DNA of 64,000 nucleotides from positions 1,180,167 to 1,244,166 of the forward strand of contig NZ_KQ950180.1 of the NCBI RefSeq assembly GCF_001517975.1, read 5' to 3'. The translations under genes were made by a program, and so were the position numbers. The notes below the pieces were generated by a model, which made no database searches, was not told where the DNA came from, and worked only from the letters and a program-made list of their open reading frames with translations. How positions within the stretch are numbered: position 1 is the stretch's first letter; every line of letters begins with the position of its first letter. Source of the stretch: Thermobifida cellulosilytica TB100 (GTDB lineage Bacteria; Actinomycetota; Actinomycetes; Streptosporangiales; Streptosporangiaceae). Below, piece by piece: positions 1 to 64,000 of the stretch.

Positions 1-60
1 CGGCGGGGGATGGTGCGGCAGCGGGCCGCGGCGTTGGCTGCGCGGGTCGGCATGGACTAG
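1..60 (+). CDS. C-terminal end of an unidentified protein (partial)
   Basis: An open frame enters from the left edge and ends with the TAG at positions 58-60. It encodes only about 19 residues, rich in Arg and Ala. Too little is visible to name a family. It could equally be a chance open frame. Confidence 0.35.
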   Translation, partial: RRGMVRQRAAALAARVGMD

Positions 61-128
61 CAGAGAGACACAGGTGGGGGCACAAACTGTGCCCCTGCCT
101 CTGGTGTCTCGTGTCTACCGTGGGTGTC

Positions 129-380
129 ATGACCGCGACAGACCCCCTACAGGACGCGCTGGCCCGCCTCCGCCTCGATTTCCCGCTGTGGGAGATCACC
201 TACGACCCCAACCGCGAAACCTGGCGGCGGTGGCGCGCCTGGCGACACGACCCGCTCACCGAGGTCGAGGCCCAGCAGCATCGGCGGCGGGAGATCGTCG
301 CGCCGACCATGGACCGGCTGCTCGCCGACCTGGGGGCGGAGCAGCGGGCGCAGGACATCCTGAGGGCGTCGTCGCAGTAG
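129..380 (+). CDS. Small hypothetical protein next to the CRISPR array
   Basis: An 83-residue protein if started at ATG 129; an in-frame GTG at 111 would add six residues. It has the look of small actinobacterial proteins of unknown function with a motif of the type [10 protein letters not shown] followed by an Arg/Trp-rich stretch ([10 protein letters not shown]). The rest is a charged helical segment. No signal peptide or membrane segment is seen. The stop codon lies only two bases before the leader-distal CRISPR repeat, so the gene marks the old end of the array. No function is proposed. Confidence 0.5.
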
Positions 381-382
381 GC

Positions 383-1571
383 GGACCATCCCCACGTGCG
401 TGGGGAGCACTCGGCGCGGCGGCTGGCGTACCAGCCGCCGTCCGGACCATCCCCACGTGCGTGGGGAGCACTCCAGGACGGGCAGGTAGCGGGCGATGGT
501 GCTCGGACCATCCCCACGTGCGTGGGGAGCACAGCTGGTCACTGACCAGTTCCACGACGTCGGCCCGGACCATCCCCACGTGCGTGGGGAGCACAGCTGG
601 TCACTGACCAGTTCCACGACGTCGGCCCGGACCATCCCCACGTGCGTGGGGAGCACGATCCGGTTCCGGTGTACTCCCTGCTACCTGACGGACCATCCCC
701 ACGTGCGTGGGGAGCACCAGGGTAGGCCCCGCACCACCTGGTGCGGGGCCGGACCATCCCCACGTGCGTGGGGAGCACTCATTAAGAATCGTTTCGTCGC
801 GAGACATTTCCGGACCATCCCCACGTGCGTGGGGAGCACCGCAGTCGTGCCGATCCCCATCACGGCCAGGGCGGACCATCCCCACGTGCGTGGGGAGCAC
901 GGCGCCCAGTCGTTCTCGATCTGCTCCTCGATCGGACCATCCCCACGTGCGTGGGGAGCACCAGTCCGCGAACCTGGTCCCGAACTCGGCGACCGGACCA
1001 TCCCCACGTGCGTGGGGAGCACTCGATCGCGCACCACGTCGCGGCCAAGACATCCGGACCATCCCCACGTGCGTGGGGAGCACCCGTTCTGCAAGGAATT
1101 CCCGCTGCCTAAGCCCGGACCATCCCCACGTGCGTGGGGAGCACGGCAGCGGCTCGCCCAGGAGGGCGACGCGATGCGGACCATCCCCACGTGCGTGGGG
1201 AGCACGTGGCATCACGCTTCAGCGTGCGGCCGAAGTGCGGACCATCCCCACGTGCGTGGGGAGCACAGCCTTTTACCTGCTGATTCTCCCCTAGTCGGCG
1301 GACCATCCCCACGTGCGTGGGGAGCACATCCGCGAGCGCAGCGCCCGCACACCGGCCGCCGGACCATCCCCACGTGCGTGGGGAGCACGGCGCCGACGGG
1401 TCGGGGGGGGTGCGGCTAGGGGGACCATCCCCACGTGCGTGGGGAGCACCCGGGCATCGCGCACGCGCGCGCCGTGGCGGACGGACCATCCCCACGTGCG
1501 TGGGGAGCACACGGGCACCCTCCCCCAACGCACTTGGCAGGCCGGACCATCCCCACGTGCGTGGGGAGCAC
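383..1571 (-). CRISPR. Type I-E CRISPR array, 20 repeats and 19 spacers
   Basis: Twenty copies of a 28-base repeat begin at 383, 444, 505, 567, 629, 690 and then every 61 bases to 1544. Read on the minus strand the repeat starts GTGCTCCCC and ends GGGGATGGTCC, the standard actinobacterial type I-E form with a CCCCACG-type stem, so the array is transcribed leftward and position 1571 is the leader end. All repeats appear identical. Spacers are 33 bases, except two of 34 (533-566 and 595-628) that are identical to each other. Several spacers hold perfect inverted repeats. No cas gene is in the window, so the Cascade/cas3/cas1-2 operon must lie elsewhere if it exists. Confidence 0.98.
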
Positions 1572-1640
1572 AGAAGCTGACCTGCGATTTCTCAGGGCGT
1601 TATCTTGGCGTGACCAACCACACGGGCAGCCTCCGGCTGT
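1572..1640 (-). promoter_or_regulatory. CRISPR leader
   Basis: This relatively AT-richer stretch directly abuts the last repeat on the side expected from the type I-E repeat orientation. Its first 35 bases (AGAAGCTGACCTGCG, then TTTCTC and GTTATCTT) recur in diverged form at 2087-2120 beside a decayed repeat pair, which independently marks them as a leader. The right boundary is an estimate. No clear -10/-35 pair is asserted. Confidence 0.65.
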
Positions 1641-1757
1641 GGAGTCAGCCTAGGCCAATTTCGCGGTAGAACGCTGCCGTTCCGGTTGGTTGGTCGGATC
1701 CTGGAGGTGCAGGCACGAAACCCCTAGTGGGGCAATGCGGGCGGGGAAGCCTCCAGT

Positions 1758-1979
1758 CTGCTTCGGCCGGGAGGCCCGGCAGCCTTGACCGCCGCTCCGG
1801 TACCTGAGGGACCGTCGGCTTTCCGCAGCGCTTCGCCATCCGGGAACCCGGCGGCTCCCCTTCCTCAGCGCTGCACCCCCGTTCTTCCCTGGTGCTTCAC
1901 CGCCTGGGACCCCGGCGGCCGACAGCCCCTCCCGTACCCGCGGGGTGGTCAGGGCTGCCGGGCCTCCCGGCCGAAGCAG
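1758..1979. repeat. MITE-like palindrome-ended repeat, copy A
   Basis: A 222-bp non-coding unit begins CTGCTTCGGCCGGGAGGCCC and ends with the reverse complement of that sequence. The terminal inverted repeats are about 33 bp and are themselves self-complementary around CCGGG-AGG-CCCGG. Related units occur at 44785-45312, 46392-46843 and 49482-49768. It lies between the CRISPR leader and the decayed second CRISPR. It encodes no transposase; movement in trans is an inference. Confidence 0.75.
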
Positions 1980-2001
1980 GCGGAGACGGTCACTGCGGCA
2001 C

Positions 2002-2086
2002 GGACACCGCCCCACGTGCGTGGGAAGCGGACTTTCGGGCATTCGTGCTCACGAGAAAGCAGCGGACCATTCCCGCGTGGGGACAC
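2002..2086 (-). CRISPR. Decayed one-spacer CRISPR remnant
   Basis: Two degenerate repeats lie 62 bases apart. The first (2002-2030) keeps CCCCACGTGCGTGGG; the second (2064-2086) starts GGACCATTCCCGCGTGGGG and has lost several bases. They enclose a 33-base spacer-length segment at 2031-2063. Spacing and spacer length match the intact array exactly, and the sequence after the second repeat resembles the main leader. Too degenerate to expect processing. Confidence 0.8.
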
Positions 2087-2121
2087 AGAAACCGAACTGT
2101 GGTTTCTCGGGTGTTGTCTTC
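2087..2121 (-). promoter_or_regulatory. Diverged copy of the CRISPR leader
   Basis: The segment runs AGAAACCGAACTGTGG, TTTCTCGGG, GTTGTCTT. It aligns with the main leader start at 1572 with roughly three quarters identity and one gap. It sits directly after the degenerate repeat at 2064-2086, the position a leader should have. Similarity fades beyond about 35 bases. Confidence 0.65.
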
Positions 2122-2226
2122 CCGCGGCCAGCCTCGCGGGCAGGTTCTGCCCGTGGAACTGCCCCGGGCCACCCTCTCGGGAGAATCCCCCGTTCCGGCT
2201 CGCTCGTCCGGGCACCGCGGTTCCGG

Positions 2227-3663
2227 TTATCCGGCCGTTCCGGTCCGGTCGGGGGGTGAGGCGAGGCGGTCGTCCCGGAAGTTGGCGACCATGGCGAGGC
2301 CGAAGACGAGGACCGCGGCGTGCAGGGCCAGGGAGAGGCCCATCGCGGTGGCGAAGCTGGTGTGTTGCAGTCCGATCTGCATGGCCGCGCCGAGTGCGGC
2401 GACACCGAGTACCGCGCCGACCTGGCGGGCGGTGTTGTACACGCCGGACCCGGCTCCCAGGAGGTCGGTGGGGAGCTGGCGCATGCTGATGGCGGCGTTG
2501 GCCGACCAGCACATGGCGTTGGCGACGCCCATGAGGACCAGGGGGACGACCAGCCAGCCGAACGGGACCTCCTGGCTGATGAGCACGACGTACAGCACCA
2601 CGGCGGTGATCATCGAGGAGAAGCCGATCTTCGAGATCCGTCCCGGGGCCAGGCGGTCCGCGAGGCGGCCGACCGCCGGGGCCAGCGTCACCGAGACGAT
2701 GCCGGTCGGCAGCAGCAGGAGGCCCGCGGTCTGGGCCGACAGGCCGACCCCCAGTTGCAGGTACATCATGACGGGCAGGTTCACCGAGTAGACGGTGAAG
2801 CCCAGGGTGGCGATGGACAGGGTGCCGAAGCGGAAGTTGCCGATGCGGAACAGCCGCGGCGGCACCAGGGCGTCGCTGCCGCGCCGCTCCGCCCGCTTCT
2901 GCAACCGGACGAAGAGCACCAGCGCGAGGAGCCCGACGGCGAGCACCCCCCACAGCCACAGCGGCCAGCCCAGGTCCGGCCCCTGTTGCAGGGTGAACAC
3001 GATCCCGAGCACGGCGACCAGGGACACCACGGCGCTGACCAGGTCGATCCAGCCCACACCGGTGGGCAGCCGCGGCACCCACAGCGTGACCAGCGTCAGC
3101 GAGAGCAGTCCCAGGGGGAGGTAGAGGAGGAAGACCCAGCGCCACCCGGCTCCTCCGGCCAGCAGGCCGCCGATGACGGGGCCGAAGAGGCCCGCCGAGC
3201 TGGCGACCGCGCTCCAGACGCCCATCGCGGCGCCCCGGCGGTTGCGGGCGAAGACCCGGTTGATCACGCTCAGGGGCTGCGGGTTGAGCAGGGAGGCGCC
3301 GAACCCCTGGACGGCCCGGGCCAGGATGAGGGTCTCGATCGTCGGCGCGAAGGCGCACGCGGCCGCGGCCAGCGTGAACAGGACCATGCCCGCCAGGTAC
3401 ACGGCGCGCTGCCCGAAGCGGTCTCCCAGGCGCCCGGTGACCAGGAGCGGAACCGCGAAGGTCAGCAGGTAGCCGGCGGAGACCCAGACCGCCTGGTTGA
3501 CGCTGTTGCCCAGGTCCTCGGTGATCTGGGGCAGGGTGACCGCCACGAGGGACTGGTCCAGCAGGGTGATGAACAGGCCGACGCACAGTGCGCTGAGCGC
3601 TTTCCACGCCTGCTTCTCCGACACCGGCGGCGCGGCGGAGGCTGGGGAGGGCATTCCTGGCAC
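2227..3663 (-). CDS. MFS multidrug exporter, DHA2 (EmrB/QacA) family
   Basis: About 478 residues from GTG 3663, which has an AGAGG ribosome site nine bases upstream; ATG 3654 is an alternative. Upstream codons in the same frame look non-coding. The sequence reads as a 14-helix proton-driven drug exporter: an N-terminal helix with LLDQSLVAVTLPQI (the DHA2 motif D1/C region), the motif-A loop GRLGDRFGQR, then GxxxGPxxGG in SAGLFGPVIGG (antiporter motif C). It acts in the cytoplasmic membrane. Substrate unknown. No TetR or MarR regulator lies next to it. It is transcribed away from the Sel1 gene at 4293, with an unannotated 630-bp gap between. Confidence 0.9.
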   Translation of the reverse strand: MPGMPSPASAAPPVSEKQAWKALSALCVGLFITLLDQSLVAVTLPQITEDLGNSVNQAVWVSAGYLLTFAVPLLVTGRLGDRFGQRAVYLAGMVLFTLAAAACAFAPTIETLILARAVQGFGASLLNPQPLSVINRVFARNRRGAAMGVWSAVASSAGLFGPVIGGLLAGGAGWRWVFLLYLPLGLLSLTLVTLWVPRLPTGVGWIDLVSAVVSLVAVLGIVFTLQQGPDLGWPLWLWGVLAVGLLALVLFVRLQKRAERRGSDALVPPRLFRIGNFRFGTLSIATLGFTVYSVNLPVMMYLQLGVGLSAQTAGLLLLPTGIVSVTLAPAVGRLADRLAPGRISKIGFSSMITAVVLYVVLISQEVPFGWLVVPLVLMGVANAMCWSANAAISMRQLPTDLLGAGSGVYNTARQVGAVLGVAALGAAMQIGLQHTSFATAMGLSLALHAAVLVFGLAMVANFRDDRLASPPDRTGTAG

Positions 3664-4292
3664 GCTGTTCCGCCTCTCTGGGAGATCAGGGAACGGTGAG
3701 CGCGAACAGGCGCTCCGGGCGGCGAACCGGCTGGTCAGAGCCTTACCGGGGGTGACCTTCCGGGGCCGGCCCGCGCTTTCCAGCATGCCGGACGCCCGCT
3801 GCACGCCGGACACCGGCCCGGGTGCCTGTGCACCGGAGTGCCCGGACCGCCGTTCCCGCCGGGCCTGCCGTCCCGGCCGTGGCACGGTCCGCTCCCGGCC
3901 GTGCGGGAGGCTCCGCCCTCTCGCTCCCGCCCGGAATCCGGCCGGGCACCGATACGGCCCTTTCCGAAAAGGCGTCGAAAGGTGGCCGCTTTTCCCGTCG
4001 GTCCGGCCGACCGCCGTTGTCCCCGAAGACGTCCGCGTCGGATCCGTCCCCGGAGAAGAAATTCATACGGTTTGCCGTGATTTGTGTAAGAGAATGGACG
4101 CGCTACGACCACGAGTCGGGAAACGAACGGATGAACGCGGGCTGCCACCGCTCTTCGGCCGCCACCGCACCGCCCCGTTGCCCGCCCAGGCCCCTTGCCC
4201 CGGTCCGTCACGGCGTCGACGCGGCAGTGTCTCCTCCGCCCCGTCCCCGTCGAGCGGGGCGCGCCGCCGCACTCACCAGTACAGGGAATCCC
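3664..4292. other. Intergenic region with no gene recognised
   Basis: Divergent spacer between the exporter and the Sel1-repeat gene. The only compositional feature is an AT-richer patch at about 4050-4095, a plausible promoter area for the gene at 4293. Open frames crossing it are GC-driven and lack protein-like features. Confidence 0.5.
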
Positions 4293-5540
4293 ATGGAGCA
4301 GCAGTACCGGACCGCCGCCGAGGCGGGCGACCCGGAGGCCATGCGCAACCTCGGCGCCCTCCTCCACCAGCGCGGGGCGGTCGGCGAGGCCGAGACCTGG
4401 TACCGCCTCGCCATCGACAGGACGGGCGACCCGGCGGCCATGGGCTTCCTCGGCGCCCTCCTCCACCAGCGGGGGGAGGTCGCCGAGGCCGAGCAGTGGT
4501 ACCGCCGCGCCGTGGCGGCGGGCCACAGCGGTGCGGAGTACAACCTCGGTCTGCTGCTGGAGCGGCGGGGCGAGGACGAGGAGGCGGAGCAGTGGTGGCG
4601 CAAGGCCGCCGAAGCGGGCGAGGCCCCCGCGATGCTCTCCCTCGGCGCCCTGGCCAGGCGGCGGGGGGAGGTCTCCGAGGCCGAGCAGTGGTGGCGGCGC
4701 GCGGCCAGAGCGGGCCTCCCCGAGGCCATGCGCAGTCTCGGCGCTCTGCTCGCCAGGAGGGGCGAAGCCCAGGAGGCCGAGTTCTGGTACCGCTGCGCCC
4801 TCGACCGGACCGACCATGCCGCCGTGATGGTCGACCTCGCGTTCCTCCTGCACCAGCAGGGCGAGACCGCGGAGTCCGAGCACTGGTGGCGGCAGGCCGC
4901 CGAGAGGGGCCACGTCGAGGCGGCGTACAACCTCGGTCTGCTGCTGGAGCGGCGGGGCGAGGACGAGGAGGCGGCCCAGTGGTACCGCCGCGCGGCCGAG
5001 GCGGGCGACTCCGACGCCGTGCGCAACCTCGGCCTGCTGCTCCACCGGCGGGGCGAGGACGAGGACGCGGAGCAGTGGTGGCGGCGCACCGCCGAGGCGG
5101 GGGACGCCGCAGCGATGTACCTGCTCTCTCTCCTGCTGGAACAGCGGGGGAAGGTCGCGGAGGCCGAGCAGTGGTACCGCCGCGCGGCCGAGCGGGGCCA
5201 CCTCGACGCGATGTTCAACCTCGCGTTCCTCCTGCACCAGCGGAGCGAGACCGCAGAGGCGGAGCGGTGGTGGCGCAAGGCCGCCGAGGCGGACCACCAC
5301 GGGGCCATGGTCAACCTCGGCTTCCTCCTCGCCGACCGGGGCGAGGCCGACGCGGCGGAGCGGTGGTGGCGCCGCGCCGCCGAGGCGGGCGATCCCGACG
5401 CCATGCGCAACCTCGGCCTCCTGTGCCACCAGCGGGGGGACTGCGACGGGGCCGAGCGGTGGTGGCGCAGGGCCGCCGAGGCGGGCCAGTCCCATGCCGT
5501 GGCGGACCTGGCCGCGCTCTGCGCGACGCGGGAGCGGTAG
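4293..5540 (+). CDS. Sel1-like repeat protein
   Basis: A 415-residue protein made almost wholly of about eleven 36-residue Sel1-like (TPR-related) repeats with the pattern AEAGDPEAMRNLG and EEAEQWYRRAA. ATG 4293 follows AGGGA at a good distance and opens directly inside the first repeat; the codons upstream in frame are not repeat-like. No signal peptide, membrane segment or enzymatic domain is seen. Such repeats form an alpha-solenoid for protein binding. Its repeats are close relatives of those in the convergent NTPase gene (6374-10555), so it may be a detached, soluble version of that sensor. Partner unknown. Confidence 0.85.
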   Translation: MEQQYRTAAEAGDPEAMRNLGALLHQRGAVGEAETWYRLAIDRTGDPAAMGFLGALLHQRGEVAEAEQWYRRAVAAGHSGAEYNLGLLLERRGEDEEAEQWWRKAAEAGEAPAMLSLGALARRRGEVSEAEQWWRRAARAGLPEAMRSLGALLARRGEAQEAEFWYRCALDRTDHAAVMVDLAFLLHQQGETAESEHWWRQAAERGHVEAAYNLGLLLERRGEDEEAAQWYRRAAEAGDSDAVRNLGLLLHRRGEDEDAEQWWRRTAEAGDAAAMYLLSLLLEQRGKVAEAEQWYRRAAERGHLDAMFNLAFLLHQRSETAEAERWWRKAAEADHHGAMVNLGFLLADRGEADAAERWWRRAAEAGDPDAMRNLGLLCHQRGDCDGAERWWRRAAEAGQSHAVADLAALCATRER

Positions 5541-5549
5541 CGGTCCGCG

Positions 5550-5882
5550 GTGTCGCACGCCAGGGCTCCGCCGTCCGCCCGGCGACCGTCTGCCCGGACG
5601 GCTGCGGGCAACGAGGAGAATCGCGGAGAACCGTGTGCGCTCCACTGCGGTGGACACGTCCGGGGTGGCCCGGTGGTCTTCGCCGACGCGGTGTTCTCGG
5701 GTACCACGGTGCACTTCACCGCCGCGGTGTTCGCCGACGGCACGGTCGGCTTCGACGGCTACTTCCCGGTCTCGGGGGTGTGTCCGAAAGGGCTGGGGGA
5801 GGCCGCGGCGGCCGCAGCGGCCGCAGCGGGGACGGTACGGCTGCCGGAGGCGTGGCGCCGCTCCCCGGCCGCCGAGGAGTGA
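5550..5882 (+). pseudogene. Remnant of a pentapeptide-like repeat protein
   Basis: The C-terminal two thirds of a 110-codon frame reads VVFADAVFSGTTVHFTAA, FADGTVGFDG and then a Pro/Ala-rich tail. This resembles actinobacterial proteins with repeated F-SGGTVDF units, but only about two and a half units remain. The N-terminal part is low-complexity and does not match. It sits between the two convergent Sel1 genes. Either a gene fragment or a chance resemblance. Confidence 0.35.
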
Positions 5883-5923
5883 CCTCCGGGCCTCGGGGCA
5901 GGGCGGCCCGCACCGGGGCGGGA

Positions 5924-6373
5924 CTACTCGTTCCCGTCGACGTCGTCGAGTCGGCGGCGCCACTGCTCGGCTTCTGCCTGCCGCCCCTGCTCCTCGTAGA
6001 GCGCGGCGAGGTTCTCCACGGCTGCGATGTCGCCCTCTTCGGCGGCGCGGCGGTACCACCGCTCCGCCTCGTCGGCCTCGCCCCGCTCGCGGAGCAGGGC
6101 GGCGAGGCCGCTCATGGCCTCGGTGTCGCCGTTCTCTGCGGCCCGCCGGTACCAGGACGCGGCCTCGTCGAGCTCGCCCTTCTTCTGGAGCAGGGCGGCG
6201 AGGCCGTTCACGGCCTCGGTGTCGCCGTTCTCTGCGGCGCGTCGGTACCAGGTCTCGGCCTCGTCGACCTCGCCCCGCTCGCGGAGCAGGACGGCGAGGT
6301 TGTGTCCGGCGTCGGGGTGGCCCGCGTCGGCGGCGCGGCGGTACCACCGCTCCGCCCCGTCGTCCCCGTTCCG
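5924..6373 (-). pseudogene. In-frame Sel1 extension beyond the amber stop of the NTPase
   Basis: Directly after the TAG at 6374-6376 the same frame stays open for 149 more codons to the stop at 5924. It encodes four more Sel1 repeats, RNGDDGAERWYRRAADAGHP onward, ending in an acidic tail DDVDGNE. The repeat register runs across the stop without gap, and the codon at the stop position corresponds to Gln/Glu in other repeats (compare LLKQRGEWDEAEQW within the same protein). The likely original codon was CAG. A weak internal GTG start at 6211 would give a 95-residue fragment, but this is best read as the severed C-terminus of the upstream gene. Confidence 0.8.
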
Positions 6374-9300
6374 CTATTTGAGCAGGCCGAGCCGGTTCAT
6401 GGCCTCGGCGTGGCCCGCCTCGGCGGCCTGCCGCCACCACTGTTCGGCCTCCGCTTCCCGGCCCCGGGTCTCCAGCAGGACGGCGAGACGGTGCATGGCG
6501 TCGGCGTGGCCCGCGTCGGCGGCGCGCCGGTACCAGGTCTCGGCCTCGTCGGTCTCGCCCCGCTGCTGCAACAGCAGGCCGAGGTCGCCCATGACGTCGG
6601 TGCGGCCCGCCTCCGCGGCACAGCGGTACCAGGACTCGGCGTCTTCGTCCTTGCCCTGTTGGGCGAGCAGGGACCCCAGGTGGGCCATGGCGTCGGGGTC
6701 GCCGGTCTCCGCGGCCTGCCGCCACCACTGCTCGGCCTCCTCGTCCTCCCCGCGCTCGGCGAGCAGCACGCCGAGGTTGGTCATGGCGTCCGTGTGGCCC
6801 GCGTCGGCGGCCTGCCGCCACCACTGCTCCGCCTCGTCGACCTCCCCGCGCTCGTGGAGCAGCAGGCCGAGGTTGGCCATGGCGCCGGGATGGCCCGCGT
6901 CGGCGGCCCGCCGGTACCAGGGCTCCGCTCCGGTCTCGTCGTTTCGCCGCTGGTACAGGACGCCGAGGTTGAACATGGCGCTGGGATGGCCCGCGTCGGC
7001 GGCCTGCCGCCACCACTGCTCCGCCTCGTCCATCCGGTCCCGCTGGGCGAGGAAGAGGGCGAAGCTGTTCACGGTGTCGGGGTCGCCCGCGTCGGCGGCC
7101 CGCCGGTACCACCGCTCGGCCTCGTCAAGGTCTCCCCGCCGTTCCCGCAGGATGCCGATGTTGACGACGGAGTCGGGGTCGCCCGCCTCCGCGGCGCGCC
7201 GCCACCACCGCTCGGCCTCCTCGTCCTCACCGCGCTCGGCGAGCAGGACGCCGAGGTTGCCCATCGCGGGCATGTTCCCCTGTTCGGCGGCGCGGCGGTA
7301 CCACTGCTCGGCCTCGTCCCACTCGCCCCGTTCGGCGAGCACGACCCCGAGGGTGAACATGGCGTCGGGGTGGCCCGCGTCGGCGGCGCGCCGGTACCAG
7401 AACTCCGCCTCCTCGAGCTCGTTGCGCTCCTTGTACCGGGCACCGAGGTTGAGCATGGCGCCGGTGTCGCCCTGCTCGGCGGCGCGCCGGTACCAGGTCT
7501 CGCCCTCCTCCGTCTCGCCCCGTTCCACGAGCAGGAGGCCCAGGTTGACCATGGCGTCGGGGTCGCCCGCCTCGGCGCCCCGCCAGTACCACCCCTCCGC
7601 CGCGCCGAGGTCCCCGCGCTCGGCGGACAGGACCCCCAGGTTGTACATCGCGCCCGCGTGGCCCGCCACGGCGGCGTGCCGCCACCACTCCTCGGCCGCG
7701 GTCTCCTCGCCCCGTTGGCGGAACAGGCCGCCGAGGTTGTTCATGGCGCCCGCGTGGCCCGCCTCCGCGGCGCGGCGGTACCACTCCTCGGCCGCGGCCT
7801 CCTCGCCCTGTTCGGCGGCCAGCAGGACGCCGAGGTTGTACGCCGCGTCGACGTTGCCCGCCTCGGCGGCCCGCCGGTACCACTGCTCGGCCTCGTCCCA
7901 CTCGCCCCGCTGTTTGAGCAGGAATCCGAGGTTGACCATGGCGTCGACGTCGCCCGTCTCGGCGCCCCGCCGGTACCATCCCTCCGCCGTGTCGAGGTCC
8001 CCGCGTTCGGCGGCCCGCAGGCCCAGGTTGAACATCGCGTCGGAGTTGCCCGCCTCCGCGGCGCGGCGGTACCACTCCTCGGCCGCGGCCTCCTCGCCCC
8101 GTTCGGCGGCCAGCAGGCCGAGGTTGACCGCGGCTCCGGAATGCCCCTTCTCGGCGGCGCGCCGCCACCACTCCTCGGCCTTCTCGGTCTCGCCGCGCTG
8201 GTGGAACAGGTAGCCGAGGCCGAGCATGGCCTCGGGGTCGCCCTTGTCGGTGCCGCGCAGGTACCACCGCTCGGCCCTCTCGTCCTCTCCGCGCCGCCGG
8301 TACAGCAGGCCGAGGTTGACCACGGCTCCGGAATGGCCCTCCCCGGCGGCGCGCCGCCACCACCGCTCGGCCGCGGCCTCGTCGCCCCGTTCGGAGGCCA
8401 GCAGGCCCAGGTTGGCCATGGCGTCGACGTCGCCCGCCTCGACGGCGCGGTACCACCACCGCTCCGCCTCGTCGACCTCGCCCCGCTCGCGGAGCAGGAC
8501 GGCGAGGTGGTTCATGGCGGTGGAGTGGCCCGCCTCGGCGGCACGCCGGTGCCAGGACTCGGCCGTGGCGGGGTCCCCGCGCTCGGCGGCCAGGAGGCCG
8601 AGGCTGAACAGGGCGTCGGTGTCGCCCGCCTCCGCGGCGCGGCGCCACCACCGCTCGGCCTCCTCGATCTCGTTCCACTGCTGGTGCAGCACGCCGAGGG
8701 TGACCATGGCCCGGGGGTGGCCCGCGTCGGCGGCCCGCCGCCACCGCTGCTCCGCCTCGTCCGTCTCGCCGCGCTCGGCGAACAGGACGCCCAGGTTGTA
8801 CTCGGCGCCGGAATGGCCCGCGTCGGCGGCCCGCCGGTACCACTGCTCCGCCTCGTCCGTCTCGCCCTGTCCGGCCGCCAGGACCCCGAGGTTGAACATC
8901 GCGCCCGCGTGGCCCGCCTCGGCGGCCCGCCGCCACCACTGCTCGGCCTCGACCCACTCGCTCCGCTCCGCGTACAGCACGCCGAGGTGGTGGGCGGCTC
9001 CGGGGTGGCCCGCCTCGACGGCGCGGCGCCACCACCGCTCGGCCTCCGCGGCCGCGCCCCGCTCGGCGTCCAGGACGCCCAGGTTGAACAGGGCTCCGGA
9101 GTCGCCCGCCTCCGCGGCGCGCCGCCACCACCGCTCCGCCTCCGCGGCCGCGCCCCGCTCGGCCAGCAGGACGCCGAGGTTGCCCATGGCCCGAGGGCTC
9201 CCCGTGGCGCCGACGGCGCGGCGGTACCAGGACTCGGCCTCGTCCTGCCGCTTCTGCTCGTGCAGCAGGACGCCGAGGTAGTACGCGGCGCCGGGGTGGC

Positions 9301-10555
9301 CCGCCTCGGCGGCGCGGGTCCAGGCGGTCTCGGCGGTGTCGAGAAGACCGCGGTCGTAGGCGGCGAGGCCGACGGCGACGTGCGTCTCGGGCCGGTCGGC
9401 GCGGTCCAGGGCCAGACGCCACAGGCCGTCGGGGACGGGGGTGTCGGTCTGGTCGACGAGGTAGTCGAAGGGCCGCCACCCCGCCGGTCCCTGCTTTCCG
9501 CCGACGGTGATGGGCAGCAGCAGGCCGCAGGTGCCCTCGTGGAGCCGGGCGGCCCAGGAGAGGGCCTCGTCGAAGGGTTCGGGGTGCAGGTGCGAGGGCA
9601 GGTCGTAGAGTTCGTGGGCGGCCTCCAGCAGGGTGCGGTCGGCGTGTTCGACGCCGATGCGGGCCAGGTCGACGGCCGCGGCCACCACCCGGAACGCCCG
9701 CGGATGCCCGCCCTCGTCTCCGGACTGGTCCTGCTGGGCGCGCCACAGGTCGTGCAGTGCGGGGGCCGAGGACAGGTACTCGCCGACCCCGTGCCCGTAG
9801 CCCAGGCGCTGGCGGCGCGCCGCGTCCGCCACGGCCGCGTCCCCGCAGGACTGGGCGCGGTCCAGTTCCGCGTCGTTCCACTGCCGGGCCACCTCCACCG
9901 TGCGGGCTCCGGACAGCAGACGCCGTTCCTCCTCGGCCACGCTCCAGCCGCCCGCGTCGTCGGTGCGGGTCAGGACGGGGCTGGTGATGCGGGCGTAGGC
10001 GCTCTGGCGGATCGTGGCCACGACCACCGCGCCCGCCTCGTCGAACTGCTCCAGCAGGGCCGGGGTGAGACGGGCGCCTTCGTTGAGGTGCCGGTCGAGG
10101 TCGTCCAGCCACACCACCGCGCGCCTGCCGCTCCGGGCGTGGTCGGCCACCGCGGCCGCGAGCAGGGTCAGGTCGGTGCCCGGGTCGGGCACGAACACGT
10201 CCCGGTAGGCGAGCCGGGCGTCCACCGCCCGCCAGGCCGCCCGGGTCTTCCCCGCGGCGGACTGGCCCACCACCAGCACCATCCCGCCGTGCGTGACCGC
10301 GTGGTCCAGGAGCCGGACCAGTTCGGTGTCGCAGTCCCGGGGCACGTAGCACGGCAGTCCTCGCCTGGAGGGGTGGACGCCCACCCACAGCGGGTCCACC
10401 GTGGTGACCGGCGCCGACCACCACTGCGGGCCGCGCCGCCGCCTGTCCGCCGGTTCGGCTGCGTACCCGCCGGACCCCGGCCCCCAGAGCCCCACGCCTC
10501 CCACGATCAGCAGGGCGAGCGCCACTGCGGAGGAGAACTTCTTCGATCGACCCAC
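6374..10555 (-). CDS. Membrane-anchored P-loop NTPase with about 28 Sel1 repeats (truncated)
   Basis: A 1393-residue protein from GTG 10555. Residues about 8-28 form one hydrophobic segment, a membrane anchor or uncleaved signal. A P-loop NTPase follows: Walker A VVGQSAAGKT near 96-105 and Walker B VVWLDDLD near 146-153. After a helical linker, Sel1/TPR repeats run from about 390 to the end. The layout (NTPase plus long solenoid) is that of STAND-like signalling or defence ATPases, in which the repeats sense a ligand. The gene stops at a TAG inside a repeat, with 149 further in-frame codons beyond (5924-6373); the full product would be 1543 residues. No partner effector domain is visible. Function unassigned. 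Confidence 0.8.
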   Translation of the reverse strand: MGRSKKFSSAVALALLIVGGVGLWGPGSGGYAAEPADRRRRGPQWWSAPVTTVDPLWVGVHPSRRGLPCYVPRDCDTELVRLLDHAVTHGGMVLVVGQSAAGKTRAAWRAVDARLAYRDVFVPDPGTDLTLLAAAVADHARSGRRAVVWLDDLDRHLNEGARLTPALLEQFDEAGAVVVATIRQSAYARITSPVLTRTDDAGGWSVAEEERRLLSGARTVEVARQWNDAELDRAQSCGDAAVADAARRQRLGYGHGVGEYLSSAPALHDLWRAQQDQSGDEGGHPRAFRVVAAAVDLARIGVEHADRTLLEAAHELYDLPSHLHPEPFDEALSWAARLHEGTCGLLLPITVGGKQGPAGWRPFDYLVDQTDTPVPDGLWRLALDRADRPETHVAVGLAAYDRGLLDTAETAWTRAAEAGHPGAAYYLGVLLHEQKRQDEAESWYRRAVGATGSPRAMGNLGVLLAERGAAAEAERWWRRAAEAGDSGALFNLGVLDAERGAAAEAERWWRRAVEAGHPGAAHHLGVLYAERSEWVEAEQWWRRAAEAGHAGAMFNLGVLAAGQGETDEAEQWYRRAADAGHSGAEYNLGVLFAERGETDEAEQRWRRAADAGHPRAMVTLGVLHQQWNEIEEAERWWRRAAEAGDTDALFSLGLLAAERGDPATAESWHRRAAEAGHSTAMNHLAVLLRERGEVDEAERWWYRAVEAGDVDAMANLGLLASERGDEAAAERWWRRAAGEGHSGAVVNLGLLYRRRGEDERAERWYLRGTDKGDPEAMLGLGYLFHQRGETEKAEEWWRRAAEKGHSGAAVNLGLLAAERGEEAAAEEWYRRAAEAGNSDAMFNLGLRAAERGDLDTAEGWYRRGAETGDVDAMVNLGFLLKQRGEWDEAEQWYRRAAEAGNVDAAYNLGVLLAAEQGEEAAAEEWYRRAAEAGHAGAMNNLGGLFRQRGEETAAEEWWRHAAVAGHAGAMYNLGVLSAERGDLGAAEGWYWRGAEAGDPDAMVNLGLLLVERGETEEGETWYRRAAEQGDTGAMLNLGARYKERNELEEAEFWYRRAADAGHPDAMFTLGVVLAERGEWDEAEQWYRRAAEQGNMPAMGNLGVLLAERGEDEEAERWWRRAAEAGDPDSVVNIGILRERRGDLDEAERWYRRAADAGDPDTVNSFALFLAQRDRMDEAEQWWRQAADAGHPSAMFNLGVLYQRRNDETGAEPWYRRAADAGHPGAMANLGLLLHERGEVDEAEQWWRQAADAGHTDAMTNLGVLLAERGEDEEAEQWWRQAAETGDPDAMAHLGSLLAQQGKDEDAESWYRCAAEAGRTDVMGDLGLLLQQRGETDEAETWYRRAADAGHADAMHRLAVLLETRGREAEAEQWWRQAAEAGHAEAMNRLGLLK

Positions 10556-10726
10556 AGCGGGTCATCTTTGCAGCACTTGTTGAGAATTCCTACCGTTTTC
10601 CCGTTTTGATATGGCGTTTCCAGAATTTCACTCTTGCCTTTCCACCCCGAGAACGGTATGGGGCGGGAAATCCGGTGGGCCGCGACCGCCCTGCCCGGCC
10701 ACCCGGGCGGGGCGCCCGCCCTGCGC

Positions 10727-11479
10727 TCAGGCGTCCCGCCGGTGGAACACCACGGCCGCCGCCACGGCCGCCGCAGCCGTCCACGCGGCCAGGACGGCCC
10801 CGCCGAGCAGCGGTCCCAGCGCGTCGTCGGGCACCGGCCCCGTCCCGTACATCCGGGCGCCCGCCAGGGTGGGGAAGTAGTCGGCGCGGTCGGTGACCGT
10901 TTCGAGCAGGGACGGCACGACCAACAGCACGGGAAGCAGCACCGCCAGCGCCGCGACCGTGCTGCGCAGCGGCACCGCCACGGCACCGGAGAGCAGGCCG
11001 ACCAGCACCAGGTAGGCGACCGCGCCGACCGGGGGACGCAGGCCGTCCTCGGCGAACTGCTCCCCCAGCGGCTGCGCCAGGCCGCCCAGGACGAGCTGGG
11101 CGGCGGCGACCGCGGCGGCCACGGAGCCGGCCGCCGCGGGCAGCGCGGCCGCGAGGTAGGCGGCGGCCTTGCCGACCAGCAGCACCGTGCGCCGGGGCAC
11201 GCTGGTCAGGCTGGCGTGGATCTGCCCTCCCGAGTACTCGGTGGTGACCGTGAGGACCCCCAGCAGGACGAAGCCGACCTGCGTGTACCCCACCGCCTGG
11301 AGGGCGGTGCGCAGCGCGGAGACCGCTCCCGCGTCCGCCGCGTCGCGGGCCACGACCGCGAGCAGCGCGGCGAGCCCGGCCGTCCCCGCGACGGTGGCGG
11401 CGACCGTGGCGAGCGCGGCGGGGAGGGTGCGGAGCTTGTCGGCCTCCGCGGCGGTGACGTGTCCGAGGTCGAGGTTCAT
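10727..11479 (-). CDS. ABC-2 type transporter permease
   Basis: A 250-residue integral membrane protein from ATG 11479. It opens with a short cytosolic stretch (AEADKLRTL) typical of ABC-2 permeases and then alternates Ala/Leu/Val-rich helices, six in all, with TTEYSGGQIHASLTSVPRR after helix two. This TxEY...R pattern is common in actinobacterial ABC-2 permeases linked to drug or bacteriocin export. It is the last gene of a three-gene operon with a second permease and the ATPase. Fourteen bases separate it from the gene upstream. Substrate unknown. Confidence 0.85.
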   Translation of the reverse strand: MNLDLGHVTAAEADKLRTLPAALATVAATVAGTAGLAALLAVVARDAADAGAVSALRTALQAVGYTQVGFVLLGVLTVTTEYSGGQIHASLTSVPRRTVLLVGKAAAYLAAALPAAAGSVAAAVAAAQLVLGGLAQPLGEQFAEDGLRPPVGAVAYLVLVGLLSGAVAVPLRSTVAALAVLLPVLLVVPSLLETVTDRADYFPTLAGARMYGTGPVPDDALGPLLGGAVLAAWTAAAAVAAAVVFHRRDA

Positions 11480-11493
11480 GGCGGCTCCGGCGG

Positions 11494-12285
11494 TCAGGCG
11501 TCGCGGCGGACGAACACGGCCGCGGCGACGGCGAGGAGCACGGCGGTCCACGCGGCCATGACCAGCCCTCCGGCCACCGGTCCGAGCGGGTCCTCCACCG
11601 GGGAGTAGGCGCCGAACATCCGGCCCCCGGCCAGGTCCGGCAGGTACTTCGCCAGCGGGGTGACCATGGACGCCAGCAGGGACAGCGACACGAACGTGCC
11701 GTTGACGATCAGCACGATCAGCGGGACGACCCCGTTGCGGACCAGCACGGTGACCGCGAACGCGAGCAGCGCGGTGAGGACCAGGTAGCAGACGCCGCCG
11801 ACCACCCGCCCGCCGATCTCGGCGGCCACCTCGTCCAGGGGGTGCCCGTGCCCGCCCAGCACCGCCTGGGCCGCCACGACCGAGACCGGGACCGCGACGG
11901 CCGAGGCCAGGGCGGTCACCGTGGCCAGCGCCAGCGCCTTGGCGGCCAGCAGCGGCACCCGCCGGGGCAGCCCGGTCAGGGTCGCGGTGATCTGGCGTCC
12001 GCTGCCCGCGCCACGCCGGGTCGGGGTGTACTCGCTGCTCATCACGACCACGCCGAGGACGATCGCGCCGACCGCGGCCACGGGGATCCCGTCGAGGCCC
12101 GCGTCGATCGTGGACAGGTCGACCAGTCCTCCGGTGTCTCCCGTGTCGAGGGCGCGCCGCAGCGCCGACGTGTTCACCACGGCCACCCCCGGCGCGAGGA
12201 GCAGCAGCAGGCCCAGCGCGACGTACCCGGACGGCAGCGAAGCCAGTTTGGCGAACTCGGCGGCCAACGCGGTGCGGAAGGTCAC
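11494..12285 (-). CDS. ABC-2 type transporter permease
   Basis: A 263-residue paralogue of the permease encoded next to it, with the same MTFRTALAAEFAKLASLP cytosolic start, SSEYTPTRRGAGSGRQIT loop and C-terminal VFVRRDA ending. Six hydrophobic helices are visible. It overlaps the ATPase gene by four bases (ATGA), so the two are translationally coupled. The two permeases would pair as a heterodimer with an ATPase dimer in the cytoplasmic membrane. Confidence 0.87.
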   Translation of the reverse strand: MTFRTALAAEFAKLASLPSGYVALGLLLLLAPGVAVVNTSALRRALDTGDTGGLVDLSTIDAGLDGIPVAAVGAIVLGVVVMSSEYTPTRRGAGSGRQITATLTGLPRRVPLLAAKALALATVTALASAVAVPVSVVAAQAVLGGHGHPLDEVAAEIGGRVVGGVCYLVLTALLAFAVTVLVRNGVVPLIVLIVNGTFVSLSLLASMVTPLAKYLPDLAGGRMFGAYSPVEDPLGPVAGGLVMAAWTAVLLAVAAAVFVRRDA

Positions 12286-13001
12286 GCGCCACCTCCGGCG
12301 TCCTGCCCGCCCGGGCCGGTCAGGGCGAAGAACGCGTCCTCCAGGGAGGAGTGCCCCGCGGTCACCTCGGCCACCGTCCCCCGGGCGACGATCCTGCCCC
12401 GGTCGATGACGACCAGGTCGTCGGCGGTCTCGGCGACCTCGCCCATCAGGTGGCTGGAGAGCAGCACGGTCCGGCCCGCCGCGGCGTAGTCCCGCAGGAA
12501 GCGGCGCATCCAGCGGATCCCCTCGGCGTCCAGGCCGTTGACCGGCTCGTCGAGGACGAGCACCTCGGGTTCGCCGAGCAGGGCGGCGGCCAGGCCGAGG
12601 CGCTGGCCCATGCCGAGGGAGAACGCGCCGACCCGCCTACGGGCCGCACCGGTCAGGCCCACGGTGTCGAGCACCTCGGCCACCCGGGACCGCGGAATGC
12701 CGTTGCTGCGGGCCAGCCAGGTCAGGTGGGCCCGCGCGCTGCGGGAGGGGTGCGCCCCGGCGTCCAGCAGGGCGCCGACCGTCCGCAGCGGGTGGCGCAG
12801 GCGGCGGTAGGGGACCCCGTTGATCAGGGCGGTTCCCCCGTCGGCGGAGTCCAGGCCGAGGAGGATGCGCAGCGTGGAGGTCTTCCCGGCGCCGTTGGGG
12901 CCGAGGAACCCGGTGACCCTGCCGGGGGAGGCGGTGAAGCTGACGTCGTCCACGACGGCTCTCCCGCCGCGGCGTTTGGTCAGGTGTGCCACGTCGATCA
13001 T
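12282..13001 (-). CDS. ABC transporter ATP-binding protein
   Basis: A 239-residue nucleotide-binding subunit. Walker A is GPNGAGKT, the signature FSLGMGQRLGL, Walker B VLVLDEP, and the H-loop SSHL. ATG 13001 (MIDVAHLTKRRGG) is chosen because the 12 codons upstream are not conserved-looking. The overall form matches ATPases of ABC-2 exporters (BcrA/NatA type). It is first of a three-gene operon with two permeases. The NarL-type two-component genes directly upstream, same strand and 67 bases away, are an obvious candidate controller. Confidence 0.93.
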   Translation of the reverse strand: MIDVAHLTKRRGGRAVVDDVSFTASPGRVTGFLGPNGAGKTSTLRILLGLDSADGGTALINGVPYRRLRHPLRTVGALLDAGAHPSRSARAHLTWLARSNGIPRSRVAEVLDTVGLTGAARRRVGAFSLGMGQRLGLAAALLGEPEVLVLDEPVNGLDAEGIRWMRRFLRDYAAAGRTVLLSSHLMGEVAETADDLVVIDRGRIVARGTVAEVTAGHSSLEDAFFALTGPGGQDAGGGA

Positions 13002-13068
13002 GCGCCCAGCGTCGCAACGGGACGGTCCGGCGCACATCGGCCAAAGGTTGACACCGCGTCGTAGCGGC

Positions 13069-13728
13069 CTACCGGATCTCGGCGATGTACCCGGACTCGT
13101 AGACGAGGATGACCAGTTGGGTGCGGTCGCGTACGCCCAGCTTGGTGAAGAGCCGGCTCAGGTAGGTCTTGACGGTGGCCTTGCTGAGGAAGAGCTCGGC
13201 GGCGATCTCCTCGTTGGACAGCCCGCGGGTGATCGCGGCGACGACGTCGCGTTCCCGGTCGGTGAGGCCGCGGAAGCGGGAGCGGTCGGCGGTGCGGCGG
13301 CGCGGGGCGACGTGGGCGATCATCCGCCGCGTCACCTCGGGGGCGAGCATCGCGTTGCCGTCCCGGACCGTGCGGACGGCCCGCACGATCTCCTCGGGGG
13401 GTGCGTTCTTCAACAGGAAGCCGGAGGCGCCCGCGCGCAGCGCCTCGTAGACGTACTCGTCGAGGTCGAACGTGGTCAGCACGACGACCCTGGTGTCCGG
13501 GTGGTGGTCGCAGACCAGCCGGGTGGCGGCCAGCCCGTCCAGGACGGGCATGCGGACGTCCATGAGCACGACGTCCGGCCGGTGCGCGCGGACCGCGGCG
13601 ACGGCCTCCCGCCCGTTGCGCGCCTGCGCCCGGACGGCCATGCCGGGGGCGCTGTCGACGAGTTCCACGAGGGCGGCGCGGGAGAGGTCCTCGTCCTCGG
13701 CGACCACCACGCCGATCGGTTCGCTCAT
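13069..13728 (-). CDS. NarL/FixJ-family response regulator
   Basis: A 219-residue two-domain regulator. The receiver has the acidic pair in VVVAEDEDLSR, the phospho-acceptor Asp in VVLMDVRMP and the conserved Lys in GFLLKNAP. The C-terminal LuxR-type helix-turn-helix reads LTDRERDVVAAITRGLSNEE and SKATVKTYLSRLFTKL. It overlaps the kinase gene upstream by four bases. It most likely controls the ABC-2 operon downstream, as in many actinobacterial LiaR/NarL plus exporter modules. Confidence 0.95.
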   Translation of the reverse strand: MSEPIGVVVAEDEDLSRAALVELVDSAPGMAVRAQARNGREAVAAVRAHRPDVVLMDVRMPVLDGLAATRLVCDHHPDTRVVVLTTFDLDEYVYEALRAGASGFLLKNAPPEEIVRAVRTVRDGNAMLAPEVTRRMIAHVAPRRRTADRSRFRGLTDRERDVVAAITRGLSNEEIAAELFLSKATVKTYLSRLFTKLGVRDRTQLVILVYESGYIAEIR

Positions 13729-14864
13729 GGGGTGTCCTGTCCGTGCGGGTCGGCGGGGAGGGAGGCGCGGAGGACGAACCCGCCGTCGGGGCGCTGCTGG
13801 GCGGTGAGCTCCCCGCCCAGCAGGCCGACGCGTTCGCGCAGGCCCACCAGGCCGAAGCCGGGGCCGTCGCCGGGCTCCGGACGGCGGGCGGCCGGGCCGT
13901 TGGCGACCTCGACGTCCACCCGCGTGTCGGTGGCGGTGACGGTCACCGCGCACCGGGCGCCAGGGGCGTGCCGGACCGCGTTGGTCAGCCCTTCCTGCAC
14001 GACCCGGTACACGGCCCGCTGCGTGCCCGCGGGGAGCGTGCGGGGCGGACCGGTGACCGTCAGGGTGACGGGGGTGCCCGCCTGTTCGGCGCGGGCGGCG
14101 AGCGCGTCCAGGTCGTCGAGGCCGGGCTGCGGGGCGTGCTCGGCGGGGCCGGTGTCGGCGCGCAGGACGCCGAGCATGGCCCGCATGTCGGCCAGCGCGG
14201 TGCGGCTGGTCTCCTCGATGGTGGCGAGCTTGGCGCGCAGCGCCTCGGGGTCGTCGGCGGTGCTGTGCCGCCCCACCCCGGAGACGATGGAGATCGTGCC
14301 GAGCGAGTGCGACACGACGTCGTGCAGCTCCCGCACGACCCGCAGCCGCTCCGCGGCCACGGCGCGGTCCCGTTCGGCGCGCGCCGCGTGCGCGGCCTCC
14401 AGTTGCCTGCGCCGGGCGGTGCTGCCCAGCGCCCACGCCATGCCCAGCGCCAGCCCGCTCACCAGCAGGTAGCGGACCACTTCGAGGGCGCGCTCGCTGC
14501 CGCCGACCAGGAAGAGGGCGACGATCGCCGCGAAGAACACCGCCGGAAGCCGCCACCGGATCTCCCCGCGCTCCAGGGCGACCTCGTACAGCGTCCACGC
14601 GGCGAGCAGGAACGGCTCCTCGGTGACGCCGAGGAGCAGGCCGGTCAGGGTCGCACCGGTGACGGCGGCGAAGGCGCCCAGCGGCCAGCGGCTCCGGGTC
14701 AGGGTTCCCGCCACGGCGACCAGGGCTGCCGCGGCGTGCAGCGCGGTCACCCACCCCGGCCCGCCGCCGAACGGGGTCCAGAACAGCAGCACGCACAGCA
14801 GGACCGCGCCCACCTCCACGGCGGGCCCTCCGAGGTCGCTCCTGGAGGCACGCCGCTGGCTCAT
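13725..14864 (-). CDS. Sensor histidine kinase (HisKA_3 / NarX-DesK type)
   Basis: A 379-residue kinase from ATG 14864. The N-terminal 140 residues are hydrophobic with about five membrane segments and no large extracellular domain, as in intramembrane-sensing kinases. The phospho-acceptor motif is ELHDVVSHSLG; the HATPase domain shows the N-box region VVQEGLTNAVRHA and a G-box GFGLVGLRERV. It transfers phosphate to the partner regulator whose gene overlaps it. The extra frame upstream of 14864 is not used, since a divergent methyltransferase gene lies there. Confidence 0.94.
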   Translation of the reverse strand: MSQRRASRSDLGGPAVEVGAVLLCVLLFWTPFGGGPGWVTALHAAAALVAVAGTLTRSRWPLGAFAAVTGATLTGLLLGVTEEPFLLAAWTLYEVALERGEIRWRLPAVFFAAIVALFLVGGSERALEVVRYLLVSGLALGMAWALGSTARRRQLEAAHAARAERDRAVAAERLRVVRELHDVVSHSLGTISIVSGVGRHSTADDPEALRAKLATIEETSRTALADMRAMLGVLRADTGPAEHAPQPGLDDLDALAARAEQAGTPVTLTVTGPPRTLPAGTQRAVYRVVQEGLTNAVRHAPGARCAVTVTATDTRVDVEVANGPAARRPEPGDGPGFGLVGLRERVGLLGGELTAQQRPDGGFVLRASLPADPHGQDTP

Positions 14865-14996
14865 GGCCCCGATCGTAGGGGACGCGGCGTCCTCGCTTCC
14901 CGCGCGCAGACGGCCCCGCGGCCGGGTCCGTGCTGGGCACCGGCCACCGGTTCCACGGAGAATGGACGGGGAACGGTCGGGGAGGGGTGAGGTGTC

Positions 14997-15623
14997 GTGG
15001 ACGCGCAGGAGTGGGACCGCCGCTACCGGGAGCGGGAGCTGGTGTGGGGCGCGGAGCCGAACAGGTTCGTCGTCGAGGCGGCCGCCGACCTGCCGCCGGG
15101 GCGGGCGCTGGACGTGGCCGCGGGCGAGGGGCGCAACGCGGTGTGGCTCGCCGAGCGGGGCTGGCAGGTCACGGCCTACGACTTCTCGCCGGTGGCGGTG
15201 GAGCGGGGCAGGCGCGTCGCCCGGGAGCGCGGCGTGGAGGTGGAGTGGCTGGTCGCCGACGCCCGCGACCCCGCGCCCCTCCGGGAGGGCTACGACCTGG
15301 TGCTCCTCTGCTACCTGCACCTGCCGCGCGACGACTGGCGGCGTGCGCTCGCCGAGGCGGTGCGGGCGCTGGCCCCCGGAGGGCGGCTGGTGAGCGTGGG
15401 GCACGCCCTGGACAACCTGGTCCGCGGCACCGGCGGCCCGCAGGATCCGAAGGTGCTGCACGTCCCCCAGAACATCGCCATGGCGATCACCGAGACCGCG
15501 GCCCTGGAGCACTTCGCCGTGCGCATCGAACGCGCCGGACAGGTGACCCGCGAGGTCGTCGCCGAGGACGGGACGCGCACCGCGATCGACTCCCTCGTGG
15601 TCGCACACCGCGCCGACCGGTGA
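14997..15623 (+). CDS. Class I SAM-dependent methyltransferase
   Basis: A 208-residue protein from GTG 14997, preceded by a strong GGGGAGGGG Shine-Dalgarno. Motif I is LDVAAGEGRNAVWLA, with the acidic post-I residue in VTAYDFSPVAVE, and motif II around VEWLVADARD. It matches the short TehB-like/type 11 methyltransferases. The N-terminal WDRRYRERELVWG is typical of that group. Substrate unknown. Divergent from the histidine kinase gene. Confidence 0.88.
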   Translation: MDAQEWDRRYRERELVWGAEPNRFVVEAAADLPPGRALDVAAGEGRNAVWLAERGWQVTAYDFSPVAVERGRRVARERGVEVEWLVADARDPAPLREGYDLVLLCYLHLPRDDWRRALAEAVRALAPGGRLVSVGHALDNLVRGTGGPQDPKVLHVPQNIAMAITETAALEHFAVRIERAGQVTREVVAEDGTRTAIDSLVVAHRADR

Positions 15624-15707
15624 GGTCCGCGGGGCGTCCGCGGAGTGTCACCACCGGCTGCCGTCATGCCCGCGGATTCCTGTCCCGTCCGAGCGAGGAG
15701 GCCGCCC

Positions 15708-15936
15708 GTGACCCCGCAGCAGTTCATCGACGCCGCCCTGTGGTTCCCCGAGGCGGTCGGGACCGAGCCGTTCGGCCCGGGAACACTGGTGTACAAGGTG
15801 GCGGGCACGATGTTCGCGCTGCTCGGCGAGCGCAACCGGGAGGGGTCCCGTTCGTGACGCTCAAGTGCGCCCCCGGCCTCGCCCTGGAGCTGCGCGCGGA
15901 GTTCGCCTCGGTGATCCCCGGCCACCACACCAACAA
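15708..15936 (+). pseudogene. yjbR/mmcQ gene, 5' part (frameshifted and interrupted)
   Basis: GTG 15708 follows GAGGAG by seven bases. The product begins VTPQQFIDAALWFPEAVG, TEPFGPGTLVYKVAG, the start of YjbR/MmcQ-family proteins (CyaY-like fold, DNA-binding proposed). Near 15840-15846 a missing G shifts the frame; restoring it gives GVPFVTLKCAPGLALELRAE. Homology then stops at HHTN around 15936, and the missing C-terminus resumes 1.6 kb away at 17527. Joined, the parts make a normal family member of about 128 residues. Confidence 0.85.
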
Positions 15937-16108
15937 CCCAGCGTTGGATCAAATCACCGCTCTTCCCACCAGGCGGGCCCACGGACAGCAACACGGCCCG
16001 GTTCGCGGCCAACGGCCCCGGACATACCAGGGGGCCGGAAGCGGTACCGCGCCGTACCTACTTTCGGCCCCGTTGTCCCCGCCTGTCCACGGGGACGTCT
16101 CTGCTGTC

Positions 16109-16324
16109 CTACTCGTCCGCGTCCCGCGCGGCGTTGCGCCACGGCCCGGGGAGCACCCCGCCGGAACGGAGCCACTGGTCCAGGGCCGTGAACGCCGCGT
16201 CCGTGTCCGGGAACACGTCCACGTGATCGCGGAGCGCTTCACTCAAGGCGTCGTAAAGCCAGTCCGCGTGTTCGGCGGCGTCCCACTCCGGCCCCGCCGC
16301 GCCCTCCTCCGGGTAGCGAGTCAC
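16109..16324 (-). CDS. Small acidic hypothetical protein on the insertion
   Basis: Seventy-one residues from GTG 16324, which overlaps the stop of the upstream secreted-protein gene (GTGA). The protein is acidic and Trp-containing (EHADWLYDALSEALRDHVDV), soluble and helical. No family recognised. Coupled translation with the upstream gene suggests the pair is real. Confidence 0.5.
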   Translation of the reverse strand: MTRYPEEGAAGPEWDAAEHADWLYDALSEALRDHVDVFPDTDAAFTALDQWLRSGGVLPGPWRNAARDADE

Positions 16325-16644
16325 CGCGCCACCCCCGCCCGTTCATAGGCGACGTAGTAGGGGCGGACAAAGGCCGCTTGCGGGTTGACGTTCTCCAGAT
16401 CCACGACCGGCGGCGTCCACGGAACGGCCGGGTCATAGGGACTCCGCACTTCGGGGAGCGCGTAGCGGCGGACACGGGACGTCGTTCGCGGGGCCGGTGC
16501 ACCGTCCGCCTGGACGCGGGGAGCTGTTCGCGGGGCGGGGCCCGCCTGGACGAGGTCAGCGGCCCCGCGTGGGGCGGCGTGGGCACCGCGCGCAGGAAGA
16601 ACGAGGCGGACAAGGGCCGCCACAACGACAAGTAGAGTTCTCAT
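16321..16644 (-). CDS. Small putative secreted protein on the insertion
   Basis: A 107-residue protein from ATG 16644, with GGGAG nine bases upstream. The N-terminus (MRTLLVVVAALVRLVLPARG, then AHA-AP) reads as a signal peptide with a cleavage site near residue 24. The rest is Pro/Arg-rich with a C-terminal conserved-looking segment ENVNPQAAFVRPYYVAYERA. No family recognised. First gene of a two-gene operon inside the insertion. Confidence 0.55.
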   Translation of the reverse strand: MRTLLVVVAALVRLVLPARGAHAAPRGAADLVQAGPAPRTAPRVQADGAPAPRTTSRVRRYALPEVRSPYDPAVPWTPPVVDLENVNPQAAFVRPYYVAYERAGVAR

Positions 16645-16799
16645 TGTCAGCGCTCCCTGGAAGCGTTGGCCACGGCCCGGGGACGTTGCCGCGTCCGCCG
16701 GGTCCTTTGTTTTCCCATGAGCTTATCCCAACCTGTTACGTCCTGTCTCGTGATGTGTCGTGCTGAGTGTCATTAGTACGAGCCGCTTAGCGTCGTTCC

Positions 16800-17069
16800 A
16801 TGTCGATCGACCTGGACGGGCCGGAACCGCTGTACCGCCAGATTGCGAACTTCATAGCGCGGCGGATAGCGGACGGGACATATCCCCCAAACAGGAAGGT
16901 CCCCTCAGAATCGGCCATATGCGAAGAATTCGGCGTCTCGCGGCGGACGGCCCGGAGCGCATACGCGCTACTGGCAGAGCGGGGACTCATCGTCACCGTC
17001 CCCGGGAAGGGGACCTATGTGGCCGAGCGGTCCCGGGACGCGGACGAGGACGGGGACGCAGACCGCTAA
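16800..17069 (+). CDS. Short GntR-family transcriptional regulator
   Basis: An 89-residue protein consisting of a single winged helix-turn-helix: GPEPLYRQIANFIARRIADG, then SESAICEEFGVSRRTARSAY and GLIVTVPGKGTYV. It lacks the usual ligand-binding C-terminal domain, like the short KorSA-type repressors that control transfer and excision on actinomycete integrative elements. There is no clear Shine-Dalgarno upstream of ATG 16800. Likely represses genes of the element and itself; that is inference. Confidence 0.85.
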   Translation: MSIDLDGPEPLYRQIANFIARRIADGTYPPNRKVPSESAICEEFGVSRRTARSAYALLAERGLIVTVPGKGTYVAERSRDADEDGDADR

Positions 17070-17104
17070 GCCTGCCTGCGCAGTCCTGCCCAACCTCCGG
17101 GCAC

Positions 17105-17151
17105 AAAAAACGGGGCCGGACGCTCCCCCTCACGGGGGGCATCCGGCCCCG
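17105..17151 (-). terminator. Rho-independent terminator
   Basis: A hairpin with a CGGGGCCGGA stem (17111-17120 pairing with 17141-17151) and additional C/G pairing inward is followed, on the minus strand, by TTTTTTG. It directly follows the stop of the minus-strand gene at 17170 and so supports that gene being expressed. It would also stop rightward transcripts of the GntR gene. Confidence 0.8.
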
Positions 17152-17169
17152 ATCACTGCCCGGGCGGAG

Positions 17170-17430
17170 TCACCACTCCTCCGCTCCCAACGCGTCCACG
17201 GCGTCCAGCACCCCCACGACCGGGGACCCGATCCCAGACGGAACCGCGCGGACCTCGCGGCCACACTCGTGGCACTCCCGTCCACCTCCGCATACCACCT
17301 CGCGGAAGACTACGGCGCGGTCAGCGCCCAACTCCGCCGCGCGGCGGCGGCAGTCAGCCTCCTGCCCGTCCAGGCTGTCGGACACCTCGGTGTCGCGAGA
17401 CGGACGGAGGTGGAGGACAGCAGTGGGCAT
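17170..17430 (-). CDS. Short serine-recombinase-like protein
   Basis: Eighty-six residues from ATG 17430 with GGAGG nine bases upstream; a start at 17457 is less likely. The first half, MPTAVLHLRPSRDTEV then LDGQEADCRRRAAELGADR, resembles the start of serine recombinases (the Y-R-S-D catalytic strand and the QE-x-C helix). The catalytic Ser position is kept in LRPSRD but the rest of the catalytic domain and the DNA-binding domain are absent. The second half has Cys/His pairs (CGGGRECHECG) suggesting a metal site. Perhaps a regulatory remnant of the element's integrase. Followed by a good terminator. Confidence 0.55.
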   Translation of the reverse strand: MPTAVLHLRPSRDTEVSDSLDGQEADCRRRAAELGADRAVVFREVVCGGGRECHECGREVRAVPSGIGSPVVGVLDAVDALGAEEW

Positions 17431-17526
17431 GTGGGGGCCTCCACGGTACGTGGTCACTCTCCTGCGTTACCGGCTCGACACCGCACAAATGTTCGGTCGG
17501 AGGTCGGAGAAAAATGCAACGGCAGT

Positions 17527-17688
17527 AAGCGGCACTGGAACACCGTGCTGCTCGACGGCACGGTGCCCGACGACGAACTGGTGGAGATGCTGCGCCACTC
17601 CTACCAGCAGGTGGTGGCGGGACTGCGCAGGGCCGACCGGGAACGGCTGCTCGCCGTGCTGGGCGAGGACGCGCCGCCGCTGCCCTGA
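17527..17688 (+). pseudogene. yjbR/mmcQ gene, 3' part
   Basis: This frame resumes YjbR/MmcQ homology with KRHWNTVLLDGTVPDDELVE and HSYQQVVAGLRRADRERLL, ending PPLP. The RHWNTV-LDG-VPDDEL block is a family hallmark. It has no start codon or ribosome site of its own and is separated from the 5' part by the 1.6-kb insertion. Confidence 0.87.
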
Positions 17689-17725
17689 ACCGGGGACGGG
17701 CCGCCGATGCGGCGCCGGGCCGAGG

Positions 17726-19936
17726 CTATTTCGCCCCGACCGACCACAGGCGGATCGTGTAGTCGTCGCTAGGGCTGGCCAGCACCGAACCGTCCGGACT
17801 GAACACCGCGGACCACACCACGTCGGTGTGGCCTTCCAGTTTGGCCAGTTCCTTCCCGGTCTCCACCTCCCACAACCGGACCGTGCCGTCGTCACTGGCA
17901 CTGGCCAGCACCGAACCGTCCGGACTGAACATCACCGTGTTCACCCAGCCGGCGTGGCCCTCCAGTTCGGCCAGCTCTTTCCCGGTCCCCGCGTCCCACA
18001 ACCGGACCGTGTGATCGTCGCTGGCAGTGGCCAGCACCGAACCGTCCGGACTGAACACCACCGAGCGCACCCAGTCGGTATGCCCCTCCAGCTCGGCCAG
18101 CTCCTCCCCGGTCTCCACGTCCCACAACCGGACCGTGCCGTCGTCACTGGCACTGGCCAGCACCGAACCGTCCGGGCTGAACGCGAGCGACTCCACCACG
18201 GATTCCTCGTAGCCCCGTAGCTCCGCCAGCAGTTGTGCGTTCTCGACGTCCCACAGCCGGACCGCCTCACCGGTGCCCCCGCTGGCCAGCACCGAGCCGT
18301 CCGGACTGAACACCACCAGATCCACCGTCCCGTCATGCTGGCCTTCGAACACGGTGCGCTGCTCCCCGGTCTGCATGTCCCACAGCCGGACCGTGCTGTC
18401 CATGCCCCCGCTGGCCAGCAGCGAGCCGTCCGGACTGAACGCGACCGTGTTCACCGCCCCGTGGGTGTGGCCTTCGAGCGTGGCGAGGTGCTGCCCGGTC
18501 TCCACGTTCCACGCCCAGATCCTGCTGTTGCGGCCGCTACCGACCACCAGCGAGCCGTCCGGACTGAACGCCACGTCCCACGAGCCGCTGGGGGCCTCCT
18601 GGAGCTCGGCCAGTTCTTTCCCGGTCTGCACGTCCCACAGCCGGACCATGCCCTCGGACTCCGCGCTGGCCAGCAGCGAGCCGTCCGGACTGAACACCAC
18701 CTTGTGTACTTCGCTCTCGGTTTCGAGGACGAGCACGTCGAACGGTCCCTGCGTGGTCTGGGAGGAGCTCATGGCGCTCAGAGGGCGGTTCGGCTTCCAG
18801 AGCCAGACGGTCAAGGTCGCGACGAGGCCGACCACGACCGCCGCCACCGCTCCGCCGACCAGCCAGTTCCGCGCGAGGGCGGGGCGCCTCCTCCGCGGGT
18901 GCCGGGCCCGGCGGCCCCGAGGGGAGTCGTCGGACGCGGGCGGGGCGGCCTGCTCGACGACCGGCGAAGCGTCCTTCGGGCCGCTGGACGGGGTGGAGGG
19001 CCGGGGCGGAGGAACGGGCAGGGCGTACGACTGCGGCGGCGTCGCGAAGAACTGCCGTTCCGGGGAGACCGCCGAGGCGCGGAGCGCCGATCCGACCAGG
19101 TCGGCCAGCTCGGACGGGGGCCAGGTGTTCCCGAACTGGACGGTGCGGAGCTGGGCGAGCAGGTCGGCCGTGGTGGGACGCTGCTCGGGGTCCTGCTGCC
19201 AGCACGAGTGGATCAGCCGTCTCAGGTCGTCGGGAAGCTGCGGCAGCTCGGGCGGCTTGCTGACGATACGCATGACGACCTCGCCGATCGAGTCGACCCC
19301 GAACGGCGACTGGCCGGTGGCCGCGAACGCCAGCACGCTCCCCAGCGAGAACACGTCGCTGGGCGGCCCCACCGGACCGCCCCCGACCTGCTCGGGAGAC
19401 ATGTAGGCCAGGGTGCCCATCACCGCGCCGCCCGTGGTCATGGTGCTGGCGTCGGTGGGCCGGGCAATGCCGAAGTCGATGATGCGCGGACCGTCGGCCG
19501 CCAGGATGATGTTGCCGGGCTTGAAGTCCCGGTGCACCAACCCGCAGGAGTGGATCGCCTCCAGCCCCTCGATGAGCCCGGCGGCCAGGGGTCGCAGCGC
19601 GTGCTCGCTCAACTCCCCCCGCTGCTGGACCGCCTGTTGCAGGGAGGGTCCGGGCACGTAGGCGGTGGCCATCCACGGCGGGTCGGCGTCGGGATCGGCA
19701 GCGATGACCTGGGCCGTGTGGAAGCCGCCCACCCGGCGCGCCGCCTCCACCTCACGCGCGAACCGGGCACGGTACTCGCGGTCCGCGGCGTACTCGGGGC
19801 GGATCACCTTCACCACCACCGGGCGCCCGCCGGGGGAATGCGCGAGGAAGACCTGTCCCATCCCGCCCGCCCCCAGGCGACCCACCAGCCGGTACGGACC
19901 GACCCGCTCCGGGTCCCCTGACTGCAACGGCTTCAT
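17726..19936 (-). CDS. Ser/Thr protein kinase with C-terminal WD40 propeller (paralogue 1)
   Basis: A 736-residue protein from ATG 19936. The N-terminal Hanks-type kinase has the Gly loop GRLGAGGMGQVF, the ATP-binding Lys in VVVKVIRP, the catalytic loop HRDFKPGN and DFG in IIDFGIARP, with MSPEQV in the activation region. A proline-rich linker leads to one membrane helix near residues 350-373. The C-terminal half has seven WD40 blades of about 42 residues (VVFSPDGSVLASASDDGTVRL type) placed outside the membrane by this topology. The propeller may sense an extracellular or envelope ligand. Blades are nearly identical at DNA level, a source of recombination. One of three tandem paralogues. Confidence 0.93.
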   Translation of the reverse strand: MKPLQSGDPERVGPYRLVGRLGAGGMGQVFLAHSPGGRPVVVKVIRPEYAADREYRARFAREVEAARRVGGFHTAQVIAADPDADPPWMATAYVPGPSLQQAVQQRGELSEHALRPLAAGLIEGLEAIHSCGLVHRDFKPGNIILAADGPRIIDFGIARPTDASTMTTGGAVMGTLAYMSPEQVGGGPVGPPSDVFSLGSVLAFAATGQSPFGVDSIGEVVMRIVSKPPELPQLPDDLRRLIHSCWQQDPEQRPTTADLLAQLRTVQFGNTWPPSELADLVGSALRASAVSPERQFFATPPQSYALPVPPPRPSTPSSGPKDASPVVEQAAPPASDDSPRGRRARHPRRRRPALARNWLVGGAVAAVVVGLVATLTVWLWKPNRPLSAMSSSQTTQGPFDVLVLETESEVHKVVFSPDGSLLASAESEGMVRLWDVQTGKELAELQEAPSGSWDVAFSPDGSLVVGSGRNSRIWAWNVETGQHLATLEGHTHGAVNTVAFSPDGSLLASGGMDSTVRLWDMQTGEQRTVFEGQHDGTVDLVVFSPDGSVLASGGTGEAVRLWDVENAQLLAELRGYEESVVESLAFSPDGSVLASASDDGTVRLWDVETGEELAELEGHTDWVRSVVFSPDGSVLATASDDHTVRLWDAGTGKELAELEGHAGWVNTVMFSPDGSVLASASDDGTVRLWEVETGKELAKLEGHTDVVWSAVFSPDGSVLASPSDDYTIRLWSVGAK

Positions 19937-19984
19937 CAGTCCCGTCCTCACCGAAATCGCCCAGGCGGATATCAACCGCTTTCT

Positions 19985-20001
19985 GCGGCATTATTTCAAG
20001 A
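19985..20001 (-). promoter_or_regulatory. Upstream box shared by kinase paralogues 1 and 2
   Basis: The 17-base sequence GCGGCATTATTTCAAGA (plus-strand reading) lies 49 bases upstream of the kinase start and recurs identically 52 bases upstream of the second kinase. On the coding strand it contains TTGAAA, a possible -35. The flanks have diverged, which suggests selection on the box, though recent duplication could also explain it. Confidence 0.5.
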
Positions 20002-20242
20002 AGTCAGTACAGATCAGGGCGATCTTGAACGCCTCCCCTGTGGGAGGCCCGCCCGCGCGACCGCCGCTCCGGAGAGGAGAAATGGCAGGTCAGGGCTTTT
20101 CCAGCGGCTCAGAGTGGAATGGGCCACAGCCGTATCCGCCGCTCCGCAGCAGAAAGGTCGAGGCCGGGGCCGCGTTCGTCCGGCCGAAGGCGGTCACGGA
20201 GATCAGTCCCGCACCACCGGCACGAGAGGGGCCGGTTCGGGA

Positions 20243-22297
20243 CTATTCCACGTCGACCGGCCACAGGCGGACGGTGCCGTCGTTGCCGGCGCTGGCCACC
20301 TGGGAGCCGTTGGGGCTGAACGCCACCGAGGTTGTCCAGCCGATATGGCCCTCCAGCCTGCCCAGCTCCTTCCTGGTCCCCGCGTCCCACAACCGGACCG
20401 TGCCGTCGTCACTGGCACTGGCCAGCAGGGAGCCGTTGGGACTGAACGCCACCGAGCGCACCCAGTCGGTATGCCCCTCCAGCTCGGCCAGCTCCTCCCC
20501 GGTCCCCGCGTCCCACAACCGCACCGTGCCGTCGTCGCTGGCACTGGCCAGCAGGGAGCCGTTGGGGCTGAACGCCACCGAGCGCACCCAGTCGGCATGT
20601 CCCTCCAGTTCGGCCAGCTCCTCCCCGGTCCCCGTGTCCCACAACCGCACCGTGTTGTCGCCGCTGCCGCTGGCCAGCACCGAACCGTCCGGACTGAACG
20701 CCACCGAATTCACCACGTTGGGGTGGCCGTCCAGTTCGGCCAGCTCCTCCCCGGTCCCCGCGTCCCACAACCGCACCGTGCCGTCGTCACTGCCGCTGGC
20801 CAGCACCGAACCGTCCGGACTGAACGCCACCGAGTTCACCCAGTCGGTGTGGCCTTCGAGAGCGGCGCGCTGCGCCCCGGTCTCGGCGTCCCACAACCGG
20901 ACCGTGCGATCGTAGCTGGCACTGGCCAGCACCGAGCCGTCCGGACTGAACGCCACCGAGCGCACCCAGTCGGTATGCCCCTCCAGCTCGGCCAGCTCCT
21001 CCCCGGTCCCCGCGTCCCACAACCGCACCGTGTTGTCGCCGCCGGCGCCGGCCAGTACCGAACCGTCCGGACTGAACACCACCGAGTTCACCTCTGCATC
21101 GACTTCAAGAACACGCTGGGAGGGCGTCGGCCGGAGCAGAAGCAGGACCGCCAGGGCGGCGACGAGACCGACCACGGCCGTTGCCGCCGCCCCTCCCACC
21201 AGGACTCCCCGCCAGGAGAAGAACCGCTGGCGTGGCGGAGGCTGCGCTGCCGGGGGAAACCACACGGGTGGCGGAGCAGCCTGGACGGGGACGGGACCGA
21301 AGCGTCCCTCCTCACCGCCTTGGTGAAAGGGCTGGTTCGGCGGTGCAGCCGGAGTGTACGGCCGCGGCGGTCCCATCGCGGCGGGCGGCGGCTTCGGGGG
21401 GTTCGGAGGGTTCGGGAGGTTCGGAGGGCTTGCCGGACCGGGAGTTTCCGAGTTGACCAGATCCGCCAAACCGGGCGGAGGCCAGTCATGGCTGGTCTGG
21501 GCGGTGCTGAGCTGGGCGAGCAGGTCGGCCGTGGTGGGGCGCTCGTCGGGTGCCTGCCGCCAGCACGCGTGGATCAGCCGTCTCAGGTCGTCGGGAAGCT
21601 GCGGCAGCTCGGGCGGCTTGCTGACGATACGCATGACGACCTCGCCGATCCCGTCGGCCGCAAACGGGGACTGTCCCGTGGCCGCGAACGCCAGCACGCT
21701 CCCCAGCGAGAACACGTCGCTGGGCGGCCCCACCTGGCCTCCTCCGATCTGCTCGGGAGACATGTAGGCCAGGGTGCCCATCACCGCGCCGCTCAACGTC
21801 ATGGTGCTGGCGTCGGTGGGCCGGGCAATGCCGAAGTCGATGATGCGCGGACCGTCGGCCGCCAGGATGATGTTGCCGGGCTTGAAGTCCCGGTGCACCA
21901 GACCACAGGAATGGATGGCCGCCAGCCCCTCGATGAGTCCGGCGGCCAGGATCCGCAGCGCGTGCTCGTCCAACGCCCCCCGCTGCTGGACCGCCTGTTG
22001 CAGGGAGGGACCGGGCACGTAGGCAGCAGCCATCCACGGCGAGTCCGCATTCGGGTCCGCGTCCACGACCTGGGCCGTGTGGAAGCCGCCCACCCGGCGC
22101 GCCGCCTCCACCTCACGCGCGAACCGGGCACGGTACTCGCGGTCCGCGGCGTACTCGGGGCGGATCACCTTCACCACCACCGGACGCCCGCCCGGAGACC
22201 GGGCCAGGAACACCTGCCCCATCCCGCCCGCCCCCAGGCGACCCACCAGCCGGTACGGACCGACCCGCTCCGGGTCTCCCGATCGCAACGGCTCCAT
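20243..22297 (-). CDS. Ser/Thr protein kinase with C-terminal WD40 propeller (paralogue 2)
   Basis: A 684-residue protein from ATG 22297 (MEPLRSGDPERVGPYRLVGR). Kinase motifs are intact: GAGGMGQVF, VVVKVIRP, HRDFKPGN, IIDFGIARP and MSPEQI. After a Pro-rich linker (about residues 280-350) and one membrane helix (VGGAAATAVVGLVAALAVLL), seven WD40 blades follow. The kinase domain is close to paralogue 1 over most of its length, while the linkers differ, so sensing or clustering may differ while the catalytic output is shared. Confidence 0.93.
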   Translation of the reverse strand: MEPLRSGDPERVGPYRLVGRLGAGGMGQVFLARSPGGRPVVVKVIRPEYAADREYRARFAREVEAARRVGGFHTAQVVDADPNADSPWMAAAYVPGPSLQQAVQQRGALDEHALRILAAGLIEGLAAIHSCGLVHRDFKPGNIILAADGPRIIDFGIARPTDASTMTLSGAVMGTLAYMSPEQIGGGQVGPPSDVFSLGSVLAFAATGQSPFAADGIGEVVMRIVSKPPELPQLPDDLRRLIHACWRQAPDERPTTADLLAQLSTAQTSHDWPPPGLADLVNSETPGPASPPNLPNPPNPPKPPPAAMGPPRPYTPAAPPNQPFHQGGEEGRFGPVPVQAAPPPVWFPPAAQPPPRQRFFSWRGVLVGGAAATAVVGLVAALAVLLLLRPTPSQRVLEVDAEVNSVVFSPDGSVLAGAGGDNTVRLWDAGTGEELAELEGHTDWVRSVAFSPDGSVLASASYDRTVRLWDAETGAQRAALEGHTDWVNSVAFSPDGSVLASGSDDGTVRLWDAGTGEELAELDGHPNVVNSVAFSPDGSVLASGSGDNTVRLWDTGTGEELAELEGHADWVRSVAFSPNGSLLASASDDGTVRLWDAGTGEELAELEGHTDWVRSVAFSPNGSLLASASDDGTVRLWDAGTRKELGRLEGHIGWTTSVAFSPNGSQVASAGNDGTVRLWPVDVE

Positions 22298-22348
22298 CAG
22301 TCCCGCCCTCACCGAAATCGCCCAGACGACCGTCGGCCTCTTTTCTGC

Positions 22349-22365
22349 GCGGCATTATTTCAAGA
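22349..22365 (-). promoter_or_regulatory. Upstream box of kinase paralogue 2; rest of gap 22298-22647 empty
   Basis: The same 17-base box as at 19985-20001, 52 bases upstream of this kinase. It lies in the most AT-rich patch of the area (about 22330-22400, with AAATTTTTAACCCAATTG). No gene is seen in the remaining part of the 350-bp gap. Confidence 0.5.
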
Positions 22366-22647
22366 CGGAACTTAATTTCGGACGCTCTTGAAATTTTTAA
22401 CCCAATTGTCCTCTCCGCACGGGAGCCACTCCCGTCAAACGGCCAGAGGAGCAGTTCAGCAGCTTTTCTTGCAGTATCAGGTCAGGACGGGACACAACCG
22501 CGCCGCCAGCCCGCCTCCGAATCACGCCGGATTCATGTCCGTTCGGCCGGTTCGACAGCAACTGCTGTTACGACAGGTCCGAATCCGCAACGGCCCGCCC
22601 CGTCGTCCGCCGCCCTGTTGAGGTGCCGCAGGCTCCGCCCGCACCGG

Positions 22648-24735
22648 TCACCCGCCTTGGGGGTCCTCCAGATAGTGCAGTTCGACGTCGCCCTCCTCGT
22701 TGCCGCTGACCACCACGGAGCCGTCCGGGTGGAACGCCAGCGCGGTGGCCCTGCTGAAGCTGTCCACTTCCTCCCCGCCCTCACCCAGGTCCCACAGGTA
22801 GGCCCGGTCGTCGCTGTCCAGACTGGCCAGCAGGGAGCCGTCCGGACTGAAGACAAGATCCTCGAACCACCACTGAGAGCCGCTGTGCGCGATGGAGAGC
22901 AGGAGCCTGCCGGACTCGGCTTCCCACACGTCGATCGCCTCGCCGCCGCCGCGGGCCAGCAGGGAGCCGTCCGGGCTGAACGCCAACGCTTCGACCGAGT
23001 AGTTGTCCTCCGCCCCCTGGAGGACGGGACCTCCCTCCCCGCTCTCCGCGTCCCACAGCCGTACATGGTCGTACTCGTACTCGGTAGCCAGCAGCAGACC
23101 GCCCGGGTGCAGCGCCTCCGGGTTCGCCGTGGCGTACTCCATGTGCTCCGGGTCGGAGGGGCCCGCCGCGGAGAGCAGCTCTCCGCTCGCGACGTCCCAC
23201 CTCTGGACCACGTCGTCCGCCGCGACGCTGGCCACCACGGCCCCGTCCTCGTCGAACGTCACCCCGGTGATCCGACAGTCGAACGACTCGTACCGGTCGG
23301 GGTTGACCAGGGTGGCCGTCTGCTGCCCGCTCTCGAAGTCCCACAGCCGGAGGGCGCCGTTGTCGCAGCCGGCGGCCAGCGTGCTCCCGTCCCGGCTGAA
23401 GGCCAGCGCGGTGACCATGGTGCACGTCTTCTCCTCGTCGTCCTCGTCGAGGAAGTCCAGGAACTCTCCGCTCTCGAAGTCCCATACCCGGATGTTCTCG
23501 GCCGCGACGACCAGTCGAGAGCCGTCCGGACTGAACGCCACCGCCCGTACGCTCTCCTCGATGTCGGTGACCAGCGGCGCGCCCGAGTAGGACTCCTGTC
23601 CGGGCAGGACCAGGTCGGGGGTCGCGGGGAGGGAGTCCACCCATCCCCAGGCGAGCGCCACGACCGGTATCAGCATCAGGGTCGCGGACCAGCACCCCGC
23701 GTTGTCCTGGCTCTGTTTCTTCCCCTGGGCGGCGTTCGCGTCGGACTGCCGGAGCGTCGCGCCGGTCCGCGGACTGCTCTCCGCCTCCCCGCCGCCTCCC
23801 GGTTCCTCCCCCTCCCACCGCTGGGGGGTGATGTCCGAGGGCGGGGGCGCGGGCGGCGGGGGCGGGACGGCCGCCCCGACGGGGAGTGCCGTCCCGACCA
23901 GGTCGGCGAGGTGCGGCGGCGGCCAGTCGGCCCCGGCCCGGCCGCCGATCCGGGCCAGCAGGTCGGCCGCCGTGGGACGCTCGTCGGGGCGCTGCGCCCA
24001 GCAGGCGCGGATCAGTTCCCGCAGGTCCGGGGAGAGTTGCGGGAGTTCCGGGGGCGGGCTGATGAGGCGCATGACGATCGCGCCCAGCGTCTCGGCCGCA
24101 AACGGGGACTGTCCCGTGGCCGCGAACGCCAGCACGGTGCCGAAGGAGAAGATGTCGCTGGCCCGGCCCACCGGCTGCCCCTGGACCTGCTCCGGCGACA
24201 TGTAGGACAGGGTGCCGATCACGGCCCCCGTCTGGGTCATGGTGCTGGCGTCGGTGGGCCGGGCGATGCCGAAGTCGATGATGCGCGGACCGTCGGCCGC
24301 CAGGATGATGTTGCCGGGCTTGAAGTCCCGGTGCACCAACCCACAGGAGTGGATCGCCGTCAGCCCCTCGGCGAGTCCGGCGGCCAGGGTCCACAGCGCG
24401 TGCTCGTCCAGCGGCCCCCGCTGCCGCACCGCCTGGTCGAGGGAGGGGCCGGGCACGTAGGCAGCAGCCATCCACGGCGGATCGGCGTCGGGATCGGCGT
24501 CCACGATCTGCGCCGTGTGGAAGCCACCCACCCGGCGCGCCGCCTCCACCTCACGCGCGAACCGCACCCGGTACTCGGAGTCGGAGACGTGCTCGGGGCG
24601 GATCACCTTCACCACCACCGGACGCCCGCCCGGAGAGCGGGCCAGGAACACCTGCCCCATCCCGCCCGCGCCCAGGCGGTTCACCAGCCGGTAGGGGCCG
24701 ACCTGTTCGGGATCCCCCGGCAGCAACGGCTCCAT
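22648..24735 (-). CDS. Ser/Thr protein kinase with C-terminal WD40 propeller (paralogue 3)
   Basis: A 695-residue protein from ATG 24735. The kinase keeps GAGGMGQVF, VVVKVIRP, HRDFKPGN, IIDFGIARP and MSPEQV. The Pro/Glu-rich linker is longer and ends in a membrane helix near residues 345-365. The C-terminal WD40 region is much more diverged than in the two neighbouring paralogues, with irregular blades (AFSPDGSRLVVAAENIRVWD; AFSRDGSTLAAGCDNGALRL), so it likely binds a different ligand. It has its own recognisable promoter. Confidence 0.92.
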   Translation of the reverse strand: MEPLLPGDPEQVGPYRLVNRLGAGGMGQVFLARSPGGRPVVVKVIRPEHVSDSEYRVRFAREVEAARRVGGFHTAQIVDADPDADPPWMAAAYVPGPSLDQAVRQRGPLDEHALWTLAAGLAEGLTAIHSCGLVHRDFKPGNIILAADGPRIIDFGIARPTDASTMTQTGAVIGTLSYMSPEQVQGQPVGRASDIFSFGTVLAFAATGQSPFAAETLGAIVMRLISPPPELPQLSPDLRELIRACWAQRPDERPTAADLLARIGGRAGADWPPPHLADLVGTALPVGAAVPPPPPAPPPSDITPQRWEGEEPGGGGEAESSPRTGATLRQSDANAAQGKKQSQDNAGCWSATLMLIPVVALAWGWVDSLPATPDLVLPGQESYSGAPLVTDIEESVRAVAFSPDGSRLVVAAENIRVWDFESGEFLDFLDEDDEEKTCTMVTALAFSRDGSTLAAGCDNGALRLWDFESGQQTATLVNPDRYESFDCRITGVTFDEDGAVVASVAADDVVQRWDVASGELLSAAGPSDPEHMEYATANPEALHPGGLLLATEYEYDHVRLWDAESGEGGPVLQGAEDNYSVEALAFSPDGSLLARGGGEAIDVWEAESGRLLLSIAHSGSQWWFEDLVFSPDGSLLASLDSDDRAYLWDLGEGGEEVDSFSRATALAFHPDGSVVVSGNEEGDVELHYLEDPQGG

Positions 24736-24774
24736 ACCCGTCCGCCCTTACTGAAACCAGTCGAACAGGCACCG

Positions 24775-24802
24775 AACGTATACCTGTACGGCACGGTGTC
24801 AA
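24775..24802 (-). promoter_or_regulatory. Sigma-70-like promoter of kinase paralogue 3
   Basis: On the minus strand TTGACA (24797-24802) is followed after 16 bases by TACGTT (24775-24780), about 40 bases upstream of the ATG. The -35 is a perfect consensus match. Confidence 0.6.
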
Positions 24803-24892
24803 GGCCTGGAGCCGTATCCGGTCAGCCGCGCCCCGCGGCCCGTCCAGCGGGCAAGCCGCCGCCCCGGCTCCTCGCCAACCGCCACAGGCGGC

Positions 24893-24906
24893 GTTTCACG
24901 TGGAAC
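24893..24906. other. parS-like ParB-binding site
   Basis: The 14-mer GTTTCACGTGGAAC, read on the other strand as GTTCCACGTGAAAC, matches the conserved core of bacterial parS (TGTTCCACGTGAAACA in Bacillus; near-identical 14-mers in Streptomyces). It lies in the intergenic region between kinase 3 and the agmatinase gene, where parS sites are often found. Known family behaviour is ParB loading near the origin; this position is inference from one site. Confidence 0.7.
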
Positions 24907-25100
24907 CAGCAGCAGGGGAAGGCTCCGGGCACGGCAGAGTTCGACGAGACCGGTGGGCAGCGAGCCGTGCACCGGGGCGCCCCTGCCCGGCACCGGCCCC
25001 GAGTCTATGGTGTGGGAGGTCCTGACCTGTGCCTTCGACAGGTCGAGAACCGCGCCCCAAGCCGTGTCCCCGATGCGACAGTGACGGAAGGCGGTAGCCC

Positions 25101-26054
25101 GTGAGCACTCCGATCGGCCCCACCGACTCCAGTCGGGTCCCCCGGTTCGCCGGTCCGGCGACCTTCGCCCGTCTGCCCCGCACCGACGAGGTGGAGAAGA
25201 CCGATATCGCCGTGGTCGGCATCCCCTTCGACACCGGGGTCTCCTACCGCCCCGGCGCCCGGTTCGGCCCGGCCGCCATCCGGGAGGCCAGCCGCCTGCT
25301 GCGGCCCTACCACCCCGGTCTGGACGTCTCCCCGTTCGCCGAGGTCCAGGTGGCCGACGGCGGCGACATCGCGGTCAACCCGTTCTCGATCGGCGACGCC
25401 ATCGAGACCGTGGACGAGGGCGTCAGCCGACTGCTGTCCGCGGGCACCCGGGTGGTCACCCTCGGCGGGGACCACACGATCGCACTGCCGCTGCTGCGCG
25501 CGGTGCACCGCGTCCACGGCCCGGTCGCGCTGCTGCACTTCGACGCGCACCTGGACACCTGGGACACCTACTTCGGGGAGCCCTACACCCACGGCACCCC
25601 CTTCCGGCGCGCCGTGGAGGAGGGGATCCTCGACACCGAGGCCCTCTCGCACGTGGGCATCCGCGGCCCCCTCTACGGCAAGAAGGACCTGGAGGACGAC
25701 CGCCGCTTCGGCTTCGGCATCCTCACCTCCGCCGACGTGATGCGCCGCGGCGTGGACGAGGTCGTGGACCTGCTGCGCCAGCGGATCGGCGACCGGCCGC
25801 TGTACGTGTCGGTGGACATCGACGTCCTCGACCCGGCGCACGCGCCCGGCACCGGCACCCCCGAGGCGGGCGGGCTGACCAGCCGGGAGCTGCTGGAGAT
25901 CCTGCGCGGCCTGGCGCCCTGCAACCTGGTCGGCGCCGACGTCGTGGAGGTCGCCCCCGCCTACGACCACGCGCAGATCACCGCGACCGCCGCCGCCCAC
26001 GTCGCCTACGACCTGGTCTCGGTGCTCGCGCTGAACCTGGCTCGAGGCCGCTGA
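25101..26054 (+). CDS. speB: Agmatinase-family ureohydrolase
   Basis: A 317-residue enzyme from GTG 25101 with GGAAGG upstream. The binuclear manganese site is complete: GGDHT (first His), FDAHLDTWD (Asp-His-Asp) and SVDIDVLDP (Asp-x-Asp), followed by [12 protein letters not shown], the substrate-side motif of agmatinases. The N-terminal [15 protein letters not shown] is typical. It would hydrolyse agmatine to putrescine and urea in the cytosol; related guanidinobutyrases share these motifs, so the exact substrate is not certain. It stands alone as a monocistronic gene with its own terminator. Confidence 0.88.
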
Positions 26055-26080
26055 CCCCGCCGACACGGGCCGCACGGACC

Positions 26081-26108
26081 GCGGGGCCGCAGGGGAGTGC
26101 GGCCCCGC
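26081..26108 (+). terminator. Hairpin terminator after the agmatinase gene
   Basis: An 11-bp perfect stem, GCGGGGCCGCA pairing with TGCGGCCCCGC, with a six-base loop, 27 bases after the stop codon. There is no T-run, as is common in high-GC actinomycetes. Confidence 0.7.
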
Positions 26109-26181
26109 GCCGTCTCCGGCAGGGCCCCAGGCGGGGCCGCTCTCATGAAAAGAACCTGGGAGAACCATCGACAAAACACTG

Positions 26182-26210
26182 TTGGACGCGCCCGCGGGGA
26201 CGCCTAGGCT
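26182..26210 (+). promoter_or_regulatory. Putative promoter of the FAD-linked oxidase gene
   Basis: TTGGAC (26182-26187), a 17-base spacer and TAGGCT (26205-26210) form a good actinobacterial sigma-70-like promoter about 105 bases before the ATG. Confidence 0.5.
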
Positions 26211-26315
26211 GCTAGCCGATCGGGGCCGAAACACGTCGGCGGGCCCCGGTCCGGGGCCCGCTGCGGGCCAGGGCTCCGACACCCCGGTTCGACCCGAGTC
26301 GACGGGGAGGTCCCC

Positions 26316-27710
26316 ATGGCCCAGTTCAACAGCACGACACTCGACGACACCGCCCTCACCGAACTCCGCGCCGACTTCTCCGGCCGCGTCCTCCAACCCG
26401 GCGACCCCGACTACGCACAGGCCCGCACCCTCTTCAACGCCATGGTCGACCTGCGGCCGAGGGTCATCGCCCAGTGCGCCACCGTCGACGACGTCGTCCG
26501 CGCGGTCCGCTTCGGGCGCGACCACGGACTGGAGATCGCGGTCCGCGGCGGCGGCCACAGCGTCGCGGGCAGCTCCCTCACCGACGGCGGCATCGTCGTC
26601 GACCTGCGGATGATGAACGAGGTCGTGGTCGACCCCGAACAGCGGACCGCGCGGGTCAGCGGCGGCGCCACGATGAGCCACCTGGACCGCGCCGCCCAGC
26701 CGTACGGCCTGGCCACCACCGGCGGCCGGGTGTCCACCACGGGGGTGTGCGGGCTCGTCCTCGGCGGCGGCAGCGGCTGGCTGGAACGCAAGTTCGGGCT
26801 GGCCTGCGACAACCTGCTGGAAGCCGAACTGGTGACGGCCGACGGCAGCCTCGTGCGCGCCTCCGCCGACGAGAACCCCGAACTGTTCTGGGCGCTGCAC
26901 GGCGGCGGCGGCAACTTCGGCGTCGCCACGTCGCTCACGCTGCGCCTGCACGACCTGTCGACGGTCACCGCGTCCCTGCTGTTCTGGGACCCCGAGAGCG
27001 GCCCCGAGGTGGTGCGCGCCTACCGCGACTTCATGGTCGGCGCCCCCGACGACGTGGGCGGCGCCGTCATCTACCTCACCGCCCCGCCCGAGGACTTCAT
27101 GCCGCAGCGGCTGGTCGGCCGCCTGGCGTGCGCGGCCCTGCTCATCCACGCCGGCGGGGACCACGAGAAGGCGATGCGCGACCTGCGGCCGATGCGGGAG
27201 CTCGGCCACGTCGCCGAACTGACCGCCGAGATGGCCTACGCCGACCTGCAATCCATGCTCGACGACCCGCCCGGCCACCGCAACTACTGGTCGGCCGAGT
27301 ACCTGGGCGCACTGCCCGGCGCGGCGGTGGACCGGTTCTGCGCCGGGGCCGAGCGGATGCTCGTCCCCTCGCCGTCGCAGTACCTGCTGTCGGCGCAGGG
27401 CGGCGCGGTGGCACGGTCCCTGGCCGACTACCCGGTGCCGTGGCGGCGCGCCTCCTGGGTGGTGCACCCCTTCGGACTGTGGGAGAACCCGGACGACGAC
27501 GAACGCGTCATCCAGTGGACGCACAGCACCCGCGCGGACATGCGCCCGTGGGCGCTCGGCGCGGTCTACCTCAACTTCATCGGCGACGAGGGTGAACAGC
27601 GGACCGTCGCGGGCTTCGGTCCCGACAACTACCGCCGCCTGGCCCGGGTGAAGGCCCAGTACGACCCGGACAACGTCTTCCACCGCAACCACAACGTCAG
27701 GCCCGCCTGA
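26316..27710 (+). CDS. FAD-linked oxidase, berberine-bridge-enzyme-like (PCMH fold)
   Basis: A 464-residue flavoprotein from ATG 26316, with GGGGAGG upstream. The FAD domain shows EIAVRGGGHSVAGSS, whose His is the usual covalent flavin attachment point, and GGRVSTTGVCGLVLGGG. The second covalent (Cys) site of plant BBE is not aligned. The C-terminus has the BBE signature: YWSAEYLG mid-way and YRRLARVKAQYDPDNVFHRN near the end. It likely oxidises an alcohol, sugar or secondary-metabolite substrate. No biosynthetic cluster surrounds it, so the substrate is unknown. Confidence 0.9.
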   Translation: MAQFNSTTLDDTALTELRADFSGRVLQPGDPDYAQARTLFNAMVDLRPRVIAQCATVDDVVRAVRFGRDHGLEIAVRGGGHSVAGSSLTDGGIVVDLRMMNEVVVDPEQRTARVSGGATMSHLDRAAQPYGLATTGGRVSTTGVCGLVLGGGSGWLERKFGLACDNLLEAELVTADGSLVRASADENPELFWALHGGGGNFGVATSLTLRLHDLSTVTASLLFWDPESGPEVVRAYRDFMVGAPDDVGGAVIYLTAPPEDFMPQRLVGRLACAALLIHAGGDHEKAMRDLRPMRELGHVAELTAEMAYADLQSMLDDPPGHRNYWSAEYLGALPGAAVDRFCAGAERMLVPSPSQYLLSAQGGAVARSLADYPVPWRRASWVVHPFGLWENPDDDERVIQWTHSTRADMRPWALGAVYLNFIGDEGEQRTVAGFGPDNYRRLARVKAQYDPDNVFHRNHNVRPA

Positions 27711-27916
27711 CCTCCGGCGCGTCGGCCCCCGTGTCCTCGGCCGGTGCGCGTCCGGGGCCGCACAGCGTTTTCCGCGCGACACGTTTCACCACGCTCCGTT
27801 CGCGCAAGTAGCACGCTGTGTGTGCGGCGGGGCTTCCGCCGGAAGCGGGCTCTCCGCCCGACTCCCGTCCGCGGACCGCTCCGCCCCGCCACCCGGCACG
27901 AGGAGTCGAACGCCAG

Positions 27917-29524
27917 ATGTCTCTGCTCAACCGACTGGGCCTGCGCACGGACCCCGTCATCTTCTCCGTCTCGGTGGCGCTGACGGTCCTGTTCGTCGGG
28001 GCCTCCATCCTGTTCACCGCCCCGGTGGACGCGCTGTTCGGCACGGTGTCCGCCTGGATCATCACCAACCTCGGCTGGTTCTACATCCTCGGCGTCACCA
28101 CGTTCCTGATCTTCCTGATCTGGATCTGCTTCAGCCGCTACGGGAGGATCCGCCTCGGCCGGGAGGGGGACCGCCCCGAGTACTCCAGGCTCACCTGGTT
28201 CGCCATGCTGTTCGCGGCGGGCATCGGCACCATCCTCATGTTCTGGGGGGTCGCCGAGCCGATCAGCCACTTCGCCAACCCGCCGCGCAACGACGTCGCC
28301 CCGCAGTCGGTGCCCGCCGCCGAGCAGGCCATGGGCTACACCCTCTACCACTTCGGCCTGCACACCTGGACGATCTTCTGCCTGCCCGCCGTGTGCTTCG
28401 CCTACTTCGCCTACCGGCGCGGCCTGCCCATGCGGGTCAGCTCGATCTTCCACCCGTTCCTCGGCGACCGCATCCACGGTCCCATCGGCCGCGCGATCGA
28501 CATCCTCGCGGTCCTCGGCACCGTGTTCGGCGTCGCCGTCTCCCTGGGCCTGGGCACCCTACAGATCAACAGCGGCCTGGCCGCACTGTTCGGCGTGGAG
28601 TTCAGCAAACCGGTGCAGGTCCTGCTCATCACCGTGACCACTGCCCTCGCCACGACCTCGGTGGCGCTCGGCCTGGACCGCGGCATCAAACGGCTGTCCG
28701 ACATCAACATCGCCCTGGCGGTCGGCCTGCTGCTGTTCATCCTGGCCACCGGCTCCACCCTGTACCTGATCAGGGGCACCATCGAGATGGTCGGGGTGTA
28801 CCTGGGCTGGCTGGTCCCCCTGGCGTTCTGGAACGACACCTTCGGCGACACCGGCTGGCAGGGCACCTGGACGGTGTTCTACTGGGCGTGGACGATCACC
28901 TGGGCGCCGTTCGTCGGCATCTTCATCGCCCGCATCTCCAAGGGCCGCACCATCCGCGAGTTCGTGCTCGGCGTGCTGGGCCTGCCCACCGCGTTCACCG
29001 TCGTCTGGTTCAGCGTGTTCGGCCTGTCCGCGTTCGACATCGAACGCAACGGCCCCGGCGGGCTCGTGCAGACCGTGGTGGTCGAGGGGGACATCCCCGG
29101 GGCGCTCTTCGCGTTCCTCTCCAACTTCCCCCTCGCCACGGCGGTGTCGGCGCTGTCGGTGCTGATCGTGATCATCTTCTTCACCACGTCGGCGGACTCG
29201 GCGGCCCTGGTGGTCGACATGCTGGTCTCCCGCGACGAGGAGGGGACGACCCCGGTGCGCCAGCGCGTGTTCTGGGCCATCACCTCGGGCGTGGTCGCGG
29301 CCACCCTGATCACCGCCACCGGCCAGTCGGGCCTGGAGGCGCTGTCGGAGGTGGTCACCGTCATCGGGCTGCCGTTCTTCGCCATGGGCTTCCTGATGAT
29401 GGCGGCCCTGCTGCGATCGCTGAACAGCGAGACCGTGCCCCCGGCCGTCCACCGCCTGCCGACCCTGCACGTCCACCTGCCCCGCCAGCGGATGCCGCGC
29501 CTCCCCCGCCACCACCCCCGGTGA
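27917..29524 (+). CDS. BCCT-family betaine/choline/carnitine transporter
   Basis: A 535-residue membrane protein from ATG 27917 with AGGAG 11 bases upstream. Twelve hydrophobic segments are apparent. It contains the BCCT hallmark region FYWAWTITWAPFVGIFIAR and the Gly-rich motif FAAGIGTILMFWGVAEP. Family members import glycine betaine or related trimethylammonium compounds with sodium or protons, often for osmoprotection. The short C-terminal tail is basic (His/Arg-rich), a region that senses osmotic stress in BetP. Stands alone. Confidence 0.93.
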   Translation: MSLLNRLGLRTDPVIFSVSVALTVLFVGASILFTAPVDALFGTVSAWIITNLGWFYILGVTTFLIFLIWICFSRYGRIRLGREGDRPEYSRLTWFAMLFAAGIGTILMFWGVAEPISHFANPPRNDVAPQSVPAAEQAMGYTLYHFGLHTWTIFCLPAVCFAYFAYRRGLPMRVSSIFHPFLGDRIHGPIGRAIDILAVLGTVFGVAVSLGLGTLQINSGLAALFGVEFSKPVQVLLITVTTALATTSVALGLDRGIKRLSDINIALAVGLLLFILATGSTLYLIRGTIEMVGVYLGWLVPLAFWNDTFGDTGWQGTWTVFYWAWTITWAPFVGIFIARISKGRTIREFVLGVLGLPTAFTVVWFSVFGLSAFDIERNGPGGLVQTVVVEGDIPGALFAFLSNFPLATAVSALSVLIVIIFFTTSADSAALVVDMLVSRDEEGTTPVRQRVFWAITSGVVAATLITATGQSGLEALSEVVTVIGLPFFAMGFLMMAALLRSLNSETVPPAVHRLPTLHVHLPRQRMPRLPRHHPR

Positions 29525-29630
29525 TCCCGAGGGGGCGTCCTGGGGGCGGCTGCGCAACGATCTTGGCACCACTACCAGAACAGGCACCGATCATGGCCCC
29601 AGAGCCAGAACGGCTGAGGACGGGTGCCGC

Positions 29631-31835
29631 TCATCCGCTCAGTTGTTCCAGAAAGCGCATCGCTCCCGGCACGTCGAGGGCCTGCGCGGCGTAGGAGCGG
29701 GACAGCAGCTCCTCGCCCAGGTAGTGGTCGTACTTGTGGCGGCGCTTGTCGGCGACCATTCCGGCCAGGTCCACGGGATCGGGCGGCCCGGCCTTGACCA
29801 GGCGGGACACCGCACCGCGCAGCCTTTCCGGGGGCACGTCCGGCACGGTCACGAGCGCCCCGGCGTGTGCCGCCTTGATCCCCACCCACCGCAGCAGATG
29901 GCAGATGGTTTCGACGACTCGGTCCCCTCGCCACGGGAACAGCAGCGTCTCCCCGTCGTATTCGTGGACGTGAAGGTCGGCCAGTCCGATCTCCCGAAAC
30001 GCCATACGCCCCTCTTCCAACAGGATCGCTGCTGCCTCGTCGAGGTAACGGGGGACGTCCGTGCCCAGGTACACCTCTCGCATGTGTTGTCGGACGCCGT
30101 CGCTGACCGGCACCGGCACCCCGGCGAACCCGGGCGGCACGCCCCCGCCACGGGCGGGAACGACAAGTACCCGGCGTTCCGCGGGTTTGACCTCCACCAC
30201 CTGCCAGGAGCGTCCGCCGAACGCCAGCAGCGCCCCCGTGTCCACGGCCGGGCTGATCGGCATGGTGCCCATGTCGCCGTCGACGGTGGCGATCGTGTAC
30301 TCCTCGACCGTGTCGAACGCCGAGTAGAACGAGTAGTGGTTGAGGAGCGTCTCCCCCACTTTCCCCGGCAGCAGCAGGCCGCTGCGCTCCTGGGTGACTA
30401 TTCCGTGTGCTCCGAGAGCACGCAGCAGGTCCGCGAAGGTCTGTTCGTCCACTCCGGGGAAGGCCCCGTCGGCGCACAGCTCCCGGTACAGTCGCAGTGC
30501 ACTCGCTCCGCCGTGCTGGGCGAGCACGGACAGGATCTGCTGTACCAGTGTGGACAGATGCGGCGTCTCCAGATCGGGAGGTTCACACCAACGGCGCAGC
30601 AGCAGTTCCACCATGGCCACGGTCTGCACCAGGTCGAGGCGCAGCCGCTCCACCGGGGTCTCGGGCAGGCTCTGTTCGGTGATGTACACGTACAGCTTCG
30701 CGGGTGCGCTGCCCCGACCGGAGCGGCCGAGCCGCTGGCGCAGCCCTGCCACGGTGGGAGGGGTGCCGAGCTGCACGACCGTGTCCACCCAACCCACGTC
30801 GATCCCGAGCTCCAGAGTCGCGGTGCACACGATCGTGGCGGGTGCCGACCGGTTCTTCAGCCGCTGTTCGGCATGGGCGCGCAGCTCTGCGGAGAGCGAG
30901 CCGTGGTGGGGGGTGAAGGGGTTGGGAATCCGGTCCTGTTCGGCGAATTCCGACAGGGCGGCGGCGCAGCTCTCCGCCTCGGCCCGCGAGTTGACGAACA
31001 CCATGTTGTGCCCGGTGCGGACCACCTGATACAGATGCCCGGTGGCCGCGTCGCACGCTCCGCCCTCGGCGTCCTCACGCAGGTCCGCGACGTAGCCGCG
31101 TACTTGGAGCAGCAACTGTTTGCCTGCTCCCCGGTCCTCGAGGATCGTGACCCGATCGCCCTCCCCCGGACGGAGGAACTCGGCAGCGGCCCGCAGGTCC
31201 GCAAGGGTCGCGGACAATCCGATTCGGGCAGCCCGGTGGCCGGCAGCACGCTCCAGCCGGTGCATGAGGGAGCGCAGTTGTGCTCCGCGCGCGGTGCCGA
31301 GGAAGGCGTGCAGTTCGTCAACGACGATGTAACGCAGGTCGGCGAAGAGCCGCGCCACTGTGGAACCGCGGGTGACGAACATCGCCTCCAGCGACTCGGG
31401 GGTGATCAGCAGGATGCCGGAGGGCTCCTCGCGCAGCCGGTCCTTCTGTATCACCCCGATGTCGCCGTGCCAGGCGGTGACGGGGATCCCGATGCGCGCG
31501 CACAGGTCGGTGAGGCGCGTGTGCTGGTCGTTGATGAGTGCCTTGAGCGGGCTCAGGCAGACCGCCTGGATTCCGGTGCTCTCACCGTGCTCGGCGTCGC
31601 GGGCCAGCACCGAGCACACCGGCAGGAACACCGCCTCGGTCTTGCCTCCGGCGGTCGCCGCGGCCAGGAGCACATCGGTGTCGCCTCCGATGATCGGACG
31701 GATGGCCTGTTCCTGGATGGGGCGCAGGCTGGTCCAGCGTCGTTCCCAGACCCAGCGCTGGACTCCGCGGTGCAGCAGGGCGAACGCGTCCGGTCCCGTC
31801 TTCTCAGAGCCGGAAGGAGGCGAGGGGCGAGTCAT
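29631..31835 (-). CDS. Lhr/BrxHI-type DEAD/DEAH-box helicase
   Basis: A 734-residue superfamily 2 helicase from ATG 31835, which overlaps the BrxD-type gene by 32 bases. Motif I is AAATAGGKTEA, motif II VVDELHAF, motif III LSAT, and motif VI QRLGRSGRG, preceded by ELGIDVGWVDTVVQLGTPP. The C-terminal half (winged-helix and Lhr-core-like region) continues to RSYAAQALDVPGAMRFLEQL. This form corresponds to the helicase paired with BrxD in BREX type 2/Pgl systems (BrxHI). Here it is the last gene of a trio with a TerB-domain protein and the BrxD-type ATPase, and no PglZ or PglX lies nearby. Likely acts on foreign DNA. Confidence 0.88.
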   Translation of the reverse strand: MTRPSPPSGSEKTGPDAFALLHRGVQRWVWERRWTSLRPIQEQAIRPIIGGDTDVLLAAATAGGKTEAVFLPVCSVLARDAEHGESTGIQAVCLSPLKALINDQHTRLTDLCARIGIPVTAWHGDIGVIQKDRLREEPSGILLITPESLEAMFVTRGSTVARLFADLRYIVVDELHAFLGTARGAQLRSLMHRLERAAGHRAARIGLSATLADLRAAAEFLRPGEGDRVTILEDRGAGKQLLLQVRGYVADLREDAEGGACDAATGHLYQVVRTGHNMVFVNSRAEAESCAAALSEFAEQDRIPNPFTPHHGSLSAELRAHAEQRLKNRSAPATIVCTATLELGIDVGWVDTVVQLGTPPTVAGLRQRLGRSGRGSAPAKLYVYITEQSLPETPVERLRLDLVQTVAMVELLLRRWCEPPDLETPHLSTLVQQILSVLAQHGGASALRLYRELCADGAFPGVDEQTFADLLRALGAHGIVTQERSGLLLPGKVGETLLNHYSFYSAFDTVEEYTIATVDGDMGTMPISPAVDTGALLAFGGRSWQVVEVKPAERRVLVVPARGGGVPPGFAGVPVPVSDGVRQHMREVYLGTDVPRYLDEAAAILLEEGRMAFREIGLADLHVHEYDGETLLFPWRGDRVVETICHLLRWVGIKAAHAGALVTVPDVPPERLRGAVSRLVKAGPPDPVDLAGMVADKRRHKYDHYLGEELLSRSYAAQALDVPGAMRFLEQLSG

Positions 31836-33135
31836 TGTCCACGTCGTCCTCGGGACGCAGGGGTTGCAGGTCGGGGTTGGCCTCCTTGACGATCTCCACG
31901 GTCGACAGCAGGGCGCGCCAGTCGGCGTCCTCGTTCTGCACCAGTACGTCCATGAGGCCGATGAACTGCTTGATGGTGCTACGCGGGGTACGGAAGTAGG
32001 CGTCGCCGACCCGCTCTGCGCAGTGCTGCATGAACGCCTCGATCGCCTCGTCGGGCAGCGGGTAGCGCGCCGGATCACCGCCCGCGTAGACGTGCCGGAC
32101 CTTGCGCAGCAGTTCGTAGAAGTGCTCCTTGGTGAAGTGGCTGAGCCGCAGCACCGGGCCGTGGTAGTCGACGAGCCCGCCGGTGGCGTACGGGTTCTCT
32201 TCCAACCGGGAGCGCAGCGCCTCGTAGGAGTACAGGCCGCGCATCGGGTCCTCGAGGAACTCGGGGGTACCGCCGAACAGGAAGCCGATGTGTTCGGCCC
32301 GGCCCTGCTGGGTGTCGTTGATGATGTTGAGGATCTGCTCGTAGTTGGCGACCCTTGATCCCTTGTGGCTGAGCTTGTAGAGGTTGACGAGTTCGTCGAG
32401 GCAGACCAGCAGCCCTCTGTATCCGGCCATGGTGGTGAAGGCCGCCATGAGTTTGAGGTGGTCGAACAGGGATCGGTCGTCGATGATCTCGCTGACGCCC
32501 AGGTCGCGGGTGGCCTCGGTCTTCTTCGCGTACTCGGCGCTGAGCCAGCGCAGGGCGTGCGCACGCAGTTCCTCGTCCTGGTTGATGTAGGCGTGCCAGT
32601 ACGCCTGGACGACCTTGGCGAAGCTCGGACCGCCGGGGAATTCGCGCAGCCCCCACAGGCGCTTGCTCAACTGCTCTTCGGCTGTGGTCCCGGAGGCTTC
32701 GGCATCACGCTGCACCTGGGCCACGAACTGCTCCACGACTGAGGTGAGCGCCTGGCCGCCTGGCTTGGCACGGGTCGCCATGTTCGCCATGAGGGTGGAG
32801 TACAGCTTGCGGGCGCGCCCCTGGCTGCCCTGGAGGCGGCGGTCGGGGGTGAGGTCGGCGTGGACGGTGACCAGCTTGTTCTTGTGGGCGAGGGAGCGCA
32901 CGACGTGCAGGAAGAACGTCTTTCCGGCACCGTAGTCGCCGATGACGAACCGGACTGCGCCCGCTCCGTGCTTGATCTGTTCGATGCTGGTCTGCAGCGC
33001 TTCGAGTTCCCGGGCCCGTCCGACCTGGATGAGGCTGGCGCCGCGGTGCGGGACGACGCCGTTGCGCAGTGCGTCGAGCAGGGGTCCCCTGTCTCGGCTG
33101 CGGATGCTGCGGGTGGTTTCGGGGGTTTCGGTCAC
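31804..33135 (-). CDS. BrxD-type ATP-binding protein (DUF2791)
   Basis: A 443-residue P-loop ATPase from GTG 33135, overlapping the TerB gene's stop (GTGA). Walker A is FVIGDYGAGKTFFL near residue 62; Walker B is LLVCLDELVNLYK. Further family traits are RGASLIQVGRARELEAL upstream of the P-loop and FGGTPEFLEDPMRGLYSYEA after it, typical of BREX ATP-binding proteins (DUF2791, AAA/ORC-like). In BREX type 2 its partner is an Lhr-type helicase, which is exactly the next gene here. It probably loads or activates that helicase. Confidence 0.9.
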   Translation of the reverse strand: MTETPETTRSIRSRDRGPLLDALRNGVVPHRGASLIQVGRARELEALQTSIEQIKHGAGAVRFVIGDYGAGKTFFLHVVRSLAHKNKLVTVHADLTPDRRLQGSQGRARKLYSTLMANMATRAKPGGQALTSVVEQFVAQVQRDAEASGTTAEEQLSKRLWGLREFPGGPSFAKVVQAYWHAYINQDEELRAHALRWLSAEYAKKTEATRDLGVSEIIDDRSLFDHLKLMAAFTTMAGYRGLLVCLDELVNLYKLSHKGSRVANYEQILNIINDTQQGRAEHIGFLFGGTPEFLEDPMRGLYSYEALRSRLEENPYATGGLVDYHGPVLRLSHFTKEHFYELLRKVRHVYAGGDPARYPLPDEAIEAFMQHCAERVGDAYFRTPRSTIKQFIGLMDVLVQNEDADWRALLSTVEIVKEANPDLQPLRPEDDVDNDSPLASFRL

Positions 33136-36100
33136 TGGGTCATCTCCTCGAAGATCACCGTGCGCACGGTGACACGCTCTTCTTTCTCGTCGATCACGGG
33201 GGTGTCGACGAGGTCCCACGCGGCCTCGTTGATCTGGTCGACCGCCTCGTCGTAATCCAGGCCGTACCAGCGTGCGAGCCGAACGGCATCGGCCAGGCTC
33301 CAGCGCTCCCGGGTGGAGAGGTCGGTGAGCAGCGCGGCGTGGTGCTGGTCGAGCCCGTCGATCTCCCGGGGGCTCCGCTCCGTGGGATGCGTCCTGGCCG
33401 AGGGGAAGAAGAAGGCATCAGGAGTCCCCGGTACGGCGTTCTCGGGTGGCAGCGCGGTGCCCCGGTAGCTCAGCCTCAGCCGGAGCACCGCCTCCAGGCC
33501 GAGAACGCGGTGCACGCCGAGCAGGAAGACTGCCTGGTCGCGGGTGATCTTCCCTGCGCTCTCAGCGGCTTCGAGCAGGAGGTCGCCGACCTTCTCCCGG
33601 TCCCGCAGCGGCAGTCCGGCGAGACGGCGGCACAGGTCGAGCGGGGTCTCCCCGGCGATTCCTCGTTCGTGGAGGCGCAGCTCCCGCCACTCCTTCCCGG
33701 CCAGGTCCGCCATGCTTTCAATGGCGCGGACGATGGCCAGCTTGTGCGCCACGGCGGGCGGCCCCTCCAAGGAAACCAGCCGAACGGCGAGCTCAGCGAA
33801 GTCCGAAGCGGTTGTCCCCTGCCGGGCAACCGCTTCGGGGGCCTCGTCCGGAGGCGTGGCGGCCGTGCGGAGGCCCGTGACGGTCGGCGGCGCCGTTCCC
33901 CTCCCCCGCGCCGCGCGCTGCTCGGCGGCCGTCTCCGCGGGAGGGCGGCGGGACCGCACGGCCTGTTCGTAGGCTTTCTGCACGCGGCGTACGAGGTTGT
34001 CCGGCGGAGCGGTCCTCTCCACGTCGCGCACTCCCGGTACCGGCAGGCGGACTTCTCCCAGCCCTGGGCAGGAGGACTGGTAGACGTACTCGAGTAGGGG
34101 TGCGGAGCGCGGCACGATCTGCTCGCCCCGGTAGGGCAGCACCTCCTCGTCGAACGGGGTGAGCCTCCGGTACACCTCGGGGTCGGCGGGGCGCAGGTGG
34201 TACAGCACCCATTCCAGCGCCCAGTCGGCGGGCAGAAAGCGGTTGTCCCTGGCCAGCACACCCAGTCCCAGCCGGAAGCCGTAGGGGATCTGCTCGTCCC
34301 CCGGACGGTAGCGCGGCGGCTCGGCGGGCGGCTCGGCCTTCTCGGAGGCGAGGTCGGCGAGGGTGAGCAGGCGGTGCGTCTGCTCGGTGAACTCCGGGCT
34401 CGCGGCGAACCACTCGGCCAGCCTCTCCAGTTCTTCGCGCAGTCGCGGCGGAACCCGTACCGTCCCCTTCGGGGAGCGGATCATTTCGACGATCCGACGT
34501 TCCAGGCCGTTGCGGAACAGTCTTCCGAAGACCAGGGGGACCGATACGTTGCTTTCCCGTTTCGCCAGCCAGGACAGGTACCGCGACCGCTCCTGGGGGG
34601 TGAGGTCGGGGTATCCGAGGACTTCCCGCTGCGGGGCTCTGCCTCTCGGATGCATAACGGTGTGGTCCCGCTCCAGGGAGATGTCGATCGCTGAGGCCCA
34701 CTGCACGATGTCGGTGATGCCCACCGCTCCGGAGCTTCCCGCGTACACCATCCCGTCAGGAATGGTGTAGCGGCCGACCCTCAGCATGGTTCCCGGAGCT
34801 TTCCAGCTCGACCAGCGGTGGGTGATCTCCGTGGACAGTTCTGCCGGCAGCCCGGCCGCGGTCGTGGAAGCGGTCGGCTGTGTGCGGTGTCCCGTCGGAG
34901 TTGCCGGGGGTTGCGCCGTTTCCGGATCCCGCTGTCCGGTCTTCTTCTCGAGGTCGGCGAGTGCGGCCTGCACGATCCGCCGGAGATGGTTCAGCGGAAG
35001 GGCAAGGCTGTGGACGTCGTCGACTTCTCGGACGGGGAGCGTGACCGTCTCAAGGTCCGGGTTGGCCGGCTGGTAGGTCCAGACGACGTTTTTTCCGCCG
35101 CGGAAAGGCACGGGCAGCCCTTCGGGGAACTCGTCGGCGAAGCGCTTGCGGAACGCCTCGTGAAAGTCCTCGGAAGACCGTCTGGCCATCGGAGGGCTGA
35201 CTTCCTTGTGGTGTACCGCCCAGGAGAGCGCCCAGTCGACCGGGATCTTTCCGTCTCGGGAGGCCAGCATGCCGAGCCCGTAGCGGAGTTCGTCGGGGAA
35301 CGAGTCGAAAGGGTCGGTGGGGGACGGCGGGGTCAACAGATAGTCGTTGTCCCCGTAGATGAGGTGCCTGACCACCGAGTTGAAGGTCCGTGCCCGGTGC
35401 CGGAAACGCCGTAGGGACCGGTAGGTGCCGATCAGACGGACCAGTTCGGTGTGGATGTCCGGCAGTTCGTCGGCGAGCGCGTGGCCGGGCATGATGTCGC
35501 ACAGCACCCGCTGTTCCAGGCCGTAGAGGAAGAGGAAGAGCGGGCTGTCGTCGTCGAGCGTCCCGTTGCGCCCCGTGGCGAGCCAGTCCAGATACTGCCC
35601 TCGGGTGCTGTCGGCGCCTTGGTGGTAGCCCTTGCCGTAGTCGCTGGTGAGCGCTTTTCCCGGGGACAGGGGAGCGGGAAGGGTCGGGTCGATCACCGCG
35701 GCCCGCCGGTCGCCTCTGTCGGGCGTACCGAAATAGACCATTCCGGCGGTGATCCTCCGTCCCCGGACGGTGAGTTCCTCTCCCTTCCTGGTCCAGCGGG
35801 GACCGCTCTGCGCTCCTGCGGGCTGTTCTCTGGCCTGGACGGTGGCGGAGCGCGGCTCCGCCGTGGCGGCGGGCTGGGGGTCCCGCCGTGTCTCGGCCGT
35901 CTCGACTGCTGTCGGCAGTGCCCCTTGTTCCCGGAGTACCTCCAGTGCTTCGGGGTCCACGACGATCGTGTCGCCGTCCTCGTCGAGGAGCTCCATGTCG
36001 ACGGCGTCGAGGGTGTACTCGTTGATCTCGGCCAGCGCGCCGTCGACCATCAGGCCCTGCCGCCGGGCGAGCGCGGAAGCGTCGGCTCGGGACCACTCCT

Positions 36101-37229
36101 GTCTGGTCACCAGGGTCGCGAGGAAAGTGCGCAGGGCAGGCTCCAGTCCCGGAAGCTCCGGGTCTGCGGCTCCGGCGTGGGCGGGGACGCTCTTGGCAGC
36201 GCCGACGGCCGGTACCGGGGCTGTTTCTCCGGTCTCCTCCTCGTCTTCGTCGTCATCGAGGTCAGCGAGGAGCGCGTCGGCCCGGCGCACGTCGTCCTGC
36301 ACGGCGGCGAGCCGTTCGAGGTCGAGGTAGAAGCCGCTTCGCGTGGGGGCCGGTTGGTCCTGGCCGGCGGTCCCGGGTGCCGGTGACGGCGGCAGCACCG
36401 CAGCGGACTGCTCGTCGTCGCCTGAGAGGTCGTGCGGAGGCGTGGGCGCTTCCGGCCTCGTCGGCTCCGCAGTCCGCCTCTCGGGCGCGGGAGCGGGCTG
36501 CTGGGGTGGCCTGTTCTCCGTCTTCTGCTGCTGGCCCGCTGAGGTGGCAGGCCGGGGAGGAGCACTCGTCACCCGCCGCTTCCCGTAGTAGACGGGCTGG
36601 CAGCCGGGGTTGGCCGGCCGGTAGGTCCTCGACAGCGGAAGAGTCTCTTTCTCCCAACCGAGGCGCCAGTCCTGTCGCGGGGTCTCCTCCACATAGGCAA
36701 GCAGGTCGAGAAAGTTGGCGGCCTGCTGCTTCAGGAGCGGGTCGCGGCCGTAGACCGTGAGCAGCCGGTCCACCTCTCCACGGAGCAGCGGGAGGTCGGC
36801 CACCTGCCTGCTCTTCTGCAGTTGTCCGAGCACCCGGCGTTCCAGTCCGGTGAAGAAGAGGTAGACGAAGTTGACGGCCACGTCGGGCTTCTTCCTGCCG
36901 TCGGCATGCCACCGCAGGTATGCGGCTCTGGCTGCCGGGGAAAGCCGGCGGTAGGGGAGGAGGGCCGACGGTTTCATCGTCTGGGGTCGGAAGTCCGCGA
37001 TCAGACCGACTGACAGAGCGGGGATGATCGCGGAGATCTCGGCGGCCTGGGAGCCGGTGTTGACGTAGACCATTCCGTCCGGGATGACCAGGCTTATCAC
37101 GGCCAGCGAACTTCCCGGAGGAACCCACCAGAGGCCGTCGTTCTCCTGCTGCCACTCCTTGCTGGGACCGGGGCTCTGCCGCCTCTCCGGTGGCAGGAAG
37201 CGCTTGGAGAACGATGACTTCTTGGCCAA
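33132..37229 (-). CDS. Multi-domain TerB_N/TerB_C protein
   Basis: A 1365-residue protein. TTG 37229 is chosen because AAGGAG lies six bases upstream; no in-frame ATG fits. Three TerB_N-type domains are seen: near residues 20-260 (WWVPPGSSLAVISLVIPDGM, then YLFFTGLERRVL), near 490-745 (LFLFLYGLEQRVL) and near 800-1090 (VGRYTIPDGMVYAG, RNGLERRIVEM). TerB_C-like segments end the first unit (residues about 360-440, SRADASALARRQGLM) and the protein (WSLADAVRLARWYGL), with a helical TerB-like domain at about 1150-1270 (AIVRAIESMADLAG). Pro/Glu-rich linkers join them. These domains are linked to tellurite/stress and phage-response systems. First gene of the trio; it could be the scaffold or sensor. 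Confidence 0.85.
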   Translation of the reverse strand: MAKKSSFSKRFLPPERRQSPGPSKEWQQENDGLWWVPPGSSLAVISLVIPDGMVYVNTGSQAAEISAIIPALSVGLIADFRPQTMKPSALLPYRRLSPAARAAYLRWHADGRKKPDVAVNFVYLFFTGLERRVLGQLQKSRQVADLPLLRGEVDRLLTVYGRDPLLKQQAANFLDLLAYVEETPRQDWRLGWEKETLPLSRTYRPANPGCQPVYYGKRRVTSAPPRPATSAGQQQKTENRPPQQPAPAPERRTAEPTRPEAPTPPHDLSGDDEQSAAVLPPSPAPGTAGQDQPAPTRSGFYLDLERLAAVQDDVRRADALLADLDDDEDEEETGETAPVPAVGAAKSVPAHAGAADPELPGLEPALRTFLATLVTRQEWSRADASALARRQGLMVDGALAEINEYTLDAVDMELLDEDGDTIVVDPEALEVLREQGALPTAVETAETRRDPQPAATAEPRSATVQAREQPAGAQSGPRWTRKGEELTVRGRRITAGMVYFGTPDRGDRRAAVIDPTLPAPLSPGKALTSDYGKGYHQGADSTRGQYLDWLATGRNGTLDDDSPLFLFLYGLEQRVLCDIMPGHALADELPDIHTELVRLIGTYRSLRRFRHRARTFNSVVRHLIYGDNDYLLTPPSPTDPFDSFPDELRYGLGMLASRDGKIPVDWALSWAVHHKEVSPPMARRSSEDFHEAFRKRFADEFPEGLPVPFRGGKNVVWTYQPANPDLETVTLPVREVDDVHSLALPLNHLRRIVQAALADLEKKTGQRDPETAQPPATPTGHRTQPTASTTAAGLPAELSTEITHRWSSWKAPGTMLRVGRYTIPDGMVYAGSSGAVGITDIVQWASAIDISLERDHTVMHPRGRAPQREVLGYPDLTPQERSRYLSWLAKRESNVSVPLVFGRLFRNGLERRIVEMIRSPKGTVRVPPRLREELERLAEWFAASPEFTEQTHRLLTLADLASEKAEPPAEPPRYRPGDEQIPYGFRLGLGVLARDNRFLPADWALEWVLYHLRPADPEVYRRLTPFDEEVLPYRGEQIVPRSAPLLEYVYQSSCPGLGEVRLPVPGVRDVERTAPPDNLVRRVQKAYEQAVRSRRPPAETAAEQRAARGRGTAPPTVTGLRTAATPPDEAPEAVARQGTTASDFAELAVRLVSLEGPPAVAHKLAIVRAIESMADLAGKEWRELRLHERGIAGETPLDLCRRLAGLPLRDREKVGDLLLEAAESAGKITRDQAVFLLGVHRVLGLEAVLRLRLSYRGTALPPENAVPGTPDAFFFPSARTHPTERSPREIDGLDQHHAALLTDLSTRERWSLADAVRLARWYGLDYDEAVDQINEAAWDLVDTPVIDEKEERVTVRTVIFEEMTQ

Positions 37230-37574
37230 GTCCTGCTCCTTGCTGCTCGAGCGCCCGATGCTGTCAGAGGGGGAGAGGCGATCGGCGCCTGCTCCGCCCC
37301 GCCTGTTCACCCCGGGACCGCTTCTCACCGCGCGGCACTGTCCCCACTCTTCTCCTACCAGCCCTTCTGGGGACCTGCGTCCCGAATTGTGGTGATTTCC
37401 TGGTGATTCCCAGACACCGTCCCCGACGGTGTGCCACGATCCCTGTGGAGCCACCCACCAACTACAGTTGTGTGAACTGAGCTAACAAGATAATGTCCAC
37501 TCTCGACAGATCACAACCCCGTCCGTAAGTTAGATCCGCGTCCGCGTCCACCCGTCCGACGACGAGGAACCCCG
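37230..37574. promoter_or_regulatory. Divergent control region between the TerB operon and DISARM
   Basis: A 345-bp gene-free gap separates the two divergent defence operons. The right third is AT-rich by local standards. On the plus strand TCGACA (37503-37508), 17 bases and TAAGTT (37526-37531) form a plausible promoter about 40 bases before drmD. A second weak candidate GATAAT is at 37489-37494. No convincing promoter was identified for the minus strand. Shared control of the two operons from here is possible. Confidence 0.5.
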
Positions 37575-40500
37575 ATGGCGAGCACAACCAAGGACACGCC
37601 CACCCCCAACGCCCTGGTGGCGGTCCGGGGGCAGAAGTGGGTGGTGAGCCAGGTCGAACCAGCCGGAGAGCAGGCCACCCTGGTGGCCTTGCAGAGCGTC
37701 GAGGACGGCCGCTTCGGCGAGACCCTGGAAGTGATCTGGGAGGTGGAGCCGGGCCGCCGGGTGCTGCCCGCCGGTTCGCTGCCCGAGGTCTCCGTCGCCG
37801 CGGGGTTCGACCCGCCGGACCAGCTCGCCGCATTCCTCGACGCGGTGCGCTGGTCGGCCGTCACCTCCGCCGACGTACGGCTGCTCCAGGCGCCGTTCCG
37901 CTCCGGAGTGACCGTCGAGGACTACCAGTTGGAGCCGGTGTCGCGCGCCGTGGCCGCACCCCGCGTGAACCTGCTGCTCGCCGACGACGTCGGCCTCGGC
38001 AAGACCATCGAGGCCGGCCTGGTCGCCCAGGAGCTGCTGCTGCGGCACCGCGCCAAACGCGTCATGATCGTCTGCCCGGCGGGCCTCACCGTGAAGTGGC
38101 GCGACGAGATGGCCGAGAAGTTCGGCCTGGACTTCACCATCGTGGACTCGGAGCGCTGCGCCAGGGTGCGCCGCGACTTCGGCAGCGCCGCCAACCCGTT
38201 CAACGTGTACCCGCTGACCATCGTCAGCCTGCCGTGGCTGCGCAGCGCGAAGGCGCAGCGGCTGCTCGACGAGGTGCTGCCCGCCGACGGCCCCGGCTAC
38301 CCGCGCGCCTTCGACCTACTGATCCTGGACGAGGCGCACCATGTCGCTCCGGCCGCGCCCAAGCAGGTGTACGCGGTCGACTCGCAGCAGACCAAGCTGA
38401 TCCGCCGACTCGCCCCTCACTTCACGCACCGCCTGTTCCTGTCGGCGACCCCGCACAACGGCTACCAGGCGTCGTTCACCGCGCTGCTGGAGATCCTCGA
38501 CGACCAGCGGTTCGCCCGCGGCGTGGCCCCCGACCGGGCGGCGGTGCGCGAGACGGTGGTGCGCCGCCTCAAGACCGACATTGTGGACGCCGACGGCAAC
38601 CCGCGTTTCCAACGCCGCGAGGCGAAGGCGCTCCCGGTGGTCTACCCGGACAGCGAACGCGAGATCCACGGCCTGCTCACCCGGTTCGCGGAGCTGCGCC
38701 GCGCCAAGATCGCGTCGCGTCGCGGCCGCAAGGCCACCGACCTGGTCACCCTGCTGCTGAAGAAGCGCCTGTTCTCCAGTCCGGCGGCGTTCGCGCACAC
38801 CCTCTCCGTCTACCTGGACACGCTCAACCGCCGCTCCGGCGCGGCCCTGACCACGGTCGACGACGACGTGCCCGAGTGGCTGGAGGACTTCTTCGACGAC
38901 ACCGCCGCCTACGACGACGAGCAGTTGGCAGAGGCGGAGGACGACGCGCTGGACCGCACCCGCCCCATGCAGCCCGACGCCGACTCCGAGGAGACGGCCC
39001 TGCTGGAGCAGATGCTGGAGTGGGCCGTCAGCCACGAGGCCAACGCCGACGCCAAGGCCCGCGAACTGATCGGCTACCTGAAGTCGGTGTGCCGGCCCGA
39101 CCAGCACTGGACCAACGAGCGGGTCGTGGTGTTCACCGAGTACCGCGACACCCTCGACTGGCTGGTGGACCTGCTCCGCCAGGAGGGCATGGGCGGCGAC
39201 CGGGTGGCGGTGCTGCACGGCGGCATGAACGCCCACGAACGCGAACAGGTGCGGCTGGCCTTCCAGAAGCACCCGTCCGAGCACCCGGTGCGCATCCTGC
39301 TGGCCACTGACGCCGCCGGTGAGGGCATCGACCTGCAACGCCACTGCCACCGCCTGGTCAACTACGACATCCCGTTCAACCCGAACAAGCTGGAACAGCG
39401 CATCGGCCGCATCGACCGCTACGGCCAGTCCCAAACCCCCGAGGTGCGGCACTTCGTGGGATCGGGCTGGCAGGGCGCCGTCGACTCCTACGAGGCCGAC
39501 CTGGAGTTCCTGTCCCGGGTCGCCACGAAGGTGGCGCGCATGGAGGAGGACCTGGGCCAGGTCAACGCGGTGCTGGCGGACGCGGTGCAGCGACGCATGC
39601 TCGGCCAGGCCACCGACGTCGACGTGGAGAACGCCGGGTCGCGCAAGGAGCGGCTGGCCTCCGACGCCAACGTCCGCGACCAGGTGCGCAGACTCCGCGA
39701 GAAGCTGGACGCCACCGTCAAGGAGCTGGGCCTGACCCCCGACCGGGTGAAGCGGGTCGTGGACACCGCGCTGGCCCTCGCCAACCAGCAGAGCCTCACC
39801 CCCCACGTCGACGAGCGGGAGCTCGCCGAGGGCCTGTTCGACGTGCCCACGCTCACCGACTCGTGGGCGCGCGCCGCCGAAGGGCTGACGGAGAAGCTGC
39901 CGTCGGGCGGCGAGCCCCGGCAGCTTCCGGTCACCTTCGACCCGGAGGTGGCGCGGGGCCGCGACGACGTGGTGCTCGCGCACCTCAACCATCCGCTGGT
40001 GGCGATGTCCACGCGGCTGCTGCGCGCCGCCGTGTCCAACGACCGGGTGGGGCTGCGCCGGGTGACGGCCGTGGTCAGCGACGATCCGGCCCTGGAGGAC
40101 GTACTGGTCGGCGCCTACTCGCGGTTCGTGCTGGTGGGCGCCGACGGCATCCGACTGCACGAGGAGGTGCTGTACGCGGGCGGGTGGGCGCCCGAGCACG
40201 GCCGGTTCCGCCGCTTGGAGAACCTGGGCGTGCTCGGCGGCATCCTGGACCGCGCGCTCACCAGTGGCCGCCCCGCCTCGGACGTGGTGTGGCAGCGCGT
40301 CGCGCAGCGGTGGCCGCAGATCTCCGACGGCCTCATGTCGGCCGTCAAGTGGCGGAAGAAGACCCGTCAGGAGTCGCTGGGCCGCCAGTTGGAGCAGCGC
40401 GCCGCCGAGGAACGCGAGCGGATCACCTCCGTGTTCAAGCAGTTCTCCGCGACCCTGCGCGCCGCGCTCGCGGCGGACCCCGACGACGCCGAGGACGCCC

Positions 40501-40709
40501 TGTTCAGCCGAGTCGAGCTGGAGAAGTCGAAGGAGGAGTTGGAGCAGTACCGGCGCGACCGCCGCAACTGGCAGCGCCGCCTCGACGAGCTGGACGCCGA
40601 ACGCGAACGCGAACTGGCGGCGATCGAGGCCCGCTACAGCCGCCAGGAGCCGCACCTGTTCCCCGTCGCCGTGGTGTTCGTCATTCCGTCCCGGGAGGCC
40701 GTCCGATGA
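37575..40709 (+). CDS. drmD: DISARM SNF2-like helicase DrmD
   Basis: A 1044-residue protein from ATG 37575 (GAGGA upstream). It has the SNF2/RapA-like helicase layout: motif I ADDVGLGKTIEAG near residue 138, motif II ILDEAHHVAP near 252, SATPHNGY, and the C-terminal lobe ATDAAGEGIDLQRHCHRLVN and QRIGRIDRYGQ near 575-615, then a long helical C-terminus. The immediate downstream partner is an adenine methylase overlapping by four bases (ATGA); this pair defines class 1 DISARM. DrmD is thought to translocate on duplex DNA as part of restriction of unmodified phage DNA. Confidence 0.93.
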   Translation: MASTTKDTPTPNALVAVRGQKWVVSQVEPAGEQATLVALQSVEDGRFGETLEVIWEVEPGRRVLPAGSLPEVSVAAGFDPPDQLAAFLDAVRWSAVTSADVRLLQAPFRSGVTVEDYQLEPVSRAVAAPRVNLLLADDVGLGKTIEAGLVAQELLLRHRAKRVMIVCPAGLTVKWRDEMAEKFGLDFTIVDSERCARVRRDFGSAANPFNVYPLTIVSLPWLRSAKAQRLLDEVLPADGPGYPRAFDLLILDEAHHVAPAAPKQVYAVDSQQTKLIRRLAPHFTHRLFLSATPHNGYQASFTALLEILDDQRFARGVAPDRAAVRETVVRRLKTDIVDADGNPRFQRREAKALPVVYPDSEREIHGLLTRFAELRRAKIASRRGRKATDLVTLLLKKRLFSSPAAFAHTLSVYLDTLNRRSGAALTTVDDDVPEWLEDFFDDTAAYDDEQLAEAEDDALDRTRPMQPDADSEETALLEQMLEWAVSHEANADAKARELIGYLKSVCRPDQHWTNERVVVFTEYRDTLDWLVDLLRQEGMGGDRVAVLHGGMNAHEREQVRLAFQKHPSEHPVRILLATDAAGEGIDLQRHCHRLVNYDIPFNPNKLEQRIGRIDRYGQSQTPEVRHFVGSGWQGAVDSYEADLEFLSRVATKVARMEEDLGQVNAVLADAVQRRMLGQATDVDVENAGSRKERLASDANVRDQVRRLREKLDATVKELGLTPDRVKRVVDTALALANQQSLTPHVDERELAEGLFDVPTLTDSWARAAEGLTEKLPSGGEPRQLPVTFDPEVARGRDDVVLAHLNHPLVAMSTRLLRAAVSNDRVGLRRVTAVVSDDPALEDVLVGAYSRFVLVGADGIRLHEEVLYAGGWAPEHGRFRRLENLGVLGGILDRALTSGRPASDVVWQRVAQRWPQISDGLMSAVKWRKKTRQESLGRQLEQRAAEERERITSVFKQFSATLRAALAADPDDAEDALFSRVELEKSKEELEQYRRDRRNWQRRLDELDAERERELAAIEARYSRQEPHLFPVAVVFVIPSREAVR

Positions 40710-43700
40710 GTCCCCGTCCTCGCCGTTCCCGCCCCGCCGCCCCCGACAGTGCGCAGCAGCACCGCGAGTGGCTGTCGCTGATCGAGGTGAGCGGCCCGTT
40801 CCTGTCGCTGCCGGTGCTCCGCGACACCTGGCCGAGCCTGGAGGCGCTGACCAAGGAGCAGGTCGCTGCACTGCGCCGGGCGCACACCGCCTGGCAGGCC
40901 GACACGGCCGCCGGACAGCGCCCCTGGGTGGACTTCGTGCTCGGCGAACTGCTCGACTGGCGGGAGGAGTACCGCACCGACGCCGAGGAGCTGGCGGGCC
41001 TCGCGATGGAGGTGCCCGAGCACGACACCACGGTCACCCCGTCGTTCGCCCTCGTGGAGCCGGGCGAGGACGTCAAGCCGGACACGGTGCGGCTGCTCGG
41101 CCTGGTGTGTCCGCCGAACGCCTCCCCCACGGCCCGCGTGAAGGGCGAGGCGTGGTCGGCGACCCCCGTGGACCGGCTCGCCCAGTTGTGCCGTCACCAC
41201 GGCGTGGAACTGGGCCTGGCCACCGACGGCCGCTGGTGGGTGCTGGTGTGGGCGCCGCGCGGCGGCGTCACCACCACCGCCGTGTTCGACGCGGTCGCCT
41301 GGGCGGAGGCCGCCGAACGGATCGTGGTGCGCGCGTTCTTCTCGCTGCTGGGCCGCAGCCGCTTCTTCGCGGTGCCCGACGAGGAGACGCTCGTACCGCT
41401 GCTGCGCAAGAGCCTGGACTCTCAGGAGGAGATCACCGAGGCCCTCGGCGTGCAGGTCCGCCAGGCCGTGGAGCTGCTGGTCGCCGCGATCGGCCGCGCC
41501 GACACCTGGTCCCGGGAGCACGGCGAGCCCAGTCTGGCGCACGTGCCCGCGCACGAGGTGTACCGGGGCGCGGTGTCGGTGATGATGCGCGTGGTGTTCC
41601 TGCTGTTCGCGGAGGAGCGGAAGCTGCTGCCGTCCGACAACGAGCTGTACGCCAGGGCGTACTCGGCGGGCCGGCTCTGCGCCGAACTGGAGCAGCGCGC
41701 CCTGGAGGGCTCCGAGGAGGAACTGGAGAACACCTACACCGCCTGGCACCGGCTGCTCGCCCTGTTCAACGCGGTCTACCACGGCGTGGACCACCCGAGG
41801 CTGCGCATGACCGCGCACGACGGGTCGCTGTTCCACCCGGACCAGTTCGCGTGGCTGCCGCTGCACATCGACGACCGCACCGTGCTGCACATGCTGCGCG
41901 CCGTGCAGTACGTCGAGATCGGCTCGGGCCGGTCGAAGGAGCGGCGCAAGCTGTCGTTCCGCACCTTGGACGTCGAGCAGATCGGCTACGTGTACGAGGG
42001 CCTACTGTCCTTCGACGGCTTCCGCGCCGACGACGTGGTCGTGGGCCTGGTCGGCAAGGAGGGCCGCGAGGAGGAGGTGCGCCTCGCCGACCTGGAGGCG
42101 CTGGCGGCGCACCACTCCGACCTGAGCGGACTGGCGAAGGCCGTCTCGGACGCCTACAGGCAGTCCGGCATCGGTTCGGCGCGGGCCGTGGAGAAGCGGC
42201 TGGCCCCGCTGTCGGGCGCGGCGAGGGAGGAGGCCCGCAAGAAGCTGCTCGCGGTGACCCGCGGCGACTACCCGCTGGCGGAGCGGCTGCTGCCGTTCTT
42301 CGGGATTCTCCGCACCGACCTGCGCGGACTGCCGGTGGTGGTGCTGCCGGGCGAGCTGTACGTGACGGAGTCGCCGCTGCGCCGGAACACGGGCACGCAC
42401 TACACGCCGCGCTTCCTCGCCGAACAGGTCGTCGAGGGCGCGCTGGAGCCCTTGGTGTACGAACCGGGGCCGTTGCAGACCGCCGACCGCGACGAGTGGA
42501 AGCTCAAGTCGAGCGCCGAGATCCTGGACCTGAAGGTCGCCGACATCGCGATGGGCTCGGCGGCGTTCCTCGTCGCCGCGGCCCGGTACCTGGGCGACCG
42601 CCTCATCGAGGCGTGGGTCGCCGAAGGCGACGAACGGGTCCGCGACTACACCCCCACCGGTGACGGGTTGGGGGCCGACGAGGACCCGGTCGTCATCGAG
42701 GCACGGCGGCAGATCATCGAGCACTGCCTGTACGGGGTGGACATCAACCCGATGGCCGTGGAGATGGCAAAGCTGTCGCTGTGGCTGGTGTCCATGGACC
42801 CGAAGCGGCCGTTCACGTTCCTGGACGACCGACTGGTGGCGGGGGACTCGCTGCTGGGGATCACGTCCCTGGAGCAGGTCGAGTACATGCACATGGACCC
42901 GAAAAGGGGTAAAGAGGTCCACGACCGACTCGATCCGCAACTCCTGGCGAACGTGCGCTCGGTGGTTTCAGGAATCGCCAAAGAGCGCCGAAGGATCACC
43001 GAGGTCGACGGCGGAACGATCGATGGCGTGCACCGCAAAAGCTCCATTCTCGCCGGAGTACGACTGGACACCGGATACGCCGAACTGTTCGCCGACCTGT
43101 GTGTGGGAGCAGCGCTGGCCCATGTCAAGCGCGGGGACACCGGCCTGAGAAACGGTTCTATCCTGGCCGCCGACTACGCTCGACGGATCGACACCGCCGA
43201 GGCCCAGGCCCGCGAACAGATCCGGGAATGGCTGGAGACAGACAGGCCGGAAGGGGCCTTCAAGCGGGAGCCGCTCCACTGGCCACTGGTGTTCCCGGAA
43301 GTGTTCGAAAAGGGCGGATTCGATGCGGTGATCGGGAATCCTCCGTTCTTGGGAGGACAGAAGCTCACCGGAGCCCTGGGAACCGCGTACCGCGAACACT
43401 TGGTGCACGGTATCGGCCACGGTGCTCGGGGAAGCGCCGACCTAGTCGCCTACTTCGCACTTCGGGCGCATGACGTCCTCAATAGCGGTGGTCAGACCGG
43501 ACTGATCGCCACCAATACCTTGGCTCAAGGAGACACCCGGGAAGTCGGGTTGGACCAACTGGTCGCTAACAAGGTCACCATCCGGCAGGCAGTCAAGAGC
43601 AAACCTTGGCCTTCAAAGAGTGCAGCTCTGGAGTACTGCGCGGTATGGGGAAGCAGGGCCGAACTGTCGGACAAGGCCAAGAAGATTCTTGACGGAAGCG

Positions 43701-44755
43701 AGGTAGCGGGCATCACTCCTTCACTGGACCCTGCTTCCCGGGTGAGTGGAAATCCGGAGCGGCTTGCGAGCAACAGGGGGATTTCCTTCCAGGGGAGCAA
43801 CATCCTCGGCACAGGCTTCACTATGCCCCCCGAAAAGGCACAAGAACTCATCGAGAAGGACCCACGCAACAAGGAAGTCCTCTTCCCCTACCTCAACGGG
43901 CAGGACCTGAACACGCGCCCGGACTACTCGGGGAGCCGTTGGGTCATCAACTTCCACGACTGGTCAGAGGAACGCGCGAAGGAGTACCCGGAGTGCTACG
44001 AGCAGGTCGTCAAGCTGGTTAAGCCAGATCGAGAGCAGAACAAACGCAAAGCTCGCCGGGATCGATGGTGGCAATATGCTGAGATAGCACCAAACCTTTA
44101 TACGGCTATTTCTGACCTAGATCGCACCATCGCAATTACCCTCGTCAGTAAGACTGTAATGCCAATGATGGTGTCGACTGGCCAAGTTTTCTCGCATATG
44201 CTGGCAGTCTTTGCCACCGACGACACCGCCATTCTGGCCTTGCTCTCAAGCTCGCCGCACTACTGGTGGGCCAAGTCCCGTGGCTCTTCAATGAAGGCCG
44301 ATCTCCGCTACACCCCCTCCGACGTCTTCGAAACTTTCCCTCTCCCTGAACTCACCGAGGAACTGCGCGAGCTCGGCTCCCGCCTGGACTCCTTCCGTCG
44401 GGACGTGATGCTCTCCCGTCAGTCCGGTCTCACCAAGACCTACAACCTGGTCTTCGACCCGGAGTGCTCCGACGACGACATCGAGGAGCTGCGCCGGATC
44501 CACAAAGCCATCGATGAGGCCACTGTCCGCGCCTACGGCTGGGAGGAGCGCATCGAGAAAGTCGGCAGCCTCGACCACGGGTTCCACAAGGTCGGCAGGA
44601 AGGAACTCCGCTACACCATCGGCCCGGCCGCCCAGCGCGAGATCCTGGACAGCCTGCTTGAGCTGAACCACGAGCGCTACGCCCAAGAGGTCGCCCAAGG
44701 CCTGCACGACAAGAAGAAGGGCACGCGCGCCACCCAGCAGAGCCTGCTTGACTGA
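40706..44755 (+). CDS. drmMI: DISARM adenine-specific DNA methyltransferase DrmMI
   Basis: A 1349-residue protein, translationally coupled to drmD. The N-terminal 550 residues are the helical region seen in large Eco57I-like methylases. The catalytic core has the SAM motif as DIAMGSAAFLVAAARYL near residue 612 (the usual GSG is GSA) and the N6-adenine motif NPPF in DAVIGNPPFLGGQ near 878. The C-terminal third carries target recognition; around positions 43980-44290 base composition is less GC-rich than elsewhere in the gene, suggesting a swapped specificity segment. It should methylate host DNA at N6-adenine so that DISARM spares it. Confidence 0.93.
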   Translation: MSPRPRRSRPAAPDSAQQHREWLSLIEVSGPFLSLPVLRDTWPSLEALTKEQVAALRRAHTAWQADTAAGQRPWVDFVLGELLDWREEYRTDAEELAGLAMEVPEHDTTVTPSFALVEPGEDVKPDTVRLLGLVCPPNASPTARVKGEAWSATPVDRLAQLCRHHGVELGLATDGRWWVLVWAPRGGVTTTAVFDAVAWAEAAERIVVRAFFSLLGRSRFFAVPDEETLVPLLRKSLDSQEEITEALGVQVRQAVELLVAAIGRADTWSREHGEPSLAHVPAHEVYRGAVSVMMRVVFLLFAEERKLLPSDNELYARAYSAGRLCAELEQRALEGSEEELENTYTAWHRLLALFNAVYHGVDHPRLRMTAHDGSLFHPDQFAWLPLHIDDRTVLHMLRAVQYVEIGSGRSKERRKLSFRTLDVEQIGYVYEGLLSFDGFRADDVVVGLVGKEGREEEVRLADLEALAAHHSDLSGLAKAVSDAYRQSGIGSARAVEKRLAPLSGAAREEARKKLLAVTRGDYPLAERLLPFFGILRTDLRGLPVVVLPGELYVTESPLRRNTGTHYTPRFLAEQVVEGALEPLVYEPGPLQTADRDEWKLKSSAEILDLKVADIAMGSAAFLVAAARYLGDRLIEAWVAEGDERVRDYTPTGDGLGADEDPVVIEARRQIIEHCLYGVDINPMAVEMAKLSLWLVSMDPKRPFTFLDDRLVAGDSLLGITSLEQVEYMHMDPKRGKEVHDRLDPQLLANVRSVVSGIAKERRRITEVDGGTIDGVHRKSSILAGVRLDTGYAELFADLCVGAALAHVKRGDTGLRNGSILAADYARRIDTAEAQAREQIREWLETDRPEGAFKREPLHWPLVFPEVFEKGGFDAVIGNPPFLGGQKLTGALGTAYREHLVHGIGHGARGSADLVAYFALRAHDVLNSGGQTGLIATNTLAQGDTREVGLDQLVANKVTIRQAVKSKPWPSKSAALEYCAVWGSRAELSDKAKKILDGSEVAGITPSLDPASRVSGNPERLASNRGISFQGSNILGTGFTMPPEKAQELIEKDPRNKEVLFPYLNGQDLNTRPDYSGSRWVINFHDWSEERAKEYPECYEQVVKLVKPDREQNKRKARRDRWWQYAEIAPNLYTAISDLDRTIAITLVSKTVMPMMVSTGQVFSHMLAVFATDDTAILALLSSSPHYWWAKSRGSSMKADLRYTPSDVFETFPLPELTEELRELGSRLDSFRRDVMLSRQSGLTKTYNLVFDPECSDDDIEELRRIHKAIDEATVRAYGWEERIEKVGSLDHGFHKVGRKELRYTIGPAAQREILDSLLELNHERYAQEVAQGLHDKKKGTRATQQSLLD

Positions 44756-44784
44756 CGCCGCCCACCTGCCCCGGAATTAATTGG

Positions 44785-44860
44785 ACTCCCGAGGCCCGGC
44801 AGCCAACAATCCCTCCCCCGCCCGAAGAGCGGCCAAGGCTGCCGGGCCTCCCGGCCGAAG
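44785..44860. repeat. MITE-like repeat, internally deleted copy B1
   Basis: A short unit has both inverted ends (CTCCCGAGGCCCGGCAGCC and GGCTGCCGGGCCTCCCGGCC) separated by only about 30 bases. It starts about 30 bases after the drmMI stop. Confidence 0.65.
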
Positions 44861-44931
44861 ACACCGGATGGTTCACCGCCTGTCCCGACTCCGGCCGCTC
44901 CGGGGCTGATGGGGACCTTGACACTTCCTGT

Positions 44932-45088
44932 CTGCTTCGGCCGCGAGGCGCGGCAGCCCTGAGGCCCGCTCCGGTCCCGGAGGGATGACCACCCACCCGC
45001 AACGCTCCACCCCCGAAGACCCGCCACCTAACAATCCCTCCCCCGCCCGAGGACCGGTCAAGGCTGCCGGGCCTCCCGGCTGAGGCAG
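44932..45088. repeat. MITE-like repeat, copy B2
   Basis: A 157-bp unit beginning CTGCTTCGGCCGCGAGGCGC and ending in GGCTGCCGGGCCTCCCGGCT, GAGGCAG. It is nearly identical to copy B3 70 bases on, so these two are a recent tandem duplication. Confidence 0.75.
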
Positions 45089-45157
45089 ACCAGCCACCCC
45101 ACCGCCCGCCGCACCCTCGGTCGCCCCAGGGCTGATGAAGACTCCGACACTTCCTGT

Positions 45158-45312
45158 CTGCTTCGGCCGCGAGGCGCGGCAGCCCTGAGGCCCGCTCCGG
45201 TCCCGGAGGGATGACCACCCACCCGCAGCGCTTCACCCCCGAAGACCCGCCACCTAACAATCCCTCCCCCGCCCGAGGACCGGTCAAGGTTGCCGGGCCT
45301 CCCGGCCGAAGC
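45158..45312. repeat. MITE-like repeat, copy B3
   Basis: About 155 bp, near-identical to B2. Its right end lies about 40 bases from the end of the DUF559 gene (stop at 45351). Confidence 0.75.
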
Positions 45313-45350
45313 AAACCGGCAAGTTCACCAGCAACCCCGACCGGTGTCGG

Positions 45351-46304
45351 TTATTCCTCTCGTAGTGGTCGTCCCAGTCCGATGGCCGTTGTCTGCTGTG
45401 TGTAGCGGAACTCCTCCCTGTTCCTGCGCTGGCACATGCAGATGTAGTTGATCCGTTTGCGGATGGTCGCCAGCGTTCCCGCCGGGGCAGACCAGCCGCG
45501 TTCGTGCAACTGGTGCAGTAGCCTCGCGAACAGCACGTCCGGCTGGTGCAGCACCGAACCGGAGCGCACCGCCAGCACCGTCCAGCCCTCACTCTCCAGC
45601 GCGCCGCGCCGCCGACGGTCGCGCAGCACATCGGAGAACCTCGTGTGGTGCTCCCGCCCGTCGTACTCGATCGCCAGGCGGTAGTCGGGATAGGCCAGAT
45701 CCAACCGCACGATGCCGTGGCCGGAAACGTCCAGGCGGTACTGGCCGACCGGGCGGGGCAGGCCGGCGTCCAGGATCAGACAGCGCGTCCAGCTCTCCCC
45801 CGGGGATTCGGCCGCAGGATCGCACACCCGCAGCACCGAGCAGACGACGGCGTCTCCCCGCTGTCCGGCGAACTCCAGGCCGCGCCGCTGGAGCCGGTCA
45901 AGCTCCACCCCGGCCCGCAGGATCTGGTCGACTGCGGCCACGGCCTCCAGCCGGGGCAGGGACCGGGCGCAGTCCAGGGCCGTGCGTTCCAACGTGGTCA
46001 CCCGAATGCCTGCGACGGTGCACACGTCGCCCTCGGGCAGCACGGCCTCGTGGATGTCGCATCCGGCCAGACCACGGGGGCGTACACCCGGCGCGACGAC
46101 GACCTGCAACGGCCAGGCGGCTTCCGCCACTCCCGGGGGCAGCACGTCCAGACCGTGCAGGGCAGCGGCGGCCCGCCCCACCAGGACAGCGTCCCCGAGC
46201 GTGTCGCCCAGCAACGCCGCCCGCTCGGCGATGGTCCCGCCACGGGGATGGCGGCGTTGGACGAACCCGGCGGCGTGCACCGAATACGGAGGAAGACTGC
46301 TCAT
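45351..46304 (-). CDS. DUF559 (Vsr-like) endonuclease-domain protein
   Basis: A 317-residue protein from ATG 46304. The N-terminal half resembles the DNA-binding/antitoxin-like region found before DUF559 in actinobacteria (AERAALLGDTLGDAVLVGRA; VTTLERTALDCARSLP). The C-terminal half has the PD-(D/E)XK-type nuclease core: VRLDLAYPDYRLAIEYDGRE, then RDRRRRGALESEGWTVLAV. Catalytic Asp, Glu and Asp are all present. It is bracketed on both sides by tandem MITE-like repeats. Role unknown; an accessory nuclease or a mobile cargo gene in the DISARM gap. It would be a solitary gene with no obvious partner. Confidence 0.78.
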   Translation of the reverse strand: MSSLPPYSVHAAGFVQRRHPRGGTIAERAALLGDTLGDAVLVGRAAAALHGLDVLPPGVAEAAWPLQVVVAPGVRPRGLAGCDIHEAVLPEGDVCTVAGIRVTTLERTALDCARSLPRLEAVAAVDQILRAGVELDRLQRRGLEFAGQRGDAVVCSVLRVCDPAAESPGESWTRCLILDAGLPRPVGQYRLDVSGHGIVRLDLAYPDYRLAIEYDGREHHTRFSDVLRDRRRRGALESEGWTVLAVRSGSVLHQPDVLFARLLHQLHERGWSAPAGTLATIRKRINYICMCQRRNREEFRYTQQTTAIGLGRPLREE

Positions 46305-46391
46305 GCCCCCAGGGTCCGGCAGCGTCCCCGGCATCGAGCAAGACTCTTCCCCAGGCTGTGGACAGCTCTACGCCACACCGACAGTCCCCGT

Positions 46392-46581
46392 CTGCTTCGG
46401 CCGCGAGGCGCGGCAGCCTTGAGGTCCGCTCCGGTTCCTGGGGGACTGCCACCCACCCGCAACACTCCACTCCCGGCCAACCTGCGACCGTGTGACGGCG
46501 CTTCACTCCCGAAGACCTGTCACCCAACAACCCCTCCCTCACCCGAGCGGCGGACAAGGCTGCCGGGCCTCCCGGCCGAAG
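46392..46581. repeat. MITE-like repeat, copy C1
   Basis: A 190-bp unit with ends CTGCTTCGGCCGCGAGGCGC and GGCTGCCGGGCCTCCCGGCC, GAAG. The interior and the following spacer closely match those of C2, and the spacer to C2 matches the B1-B2 spacer. Confidence 0.75.
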
Positions 46582-46651
46582 ACACCGGATGGTTCACCGC
46601 CCACCCCACCCCGGCCGCTCCGGGGCTGATGGGGACCTCAACACTCCCTGT

Positions 46652-46843
46652 CTGCTTCGGCCGCGAGGCGCGGCAGCCTTGAGGTCCGCTCCGGTTCCTG
46701 GGGGATGGCCACCCTCCCGTAGCGCTTCACCCCCGGCCAGTCTGTGGCCGTGTGACGGCGCTTCACTCCCGAAGACCTGTCACCTGACAATCCCTCCCGT
46801 ACCCGAGCGGCGGTCAAGGCTGCCGGGCCTCCCGGCTGAAACA
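46652..46843. repeat. MITE-like repeat, copy C2
   Basis: A 192-bp near-duplicate of C1. Together with C1 it lies upstream of the DUF559 gene and mirrors the B cluster on the other side. Confidence 0.75.
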
Positions 46844-47179
46844 AACCGGTTGATTCCCCGCCGACCGTGCCCCGGTCGGCTTGTGAGCGGGTGACGGCTG
46901 TGGGTGCCGGATTGTGGTCTCTGGTGCCCTCGGTTCCCGTGGCGCTCGATCGCACGACCCTGCCCGTCTGTGGCCCAGGACCCCAGCGCGATCGAGCACC
47001 ACGGACTACAACCATGGTCACTGAACGGGGAGCAGCCAGCGGGTGTCTAATCCGGCCCAGACACCGACGGTCGTGGCGGATGAGGGCTTCGGGCTGAGAT
47101 CATGGCCCACTCTCGTCACGACCATCGGCACCTGGGCAGGCGGTGTAGAGTCGGTTTGGGATATTCCGCCAGGAATGTG
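46844..47179. other. Intergenic region with an inverted repeat
   Basis: No gene is recognised. The only structure is a perfect 10-bp inverted repeat, GCTCGATCGC at 46944-46953 and GCGATCGAGC at 46988-46997, with 34 bases between the arms. Confidence 0.45.
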
Positions 47180-47208
47180 CGAAGGCCCCGGCGCTGCCGG
47201 GGCCTTCG
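47180..47208 (-). terminator. Hairpin terminator of the HTH-UTRA gene
   Basis: A 13-bp perfect stem (CGAAGGCCCCGGC with GCCGGGGCCTTCG) and three-base loop, starting eight bases past the stop of the minus-strand regulator gene. Confidence 0.75.
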
Positions 47209-47215
47209 TGCGTCC

Positions 47216-48031
47216 TCAGAACTGGTCGGAGCCCGCGACCTGGCCGATGGGGAAGGTGTGGCGAGAGGCGGCGCACACGGTCTCCAGTGCATGGATCGGC
47301 ATGTCGTCGGTGGACACGCTGACCCGCAGAATCTGGACCACCCACTCGCCGGGTACTTCCAGCAGGTCGGCCTCGTACGGTGTCGGCGGTCGCGCGGTCA
47401 GCGTCTCCGTGGCGTGGGAGAACCGGTGTCCCAACTCCTCGATGGCGGCCTGGAGGGTCGGCAGCACGAACCCCTCCTCGGCAAGCCGGGTCCCCTCCGC
47501 GACGTCGGTGCGGAAGTAGCTGGTGGAGATGCGCACCGGAACTCCGTTGGCCCAGAACATCTTGCGGCGGGCGATGACATCCTCACCCGGTTCGGTCCGC
47601 AGTCCGGCGGCGACATGGTCACTGGCCGGTTCACGGCCGATGTAGAGCATCTTCCGTTCGGCGGTCAGCCCCTGCCGCTCGGCCTCGGTCAGGTACAGGC
47701 TCTTGGAGCCGCGCACACTCGGCGGTGTTGGCAGAGCACGCTCCACCAGAACGCGCGGCCGGGGCTCGGTCGGTCCGGGCGGCGCCTGGTGCGCCGGTCC
47801 CGCGCCCGCCTTCTTCATCTGCGACACGCGCCCCGGCGTCACGCCGAGATGCCGGGCGATGTCCTCCTGCCGCAGACCGCCGGACTCCTGAGCTTCGATG
47901 ATCGCCTGGCGGCGGATTCGGGACAGTTCGACGGACTGCCCCTGAAGGGTGGTCATGGCGCTCGACGCGGCACGCGCCCGGTCGAGCGGGTCGGGTATGG
48001 CTGCGATGTCGTGCAGCGTCCTGGCATCCAC
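47216..48031 (-). CDS. Transcriptional regulator with HTH and UTRA domain
   Basis: A 271-residue protein from GTG 48031. An N-terminal helix-turn-helix lies at about residues 42-75 (AQESGGLRQEDIARHLGVTP, GRVSQMKKAG), more like a Xre/sigma-type HTH than classical GntR. The C-terminal half is a UTRA-type ligand domain (GVPVRISTSYFRTDVAEGTR; MPIHALETVCAASRHTFPIG). Such hybrids are common beside small hypothetical genes on actinomycete plasmids and integrative elements. It is divergent from the small operon starting at 48322; a pair of direct repeats in the gap may be its operators. Confidence 0.82.
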   Translation of the reverse strand: MDARTLHDIAAIPDPLDRARAASSAMTTLQGQSVELSRIRRQAIIEAQESGGLRQEDIARHLGVTPGRVSQMKKAGAGPAHQAPPGPTEPRPRVLVERALPTPPSVRGSKSLYLTEAERQGLTAERKMLYIGREPASDHVAAGLRTEPGEDVIARRKMFWANGVPVRISTSYFRTDVAEGTRLAEEGFVLPTLQAAIEELGHRFSHATETLTARPPTPYEADLLEVPGEWVVQILRVSVSTDDMPIHALETVCAASRHTFPIGQVAGSDQF

Positions 48032-48321
48032 GCTGTTAGTCCTCTGTAGCTAGTCCGCCCGAAAAAAGTTTAGCCCCCCTATTGCAGGGTCCGCGCAGTT
48101 GGGCTACCGTCACAGTACACACCGAAGTTTAGCCCCCATAAACGAGGGGTTCTCGGGAGCCTGTGGGGATGCGAGTGTGCGGCGGAGTTCGGGGGTCTCA
48201 CACCGTCAGTCTGTCGCATACTTCCGAACTTCGGCGCTTCGGAGCCCACGGCCGCGAGCCGCATGGTTCCGCATTCCTGGTGGACGCGGTTTCCCAGCCG
48301 CACTGAACCGAAGGTCACCCA
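48032..48321. promoter_or_regulatory. Divergent region with direct repeats AAGTTTAGCCCCC
   Basis: The 13-mer AAGTTTAGCCCCC occurs at 48066-48078 and again at 48125-48137, 59 bases apart, in the gap between the UTRA regulator and the small operon. Sharply AT-richer flanks (GAAAAAAG; CATAAACG) accompany both. Likely binding sites for the regulator at 47216-48031, and the place where both promoters lie. Confidence 0.55.
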
Positions 48322-48735
48322 ATGATGCGTGTTCTACTGTTGCTGCCCTTCTTACCAGCTATGCTCGCCGAGTTCGGCGTGCTCGCCGTCCGACGCCCGC
48401 CCCACCCGCCCCGACGTCGGTCGGTGGTGCACCGGCCGCGGCATGCCGCGCCGCCACGCCGCCAGGCCCGGGAAATCCCCCGTATCCCGGACTACGCGGC
48501 CTTCGCCGCGACCGCCGAGGCGCACTCGGCCCGCTGGGAGACCACCTACGAGTACAGCTCTTCCTCTCCCTATCGGGCGCGCAACCGGGTGACCGGGCAC
48601 GTGGTGGCCGTCAGCGACCTCGACCTGCTCGACCACATCCTGGCCACCTACGAACCCCCGCACCCCGTGCGCGGCTACTACGGCCAGCAGACACGCGGCC
48701 GCATCCGCGCCTACCTGAACAGCGGGGGACTCTGA
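48322..48735 (+). CDS. Hypothetical protein with N-terminal membrane segment
   Basis: A 137-residue protein from ATG 48322 (GAAGG upstream). Residues 3-23 are hydrophobic (MRVLLLLPFLPAMLAEFGVL), followed by an Arg/Pro-rich basic linker and a C-terminal domain with RWETTYEYSSSSPYRARNRV and HILATYEPPHPVRGYYG. Proteins of this kind are found in small operons on actinobacterial integrative elements; function unknown. It overlaps the next gene by one base (TGATG). Confidence 0.6.
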   Translation: MMRVLLLLPFLPAMLAEFGVLAVRRPPHPPRRRSVVHRPRHAAPPRRQAREIPRIPDYAAFAATAEAHSARWETTYEYSSSSPYRARNRVTGHVVAVSDLDLLDHILATYEPPHPVRGYYGQQTRGRIRAYLNSGGL

Positions 48736-48989
48736 TGGCCGACTACACCCTGAGCACCGACCAGATCGCCCTGCTCGCCGACGGCCGCGCCTACGTCGAA
48801 GACCACGAAACCGGCCTGGCTGTCGTGCTCGGCTCAGACCGGTTGATCCTGCCGATCCACAACGCGGCCACGACCGTCACCGCGCTGGCCAACCTCGACA
48901 GCCTGCTCGGCGCGGCCCTCTCAGCCGCCGCCCTGTACCGCCGCACCCGCCCCTGGAGTGGTCCGTCCTGTGGGGAGGAGTCCCGGTGA
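48735..48989 (+). CDS. Small hypothetical protein
   Basis: Eighty-four residues from ATG 48735, coupled to the gene before and overlapping the ATPase-like gene after it (GTGA). The sequence MADYTLSTDQIALLADGRAY, VEDHETGLAVVLGSDRLILP is a small mixed alpha/beta protein with no recognised family. Middle gene of a three-gene operon. Confidence 0.6.
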   Translation: MADYTLSTDQIALLADGRAYVEDHETGLAVVLGSDRLILPIHNAATTVTALANLDSLLGAALSAAALYRRTRPWSGPSCGEESR

Positions 48990-49426
48990 CCGTGGCGTTC
49001 ACGTCCTTTCCCGGCCTGCCCGCCAGCGTGGCCGCGGCCCGCCGGTTCGTGGCCGGTGCGATCCGGCTCTACCCGCAGAGCAGCGCCCCCGACGACGTGG
49101 TGGACCGGGCCGCGCTCCTCACCTCCGAACTGGCCACCAACGCGATCCGCCACACCCGCTCCGGCGACCCCGGCGAAACGTTCACCGTCCGGGTGAGCGT
49201 GGACTCCTCCGGTGCCTGGACCGAGGTCCGCACCCGCGCCCCGCGCCTGCGGCAGGCCCTCCCGCACGTGGCCGCCCCCGAGGACCCGTTCGCCGAACAC
49301 GGCCGGGGCCTGTTCCTCGTCGACCAGTTGGCCACCAAGTGGGGCAGCCTCGCCCCCTGGCAGCACGGCGTCTACTTCCTCCTCACCTGGGACACCGGCC
49401 AACCCCCCGACCCTCTCACCGCCTGA
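48986..49426 (+). CDS. RsbW-like ATP-binding protein (HATPase_c)
   Basis: A 146-residue protein from GTG 48986. It has the GHKL ATPase folds of anti-sigma-factor kinases: the N-box LLTSELATNAIRHTRSG and G-box ending EHGRGLFLVDQLATKWG. The GHKL middle motif is degenerate (RTRAPRLRQA instead of DxGxG), as in many Streptomyces RsbW homologues. It may bind a sigma factor or a partner encoded elsewhere. Last gene of its operon, followed by a strong hairpin. Confidence 0.82.
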   Translation: MTVAFTSFPGLPASVAAARRFVAGAIRLYPQSSAPDDVVDRAALLTSELATNAIRHTRSGDPGETFTVRVSVDSSGAWTEVRTRAPRLRQALPHVAAPEDPFAEHGRGLFLVDQLATKWGSLAPWQHGVYFLLTWDTGQPPDPLTA

Positions 49427-49428
49427 CC

Positions 49429-49467
49429 TGCGGGCCGGGGCCGCTCCTTCCCCGGCCCCGGCCCGCA
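49429..49467 (+). terminator. Hairpin terminator of the small operon
   Basis: A 15-bp perfect stem (TGCGGGCCGGGGCCG with CGGCCCCGGCCCGCA) and nine-base loop starts three bases after the HATPase stop codon. Confidence 0.75.
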
Positions 49468-49481
49468 GCCCACCCGCCGCC

Positions 49482-49541
49482 CGGCAACCCCTCCCGCACC
49501 CAAGGACCGGGCAGGGCTGCCGCGCCTCGCGGCTGAGGCAG
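49482..49541. repeat. MITE-like repeat, right-half remnant D1
   Basis: Only the right end of the element is present: CAACCCCTCCCGCACCC, then GGGCTGCCGCGCCTCGCGGC and TGAGGCAG. The left inverted end is missing, probably lost when the terminator-side sequence formed or by deletion. Confidence 0.55.
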
Positions 49542-49608
49542 ACCGGAAGGGTTGAGATCCTCCACCAGCCCAAACCCCTCGGAAACCGGGCAGGCGGTGA
49601 AGTGGCTG

Positions 49609-49768
49609 GTTCGTTTCGGCCGGGAGGCCCGGCAGCCCTGACCGCCGCTCCGGTACCGGAGGGACTCCCACCCTCCCGCAACGCTTTGCCACCGGATACC
49701 CGCCACCCGACAACCCCTCCCACACCCGAGGAACAGGGCAAAGCTGCCGGGCCTCCCGGCCGAGGCAA
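49609..49768. repeat. MITE-like repeat, copy D2
   Basis: A 160-bp full copy: left end GTTTCGGCCGGGAGGCCCGG, right end CTGCCGGGCCTCCCGGCCGA. The interior (ACAACCCCTCCCACACC) matches the other copies. The 497-bp gene-free stretch 49427-49923 is filled by the terminator, D1, D2 and about 150 bases of leader to the next gene. Confidence 0.7.
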
Positions 49769-49923
49769 GCGGACAGGATTCCCGGATAGCGCGACTGAAT
49801 GGACAGCCCTCGAACACCCCGTCCCCGCCCCGGCAACCAGCCCTCTGCCCTCGCCCCCCATCCCGCGTCACACCCCCGTGGCAGGGTGGTCACCGTCGGC
49901 AACGGCCCACCCCCGGAGGACCC

Positions 49924-50727
49924 ATGAACGCCTTCTCCTCGGATCCCCCCACCCCGCGACAGGTCGTGGCGGCGCTGCGCGCGGCGGCGGACGCCTCGGA
50001 CGGCGGAATCGTCCTGCTGCCCGGGATCAGCGACAGCGCCATGGACGCCTGGGATGCCCCCGTCCCCGAGGACATCCGCGCCATCGCCCGCGAGACCGGC
50101 GGGTTCGCCCCCGTGAGAGGGGGGAGCCCCGACCTCTTCGAGGCGTTCGGCTTCGAAAACGAGTTCAACACCGAACCCGACCACCGCTGCGGCCCGCCCG
50201 GAACCTTCCGCGTCCTGCACACCAACGGCGTGGCCGAGGCCTACTACGTGGACGTCGACCCGGACACCGGCGAATGGCACGGCGTCTTCGCCTTCTGGGA
50301 CAGCCTCAACGCCCGCTTCGAGGCGCCCAGTCTGGCGCACTGGCTGCTCGACCTGGCCGACGGCGTCCGCCGCGCCGCCGACGCGGTCCGCGCGGGCTGC
50401 TACGAGGACTTCGACGACGCGTTCTCAGAGTGGTTCTTCGGCCAGCCCGCCGACCCCGACGCCGAGGCCGTCCGCGGCTGGGCGGACCGGGAGGAGCTGC
50501 GCCTCCCCCGGGCGCCCGTCGTCGACGCGCCCACCGCCCGCGCCTCCGCCGACCCCGTCCTGGCCGAGGCCGCAGCCCAGCTCCCGGACTGCGCCTCGCT
50601 CGCCGACCTGCGCAAAGCCGTCGGCCGCACCTACGTCAGCACCCTCAAACTCCCCGGCATGGGCATCGACGCCGCGTTCCGCCGCTTCCACCGCGGCCGC
50701 ATCCTCGCCGCCGTCCCCTGGGACTGA
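49924..50727 (+). CDS. SMI1/KNR4-like protein
   Basis: A 267-residue protein from ATG 49924 with GGAGG seven bases upstream. The first 150 residues fit the SMI1/KNR4 (SUKH) pattern: a helix, LLPGISDSAMDAWDAPVPED, IRAIARETGGFAP, later VLHTNGVAEAYYVDVDPDTG and WHGVFAFWDSLN. SUKH proteins often act as immunity proteins against nuclease or deaminase toxins. The C-terminal 90 residues (LPDCASLADLRKAVGRTYVS) are unassigned. No toxin gene lies beside it, so an immunity role is only a possibility. Confidence 0.6.
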   Translation: MNAFSSDPPTPRQVVAALRAAADASDGGIVLLPGISDSAMDAWDAPVPEDIRAIARETGGFAPVRGGSPDLFEAFGFENEFNTEPDHRCGPPGTFRVLHTNGVAEAYYVDVDPDTGEWHGVFAFWDSLNARFEAPSLAHWLLDLADGVRRAADAVRAGCYEDFDDAFSEWFFGQPADPDAEAVRGWADREELRLPRAPVVDAPTARASADPVLAEAAAQLPDCASLADLRKAVGRTYVSTLKLPGMGIDAAFRRFHRGRILAAVPWD

Positions 50728-50789
50728 CCCCCACCCCCGGGGAGACAGGCCCGGGGAAGCGCTCCTCCCCGGCAGGTCCACGGGGGCCG

Positions 50790-52925
50790 CTACTCACCGC
50801 CGACGTCCAAGCCCTTGATACGTTCTGCGAGGTCGGCGGCCTGCTCGCTGCCGATCTCGTCCAGCAGCGCCTTGGCGGCCTCCAGGTGCTCCCGGGCTTC
50901 CCCGGTCCGTCCCAGTGCCGCGCACGCCTCCCCCATGCCGATCAGCGCCCGCGACTCGTTGCGCTTGTTACCGAAAGAGCGGAAGGTGACCAGTGCCTCG
51001 CGGTACCGCTCCAGTGCCTCGGACCATCGGCCCAGTTCAGCCAGGGCTCGCCCCAGTACACAGCGCCCCCACGCGAGACTCCACCTGTCGTCGACGACCC
51101 CGAACAGCTCCAATGCCCGCTCGCAACTGCTGACGGCCTGCTGCGGTACCCCTCGTTCGCGCTGGCAGTCTGCCAACGTCAGCAGGGCCATGCCCGCGCC
51201 CCGCCCACTCCCGCCCGCGTTCGAAGACCGCCAGCGCCTGCTCCGCGACTCCGCTCGCCTGCTCGTACCGCCCCCGGTCGTGCAGCAGGACCGCGGTCTG
51301 ACGCAGCGCGAACCCCTCCACCCACCGGTCCCCGCATCGGGAAGCGTCCTCGGCGGCGATCCGATAGCACTCGAACGCCTCGTCGGTACGTTTCAACAGC
51401 CAGTTGGCGTCTCCCAGCCCGAGCCGGTTGCAGGCCAGCCCGTGCTCGTCGCCGATCCGTTCAGCGGCCTCCACCCCCAACCGATTGAGGTCACGCCACT
51501 GCGACCAGTAGCCGCGCATCTCGAAGAACCCGTACATGACGGCGGGCAGCCGCCATGCAAGGTCGTCGGCGCCGTTCTCTCCCGCGACACGGACTGCGGC
51601 GACTAAGTTCTCCCGTTCCGTCTCGAACCAGTCCATCGCCTGGTCCACCCCCTCGAACTCCATGGGAACGACCGGCAGGTCGGCCTCGGGAAGAGGAACC
51701 CTGTGGAAGGCAGGCAGAACCACGTGGTGTCCGTTGTCGACACTGTGCAGGTACCAGAGCAGCACCCGGCGCAGCGCCTGTTCGCGTTCCTCGGGCGTCT
51801 CGTCCTCTTCGGCCCGCTCTGCCGCGTACAACCGCAACAGATCGTGCAGTCGGTAGCGGTCACGGCTGACCACGGTGACCAGGTGGACGCGGGCCAACCG
51901 CTCCAGCAGTCGTCGTGTCTTCGGCACGGTCATCCCCACGAGCACCGCGCAGGCGGGCACCCCCGCCTCCGCACCGGGATGCAGGCCCAACCGCCGGAAC
52001 AGGCGGGCCGCCTCGGCGTCGAGTTCGTTGTAGGAGGCCGTGAAGACGGCCCGCACGTCGCTCAATTCGTCGTCCTCGGTCCGTAGAGCGTCCAGGCGTT
52101 CTCTCTCTCATCGTCCAGTTCGGCGACGAACTCAGCGAGCGGCACTCCCGGACTGGCGGTGACGCGTTCCGCGATGATCCGCAACGCCAACGGCAGGAAC
52201 ACGCAGTGTCGTACCAGACGCCGGGCCGCTTCGGGTTCCGCATCGACCCGTTCGGCACCTATAACCTGCCGGAGCAGTACCAGCGCCTCTTCCGGGGTGA
52301 GCGTGTCGAGCACCAGCCTGCGTGCTCCCTCCCGCGCGGTCAGCCCGGGAAGGCTGTTCCGGCTGGTCACGATCACCAGGCAGTGCGGCGAGGCGGGCAA
52401 CAGGGGGCGGACCTGGTCGGCACTGGCCGCGTTGTCGATGAGTACCAGCATCCGCCTGCCGTCCAGCAGCGACCGGTACATGGCGGCGCGGCCGTCGAGG
52501 TCCGCCGGTATCCGGTCGGGGGCCACGTCCAGACAGCGCAGCAGAGTCTCCAGTGCCTGCGCCGCCTCAAGCCTGGGACCGGGACCGTACCCGCGTAGGT
52601 CGACGTACAGGTCGCCGTCACGGTACCGGGAGCGCTCCCGGCGCGCCCAGTACACGGCGAGCGCGGTTTTTCCCACTCCGGGAGCGCCGGCGATGGTGGA
52701 CACGGTCACCGACCGGACCGGACTGTTCGGGTCGTCGGCCTCCCGGGCGAGCTCGTCCAACGCGGCGAGCTGGGCCTGGCGGTTGACGAAGCCGCGCATG
52801 GCAAGCGGCAGTTGGCGGGGCACGGGAAGGCCGGAGTGCCCGGGAACGCCGATGTGGACGTCACCGTGGACCACTCCGGCCTGGACGACGGCTTCAGCGT
52901 CGCCCCTCATCTCGTTGCTGGACAT
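50790..52925 (-). pseudogene. NB-ARC/TPR signalling ATPase, broken by two frameshifts
   Basis: Three frames join into one protein of about 710 residues. Piece 1 (52925-52062) has a P-loop STIAGAPGVGKTALAVYWAR and RMLVLIDNAA, an NB-ARC domain as in AfsR-like regulators. It shifts at a (TC)5 tract (52100-52109): removing two bases continues DDERERLDALRTEDDELSDV into piece 2 (52065-51190), the winged-helix and first TPRs. An extra G near 51193 then separates off piece 3 (51191-50790), the last TPRs (RGVPQQAVSSCERALELFGV). Either a dead gene, a slippage-controlled gene, or sequencing error. First codon ATG 52925. Confidence 0.8.
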
Positions 52926-52958
52926 CAGCCTGTCCGGAGGGGGAGGACGGGGGTGGGG

Positions 52959-53531
52959 TCAGGAGTGGGCCACCGGTTTCATGAGGTCGTCGAACCCGGC
53001 GGCGTACTCGGCGAACGGCACGGACAGGTGGACGGCCTGGTCGCGCCAGAGGTTGGCCTGGACGACCTGTTCGGGGTCGTCGACGAGTTCGGCGGACACG
53101 AACGTCCCGTCGTCGGCGTAGTCCATGCGCACCAGAACCGAGGAGTCGAACAGCCAGTAGTCGAGCCTCGGCAGTCCGTCGGGCCACTGTCCCTCCGGTA
53201 CGGCGGTGATCCGCACGTCCTCCCCCGCCGCAACGGTGTGTCGGTAGGCCCAGGCGCACTCGAAGCGCACGTAGTCGGAGAGCGGTTCGGTCACCACGTG
53301 GACCCGGTGAAACTGCTTGCCCGCCTTGACCCCGCGGGAGACCCGGTCGGCCCAGCGCGCGATTCCGGGGAATTCGCCTCTCGCCTCACCCGCCTGGAAG
53401 CGGGCAAACTCCTCCATTTCATACGGCACCCCGTACACCTGGAACGTTTCCAGCCGGTAGGCGGTGTAGCGGAAATCCTCGAACAGCCTTTGGAAGTCGG
53501 GGTCGCTCAGCGACGTGAAGATTGTGCCCAC
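52959..53531 (-). CDS. DUF6879-family protein
   Basis: A 190-residue protein from GTG 53531 with GGAAGG just upstream. It shows the DUF6879 pattern: FQRLFEDFRYTAYRLETFQV, RWADRVSRGVKAGKQFHRVH, DYVRFECAWAYRHTVAAGED, and a Trp-rich C-terminus DYWLFDSSVLVRMDY. Very common in actinomycetes next to Xre regulators or DUF397 genes, possibly as toxin-antitoxin-like modules; biochemical role unknown. It follows a 71-residue gene closely and precedes the NB-ARC gene on the same strand. Confidence 0.8.
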   Translation of the reverse strand: MGTIFTSLSDPDFQRLFEDFRYTAYRLETFQVYGVPYEMEEFARFQAGEARGEFPGIARWADRVSRGVKAGKQFHRVHVVTEPLSDYVRFECAWAYRHTVAAGEDVRITAVPEGQWPDGLPRLDYWLFDSSVLVRMDYADDGTFVSAELVDDPEQVVQANLWRDQAVHLSVPFAEYAAGFDDLMKPVAHS

Positions 53532-53547
53532 TGTGCCTTCCTGTCGA

Positions 53548-53763
53548 TCACCGGTCGGCCTGGTAGCGCTGCAGCGCCCCGATCAGCACTTCGGGGCTGA
53601 TCCGGACCGCGGTCTCCCCGGGCAGCGGGTTCTCCAGTTCGGCCAGTTCGTCGGGGGAGAGCTGCACCCCCTGGACGACGAACTCCCCGGTGTCGGCAAG
53701 GTAGACGCTGGGGCATCCCTCCGCTCCCGATTTTCCGTCCTTGTAGAGCATCGTCAGTTTCAT
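53548..53763 (-). CDS. Small partner of the DUF6879 protein
   Basis: A 71-residue acidic protein from ATG 53763 with a very strong GAGGAGAAG ribosome site. The sequence MKLTMLYKDGKSGAEGCPSV, YLADTGEFVVQG resembles small proteins that regularly precede DUF6879 genes in actinobacteria. Seventeen bases separate the two genes. Function unknown. Confidence 0.7.
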   Translation of the reverse strand: MKLTMLYKDGKSGAEGCPSVYLADTGEFVVQGVQLSPDELAELENPLPGETAVRISPEVLIGALQRYQADR

Positions 53764-54739
53764 CCGACTTCTCCTCTGTTAGGAAAGTGGTCGTTGCGAA
53801 GCCATTCCCTGAATTGACCTCGGACAATCTTCGGCCACGATTATGAAAAGAAAGAGCTATTATTCATGTTTCGCTCTTCCGTGACACCAAGATCATTGCG
53901 AGTTTCCACAGGGTGTGCATCGAGCCGCCCACTGGGACAGTGCATTCTCCAAGACACGGCATATTCCAGAGAAGAAGTCTCCCGGTCCTGCCCTCCGGGC
54001 CGTTCCGAAGCAGCAGGACACAGCCCGGACCGCTCACCCGTGATCAGCCGCGCAACCGGTGTCGACGGAAGCCTTCACCGACGTCTGCGTCTCCGCGAAC
54101 CTGTCTGGCACCCTGGAGCCGCGGTTGCGGCGGTTCCACTGGCTGTCCCTCACAGTGCAGCGGTCAACGTCAACGGGCCCATCGGCCCGGCTCCTGCCCG
54201 ACCGGTCCGCCGTGGTCCCCGAGGCCGCGGGCCCCGGGAGCGCGGGGCGGGCGTTCCCGCCGCTCCCGTCGGCGGGCGGGCCGACTGTAAGTTTTTGATC
54301 TCAGCTCTCACGGATGCACTTTTTTCGGTCCGGCACACGCTAGGGTTTGGGTAGGCCCGGTGAGCAACCGTCCGGCGTTCTTCCCGGTACCCCGGAGAGC
54401 GCTGCCGCCGTGTGCCGACTCGTCGCCTGAGCACCCCTGACTCCACCGCCGACCACTACTCCAGCGGATGATCGGGAACGTCCGTCCCGATCGTGTCCGG
54501 GGCACGCGTCCGCCCTCCGCCGCGTCCGCTCCGGCGACCCGGACAGACCTTCCGACCGACCGGAACCCCGGTCCGAAACCTGCCCTTCCATACGCGGAAG
54601 TCCGTCCTTTCCGTCCTCCGGACCGGCCGTGCGCCGATCCGGGCGGACAGCCGACGCCCCCGTCGGGGAGGGAACCCACGTCCACCGCCTCAACGCACGC
54701 CCGTTCCTACGGCGCCCCCACCGTCGAAGGCATACGACC
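53764..54739. other. Long gene-poor stretch
   Basis: Nearly 1 kb without a convincing gene. An AT-rich patch directly upstream of the 71-residue gene (about 53820-53870) is the likely promoter area for the leftward operon, and another AT-rich patch at 54288-54325 could serve the gene at 54740. Open frames here show no protein-like features. Confidence 0.5.
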
Positions 54740-55030
54740 GTGTACCACGTCATTCCCTCCGAACCGCTGCGCCTCGCCCGCGAGGAGTTCCCCCACTACG
54801 AGATCTGCGTCCTCCACGACGAGGCCGGCATCCCCGAGGTGACGGCCGTCCTCAAGCCCGCCTACCAGGACACCGGGATGGCGGTCCTGGTGTGCGCCTC
54901 CTCCGTGGCCGAGCTGGTCCGCCTGCTGCGCGCCGCGCCCAAGGCCCCGCTGCCGCGCCGCGACCCCGACCGCCGCTACTGGCCGCTGCCCCGCCAGCGC
55001 GACCGCCGCGACCGCGGCGGGCAGTGCTGA
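54740..55030 (+). CDS. Small hypothetical protein
   Basis: A 96-residue protein from GTG 54740 (GAAGG upstream). A compact domain, YHVIPSEPLRLAREEFPHYE and AVLKPAYQDTGMAVLVCASS, precedes an Arg-rich tail. No recognised family. Followed by a strong bidirectional hairpin, which supports the gene being expressed. Confidence 0.55.
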   Translation: MYHVIPSEPLRLAREEFPHYEICVLHDEAGIPEVTAVLKPAYQDTGMAVLVCASSVAELVRLLRAAPKAPLPRRDPDRRYWPLPRQRDRRDRGGQC

Positions 55031-55076
55031 ATCCCGGAGGCGGGACCGCCGGAGCGGCGGTGGTCCCCGCACACGT

Positions 55077-55125
55077 CGGCGGCCCGCAGGCTCTCGACCG
55101 GTGGTCAGGAGCCTGCGGGCCGCCG
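55077..55125. terminator. Bidirectional hairpin between convergent genes
   Basis: A perfect 17-bp stem (CGGCGGCCCGCAGGCTC with GAGCCTGCGGGCCGCCG) with a 15-base loop lies between the stop codons at 55030 and 55140 of two convergent genes. Confidence 0.82.
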
Positions 55126-55139
55126 GGGTCCTGCGGGGC

Positions 55140-55448
55140 TCACGCCTTCCCCTCGACGATCGCGCGTAAAGCGGCGATGTGGGCCCGGTAGGCGGCGCGC
55201 CCCTCGTCGGTCAGCGACAGCCACACCCGCTGCCGGGTGTCGCGCACCGCGCGGTGCTGGCGGACGTACCCGGCGTTGACCAGGACGCTCACGTGCTTGC
55301 TGAGTACCGAGGCGCTGACGCCCAACTGCTTCTGGACAACGGCGAACTCGACCTCCTCACCCCTGTCCAGCAGCGCGCAGATCCGCAACCGGTTGGGCGC
55401 GTGGATCGTGTCGTTGAATCCCGAGGTGGTGAGGTCGGTGTCGCTCAT
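55140..55448 (-). CDS. Winged-helix transcriptional regulator (MarR/ArsR-like)
   Basis: A 102-residue single-domain regulator: NDTIHAPNRLRICALLDRGE, QKQLGVSASVLSKHVSVLVN (recognition helix), then the wing GYVRQHRAVRDTRQRVWLSL and TDEGRAAYRAHIAALR. This is the form of stand-alone winged-helix repressors in actinobacteria that partner with a small membrane protein. It overlaps its partner gene by four bases, and palindromic sites lie at the operon start, so autoregulation is likely. Confidence 0.87.
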   Translation of the reverse strand: MSDTDLTTSGFNDTIHAPNRLRICALLDRGEEVEFAVVQKQLGVSASVLSKHVSVLVNAGYVRQHRAVRDTRQRVWLSLTDEGRAAYRAHIAALRAIVEGKA

Positions 55449-55897
55449 GCCGCCTTACGCGCCTTCCTTCGCAGGATGAGGTCGATACCCAGGGCCACCG
55501 CCCCGTTGGTCACGATAACCGGAAGCCACACCCACGCGCCGTGGGTGGGGGCGAGGAAGTGTCCGCTCGCCATTCCGCCGATCACCACGAGCGTTCCTAC
55601 CGCCAGGAGCGTGTACTGAAGCGCGCCGAAGCGCAGTTCGGTGTTGGGGCCGGTGCGGCGGGAGGCCCACAGCAGGGCGCCCAGGCCCAGGGGGCCGCCC
55701 AGGACGGCGATGGCCGTCCAGTTCACGTCGAAGAAGGCCGCCAGCGGCATGCCGCAGAGGAACGCGGCGAAGACCAGCGTGGTCCACCACGGGTTGAGCT
55801 CGGAGTAGTAGGAGGAGCGGGTCTGCTCGACGTCGCGCAGGGCGGCCTGCGCCTGCTCGGGGGTGAGCTGGGGGGAGGTGTTCTGCTCTCTTTCCAT
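55445..55897 (-). CDS. Small integral membrane protein
   Basis: A 150-residue protein from ATG 55897; the 28 codons upstream in frame cover the promoter and are not used. A soluble N-terminal helix (QLTPEQAQAALRDVEQTRSS) is followed by four membrane helices. The form matches small membrane proteins paired with winged-helix regulators. Function unknown. The start codon lies inside one of the palindromic operator-like sites. Confidence 0.75.
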   Translation of the reverse strand: MEREQNTSPQLTPEQAQAALRDVEQTRSSYYSELNPWWTTLVFAAFLCGMPLAAFFDVNWTAIAVLGGPLGLGALLWASRRTGPNTELRFGALQYTLLAVGTLVVIGGMASGHFLAPTHGAWVWLPVIVTNGAVALGIDLILRRKARKAA

Positions 55898-55956
55898 GAC
55901 GGAAAGCCAACCAGTCACTTTCCATGTTGTCAACTCACAAGTTTCCACTACGGAAA
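55891..55956. promoter_or_regulatory. Operator-like palindromes and promoter of the winged-helix operon
   Basis: Two palindromes of form TTTCC-N5-GGAAA lie at 55891-55905 (overlapping the ATG) and 55942-55956, exactly 51 bases apart, i.e. about five helical turns. Between them, GGAAAG (55901-55906) and CTTTCC (55918-55923) form a wider inverted pair. On the coding strand TTGACA sits between the boxes as a -35. This layout suggests cooperative binding by the regulator encoded in the operon. Confidence 0.6.
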
Positions 55957-56126
55957 CCAATCCCGAGCCCTCGACCGGCAAGCCACTTCCATCAAAAACA
56001 ACGAGGACAATGTGAACCCAGTTAACAATATGGTCTCGGTAGTCGACGCTTCACATCTCACGGTTCTAGCTTGGGGACCGCGGCACTCCTCTCTCACCAG
56101 GACGCGAGTGGAAGGCTTCTCCCTGC

Positions 56127-59100
56127 ATGTCCGACGCACTCTTCCCCAACCCCCACGGCGAGCAGACCGAACTCGACACCTCCGAACCGCCCCCGCCGGA
56201 CCCCGCAGACCTCCTCGACCAGTCGCAGCCGTTCACCCAGGCCGCCTCGTTCCAGGTGCGCGACGCCTTCCAACGGCTCGTGGAACGCGACCTGCTCGGC
56301 CCCTGGGACGGCGACCACGAGCGTTTCGCCCCGAGGGCGCGCGGCCCCCGCGACCGCTACCTGGTGGGCATGCTCGGTCCCCGGCACCACGCGCCCCGGC
56401 GCGGCGAGTCCGCCATCACCCTCGACACCTCCACCGGTGTCGCGGGTGAAGCACGCGGCGAGGAGGGGGCGGAACTGCCCGAGGTGCTGCCCGCGCAGCC
56501 CCTCGGCCGCCTGTGGGCCTCGTCCATGGGACTGTCCTGCCGCGTGGCCGCCGACACCGACGTGCTCGTGGTCACCGCCGCCTGGGGCGAGTACACCCGG
56601 GAGAAGACCGAGGACGAGGAGGGCCGCCAGCGCACCGTATGGGCGCGCGTGCCCCGCCGCCACGTCCGGGAGGTCCGCCTCGACGGCGCCCCCGACCAGC
56701 GCATCGCCCTGACCGCCGACGATCCCGACAGCTCCTGCGTCTACCTGGCCGTCGCGGTGCGCCCCGCGGGGACGACCCGCACCGTCGAACTCTCCCTGGT
56801 CAACAACCAGCGGGAACCCGACTCCGCCCTGGACACGGCGTGGCTGTTCCAGACGGAACTCACCGTCACCGCACTGGACGGCAGCTCCCCGGTGTTCCTG
56901 CCCATCGACGACCCGCTGACCGAGGACGCCCCCCACGTGGACGACCCGGAGGAGCTGCACCTGCGGCTCCTCTACCGCGACCAGCTCAAGTACGCCACGG
57001 GCCACAACGTCGCCGTGCACGCCGACGCCGTCCCCGAGCTGCGCCGCGCCCGCACCCTGCGGACCACCTGGCTGCCCAGCTACGACGTGCCCGCCACTGT
57101 GGCCCCCGACGGGGAGGGCACCCCGCTCGCCGACGCCCTGCTGTCCATGGACGCCCTCGCCGAGGCCGCCCCCGACACGCTGCGCACCGGGCTGGCGCCG
57201 CTCGCCGACGGGTACGAGGCATGGCTCGACGAGCGCGCCGCCGAGATCCCCGGCCTGCCCGCGCGTCTCGGCAAGGCCGCCGAGGCCGCGGTGTTCCGCG
57301 CCCGCCGCGTCGCCGAACGCATCCGCGCGGGCATCGCCCTGCTCACCGACCCGGCCGTGCCCGGCCACGCGGACGCACTGCGCGCCTTCCGGTTCGCCAA
57401 CCGGGCCATGGCCGCACAGCGGCGGCACACCGAGATCGCACGGCTGCGCCAGGACCCGTCGATCAGCTACGTCGAGGCCGAACGGCGGGTGCGGGAACGC
57501 GGCCCCTCCGCGGCGTCGTGGCGCCCCTTCCAACTGGCGTTCATCCTGCTCAACCTGCCGTCGATCGCCGACGTGGACCACCCGGACCGCACCTTCGCCG
57601 ACGGCGTGGTGGACCTGCTGTTCTTCCCCACCGGCGGCGGAAAGACCGAAGCCTACCTGGGACTGACCGCGTTCACCTTCGCCGTCCGGCGGCTCCAGGG
57701 CACGGTCGGCGCCGGCGAAGACGCGCGCGACGGCGCGAGCGGGGTGGCCGTGCTGATGCGCTACACGCTGCGGCTGCTCACCGCCCAGCAGTTCCAGCGC
57801 GCCGCCGCGCTGGTGTGCGCGGCCGAGGTGCTGCGCGCCGAGGACCCCGCCACCTGGGGCTCCGAGCCGTTCCGCATTGGTCTGTGGGTGGGGATCGGGG
57901 TCTCCCCGAACTGGTTCGACGAAGCCAGGGACCAGATCGCCGCGGCCCGCGAATCCGGCAGCGGCCGACGTGCCAACGTGCTGCAGACCGTGACGTGTCC
58001 GTGGTGCGGCGCCGCGCTGCACGCCTACCGCGACCTGCGCACCGTCGAAGGACTCCGGCGGGTGCTGCTGTTCTGCGGCAACGGCGAGGGGGCCGACGCC
58101 TGCCCGTTCTCGCGGAAGCACTCCCAGGAAGGGCTGCCGATCCTCACCGTGGACGAGGAGATCTACCGGCTGCTGCCCAGCCTGGTCATCGCCACCGTGG
58201 ACAAACTGGCGCAACTGCCGTGGAAGGGCTACGCGGGCATGCTGTTCGGCCGGGTGCACGAGTACTGTCCCCGGCACGGCTACCGGCACGACGACCTGGA
58301 CGAGAAGACCGGCTGCGGCTCCCGCCACAACAAGAAGGGCGACCTGCCTGCCGTGTCCAGCCGCCCCGTGGTGCGGCTGCGCCCGCCGGACCTGATCATC
58401 CAGGACGAGCTGCACCTGATCTCCGGCGCGCTGGGCACCACGGTCGGCCTGTTCGAGTCGGCCGTGGACGAGCTGTGCACGTGGACCACGCCGAACGGCA
58501 CGGCGACCGGGCCGAAGATCGTGGCGTCCACCGCCACCACCAAACGCGCCGCCGCGCAGGTGCGGGGCGTGTTCGCGCGCGGCCTGGAGATCTTCCCACC
58601 GCAGGTCACCGACGTTGCCGACACGTTCTTCTCCCGGCAGGCGCCGGTCACCGAGGCCACCCCCGGACGACGCTACCTGGGGGTGTGCGCACACGGCACC
58701 CGGTTGAAGTCCGCGGAGATCCGGATCGCCGAGATCCTGCTGCTCGCCGGGCAGACCGTGTTCGACCGGTACGGCGCGCCCGCCGACCCGTACATGACCC
58801 TGGTCGGCTACTTCAACGCCACCCGGGAACTGGCGGGCATGCGCCGCTACCTCGACGACGACGTGGTGACCCGGGTGCGGCGCAGCAGGCCCGGCCTGTC
58901 GCGTCGGCTCGTCGGCGCCGCGAAGCTGCTCACCGTCCAGGAGCTGACCTCGCGCATCTCCTCCGGCGACATCAGCGAGGTGCTCAAGCACCTGGAGGTC
59001 GGCTTCGACCCGGACCTCGACACCACCGGGCGCCAGGAGGCCGTCATCAGCCACGTCCAGGACGTCCGCAAACGGCACGGCAGGCAGAAGGGGTGGGACC

Positions 59101-59921
59101 AGCTTCCGCTGCACCCGGTCGCCCGCCGCTCCTACGACCGGTCCGACCGGCTCCCGGTGGACGTGGTGCTGGCCACCTCCATGCTCCAGGTGGGTGTGGA
59201 CGTGTCCCGGTTCGGTCTGATGATGGTGGTCGGCCAGCCCAAGAACACCGCCGAGTACATCCAGGCCTCGTCCCGGGTGGGACGTGACCCGGCCCGCCCC
59301 GGCCTGGTCCTCACCCTCTACAACTGGTCCCGCCCCCGGGACTTGGCGCACTACGAGGACTTCGAGCACTACCACGCCACCTTCTACCGGCAGGTGGAGG
59401 CGCTCAGCGTCACCCCGTTCACCCGCCGCGCCCTGGACCGGGGCGCGGCCGGCGCGTTCGTCGCGGCGGTGCGCAACACCGTCGAACACCATTCGCGGGA
59501 GGGCGACGCCCACGACGTGGACCTGGACGGCCCCGAAGTGCGGCGGATCACCGAGCGGATGCTGGCCCGGGCGGAACGGGTCGGTGGTCCGCGCGGCCGC
59601 GACTACCTGGAGGAGCGGCTCAACCGGCTGCGGGATGTCTGGCAGCGGGAGCGGACCGGGGAGACCCGGCTGGGCTACGACTCCGGCGTCTCCCACGGGC
59701 AGCGGCTGAAAGGGCTGCTCACCAAGGCGGGCACCGGCTCGTGGGACGACACTACGGTCGGCATGTCGATGCGTGAGACCGAGAACGAGATCAATCTGTT
59801 GGTTCCCGGCAACGGAGGGGTCTACCACGAGGCCCTCGGGGCGCCCGAGTGGTCGTTCGCCCCGCCGGGCGGTGAGGACGCCCCCGCGGGTCCGGGGAGC
59901 GGCGAGGAGGTGCGGCAGTGA
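56127..59921 (+). CDS. drmA: DISARM helicase DrmA
   Basis: A 1264-residue protein from ATG 56127 (GGAAGG upstream). The N-terminal 450 residues are the family-specific region. The helicase core has motif I FFPTGGGKTEAYLG near residue 505, motif II IIQDELHLISGALG near 757, a zinc-like pair CPWCG near 625, SQVGRDP-type motif VI as ASSRVGRDPARPG near 1048, followed by NWSRPRDLAHYEDFEHYHAT, typical of DrmA. It overlaps drmB by four bases. DrmA works with DrmB as the core DNA-binding complex of DISARM, sensing free DNA ends and unmethylated DNA. Confidence 0.93.
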   Translation: MSDALFPNPHGEQTELDTSEPPPPDPADLLDQSQPFTQAASFQVRDAFQRLVERDLLGPWDGDHERFAPRARGPRDRYLVGMLGPRHHAPRRGESAITLDTSTGVAGEARGEEGAELPEVLPAQPLGRLWASSMGLSCRVAADTDVLVVTAAWGEYTREKTEDEEGRQRTVWARVPRRHVREVRLDGAPDQRIALTADDPDSSCVYLAVAVRPAGTTRTVELSLVNNQREPDSALDTAWLFQTELTVTALDGSSPVFLPIDDPLTEDAPHVDDPEELHLRLLYRDQLKYATGHNVAVHADAVPELRRARTLRTTWLPSYDVPATVAPDGEGTPLADALLSMDALAEAAPDTLRTGLAPLADGYEAWLDERAAEIPGLPARLGKAAEAAVFRARRVAERIRAGIALLTDPAVPGHADALRAFRFANRAMAAQRRHTEIARLRQDPSISYVEAERRVRERGPSAASWRPFQLAFILLNLPSIADVDHPDRTFADGVVDLLFFPTGGGKTEAYLGLTAFTFAVRRLQGTVGAGEDARDGASGVAVLMRYTLRLLTAQQFQRAAALVCAAEVLRAEDPATWGSEPFRIGLWVGIGVSPNWFDEARDQIAAARESGSGRRANVLQTVTCPWCGAALHAYRDLRTVEGLRRVLLFCGNGEGADACPFSRKHSQEGLPILTVDEEIYRLLPSLVIATVDKLAQLPWKGYAGMLFGRVHEYCPRHGYRHDDLDEKTGCGSRHNKKGDLPAVSSRPVVRLRPPDLIIQDELHLISGALGTTVGLFESAVDELCTWTTPNGTATGPKIVASTATTKRAAAQVRGVFARGLEIFPPQVTDVADTFFSRQAPVTEATPGRRYLGVCAHGTRLKSAEIRIAEILLLAGQTVFDRYGAPADPYMTLVGYFNATRELAGMRRYLDDDVVTRVRRSRPGLSRRLVGAAKLLTVQELTSRISSGDISEVLKHLEVGFDPDLDTTGRQEAVISHVQDVRKRHGRQKGWDQLPLHPVARRSYDRSDRLPVDVVLATSMLQVGVDVSRFGLMMVVGQPKNTAEYIQASSRVGRDPARPGLVLTLYNWSRPRDLAHYEDFEHYHATFYRQVEALSVTPFTRRALDRGAAGAFVAAVRNTVEHHSREGDAHDVDLDGPEVRRITERMLARAERVGGPRGRDYLEERLNRLRDVWQRERTGETRLGYDSGVSHGQRLKGLLTKAGTGSWDDTTVGMSMRETENEINLLVPGNGGVYHEALGAPEWSFAPPGGEDAPAGPGSGEEVRQ

Positions 59922-61813
59922 GCGACCAGTACCGTCGCAAGGTCGGCACGATCCGGCCCAGCCACCTGATGTTCACCGGAGGCGTCGGCGCACTGGTGGA
60001 CCTGCCCAACTTCTCCGTCCTGGTGAGCGGGCTGGACTCGTGGCGCTACGACAACGTCCCCGACCACGCGCCCATCGAGGAGCCGCGGCTGCTGGCCGCA
60101 GTCCAGCGGATTCCCGGGAACCGACAGGTCAAGGAGCTGCGTCCGGCCCCGTGGATGGACGACTCCGACTCCGGCGCCAACAGTCCGGCGGCGCGGGTGG
60201 GGGTGCCGACCGTCCCGTTCCCCACGTGGCTGCGCTGCACCGCCTGCGACGAGCTCGCTCCGCTGGCCAGCAAGACCTTCCTGTTCGAGAACGACCGGCC
60301 CAGCCGCCCGCACGACGCGCGGTTCTTCCACGAGCGCTGCGCCAGGAAGAAGGGCCGCAGGCCGCTGGCGGTGCCCGCGCGGTTCGTGCTCGCCTGCCCC
60401 GCGGGCCACCTCGACGACTTCCCCTACCGGCAGTTCGTCCACTACGGACAGCCCTGCCCCAAAGTGGGGAAGTTCTCGCGGATGCGGATGAAGGACCAGG
60501 GCGGCAACCTGGGCGCCAACGTCACCCTCCAGTGCCTGAGCTGCGAGGCCCAGCGGAACATGCGCGACGCGCTGGGCGACAACAGCAGTGGCCTGCCGCA
60601 CTGCCGGGGCCGCCACCCCCACCTGGGCACGTTCGCGGAGGACGGCTGCGACCAGCGTCCCCGGGTCCTGGTGGTGGGCGCGTCCAACCAGTGGTTCGCG
60701 CAGACCCTGTCGGTGCTGTCGCTGCCCCAGAGCCCCGCCAGGGAACTGGAGGGCCTCGTCGAGCATTACTGGGAGCAGTTGGCACCGCTTCCCCCAGCGA
60801 TGTACCCCTACGCCCGCGAGAACGTCTCTGCGCTGCGTGCCTTCGAGAAGTGGAACGACGCCGAACTCGCCGCCGCGGTCGAGCGGGTGCGCGCCCGCCG
60901 GGAGGGCCAGGACGGCGACGACCAGGGCGACCGCCTGGACCTGCGCACCCCCGAGTGGGAGACGCTGTCCTCGCTCCCCGCACCCGACCCCGACCCGAAC
61001 TTCGCGCTGCGCCGTGACCCCGACGGCGTGCCCGCTCCGCTCAAGCGGATCTTCTGCGACGTGGCGCAGGTGGAGCGGCTGCGCGAGGTGCGCGCCCTCG
61101 TCGGCTTCACCCGGCTGGACGCCCCCGACCCCGAGGACTCCGAACTGGTCACCCGCGCTCCGCTGAGCCGCGAGGAGCCCACCTGGGTGCCGGCCAGCGA
61201 GGTGCGCGGCGAGGGCGTGTTCCTGCGCGTGCCCGAAGAACTGCTGGCCGCCTGGGAGCGGCGGGTGGAGAACTCCGAGGCGTTGCGCCGCCACCGCGAG
61301 GCATACGCCCAGTACCGGCGCAACCGCTACTCCGGCCGGATCAGGGGAGAGTTCGACGAGATGCGGCACTGGCCGGGGGCCCGCTACATCGCCCTGCACA
61401 CCCTGTCGCATCTGCTGATCCGCACGATCGCTCTGGACTGCGGATACAGTTCGGCGAGCCTGTCGGAGCGCATCTACACCAGCACTCCCGAGGACCCCCG
61501 CGGCGGCATCCTCATCTCCACGGCGGTGCCCGACTCGGAAGGCACTCTCGGCGGTCTGGTGTCGCAGGCCGAACCGGACCGGCTGGTGTGGCTGGTGCGG
61601 CGGGCGCTGCGCGACGCCACCCGCTGCTCCTCCGACCCGCTGTGCAAGGAGCGACTGCCGCAGCCGTACGCCGACTTCCTGCACGGCGCTGCCTGCCACG
61701 TGTGCCTGTTCGTGTCGGAGACCACGTGCGAGCGCGGCAACCGGTTCCTGGACCGCCGGTTCGTGGTGCCCGTCGACGACCCGGAACTGGCACTCTTCGG
61801 TGAACTGCCGTGA
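59918..61813 (+). CDS. drmB: DISARM protein DrmB (DUF1998)
   Basis: A 631-residue protein from GTG 59918. It carries many Cys pairs that should bind zinc: LRCTACDEL near residue 108, LACPAGHLDDFPYRQFVHYG near 160, LQCLSCEAQ near 207 and AACHVCLFV near 593. The C-terminal DUF1998 region has LHTLSHLLIRTIALDCGYSS and SERIYTS. In DISARM it partners with DrmA to form the core complex. Translationally coupled to both neighbours. Confidence 0.93.
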   Translation: MSDQYRRKVGTIRPSHLMFTGGVGALVDLPNFSVLVSGLDSWRYDNVPDHAPIEEPRLLAAVQRIPGNRQVKELRPAPWMDDSDSGANSPAARVGVPTVPFPTWLRCTACDELAPLASKTFLFENDRPSRPHDARFFHERCARKKGRRPLAVPARFVLACPAGHLDDFPYRQFVHYGQPCPKVGKFSRMRMKDQGGNLGANVTLQCLSCEAQRNMRDALGDNSSGLPHCRGRHPHLGTFAEDGCDQRPRVLVVGASNQWFAQTLSVLSLPQSPARELEGLVEHYWEQLAPLPPAMYPYARENVSALRAFEKWNDAELAAAVERVRARREGQDGDDQGDRLDLRTPEWETLSSLPAPDPDPNFALRRDPDGVPAPLKRIFCDVAQVERLREVRALVGFTRLDAPDPEDSELVTRAPLSREEPTWVPASEVRGEGVFLRVPEELLAAWERRVENSEALRRHREAYAQYRRNRYSGRIRGEFDEMRHWPGARYIALHTLSHLLIRTIALDCGYSSASLSERIYTSTPEDPRGGILISTAVPDSEGTLGGLVSQAEPDRLVWLVRRALRDATRCSSDPLCKERLPQPYADFLHGAACHVCLFVSETTCERGNRFLDRRFVVPVDDPELALFGELP

Positions 61814-62574
61814 CCCGCTTCGAGGAGGCTGCCTCCGCCGCCGCGGCCGCGCTGGGCGCCGAGGCGTTGGACGCGCTCGCGGAACGGATCGCCGCCGGGT
61901 GGCCGCCCCACGCGATCCTCGGCGAACGGGGGTGGCGCTTCGACGAGGCGGCCGCACCCGTGCTCGCCGCCCTCGACGGGGAGGTGCCGCCGCCGGAGGC
62001 GGCCGCCTACCTGCGTGGGCTGGCCGAAGGGCTGCGCCGGGGCCGCTCCGACACCACCGTGGAGACGGTGTGGAGCGGCCCCGCCAGCAACGCCGTGCCG
62101 GTGCGCGCCACCGCGCAGGTACTGCTCGACGTGATCGCCGAAACGACCCGCGAACTGAGGTTGATGACCTACTCGGCCCGCCCGCACCGGGAGGTGCGGG
62201 CCGCACTGGCCGCGGCCGTGGCGCGGGGGGTGGCGGTCACGGTGGTGGTGGAGACGCTCCGCGGTGCGGGCGGTGCGTTGGAAGGCGACGAGCCCGCCGC
62301 CGCATTCGCCGGGATCGGCGGGGTGCGGGTGTGGCACTGGCCGACCGGCCAGCGGGCCGTCCGGCACGGCAAGATGCACGCGAAACTGGCCGTCGGCGAC
62401 CGGAGGACGCTGCTCGTGTCCAGCGCGAACCTCACCCAGTCCGGGGTTGCCGCCAACATCGAGGCAGGGCTGCTGGTGCGCGGCGGCCCCGCGCCGCGAC
62501 GGGTCGCCGAGCACATCGACGCGTTGCAGGCTGCCGGTGTGCTCCGGCCGTTCGGTGGAGGACGGGACTCGTGA
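61810..62574 (+). CDS. drmC: DISARM phospholipase-D-like protein DrmC
   Basis: A 254-residue protein from GTG 61810, overlapping drmB. A single PLD-type HKD motif is visible, HGKMHAKLAVGDRRTLLVSS, ANLTQSG, near residues 187-215, so a dimer would form the active site. The N-terminal region is helical. Family knowledge: DrmC is part of most DISARM loci but is dispensable in some tested systems. Last gene of the drmA-B-C block. Confidence 0.92.
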   Translation: MTRFEEAASAAAAALGAEALDALAERIAAGWPPHAILGERGWRFDEAAAPVLAALDGEVPPPEAAAYLRGLAEGLRRGRSDTTVETVWSGPASNAVPVRATAQVLLDVIAETTRELRLMTYSARPHREVRAALAAAVARGVAVTVVVETLRGAGGALEGDEPAAAFAGIGGVRVWHWPTGQRAVRHGKMHAKLAVGDRRTLLVSSANLTQSGVAANIEAGLLVRGGPAPRRVAEHIDALQAAGVLRPFGGGRDS

Positions 62575-62748
62575 GCGGAGCAGTCGGCGCAATCCCAAGG
62601 AGCTGCGGCCGATGCTCCGGTCGGGTCCCGTCCTCCCCCGTCGTCCTGCCCTGTCCGAGAACCCCCACTGTTGCGCGGTGTCTTCCGGTCGGTGTCACTG
62701 GATGTCCGTTCGGGGCCGCGCAGTGTTCCGGTGTTGAGGAGATCCCCG

Positions 62749-64000
62749 ATGTCCGGTGGCTCGTCGAAGACGATGGTGTTGGAAGGCCGCTATGAACTGC
62801 GCCCCCTGGCGTCCGGCGGTATGGGCGAGGTGTGGGAGGGACACGACACCCGCCTCGACCGGGAGGTGGCCGTCAAGTTCCTCCGCTTCCCCGACGGCGT
62901 CCACGACGAACAACTGGTACGCCGGTTCATCCGCGAATCGCGGATCACCGCCCGCCTCGAACATCCCGGAGTGCCCGCCGTGTTCGACCGGGGCACCCAT
63001 GAGGGACGGCCGTACCTGGTCATGCAGCGTGTCCACGGCATCAGCGTGTCCGATCTGATCGCCGAAGAGGGAGAGCTGCCCGTGGGCTGGGCCGCTGCCA
63101 TCGCCGCTCAGGTGTGCGCGGTGCTCACCGCTGCCCACGGGGCCTCCCTGGTCCACCGCGACCTCAAGCCCTCCAATCTCATGCTGGAACCGGAGGGAAC
63201 GGTCAAGGTCCTCGACTTCGGACTGGCCGTGGCTCTCGACCGCAACGACTTCTCCCAGATCACCCGCACAGGGCAGACGCTCGGTACTCCCGCCTACATG
63301 GCCCCCGAACAGGTGGCCGTCGGGATGAGCACCCCGCAGAGCGACCTGTACGCCCTGGGCTGTGTCCTCCACCAGATGCTGACCGGACAGCAGCCGTTCA
63401 CCGGCTCCACGGCCTACGCCACCATGAACAAGCAGGTCTCCGAGCCTCCGCAGTCGGTGCGGGTCCACCGGCCCGAAGTTCCCGCGGCCTTCGCCGACCT
63501 GGTGCTGCAACTGCTCGCGAAGAAACCCGAGGACCGGCCCGGCAGCGCCCAGGAGGTCTACCAACGGCTGCTGCCGTTCACGTCCGACCTCGGCCCTCTA
63601 CCGGGGCCTTTTCCCTCGCCGCAGCTTCCCGGGCCGACGCGCATGTACGCGACGGTGGTGAGCCGGGTGTTCGGCAGGGGCGCCGCAGCGGTTCCGGGCC
63701 GTCCCGGAAAAGAGACGGCAACGGCGTCCTTCCCAAAACCTCCCCGGCCACGACCGGCTCCGTCCGCTCCCGGTTTCGACCGCTCCGACCTGTCCCGCCT
63801 CCGGAAGCAGGCACTGGACCTCGCCTCGGAGTCCCGCTACAGCCAGGCCGCCGACGTACTGGCGTCCGCCGTCGGCATCGCCGAGCAGGCATTCGGCTCC
63901 CTGGACGCCGACGTGATGGACCTCCGCCGGCACCTCGCCGAGGCGCTGTTCGACGGGGGCGACTACCGCAGAGCGGCCCCGGTGTTCGCCGTTCTCGCCG
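62749..64000 (+). CDS. Ser/Thr protein kinase with TPR-like C-terminus (runs off the window)
   Basis: ATG 62749 follows GAGGAGA by seven bases; the frame is still open at 64000 (417 codons seen). The Hanks kinase is complete: SGGMGEVWEG Gly loop, VAVKFLRF with the ATP Lys, HRDLKPSN catalytic loop, LDFGLAVAL, and PAYMAPEQVA. A Pro-rich linker near residues 285-345 leads to helical repeats (LRKQALDLASESRYSQAADV; RRHLAEALFDGGDYRRAAPV) of TPR type. No membrane helix is seen so far. It lies 174 bases after drmC on the same strand, so it may be expressed with DISARM. It is unrelated in layout to the WD40 kinases. Confidence 0.9.
   Translation, partial: MSGGSSKTMVLEGRYELRPLASGGMGEVWEGHDTRLDREVAVKFLRFPDGVHDEQLVRRFIRESRITARLEHPGVPAVFDRGTHEGRPYLVMQRVHGISVSDLIAEEGELPVGWAAAIAAQVCAVLTAAHGASLVHRDLKPSNLMLEPEGTVKVLDFGLAVALDRNDFSQITRTGQTLGTPAYMAPEQVAVGMSTPQSDLYALGCVLHQMLTGQQPFTGSTAYATMNKQVSEPPQSVRVHRPEVPAAFADLVLQLLAKKPEDRPGSAQEVYQRLLPFTSDLGPLPGPFPSPQLPGPTRMYATVVSRVFGRGAAAVPGRPGKETATASFPKPPRPRPAPSAPGFDRSDLSRLRKQALDLASESRYSQAADVLASAVGIAEQAFGSLDADVMDLRRHLAEALFDGGDYRRAAPVFAVLA

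Follow-up and report, generated by a model that had tools for sequence, protein, structure and literature searches.

The sng operon and its neighbours

The window, that is, the whole stretch of 64,000 nucleotides from Thermobifida cellulosilytica TB100 analysed here, contains a three-gene operon, sngABC (29631-37229), in which the genes overlap and all lie on the reverse strand; next to it, divergently oriented, is a class 1 DISARM system, complete within the window with drmD, drmMI, drmA, drmB, and drmC (Table 1). The sngA gene starts with a TTG codon preceded by the Shine-Dalgarno sequence AAGGAG, a ribosome-binding site that is kept in the sister genome G507 from the same genus; the GTG start codon of sngB overlaps the stop codon of sngA as GTGA, and the ATG of sngC falls within sngB. 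Pfam detects three TerB_N and two TerB_C domains in SngA, a BrxC_BrxD domain in SngB (1.5e-141), and DEAD and Helicase_C domains in SngC, and both the Walker A and B motifs of SngB and the GKT, DELH, SATL, and QRxGRxGR motifs of SngC are intact. These overlaps, domains, and motifs bear out the earlier, sequence-only reading of the locus as coupled genes for a TerB_N/TerB_C protein, a BrxD-type ATPase, and an Lhr/BrxHI-type helicase.

Table 1. The sng operon, the adjoining intergenic region, and the DISARM genes (positions within the window)
Feature	Positions	Strand	Basis or remark
sngC, Lhr/BrxHI-like SF2 helicase	29631..31835	-	SngC model; DELH box
sngB, BrxD-like AAA+ ATPase, 443 aa	31804..33135	-	Walker A GDYGAGKT, Walker B LVCLDE
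sngA, long form, 1365 aa	33132..37229	-	PADLOC SngA 7.4e-98; TerB_N-TerB_C-TerB_N-TerB_N-degenerate TerB-TerB_C
Intergenic region, 345 bp, between the sngA and drmD starts	37230..37574		best kept in the drmD-proximal ~100-175 bp
drmD, DISARM SNF2-like helicase	37575..40709	+	PADLOC; NCBIfam DISARM_DrmD
drmMI, DISARM type IIG-like methyltransferase	40706..44755	+	target-recognition domain ~43808-44353
drmA, DISARM helicase	56127..59921	+	model matches
drmB	59918..61813	+	model matches
drmC (PLD-like)	61810..62574	+	model match

The DISARM drmD gene is full-length, scoring 1428 bits with the NCBIfam model DISARM_DrmD, for which the cut-off is 610, and approximately 11 kb of other genes separate drmMI from drmA. 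Within this gap, a reverse-strand gene (45351-46334) encodes a protein with an AbiEi-like N-terminus and, fused to it, a DUF559/MTES_1575 nuclease-like domain. Two further reverse-strand frames (51037-52925) encode an NB-ARC domain (52062-52925) and TPR repeats (51037-52065); the counterpart in G507 is a single NB-ARC-TPR protein of 720 amino acids (L105:15785-17947), and the copy in the window was probably split by a frameshift.

Assignment to Shango

For all three genes, the best PADLOC models are those of Shango (SngA, 7.4e-98; SngB, 1e-156; SngC, 5.9e-251). The match of SngA covers the C-terminal 570 residues, in 4 stretches. SngB scores 520 bits with the SngB model versus 165 with BrxD, and SngC scores 833 bits with its own model versus 400 with BrxHI, that is, the Shango models prevail over those of BREX by 350-430 bits. 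The nearest solved relatives of SngC are Lhr-type helicases, all distant, and searches of PDB sequences with SngA and SngB returned no match. The order of the genes and their translational overlap are those of canonical Shango loci across phyla. A housekeeping Lhr operon was considered and dropped, the Shango models and the defence neighbours being the better fit. It is therefore virtually certain that the trio is Shango, an already published anti-phage system for which Millman et al. 2022 is reportedly a further source.

Shango consists of three genes, for a TerB protein, an ATPase, and a helicase; the system of Pseudomonas aeruginosa PA14, when placed in PAO1, conferred 10-100-fold protection against several phages, and Shango was found independently in Escherichia coli, where it blocks phages as well (PMC10250203). 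Independently, SngC has been placed in the literature in one group with the helicases BrxHI, DruE, and DpdJ. Because the trio is already published as Shango (PMC10250203) and modelled in PADLOC, it is not the undescribed module that it had been taken for; the accompanying proposal that it acts as a self-contained antiviral module agrees well with this identity and with the published protection by the three-gene arrangement. The window trio shares with Shango the gene order, the three families, the translational overlap, the ATPase and helicase motifs, and the setting in a defence island; however, at 1365 aa versus roughly 700-800, its SngA has approximately double the length, with three TerB_N domains, two TerB_C domains, and a degenerate TerB core, and this copy is divergent from DISARM. 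Bunzi and Dionysus are other defence systems in which, as in Shango, a TerB-family domain occurs in an anti-phage context (PMC10952713, PMC12926258), and Shango is set apart from them, by description and not by sequence, by the SngB/SngC partner pair.

The same genome encodes a second Shango, of the canonical form (L004 6221-12474; C1:328000-347000), neighboured by genes of a defence-like kind (ShosA-like and HEC-05-like) and by a UvrD-like gene.

A rebuilt form of SngA

Relatives of SngB were sought in 84,980 species genomes; the 80 loci recovered, from many phyla, make up, together with loci from whole genomes, the roughly 100 Shango loci examined here. The domains of 97 SngA proteins, some from redundant loci, were read with HMMs derived from the domains of canonical SngA. 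The arrangement TerB_N-TerB-TerB_C accounts for 85 of the 97, and the long form, TerB_N-TerB_C-TerB_N-TerB_N-(TerB)-TerB_C, for only 4, namely, the window, G507, G560, and Nocardiopsis halotolerans, all from one actinobacterial lineage. The SngB proteins of this clade are 65-89% identical to that of the window, and the others recovered in an order-wide SngB search are at most 60% identical. Three long SngA proteins outside the clade (L147, L156, and L159) have TerB_N, TerB, and TerB_C domains only once each. In the SngA of a gammaproteobacterial MAG (L177), two TerB_N domains precede TerB-TerB_C, an independent gain of a domain.

The TerB core of the long form receives no Pfam call, and the local HMM finds it weakly or not at all in the four proteins (2.4e-5 for the window with the family-specific HMM). 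Acidic residues that vary little or almost never among canonical SngA proteins are replaced in it (E18 by H, D83 by A, G, or V, and E90 by Q), with the loss in G560 read from one alignment only. In TerB, such acids bind metal. An AlphaFold model of the core (pLDDT 89.5, pTM 0.86) retains the helical fold of TerB, and the best Foldseek matches of this model are 2h5n and 2ou3, the latter a tellurite-resistance protein, with probabilities of 0.99-1.00 and weak E-values (0.17-0.25). Judging from these sequence comparisons, what is new relative to Shango is a lineage-specific rebuilt form of SngA.

Divergence of sngA between sister species

Compared with G507, the window shows nucleotide identities of mostly 83-94% across sngC and sngB, with lower values at the extreme 3' end of sngC. 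Identity drops to 55-78% at approximately 33.2-37.2 kb, that is, in sngA, and in the sngA-proximal part of the intergenic region, whereas drmD and the greater part of drmMI are again at 87-96%. A second drop, at approximately 42.8-44.4 kb, takes in the target-recognition domain of drmMI, and besides sngA, this is the only strongly diverged block in the stretch from sngC to drmMI. At the protein level, SngB and SngC are approximately 89% identical and SngA 56%, the lowest SngA identity among 21 Shango pairs with similar identity of SngB and SngC. Thus, between these sister species, sngA has undergone exchange or accelerated divergence, with sngB and sngC conserved.

The dS values are 0.76 for sngA, 0.19 for sngB, 0.32 for sngC, 0.17 for drmD, 0.28 for drmA, 0.27 for drmB, and 0.45 for drmC, against a genomic background of 0.23 for gyrB and 0.14 for rpoB; in sngA, dN is high as well, with a dN/dS of 0.44. 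Since dS is raised along with dN, these values point to replacement of sngA by a diverged allele between the sister species rather than to selection on the protein alone. The evidence of replacement comes mainly from this single pair of genomes, and across Shango at large, the pattern is weaker than in the case in hand: among 24 close, non-independent pairs, the dN of SngA is the highest of the three genes in 17, and its dS exceeds those of both partners in only 10. In a pair of Pseudoalteromonas loci (L153 and L157), SngB is approximately 100% and SngA 83% identical, with dS of 0.43 for sngA versus 0.18 and 0.17 for its partners, possibly a second replacement of sngA.

SngA as a putative specificity subunit

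Taken as a whole, the best explanation of the locus, to which we assign a probability of roughly 0.8, is Shango in a defence island beside DISARM combined with a recognition mechanism that involves SngA, the first part of this reading being the dominant one. We found no published mechanism of Shango. Tentatively, and at slightly less than even odds, SngA could be the specificity subunit of the system, and an exchangeable one, SngB and SngC being the conserved motor. The drmMI recognition domain, which lies in the other diverged block of the stretch, serves by analogy as an internal yardstick for such a specificity module. In a bolder version, which we consider possible but less probable, recombination would exchange whole-gene sngA alleles within a conserved motor backbone of sngB and sngC, in the manner of hsdS or the target-recognition domains of type IIG enzymes, and the long form would then imply that recognition resides in TerB_N and TerB_C, with metal binding by TerB dispensable.

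According to this scheme, the TerB_N and TerB_C domains of SngA would recognise a protein or a nucleic-acid structure derived from the phage, upon which SngA would license or recruit the SngB ATPase; SngB would load the SngC helicase on phage DNA, and ATP-driven translocation by SngC would block phage replication. That SngB acts as the loader of SngC as a motor seems an even bet. Because the conserved acids are gone, the TerB core of the long form would act as a scaffold and not sense metal. None of the trio genes encodes a nuclease, and therefore, a block that is non-degradative or relies on host nucleases appears likelier than direct cleavage. Should the phage range depend on the SngA allele, the sister operons are a natural swap experiment and would assign a defined job to TerB domains, which are widespread in defence islands.

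The most serious competitor of this scheme, although the less probable of the two, is that the divergence of sngA reflects escape from phage-encoded inhibitors of Shango in the course of an arms race, as opposed to target specificity. Hypervariable defence subunits can be targets of inhibitors, and the divergence data can also be read as escape; however, the fact that the sole other strongly diverged block is a sequence-recognition region favours specificity, although escape is still compatible with this fact.

Shango and DISARM as neighbours

The neighbourhood of each Shango locus was read for approximately 10 kb on each side, where the contig allowed. The 345-bp size of the region between the trio and drmD, which had been noted as a control region common to both, is confirmed, and the divergent layout and this intergenic region are kept in G507. 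Such conservation would suit a reading of SngABC as an accessory of DISARM, placed under one control region and either working only with DISARM or enhancing it, as would the proximity of drmA and drmB to a canonical Shango in Actinomadura craniellae (approximately 7 kb away, just beyond the stretch first read, and in another arrangement). However, among the roughly 100 Shango loci, DISARM genes within the stretch read were found only in the window and in G507, and two of the four long-SngA loci adjoin other systems: that of Nocardiopsis halotolerans adjoins type I restriction-modification genes and that of G560 a PDC-S37/Hhe-like helicase-nuclease gene, with no drmA match anywhere in the G560 genome. 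In G435, a further genome of the same genus, the flanking genes and DISARM are kept, with drmD 88.5% identical to that of the window, as are the drmD-proximal ~100 bp of the intergenic region, but all that remains between drmD and the next gene is a remnant of the 3' part of sngA, interrupted by a stop (tblastn, 2e-7). It follows from this remnant and from the DISARM-free Shango loci that each system persists in the absence of the other. The two systems consist of different proteins, and Shango is not an obligate partner of DISARM; the role of accessory is improbable, and the suggestion of the sequence-only reading that the trio enhances DISARM is unsupported. Shango and DISARM appear to be separate machines that share a defence island, possibly with common regulation.

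At the other side of the operon, three similar large frames lie in tandem on the reverse strand (17726-24735), with a motif resembling GPYRLV..LGAGGMGQV at the start; these are probably serine/threonine kinases, and related copies occur in the G435 flank.

Possible decay of the long SngA

The loss of the TerB acids and the high dN raise the question of whether the long SngA is decaying or non-functional, its fast divergence reflecting relaxed constraint. This is a slim prospect, even slightly more so than the accessory role. The frame of 1365 codons is open in the window, with full-length frames in the three other genomes, the dN/dS stays at the value given above, sngB and sngC are constrained, with intact motifs, and relaxed selection does not explain the rise in dS.

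Relation to BREX

The pairing of an ATPase and a helicase is common to Shango and type 2 BREX, in which BrxD and BrxHI are homologous to SngB and SngC, and the corresponding BREX models do match both proteins; unlike type 2 BREX, however, the trio lacks PglW, PglX, PglY, and PglZ and scores far more weakly with the BREX models. The resemblance is real but secondary. The earlier report of no pglW, pglX, pglY, or pglZ near the trio held up in the scan of the neighbouring genes, among which no BREX gene turned up. A search for the trio away from DISARM and BREX, which had been suggested along with it, is answered in part: nearly all of the roughly 100 Shango loci show no DISARM in the stretch read, and none contains a homologue of the PglY or PglZ of this genome. 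An undescribed module or BREX-2 derivative, in which the TerB protein replaces PglW, PglX, PglY, and PglZ, can practically be dismissed given this absence, the margins of the Shango models, the publication of the trio as Shango (PMC10250203), and the genuine BREX-2 with its own brxD elsewhere in the same genome; the notion that the TerB protein takes the place of the Pgl components is likewise contradicted by the Shango assignment and by this separate system. The BREX-2 of the genome (BrxC/PglY, a PglZ-like gene, and BrxD) is located roughly 70-80 kb past the right edge of the window, and its BrxD scores 703 bits with the BrxD model versus 122 with SngB, the opposite of the window SngB, which remains below the NCBIfam BrxD equivalog cut-off (NF033438, 164 bits versus 350).

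Follow-up and report, generated by a model that had tools for sequence, protein, structure and literature searches.

The locus studied here raises the question of how a single nuclease gene came to lie between two clusters of palindromic repeats beside a DISARM system. It is part of a 64-kb stretch of DNA (the window) from the source genome (G000, 4.43 Mb), which was compared with three congeneric genomes (G001, G002 and G003). An earlier note on this DNA had regarded the gene as the cargo of a composite-style element bracketed by MITE-like copies.

The nuclease gene and its flanking repeats

The AbiEi-like/DUF559 gene is found at 45351..46334 on the minus strand, as an intact open frame of 327 amino acids. 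The earlier note had placed it at 45351-46304; the open frame is indeed present there, but it extends to 46334, and position 46304 is an internal ATG. Residues 46-143 correspond to an AbiEi-like N-terminal region in PADLOC profiles only, a Pfam search of the protein giving no AbiEi match, while residues 211-276 are predicted by profile match to form a C-terminal DUF559/REase_MTES_1575 domain. The protein belongs to DUF559 by its PF04480 match (25.4 bits, above the cut-off of 20.6). The score for PF18741 is slightly below the cut-off (37.2 against 38.2 bits), and that for NCBIfam NF007294 is far below it. The PADLOC matches comprise three AbiEi profiles, PDC-S37 and Hhe, and no Drm profile. A role as DISARM component was rejected, since there is no Drm match and the gene is absent from all three congeneric DISARM loci. 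The gene resembles the AbiEi-like/DUF559 genes of Actinobacteria: relatives were found at 77 loci in the contig database, apparently actinobacterial, as their titles name such organisms so far as these were recognised. The best relative from the same genus is 46% identical. What sets the gene apart from its actinobacterial counterparts is its position in a repeat-bounded segment beside DISARM.

Five palindromic repeat copies were found around the gene in the sequence and by a repeat search, which confirms the bracketing described earlier. Copies B1 to B3 are located between the stop codon of drmMI (44755) and the 3' end of the nuclease gene. B1 (44785..44880) has a truncated left arm and a right-arm hairpin at 44837-44859, and is the counterpart of a single repeat in G001. 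B2 (44920..45095) carries its left arm at 44936 (+) and its right arm at 45062 (-), and B3 (45146..45325) at 45162 (+) and 45288 (-). Upstream of the gene start, C1 (46385..46601; arms at 46396 (+) and 46558 (-)) is followed by C2 (46645..46861; arms at 46656 (+) and 46818 (-)), the outer flank of which is collinear with G001. The clusters represent different spacing subtypes, with 126 bp between the arms in cluster B and 162 bp in cluster C.

The two flanks form a long direct repeat, as had been claimed: 44785-45091 and 46505-46847 are 77% identical over 344 columns. The longest exact match between left and right flank is 47 bp, whereas 20 dinucleotide shuffles averaged 10.2 bp and never exceeded 12 bp. 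For the best local alignment, the score of 327 compares with an average of 25 and a highest value of 34 over 100 such shuffles. The near-identity of the B1-B2 and C1-C2 spacers was also borne out (68 of 76 columns); the B2-B3 spacer shares 56 matches of 77-79 columns with either of them. For the units themselves, near-identity holds within the clusters, with 96% for B2 and B3 (175 columns) and 88% for C1 and C2 (225 columns), but not between them, as B2/B3 and C1/C2 are only 70-73% identical when compared as units. B1 and C1 are 88% identical over 97 columns. By these alignments, near-identity is confined to units of the same cluster and to B1 plus its spacer compared with C1 plus its spacer.

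A family of hairpin repeats at CRISPR leaders

The repeats are not specific to the nuclease site, a possibility that was rejected in view of 90 matches across G000. The arm consensus, TTCGGCCGSGAGGCSCGGCAGCC, is a hairpin with a six-pair stem and an AGG loop; outside the stem it reads GTCTGC-TTCG (61 arms). One stem pair is variable. Among 65 G000 arms it is G-C in 37 and C-G in 24, the rest being C/C (twice), G/G and T/G. By direct count, this pair is complementary in 61/65 arms of G000, 32/34 of G002 and 12/14 of G001; the hairpin is kept by compensatory changes. The arms alternate in orientation, with left-right spacings commonly of 126-127 and 161-167 bp and a right-left spacing of 96-100 bp in arrays like that of the nuclease locus. 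Other spacings occur too, as do single arms and both pair orders. Fully symmetric hairpin cores are present at L134:4944 and L142:10520, and these look like elements that may have collapsed by loss of their interior.

The family is present in three of the four genus genomes examined, with at least 90 matches in G000, at least 48 in G002, at least 16 in G001 and none in G003. These counts are lower bounds because scoring covered a fraction of the initial candidates (40 of 134 in G000, usually 25 in other genomes). Outside the genus, one weak match was obtained in each of 2 of 27 genomes. An Rfam identity was rejected, as the three matches all fall below their gathering scores (best E 0.006).

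MITEs are small non-coding repeats with inverted ends and many copies, and the G000 repeats are likewise small, non-coding, inverted-ended and multi-copy. They differ from MITEs in that no target-site duplication was read and that single arms and both pair orders occur. Rather than as MITE-like, the repeats are better described as a REP-like (BIME/REPIN-style) family of paired hairpins. They share with the REP, BIME and REPIN families (as presented in the available portions of PMC3116915, PMC3733652 and PMC2817692) the short palindromes with covarying stems, the alternating inverted pairs, the regular spacings and some tandem clusters with flanks. Their tens of copies are within the range given for many families in the accessible text of PMC3733652. 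According to what is available of PMC3116915, REPINs can form tandem clusters that take in flanking sequence, and conserved spacers within a cluster are therefore unsurprising in themselves. There are also differences. REP families have GTAG or CGTC tags next to the hairpin, and the CGTC repeats, too, lack a Y1 transposase (both from the accessible text of PMC3733652); at the consensus level, neither tag is found in the 61 G000 arms. A search for the Y1 (RAYT-type) transposase (PF01797) gave no match in G000 and was positive in 5 of 14 control genomes. The G000 repeat, moreover, holds a fixed position at CRISPR leaders.

In the window, a CRISPR array with a 61-bp period and a type I-E-like repeat occupies 381..1572 (minus strand). 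Eight other G000 arrays have leaders that align with that of the window array (1573..1740, minus strand). A copy of the palindromic element lies outside this leader at 1750..1985, its arm edge 195 bp from the first CRISPR pattern hit. Degenerate CRISPR-like sequence was noticed beyond the element, at about 2010-2090. When 13 G000 array starts were aligned, nine were found to share the leader; in 9/9 of these, the distance between hairpin arm and first CRISPR pattern hit is 193-197 bp. The starts without the shared leader are C1:1178781, C3:301466 (preceded by N), C3:526426 and C7:62963. Two further leader matches lie on contig C2, in the region of the sole I-E cas1 profile match; no arm at <=5 mismatches was detected there in the 27 kb fetched.

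The window and 19 other G000 stretches, all but L150 taken around repeat matches, together cover 341 kb, equal to 7.7% of G000, and hold 367 of the 436 CRISPR-repeat pattern hits of G000 (both strands, some hits overlapping). Together with 58 hits in further stretches, 425 of the 436 were placed. Fourteen of 36 repeat groups are located less than 600 bp from an array, where 0.34 would be expected (binomial 1.7e-19), in a test that assumes independent repeat groups, which is untrue if arrays carried the element along.

At the sister leader loci (seven each in G001, G002 and G003, with 1.5-kb flanks) and at the array fragment L200, no element was found outside the leader, and the single arm hit at these loci (5 mismatches) falls within an array. 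G003 has at least one more leader-like match (C18:43373) in addition to these 21 loci. In the sisters, similarity to the 201-bp leader query is confined to its inner 60-130 bp, of which about 30 bp are the first CRISPR repeat; outer leader and element therefore go together in G000. Arrays can be dispersed without the element, since G001, G002 and G003 have many CRISPR arrays that are devoid of it. In G002, an array is also found in the neighborhood of the window array, and the element past its far end is the counterpart of G000 L137:5854. In addition to this counterpart, G000 has further elements, one of them at the leader. The CRISPR-leader/hairpin pattern is stronger than the original finding at the nuclease flanks. 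Among the matches listed in the literature search (titles and abstract starts), none described palindromic repeats at Thermobifida CRISPR leaders or a DUF559 cassette bounded by repeats.

Corresponding loci in the congeneric genomes

The DISARM genes of the window are drmD (helicase, 37575..40709), drmMI (methyltransferase, 40724..44755, scanned from 40724) and drmA, drmB and drmC (56127..62574), all on the plus strand. They were identified by profile match, and each is matched by a full-length or near-full-length open frame. The gap between drmMI and drmA contains the nuclease gene and a further cluster of repeat elements at 49515..49764 (arms at 49515 (-), 49615 (+) and 49742 (-)). Its length is 11.4 kb in G000; in G001 and G003, where the nuclease is absent, it comes to about 21.9 kb and 4.9 kb, respectively. 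The earlier note had seen the cassette exactly at the break in DISARM; a break that depends on the cassette is not supported, nor is the nuclease the cause of the gap, because the gap is present without it in G001 and G003.

Several other genes were noticed in this part of the genome. Directly beside DISARM, 29631-32564 matches the SngC profile and 33132-37454 the SngA profile, which we take to be Shango defence proteins. Three consecutive genes at 17726-24735 have PD-T4-6 and mad6 profiles as their best PADLOC matches. Paralogues of HATPase_c_2 are dispersed near the same repeats (window 48986-49426, L142:7637-8056 and L146:6382-6873), and those in L142 and L146 are accompanied by an HTH/DUF5753 regulator.

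In G001, positions 38724-44880 of the window align to 3-6143 of the orthologous stretch, and positions 46774-49390 to 6053-8666. The aligned parts overlap in G001, and one 90-bp repeat is therefore found where G000 has B1 to C2 and the gene. The segment absent from G001 (44881..46773, about 1.9 kb) is situated between B1 and C2, with its boundaries inside these copies. The G001 repeat is worn; it resembles B1 on the left and runs into the C2 flank on the right. The junction lies inside the repeat, and no target-site duplication is readable there. The UTRA regulator adjoining the nuclease is 98.9% identical in G001. No tblastn match to the nuclease (E<=1e-4) was obtained in the DISARM loci of G001, G002 and G003; that of G002 (drmMI protein identity 43-55%) has diverged too far to be treated as the same locus. 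A comparison with strains lacking the nuclease had been proposed earlier, and the G001 locus, with its one worn repeat and no nuclease, provides it. As far as sequence comparison can tell, the repeat-bounded nuclease segment is a presence/absence unit, because the DISARM locus of G001 has one repeat and no nuclease.

Other repeat-bounded blocks are missing from sister genomes as well. In L133, a CRISPR array lies between repeat groups in a stretch of about 4.2 kb that neither G001 nor G002 possesses. The absent stretch extends 160-170 bp past the outer repeats, the sisters carry other DNA (1.0 and 2.7 kb), and no target-site duplication is evident by eye. When L136 was aligned with CRISPR repeats and arms masked by N, no G001 counterpart was seen for its array and GntR-like gene, which lie between repeat pairs; the interval in G001 contains a single repeat pair within 1.85 kb of other DNA. 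The array of L145 is missing in G001, and G002 has one CRISPR hit at <=4 mismatches; here the absent stretch is 9 kb and extends well past the right-hand repeat. L134 and L145 have a block in common (2313 columns at 92.6%), which begins inside a hairpin. On the opposite side of this junction, a CRISPR leader is present in L134 and the far end of another array in L145. At the L134 joint the hairpin is fully symmetric and has outer-type flank to its left and right, which is what deletion of an element's interior between its two hairpins would leave. In L135/L160 and L147/L155, aligned with the same masking as L136, the repeats are retained in place with no cassette. Assembly N runs occur in L133, L134, L138, L140, L142, L144, L148 and L149, and none in the window or L145; that of L134 (10315-10408) is away from the joint.

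A few features of these loci stand by themselves. L133:5474-5549 is a leader-like fragment (81% to the C1:1062997 leader), outside the element and on the far side of the array. L132:410-9028 and L149:72-8181 are related two-gene loci, 65-70% identical at the DNA level in the aligned parts. The genes of L132 are DruE-like and DpdE-like, with a repeat arm at L132:5955, and in L149 arms come directly after the neighboring gene. L149:12835-13652 is a tandem duplication of about 747 bp that carries a right-left arm pair; L154 of G002 contains a single pair of this kind, plus part of a second flank copy. G000 and G002 are 98% identical over 12 kb at L135/L160, where the element arrays of L135 are kept, and up to 99% in parts of L149/L154. 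Where the two genomes align at L133, L137, L145 and L146, identity is mostly 74-91%. The high identity at L135/L160 and L149/L154 suggests recent exchange.

Origin of the nuclease segment

Since all three relatives are without the nuclease at DISARM, gain appears favored over loss without being settled; the evidence on this point comes from G001 and from G003, itself free of the repeat family, in a genus represented by four genomes. With moderate confidence, we propose that a nuclease block with repeats at its ends recombined into an old single repeat downstream of drmMI, and that the clusters then grew by unequal exchange. The nuclease would be a lineage-specific cassette gained at this resident repeat. 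Incoming DNA bounded by related repeats would have recombined into the single old copy, resulting in clusters on both sides, and later unequal exchange would have enlarged each of them (B2-B3 and C1-C2). In G000, CRISPR arrays and regulator genes may likewise owe their movement to recombination at the dispersed hairpin repeats. That repeat-bounded blocks (CRISPR arrays, the nuclease and regulator genes) were gained and shuffled by hairpin recombination is the likeliest explanation; the direction of gain, the mechanism of recombination and any present-day mobility are what we infer. The flank identity (77%, 47 bp exact), however, would support only modest homologous recombination and speaks against this best reading. 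So do the absent stretches of L133 and L145 that overrun the repeats, the other DNA found in the sisters at L133 and L136, the repeats retained without a cassette in L135/L160 and L147/L155, and the many sister arrays devoid of the element.

A wider proposal treats the hairpins as joints of a modular shuffling of defence genes. Arrays away from the cas locus would have spread as REPIN-bounded cassettes, the AbiEi/DUF559 nuclease and the regulator genes would be modules, and the recombination would be directed by the hairpins. This proposal is tentative.

It is unlikely that the cassette was ancestral between its clusters and was deleted in G001 by recombination of B1 with C2, leaving one hybrid repeat. 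The G001 repeat, B1-like on the left with C2 flank on the right, is what such a scar would be, but an original single repeat would look identical. G003 lacks the nuclease too (and the repeats), and loss therefore needs more events. Equally doubtful is a series of independent events, in which the nuclease arrived in some other way, and REP-like copies built up and were tandemly duplicated on both sides later. The repeats are common in G000, and tandem clusters with flanking sequence are an ordinary REPIN arrangement in the part of PMC3116915 available, but the absent segment starts and ends within repeat copies, and other repeat-bounded blocks are missing from the sisters as well.

Composite transposons carry a cargo gene between direct repeats, and their flanking copies encode a transposase. 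The nuclease segment resembles them in having a cargo gene between direct repeat clusters and in being present or absent between species. It differs in its flanks, which are non-coding palindrome arrays about 77% alike, with units (96-217 bp) too short for a transposase gene. With these REP-like flanks, no Y1 match in G000 and no target-site duplication read, the earlier description as a composite element is not supported in the transposon sense. A composite or REPIN-type element moved by an unrecognised recombinase or transposase acting on the hairpins is very improbable. In its favor, the hairpin is conserved and covarying, two fully symmetric arms resemble collapsed elements and one block junction lies inside a hairpin; against it, the Y1 family search of G000 gave no match, no target-site duplication was read and the left and right clusters differ by 23-30%.

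Capture at a resident repeat remains the preferred reading. In our view, a good explanation is still wanting for how CRISPR arrays and individual defence genes move within genomes. In G000, nine arrays have one simple repeat at a fixed edge, and the nuclease gene has it on both sides. With such repeat-marked edges, and with sister sites that lack several of the blocks, there are defined junctions at which the dispersal of arrays and the turnover of defence genes can be tested.
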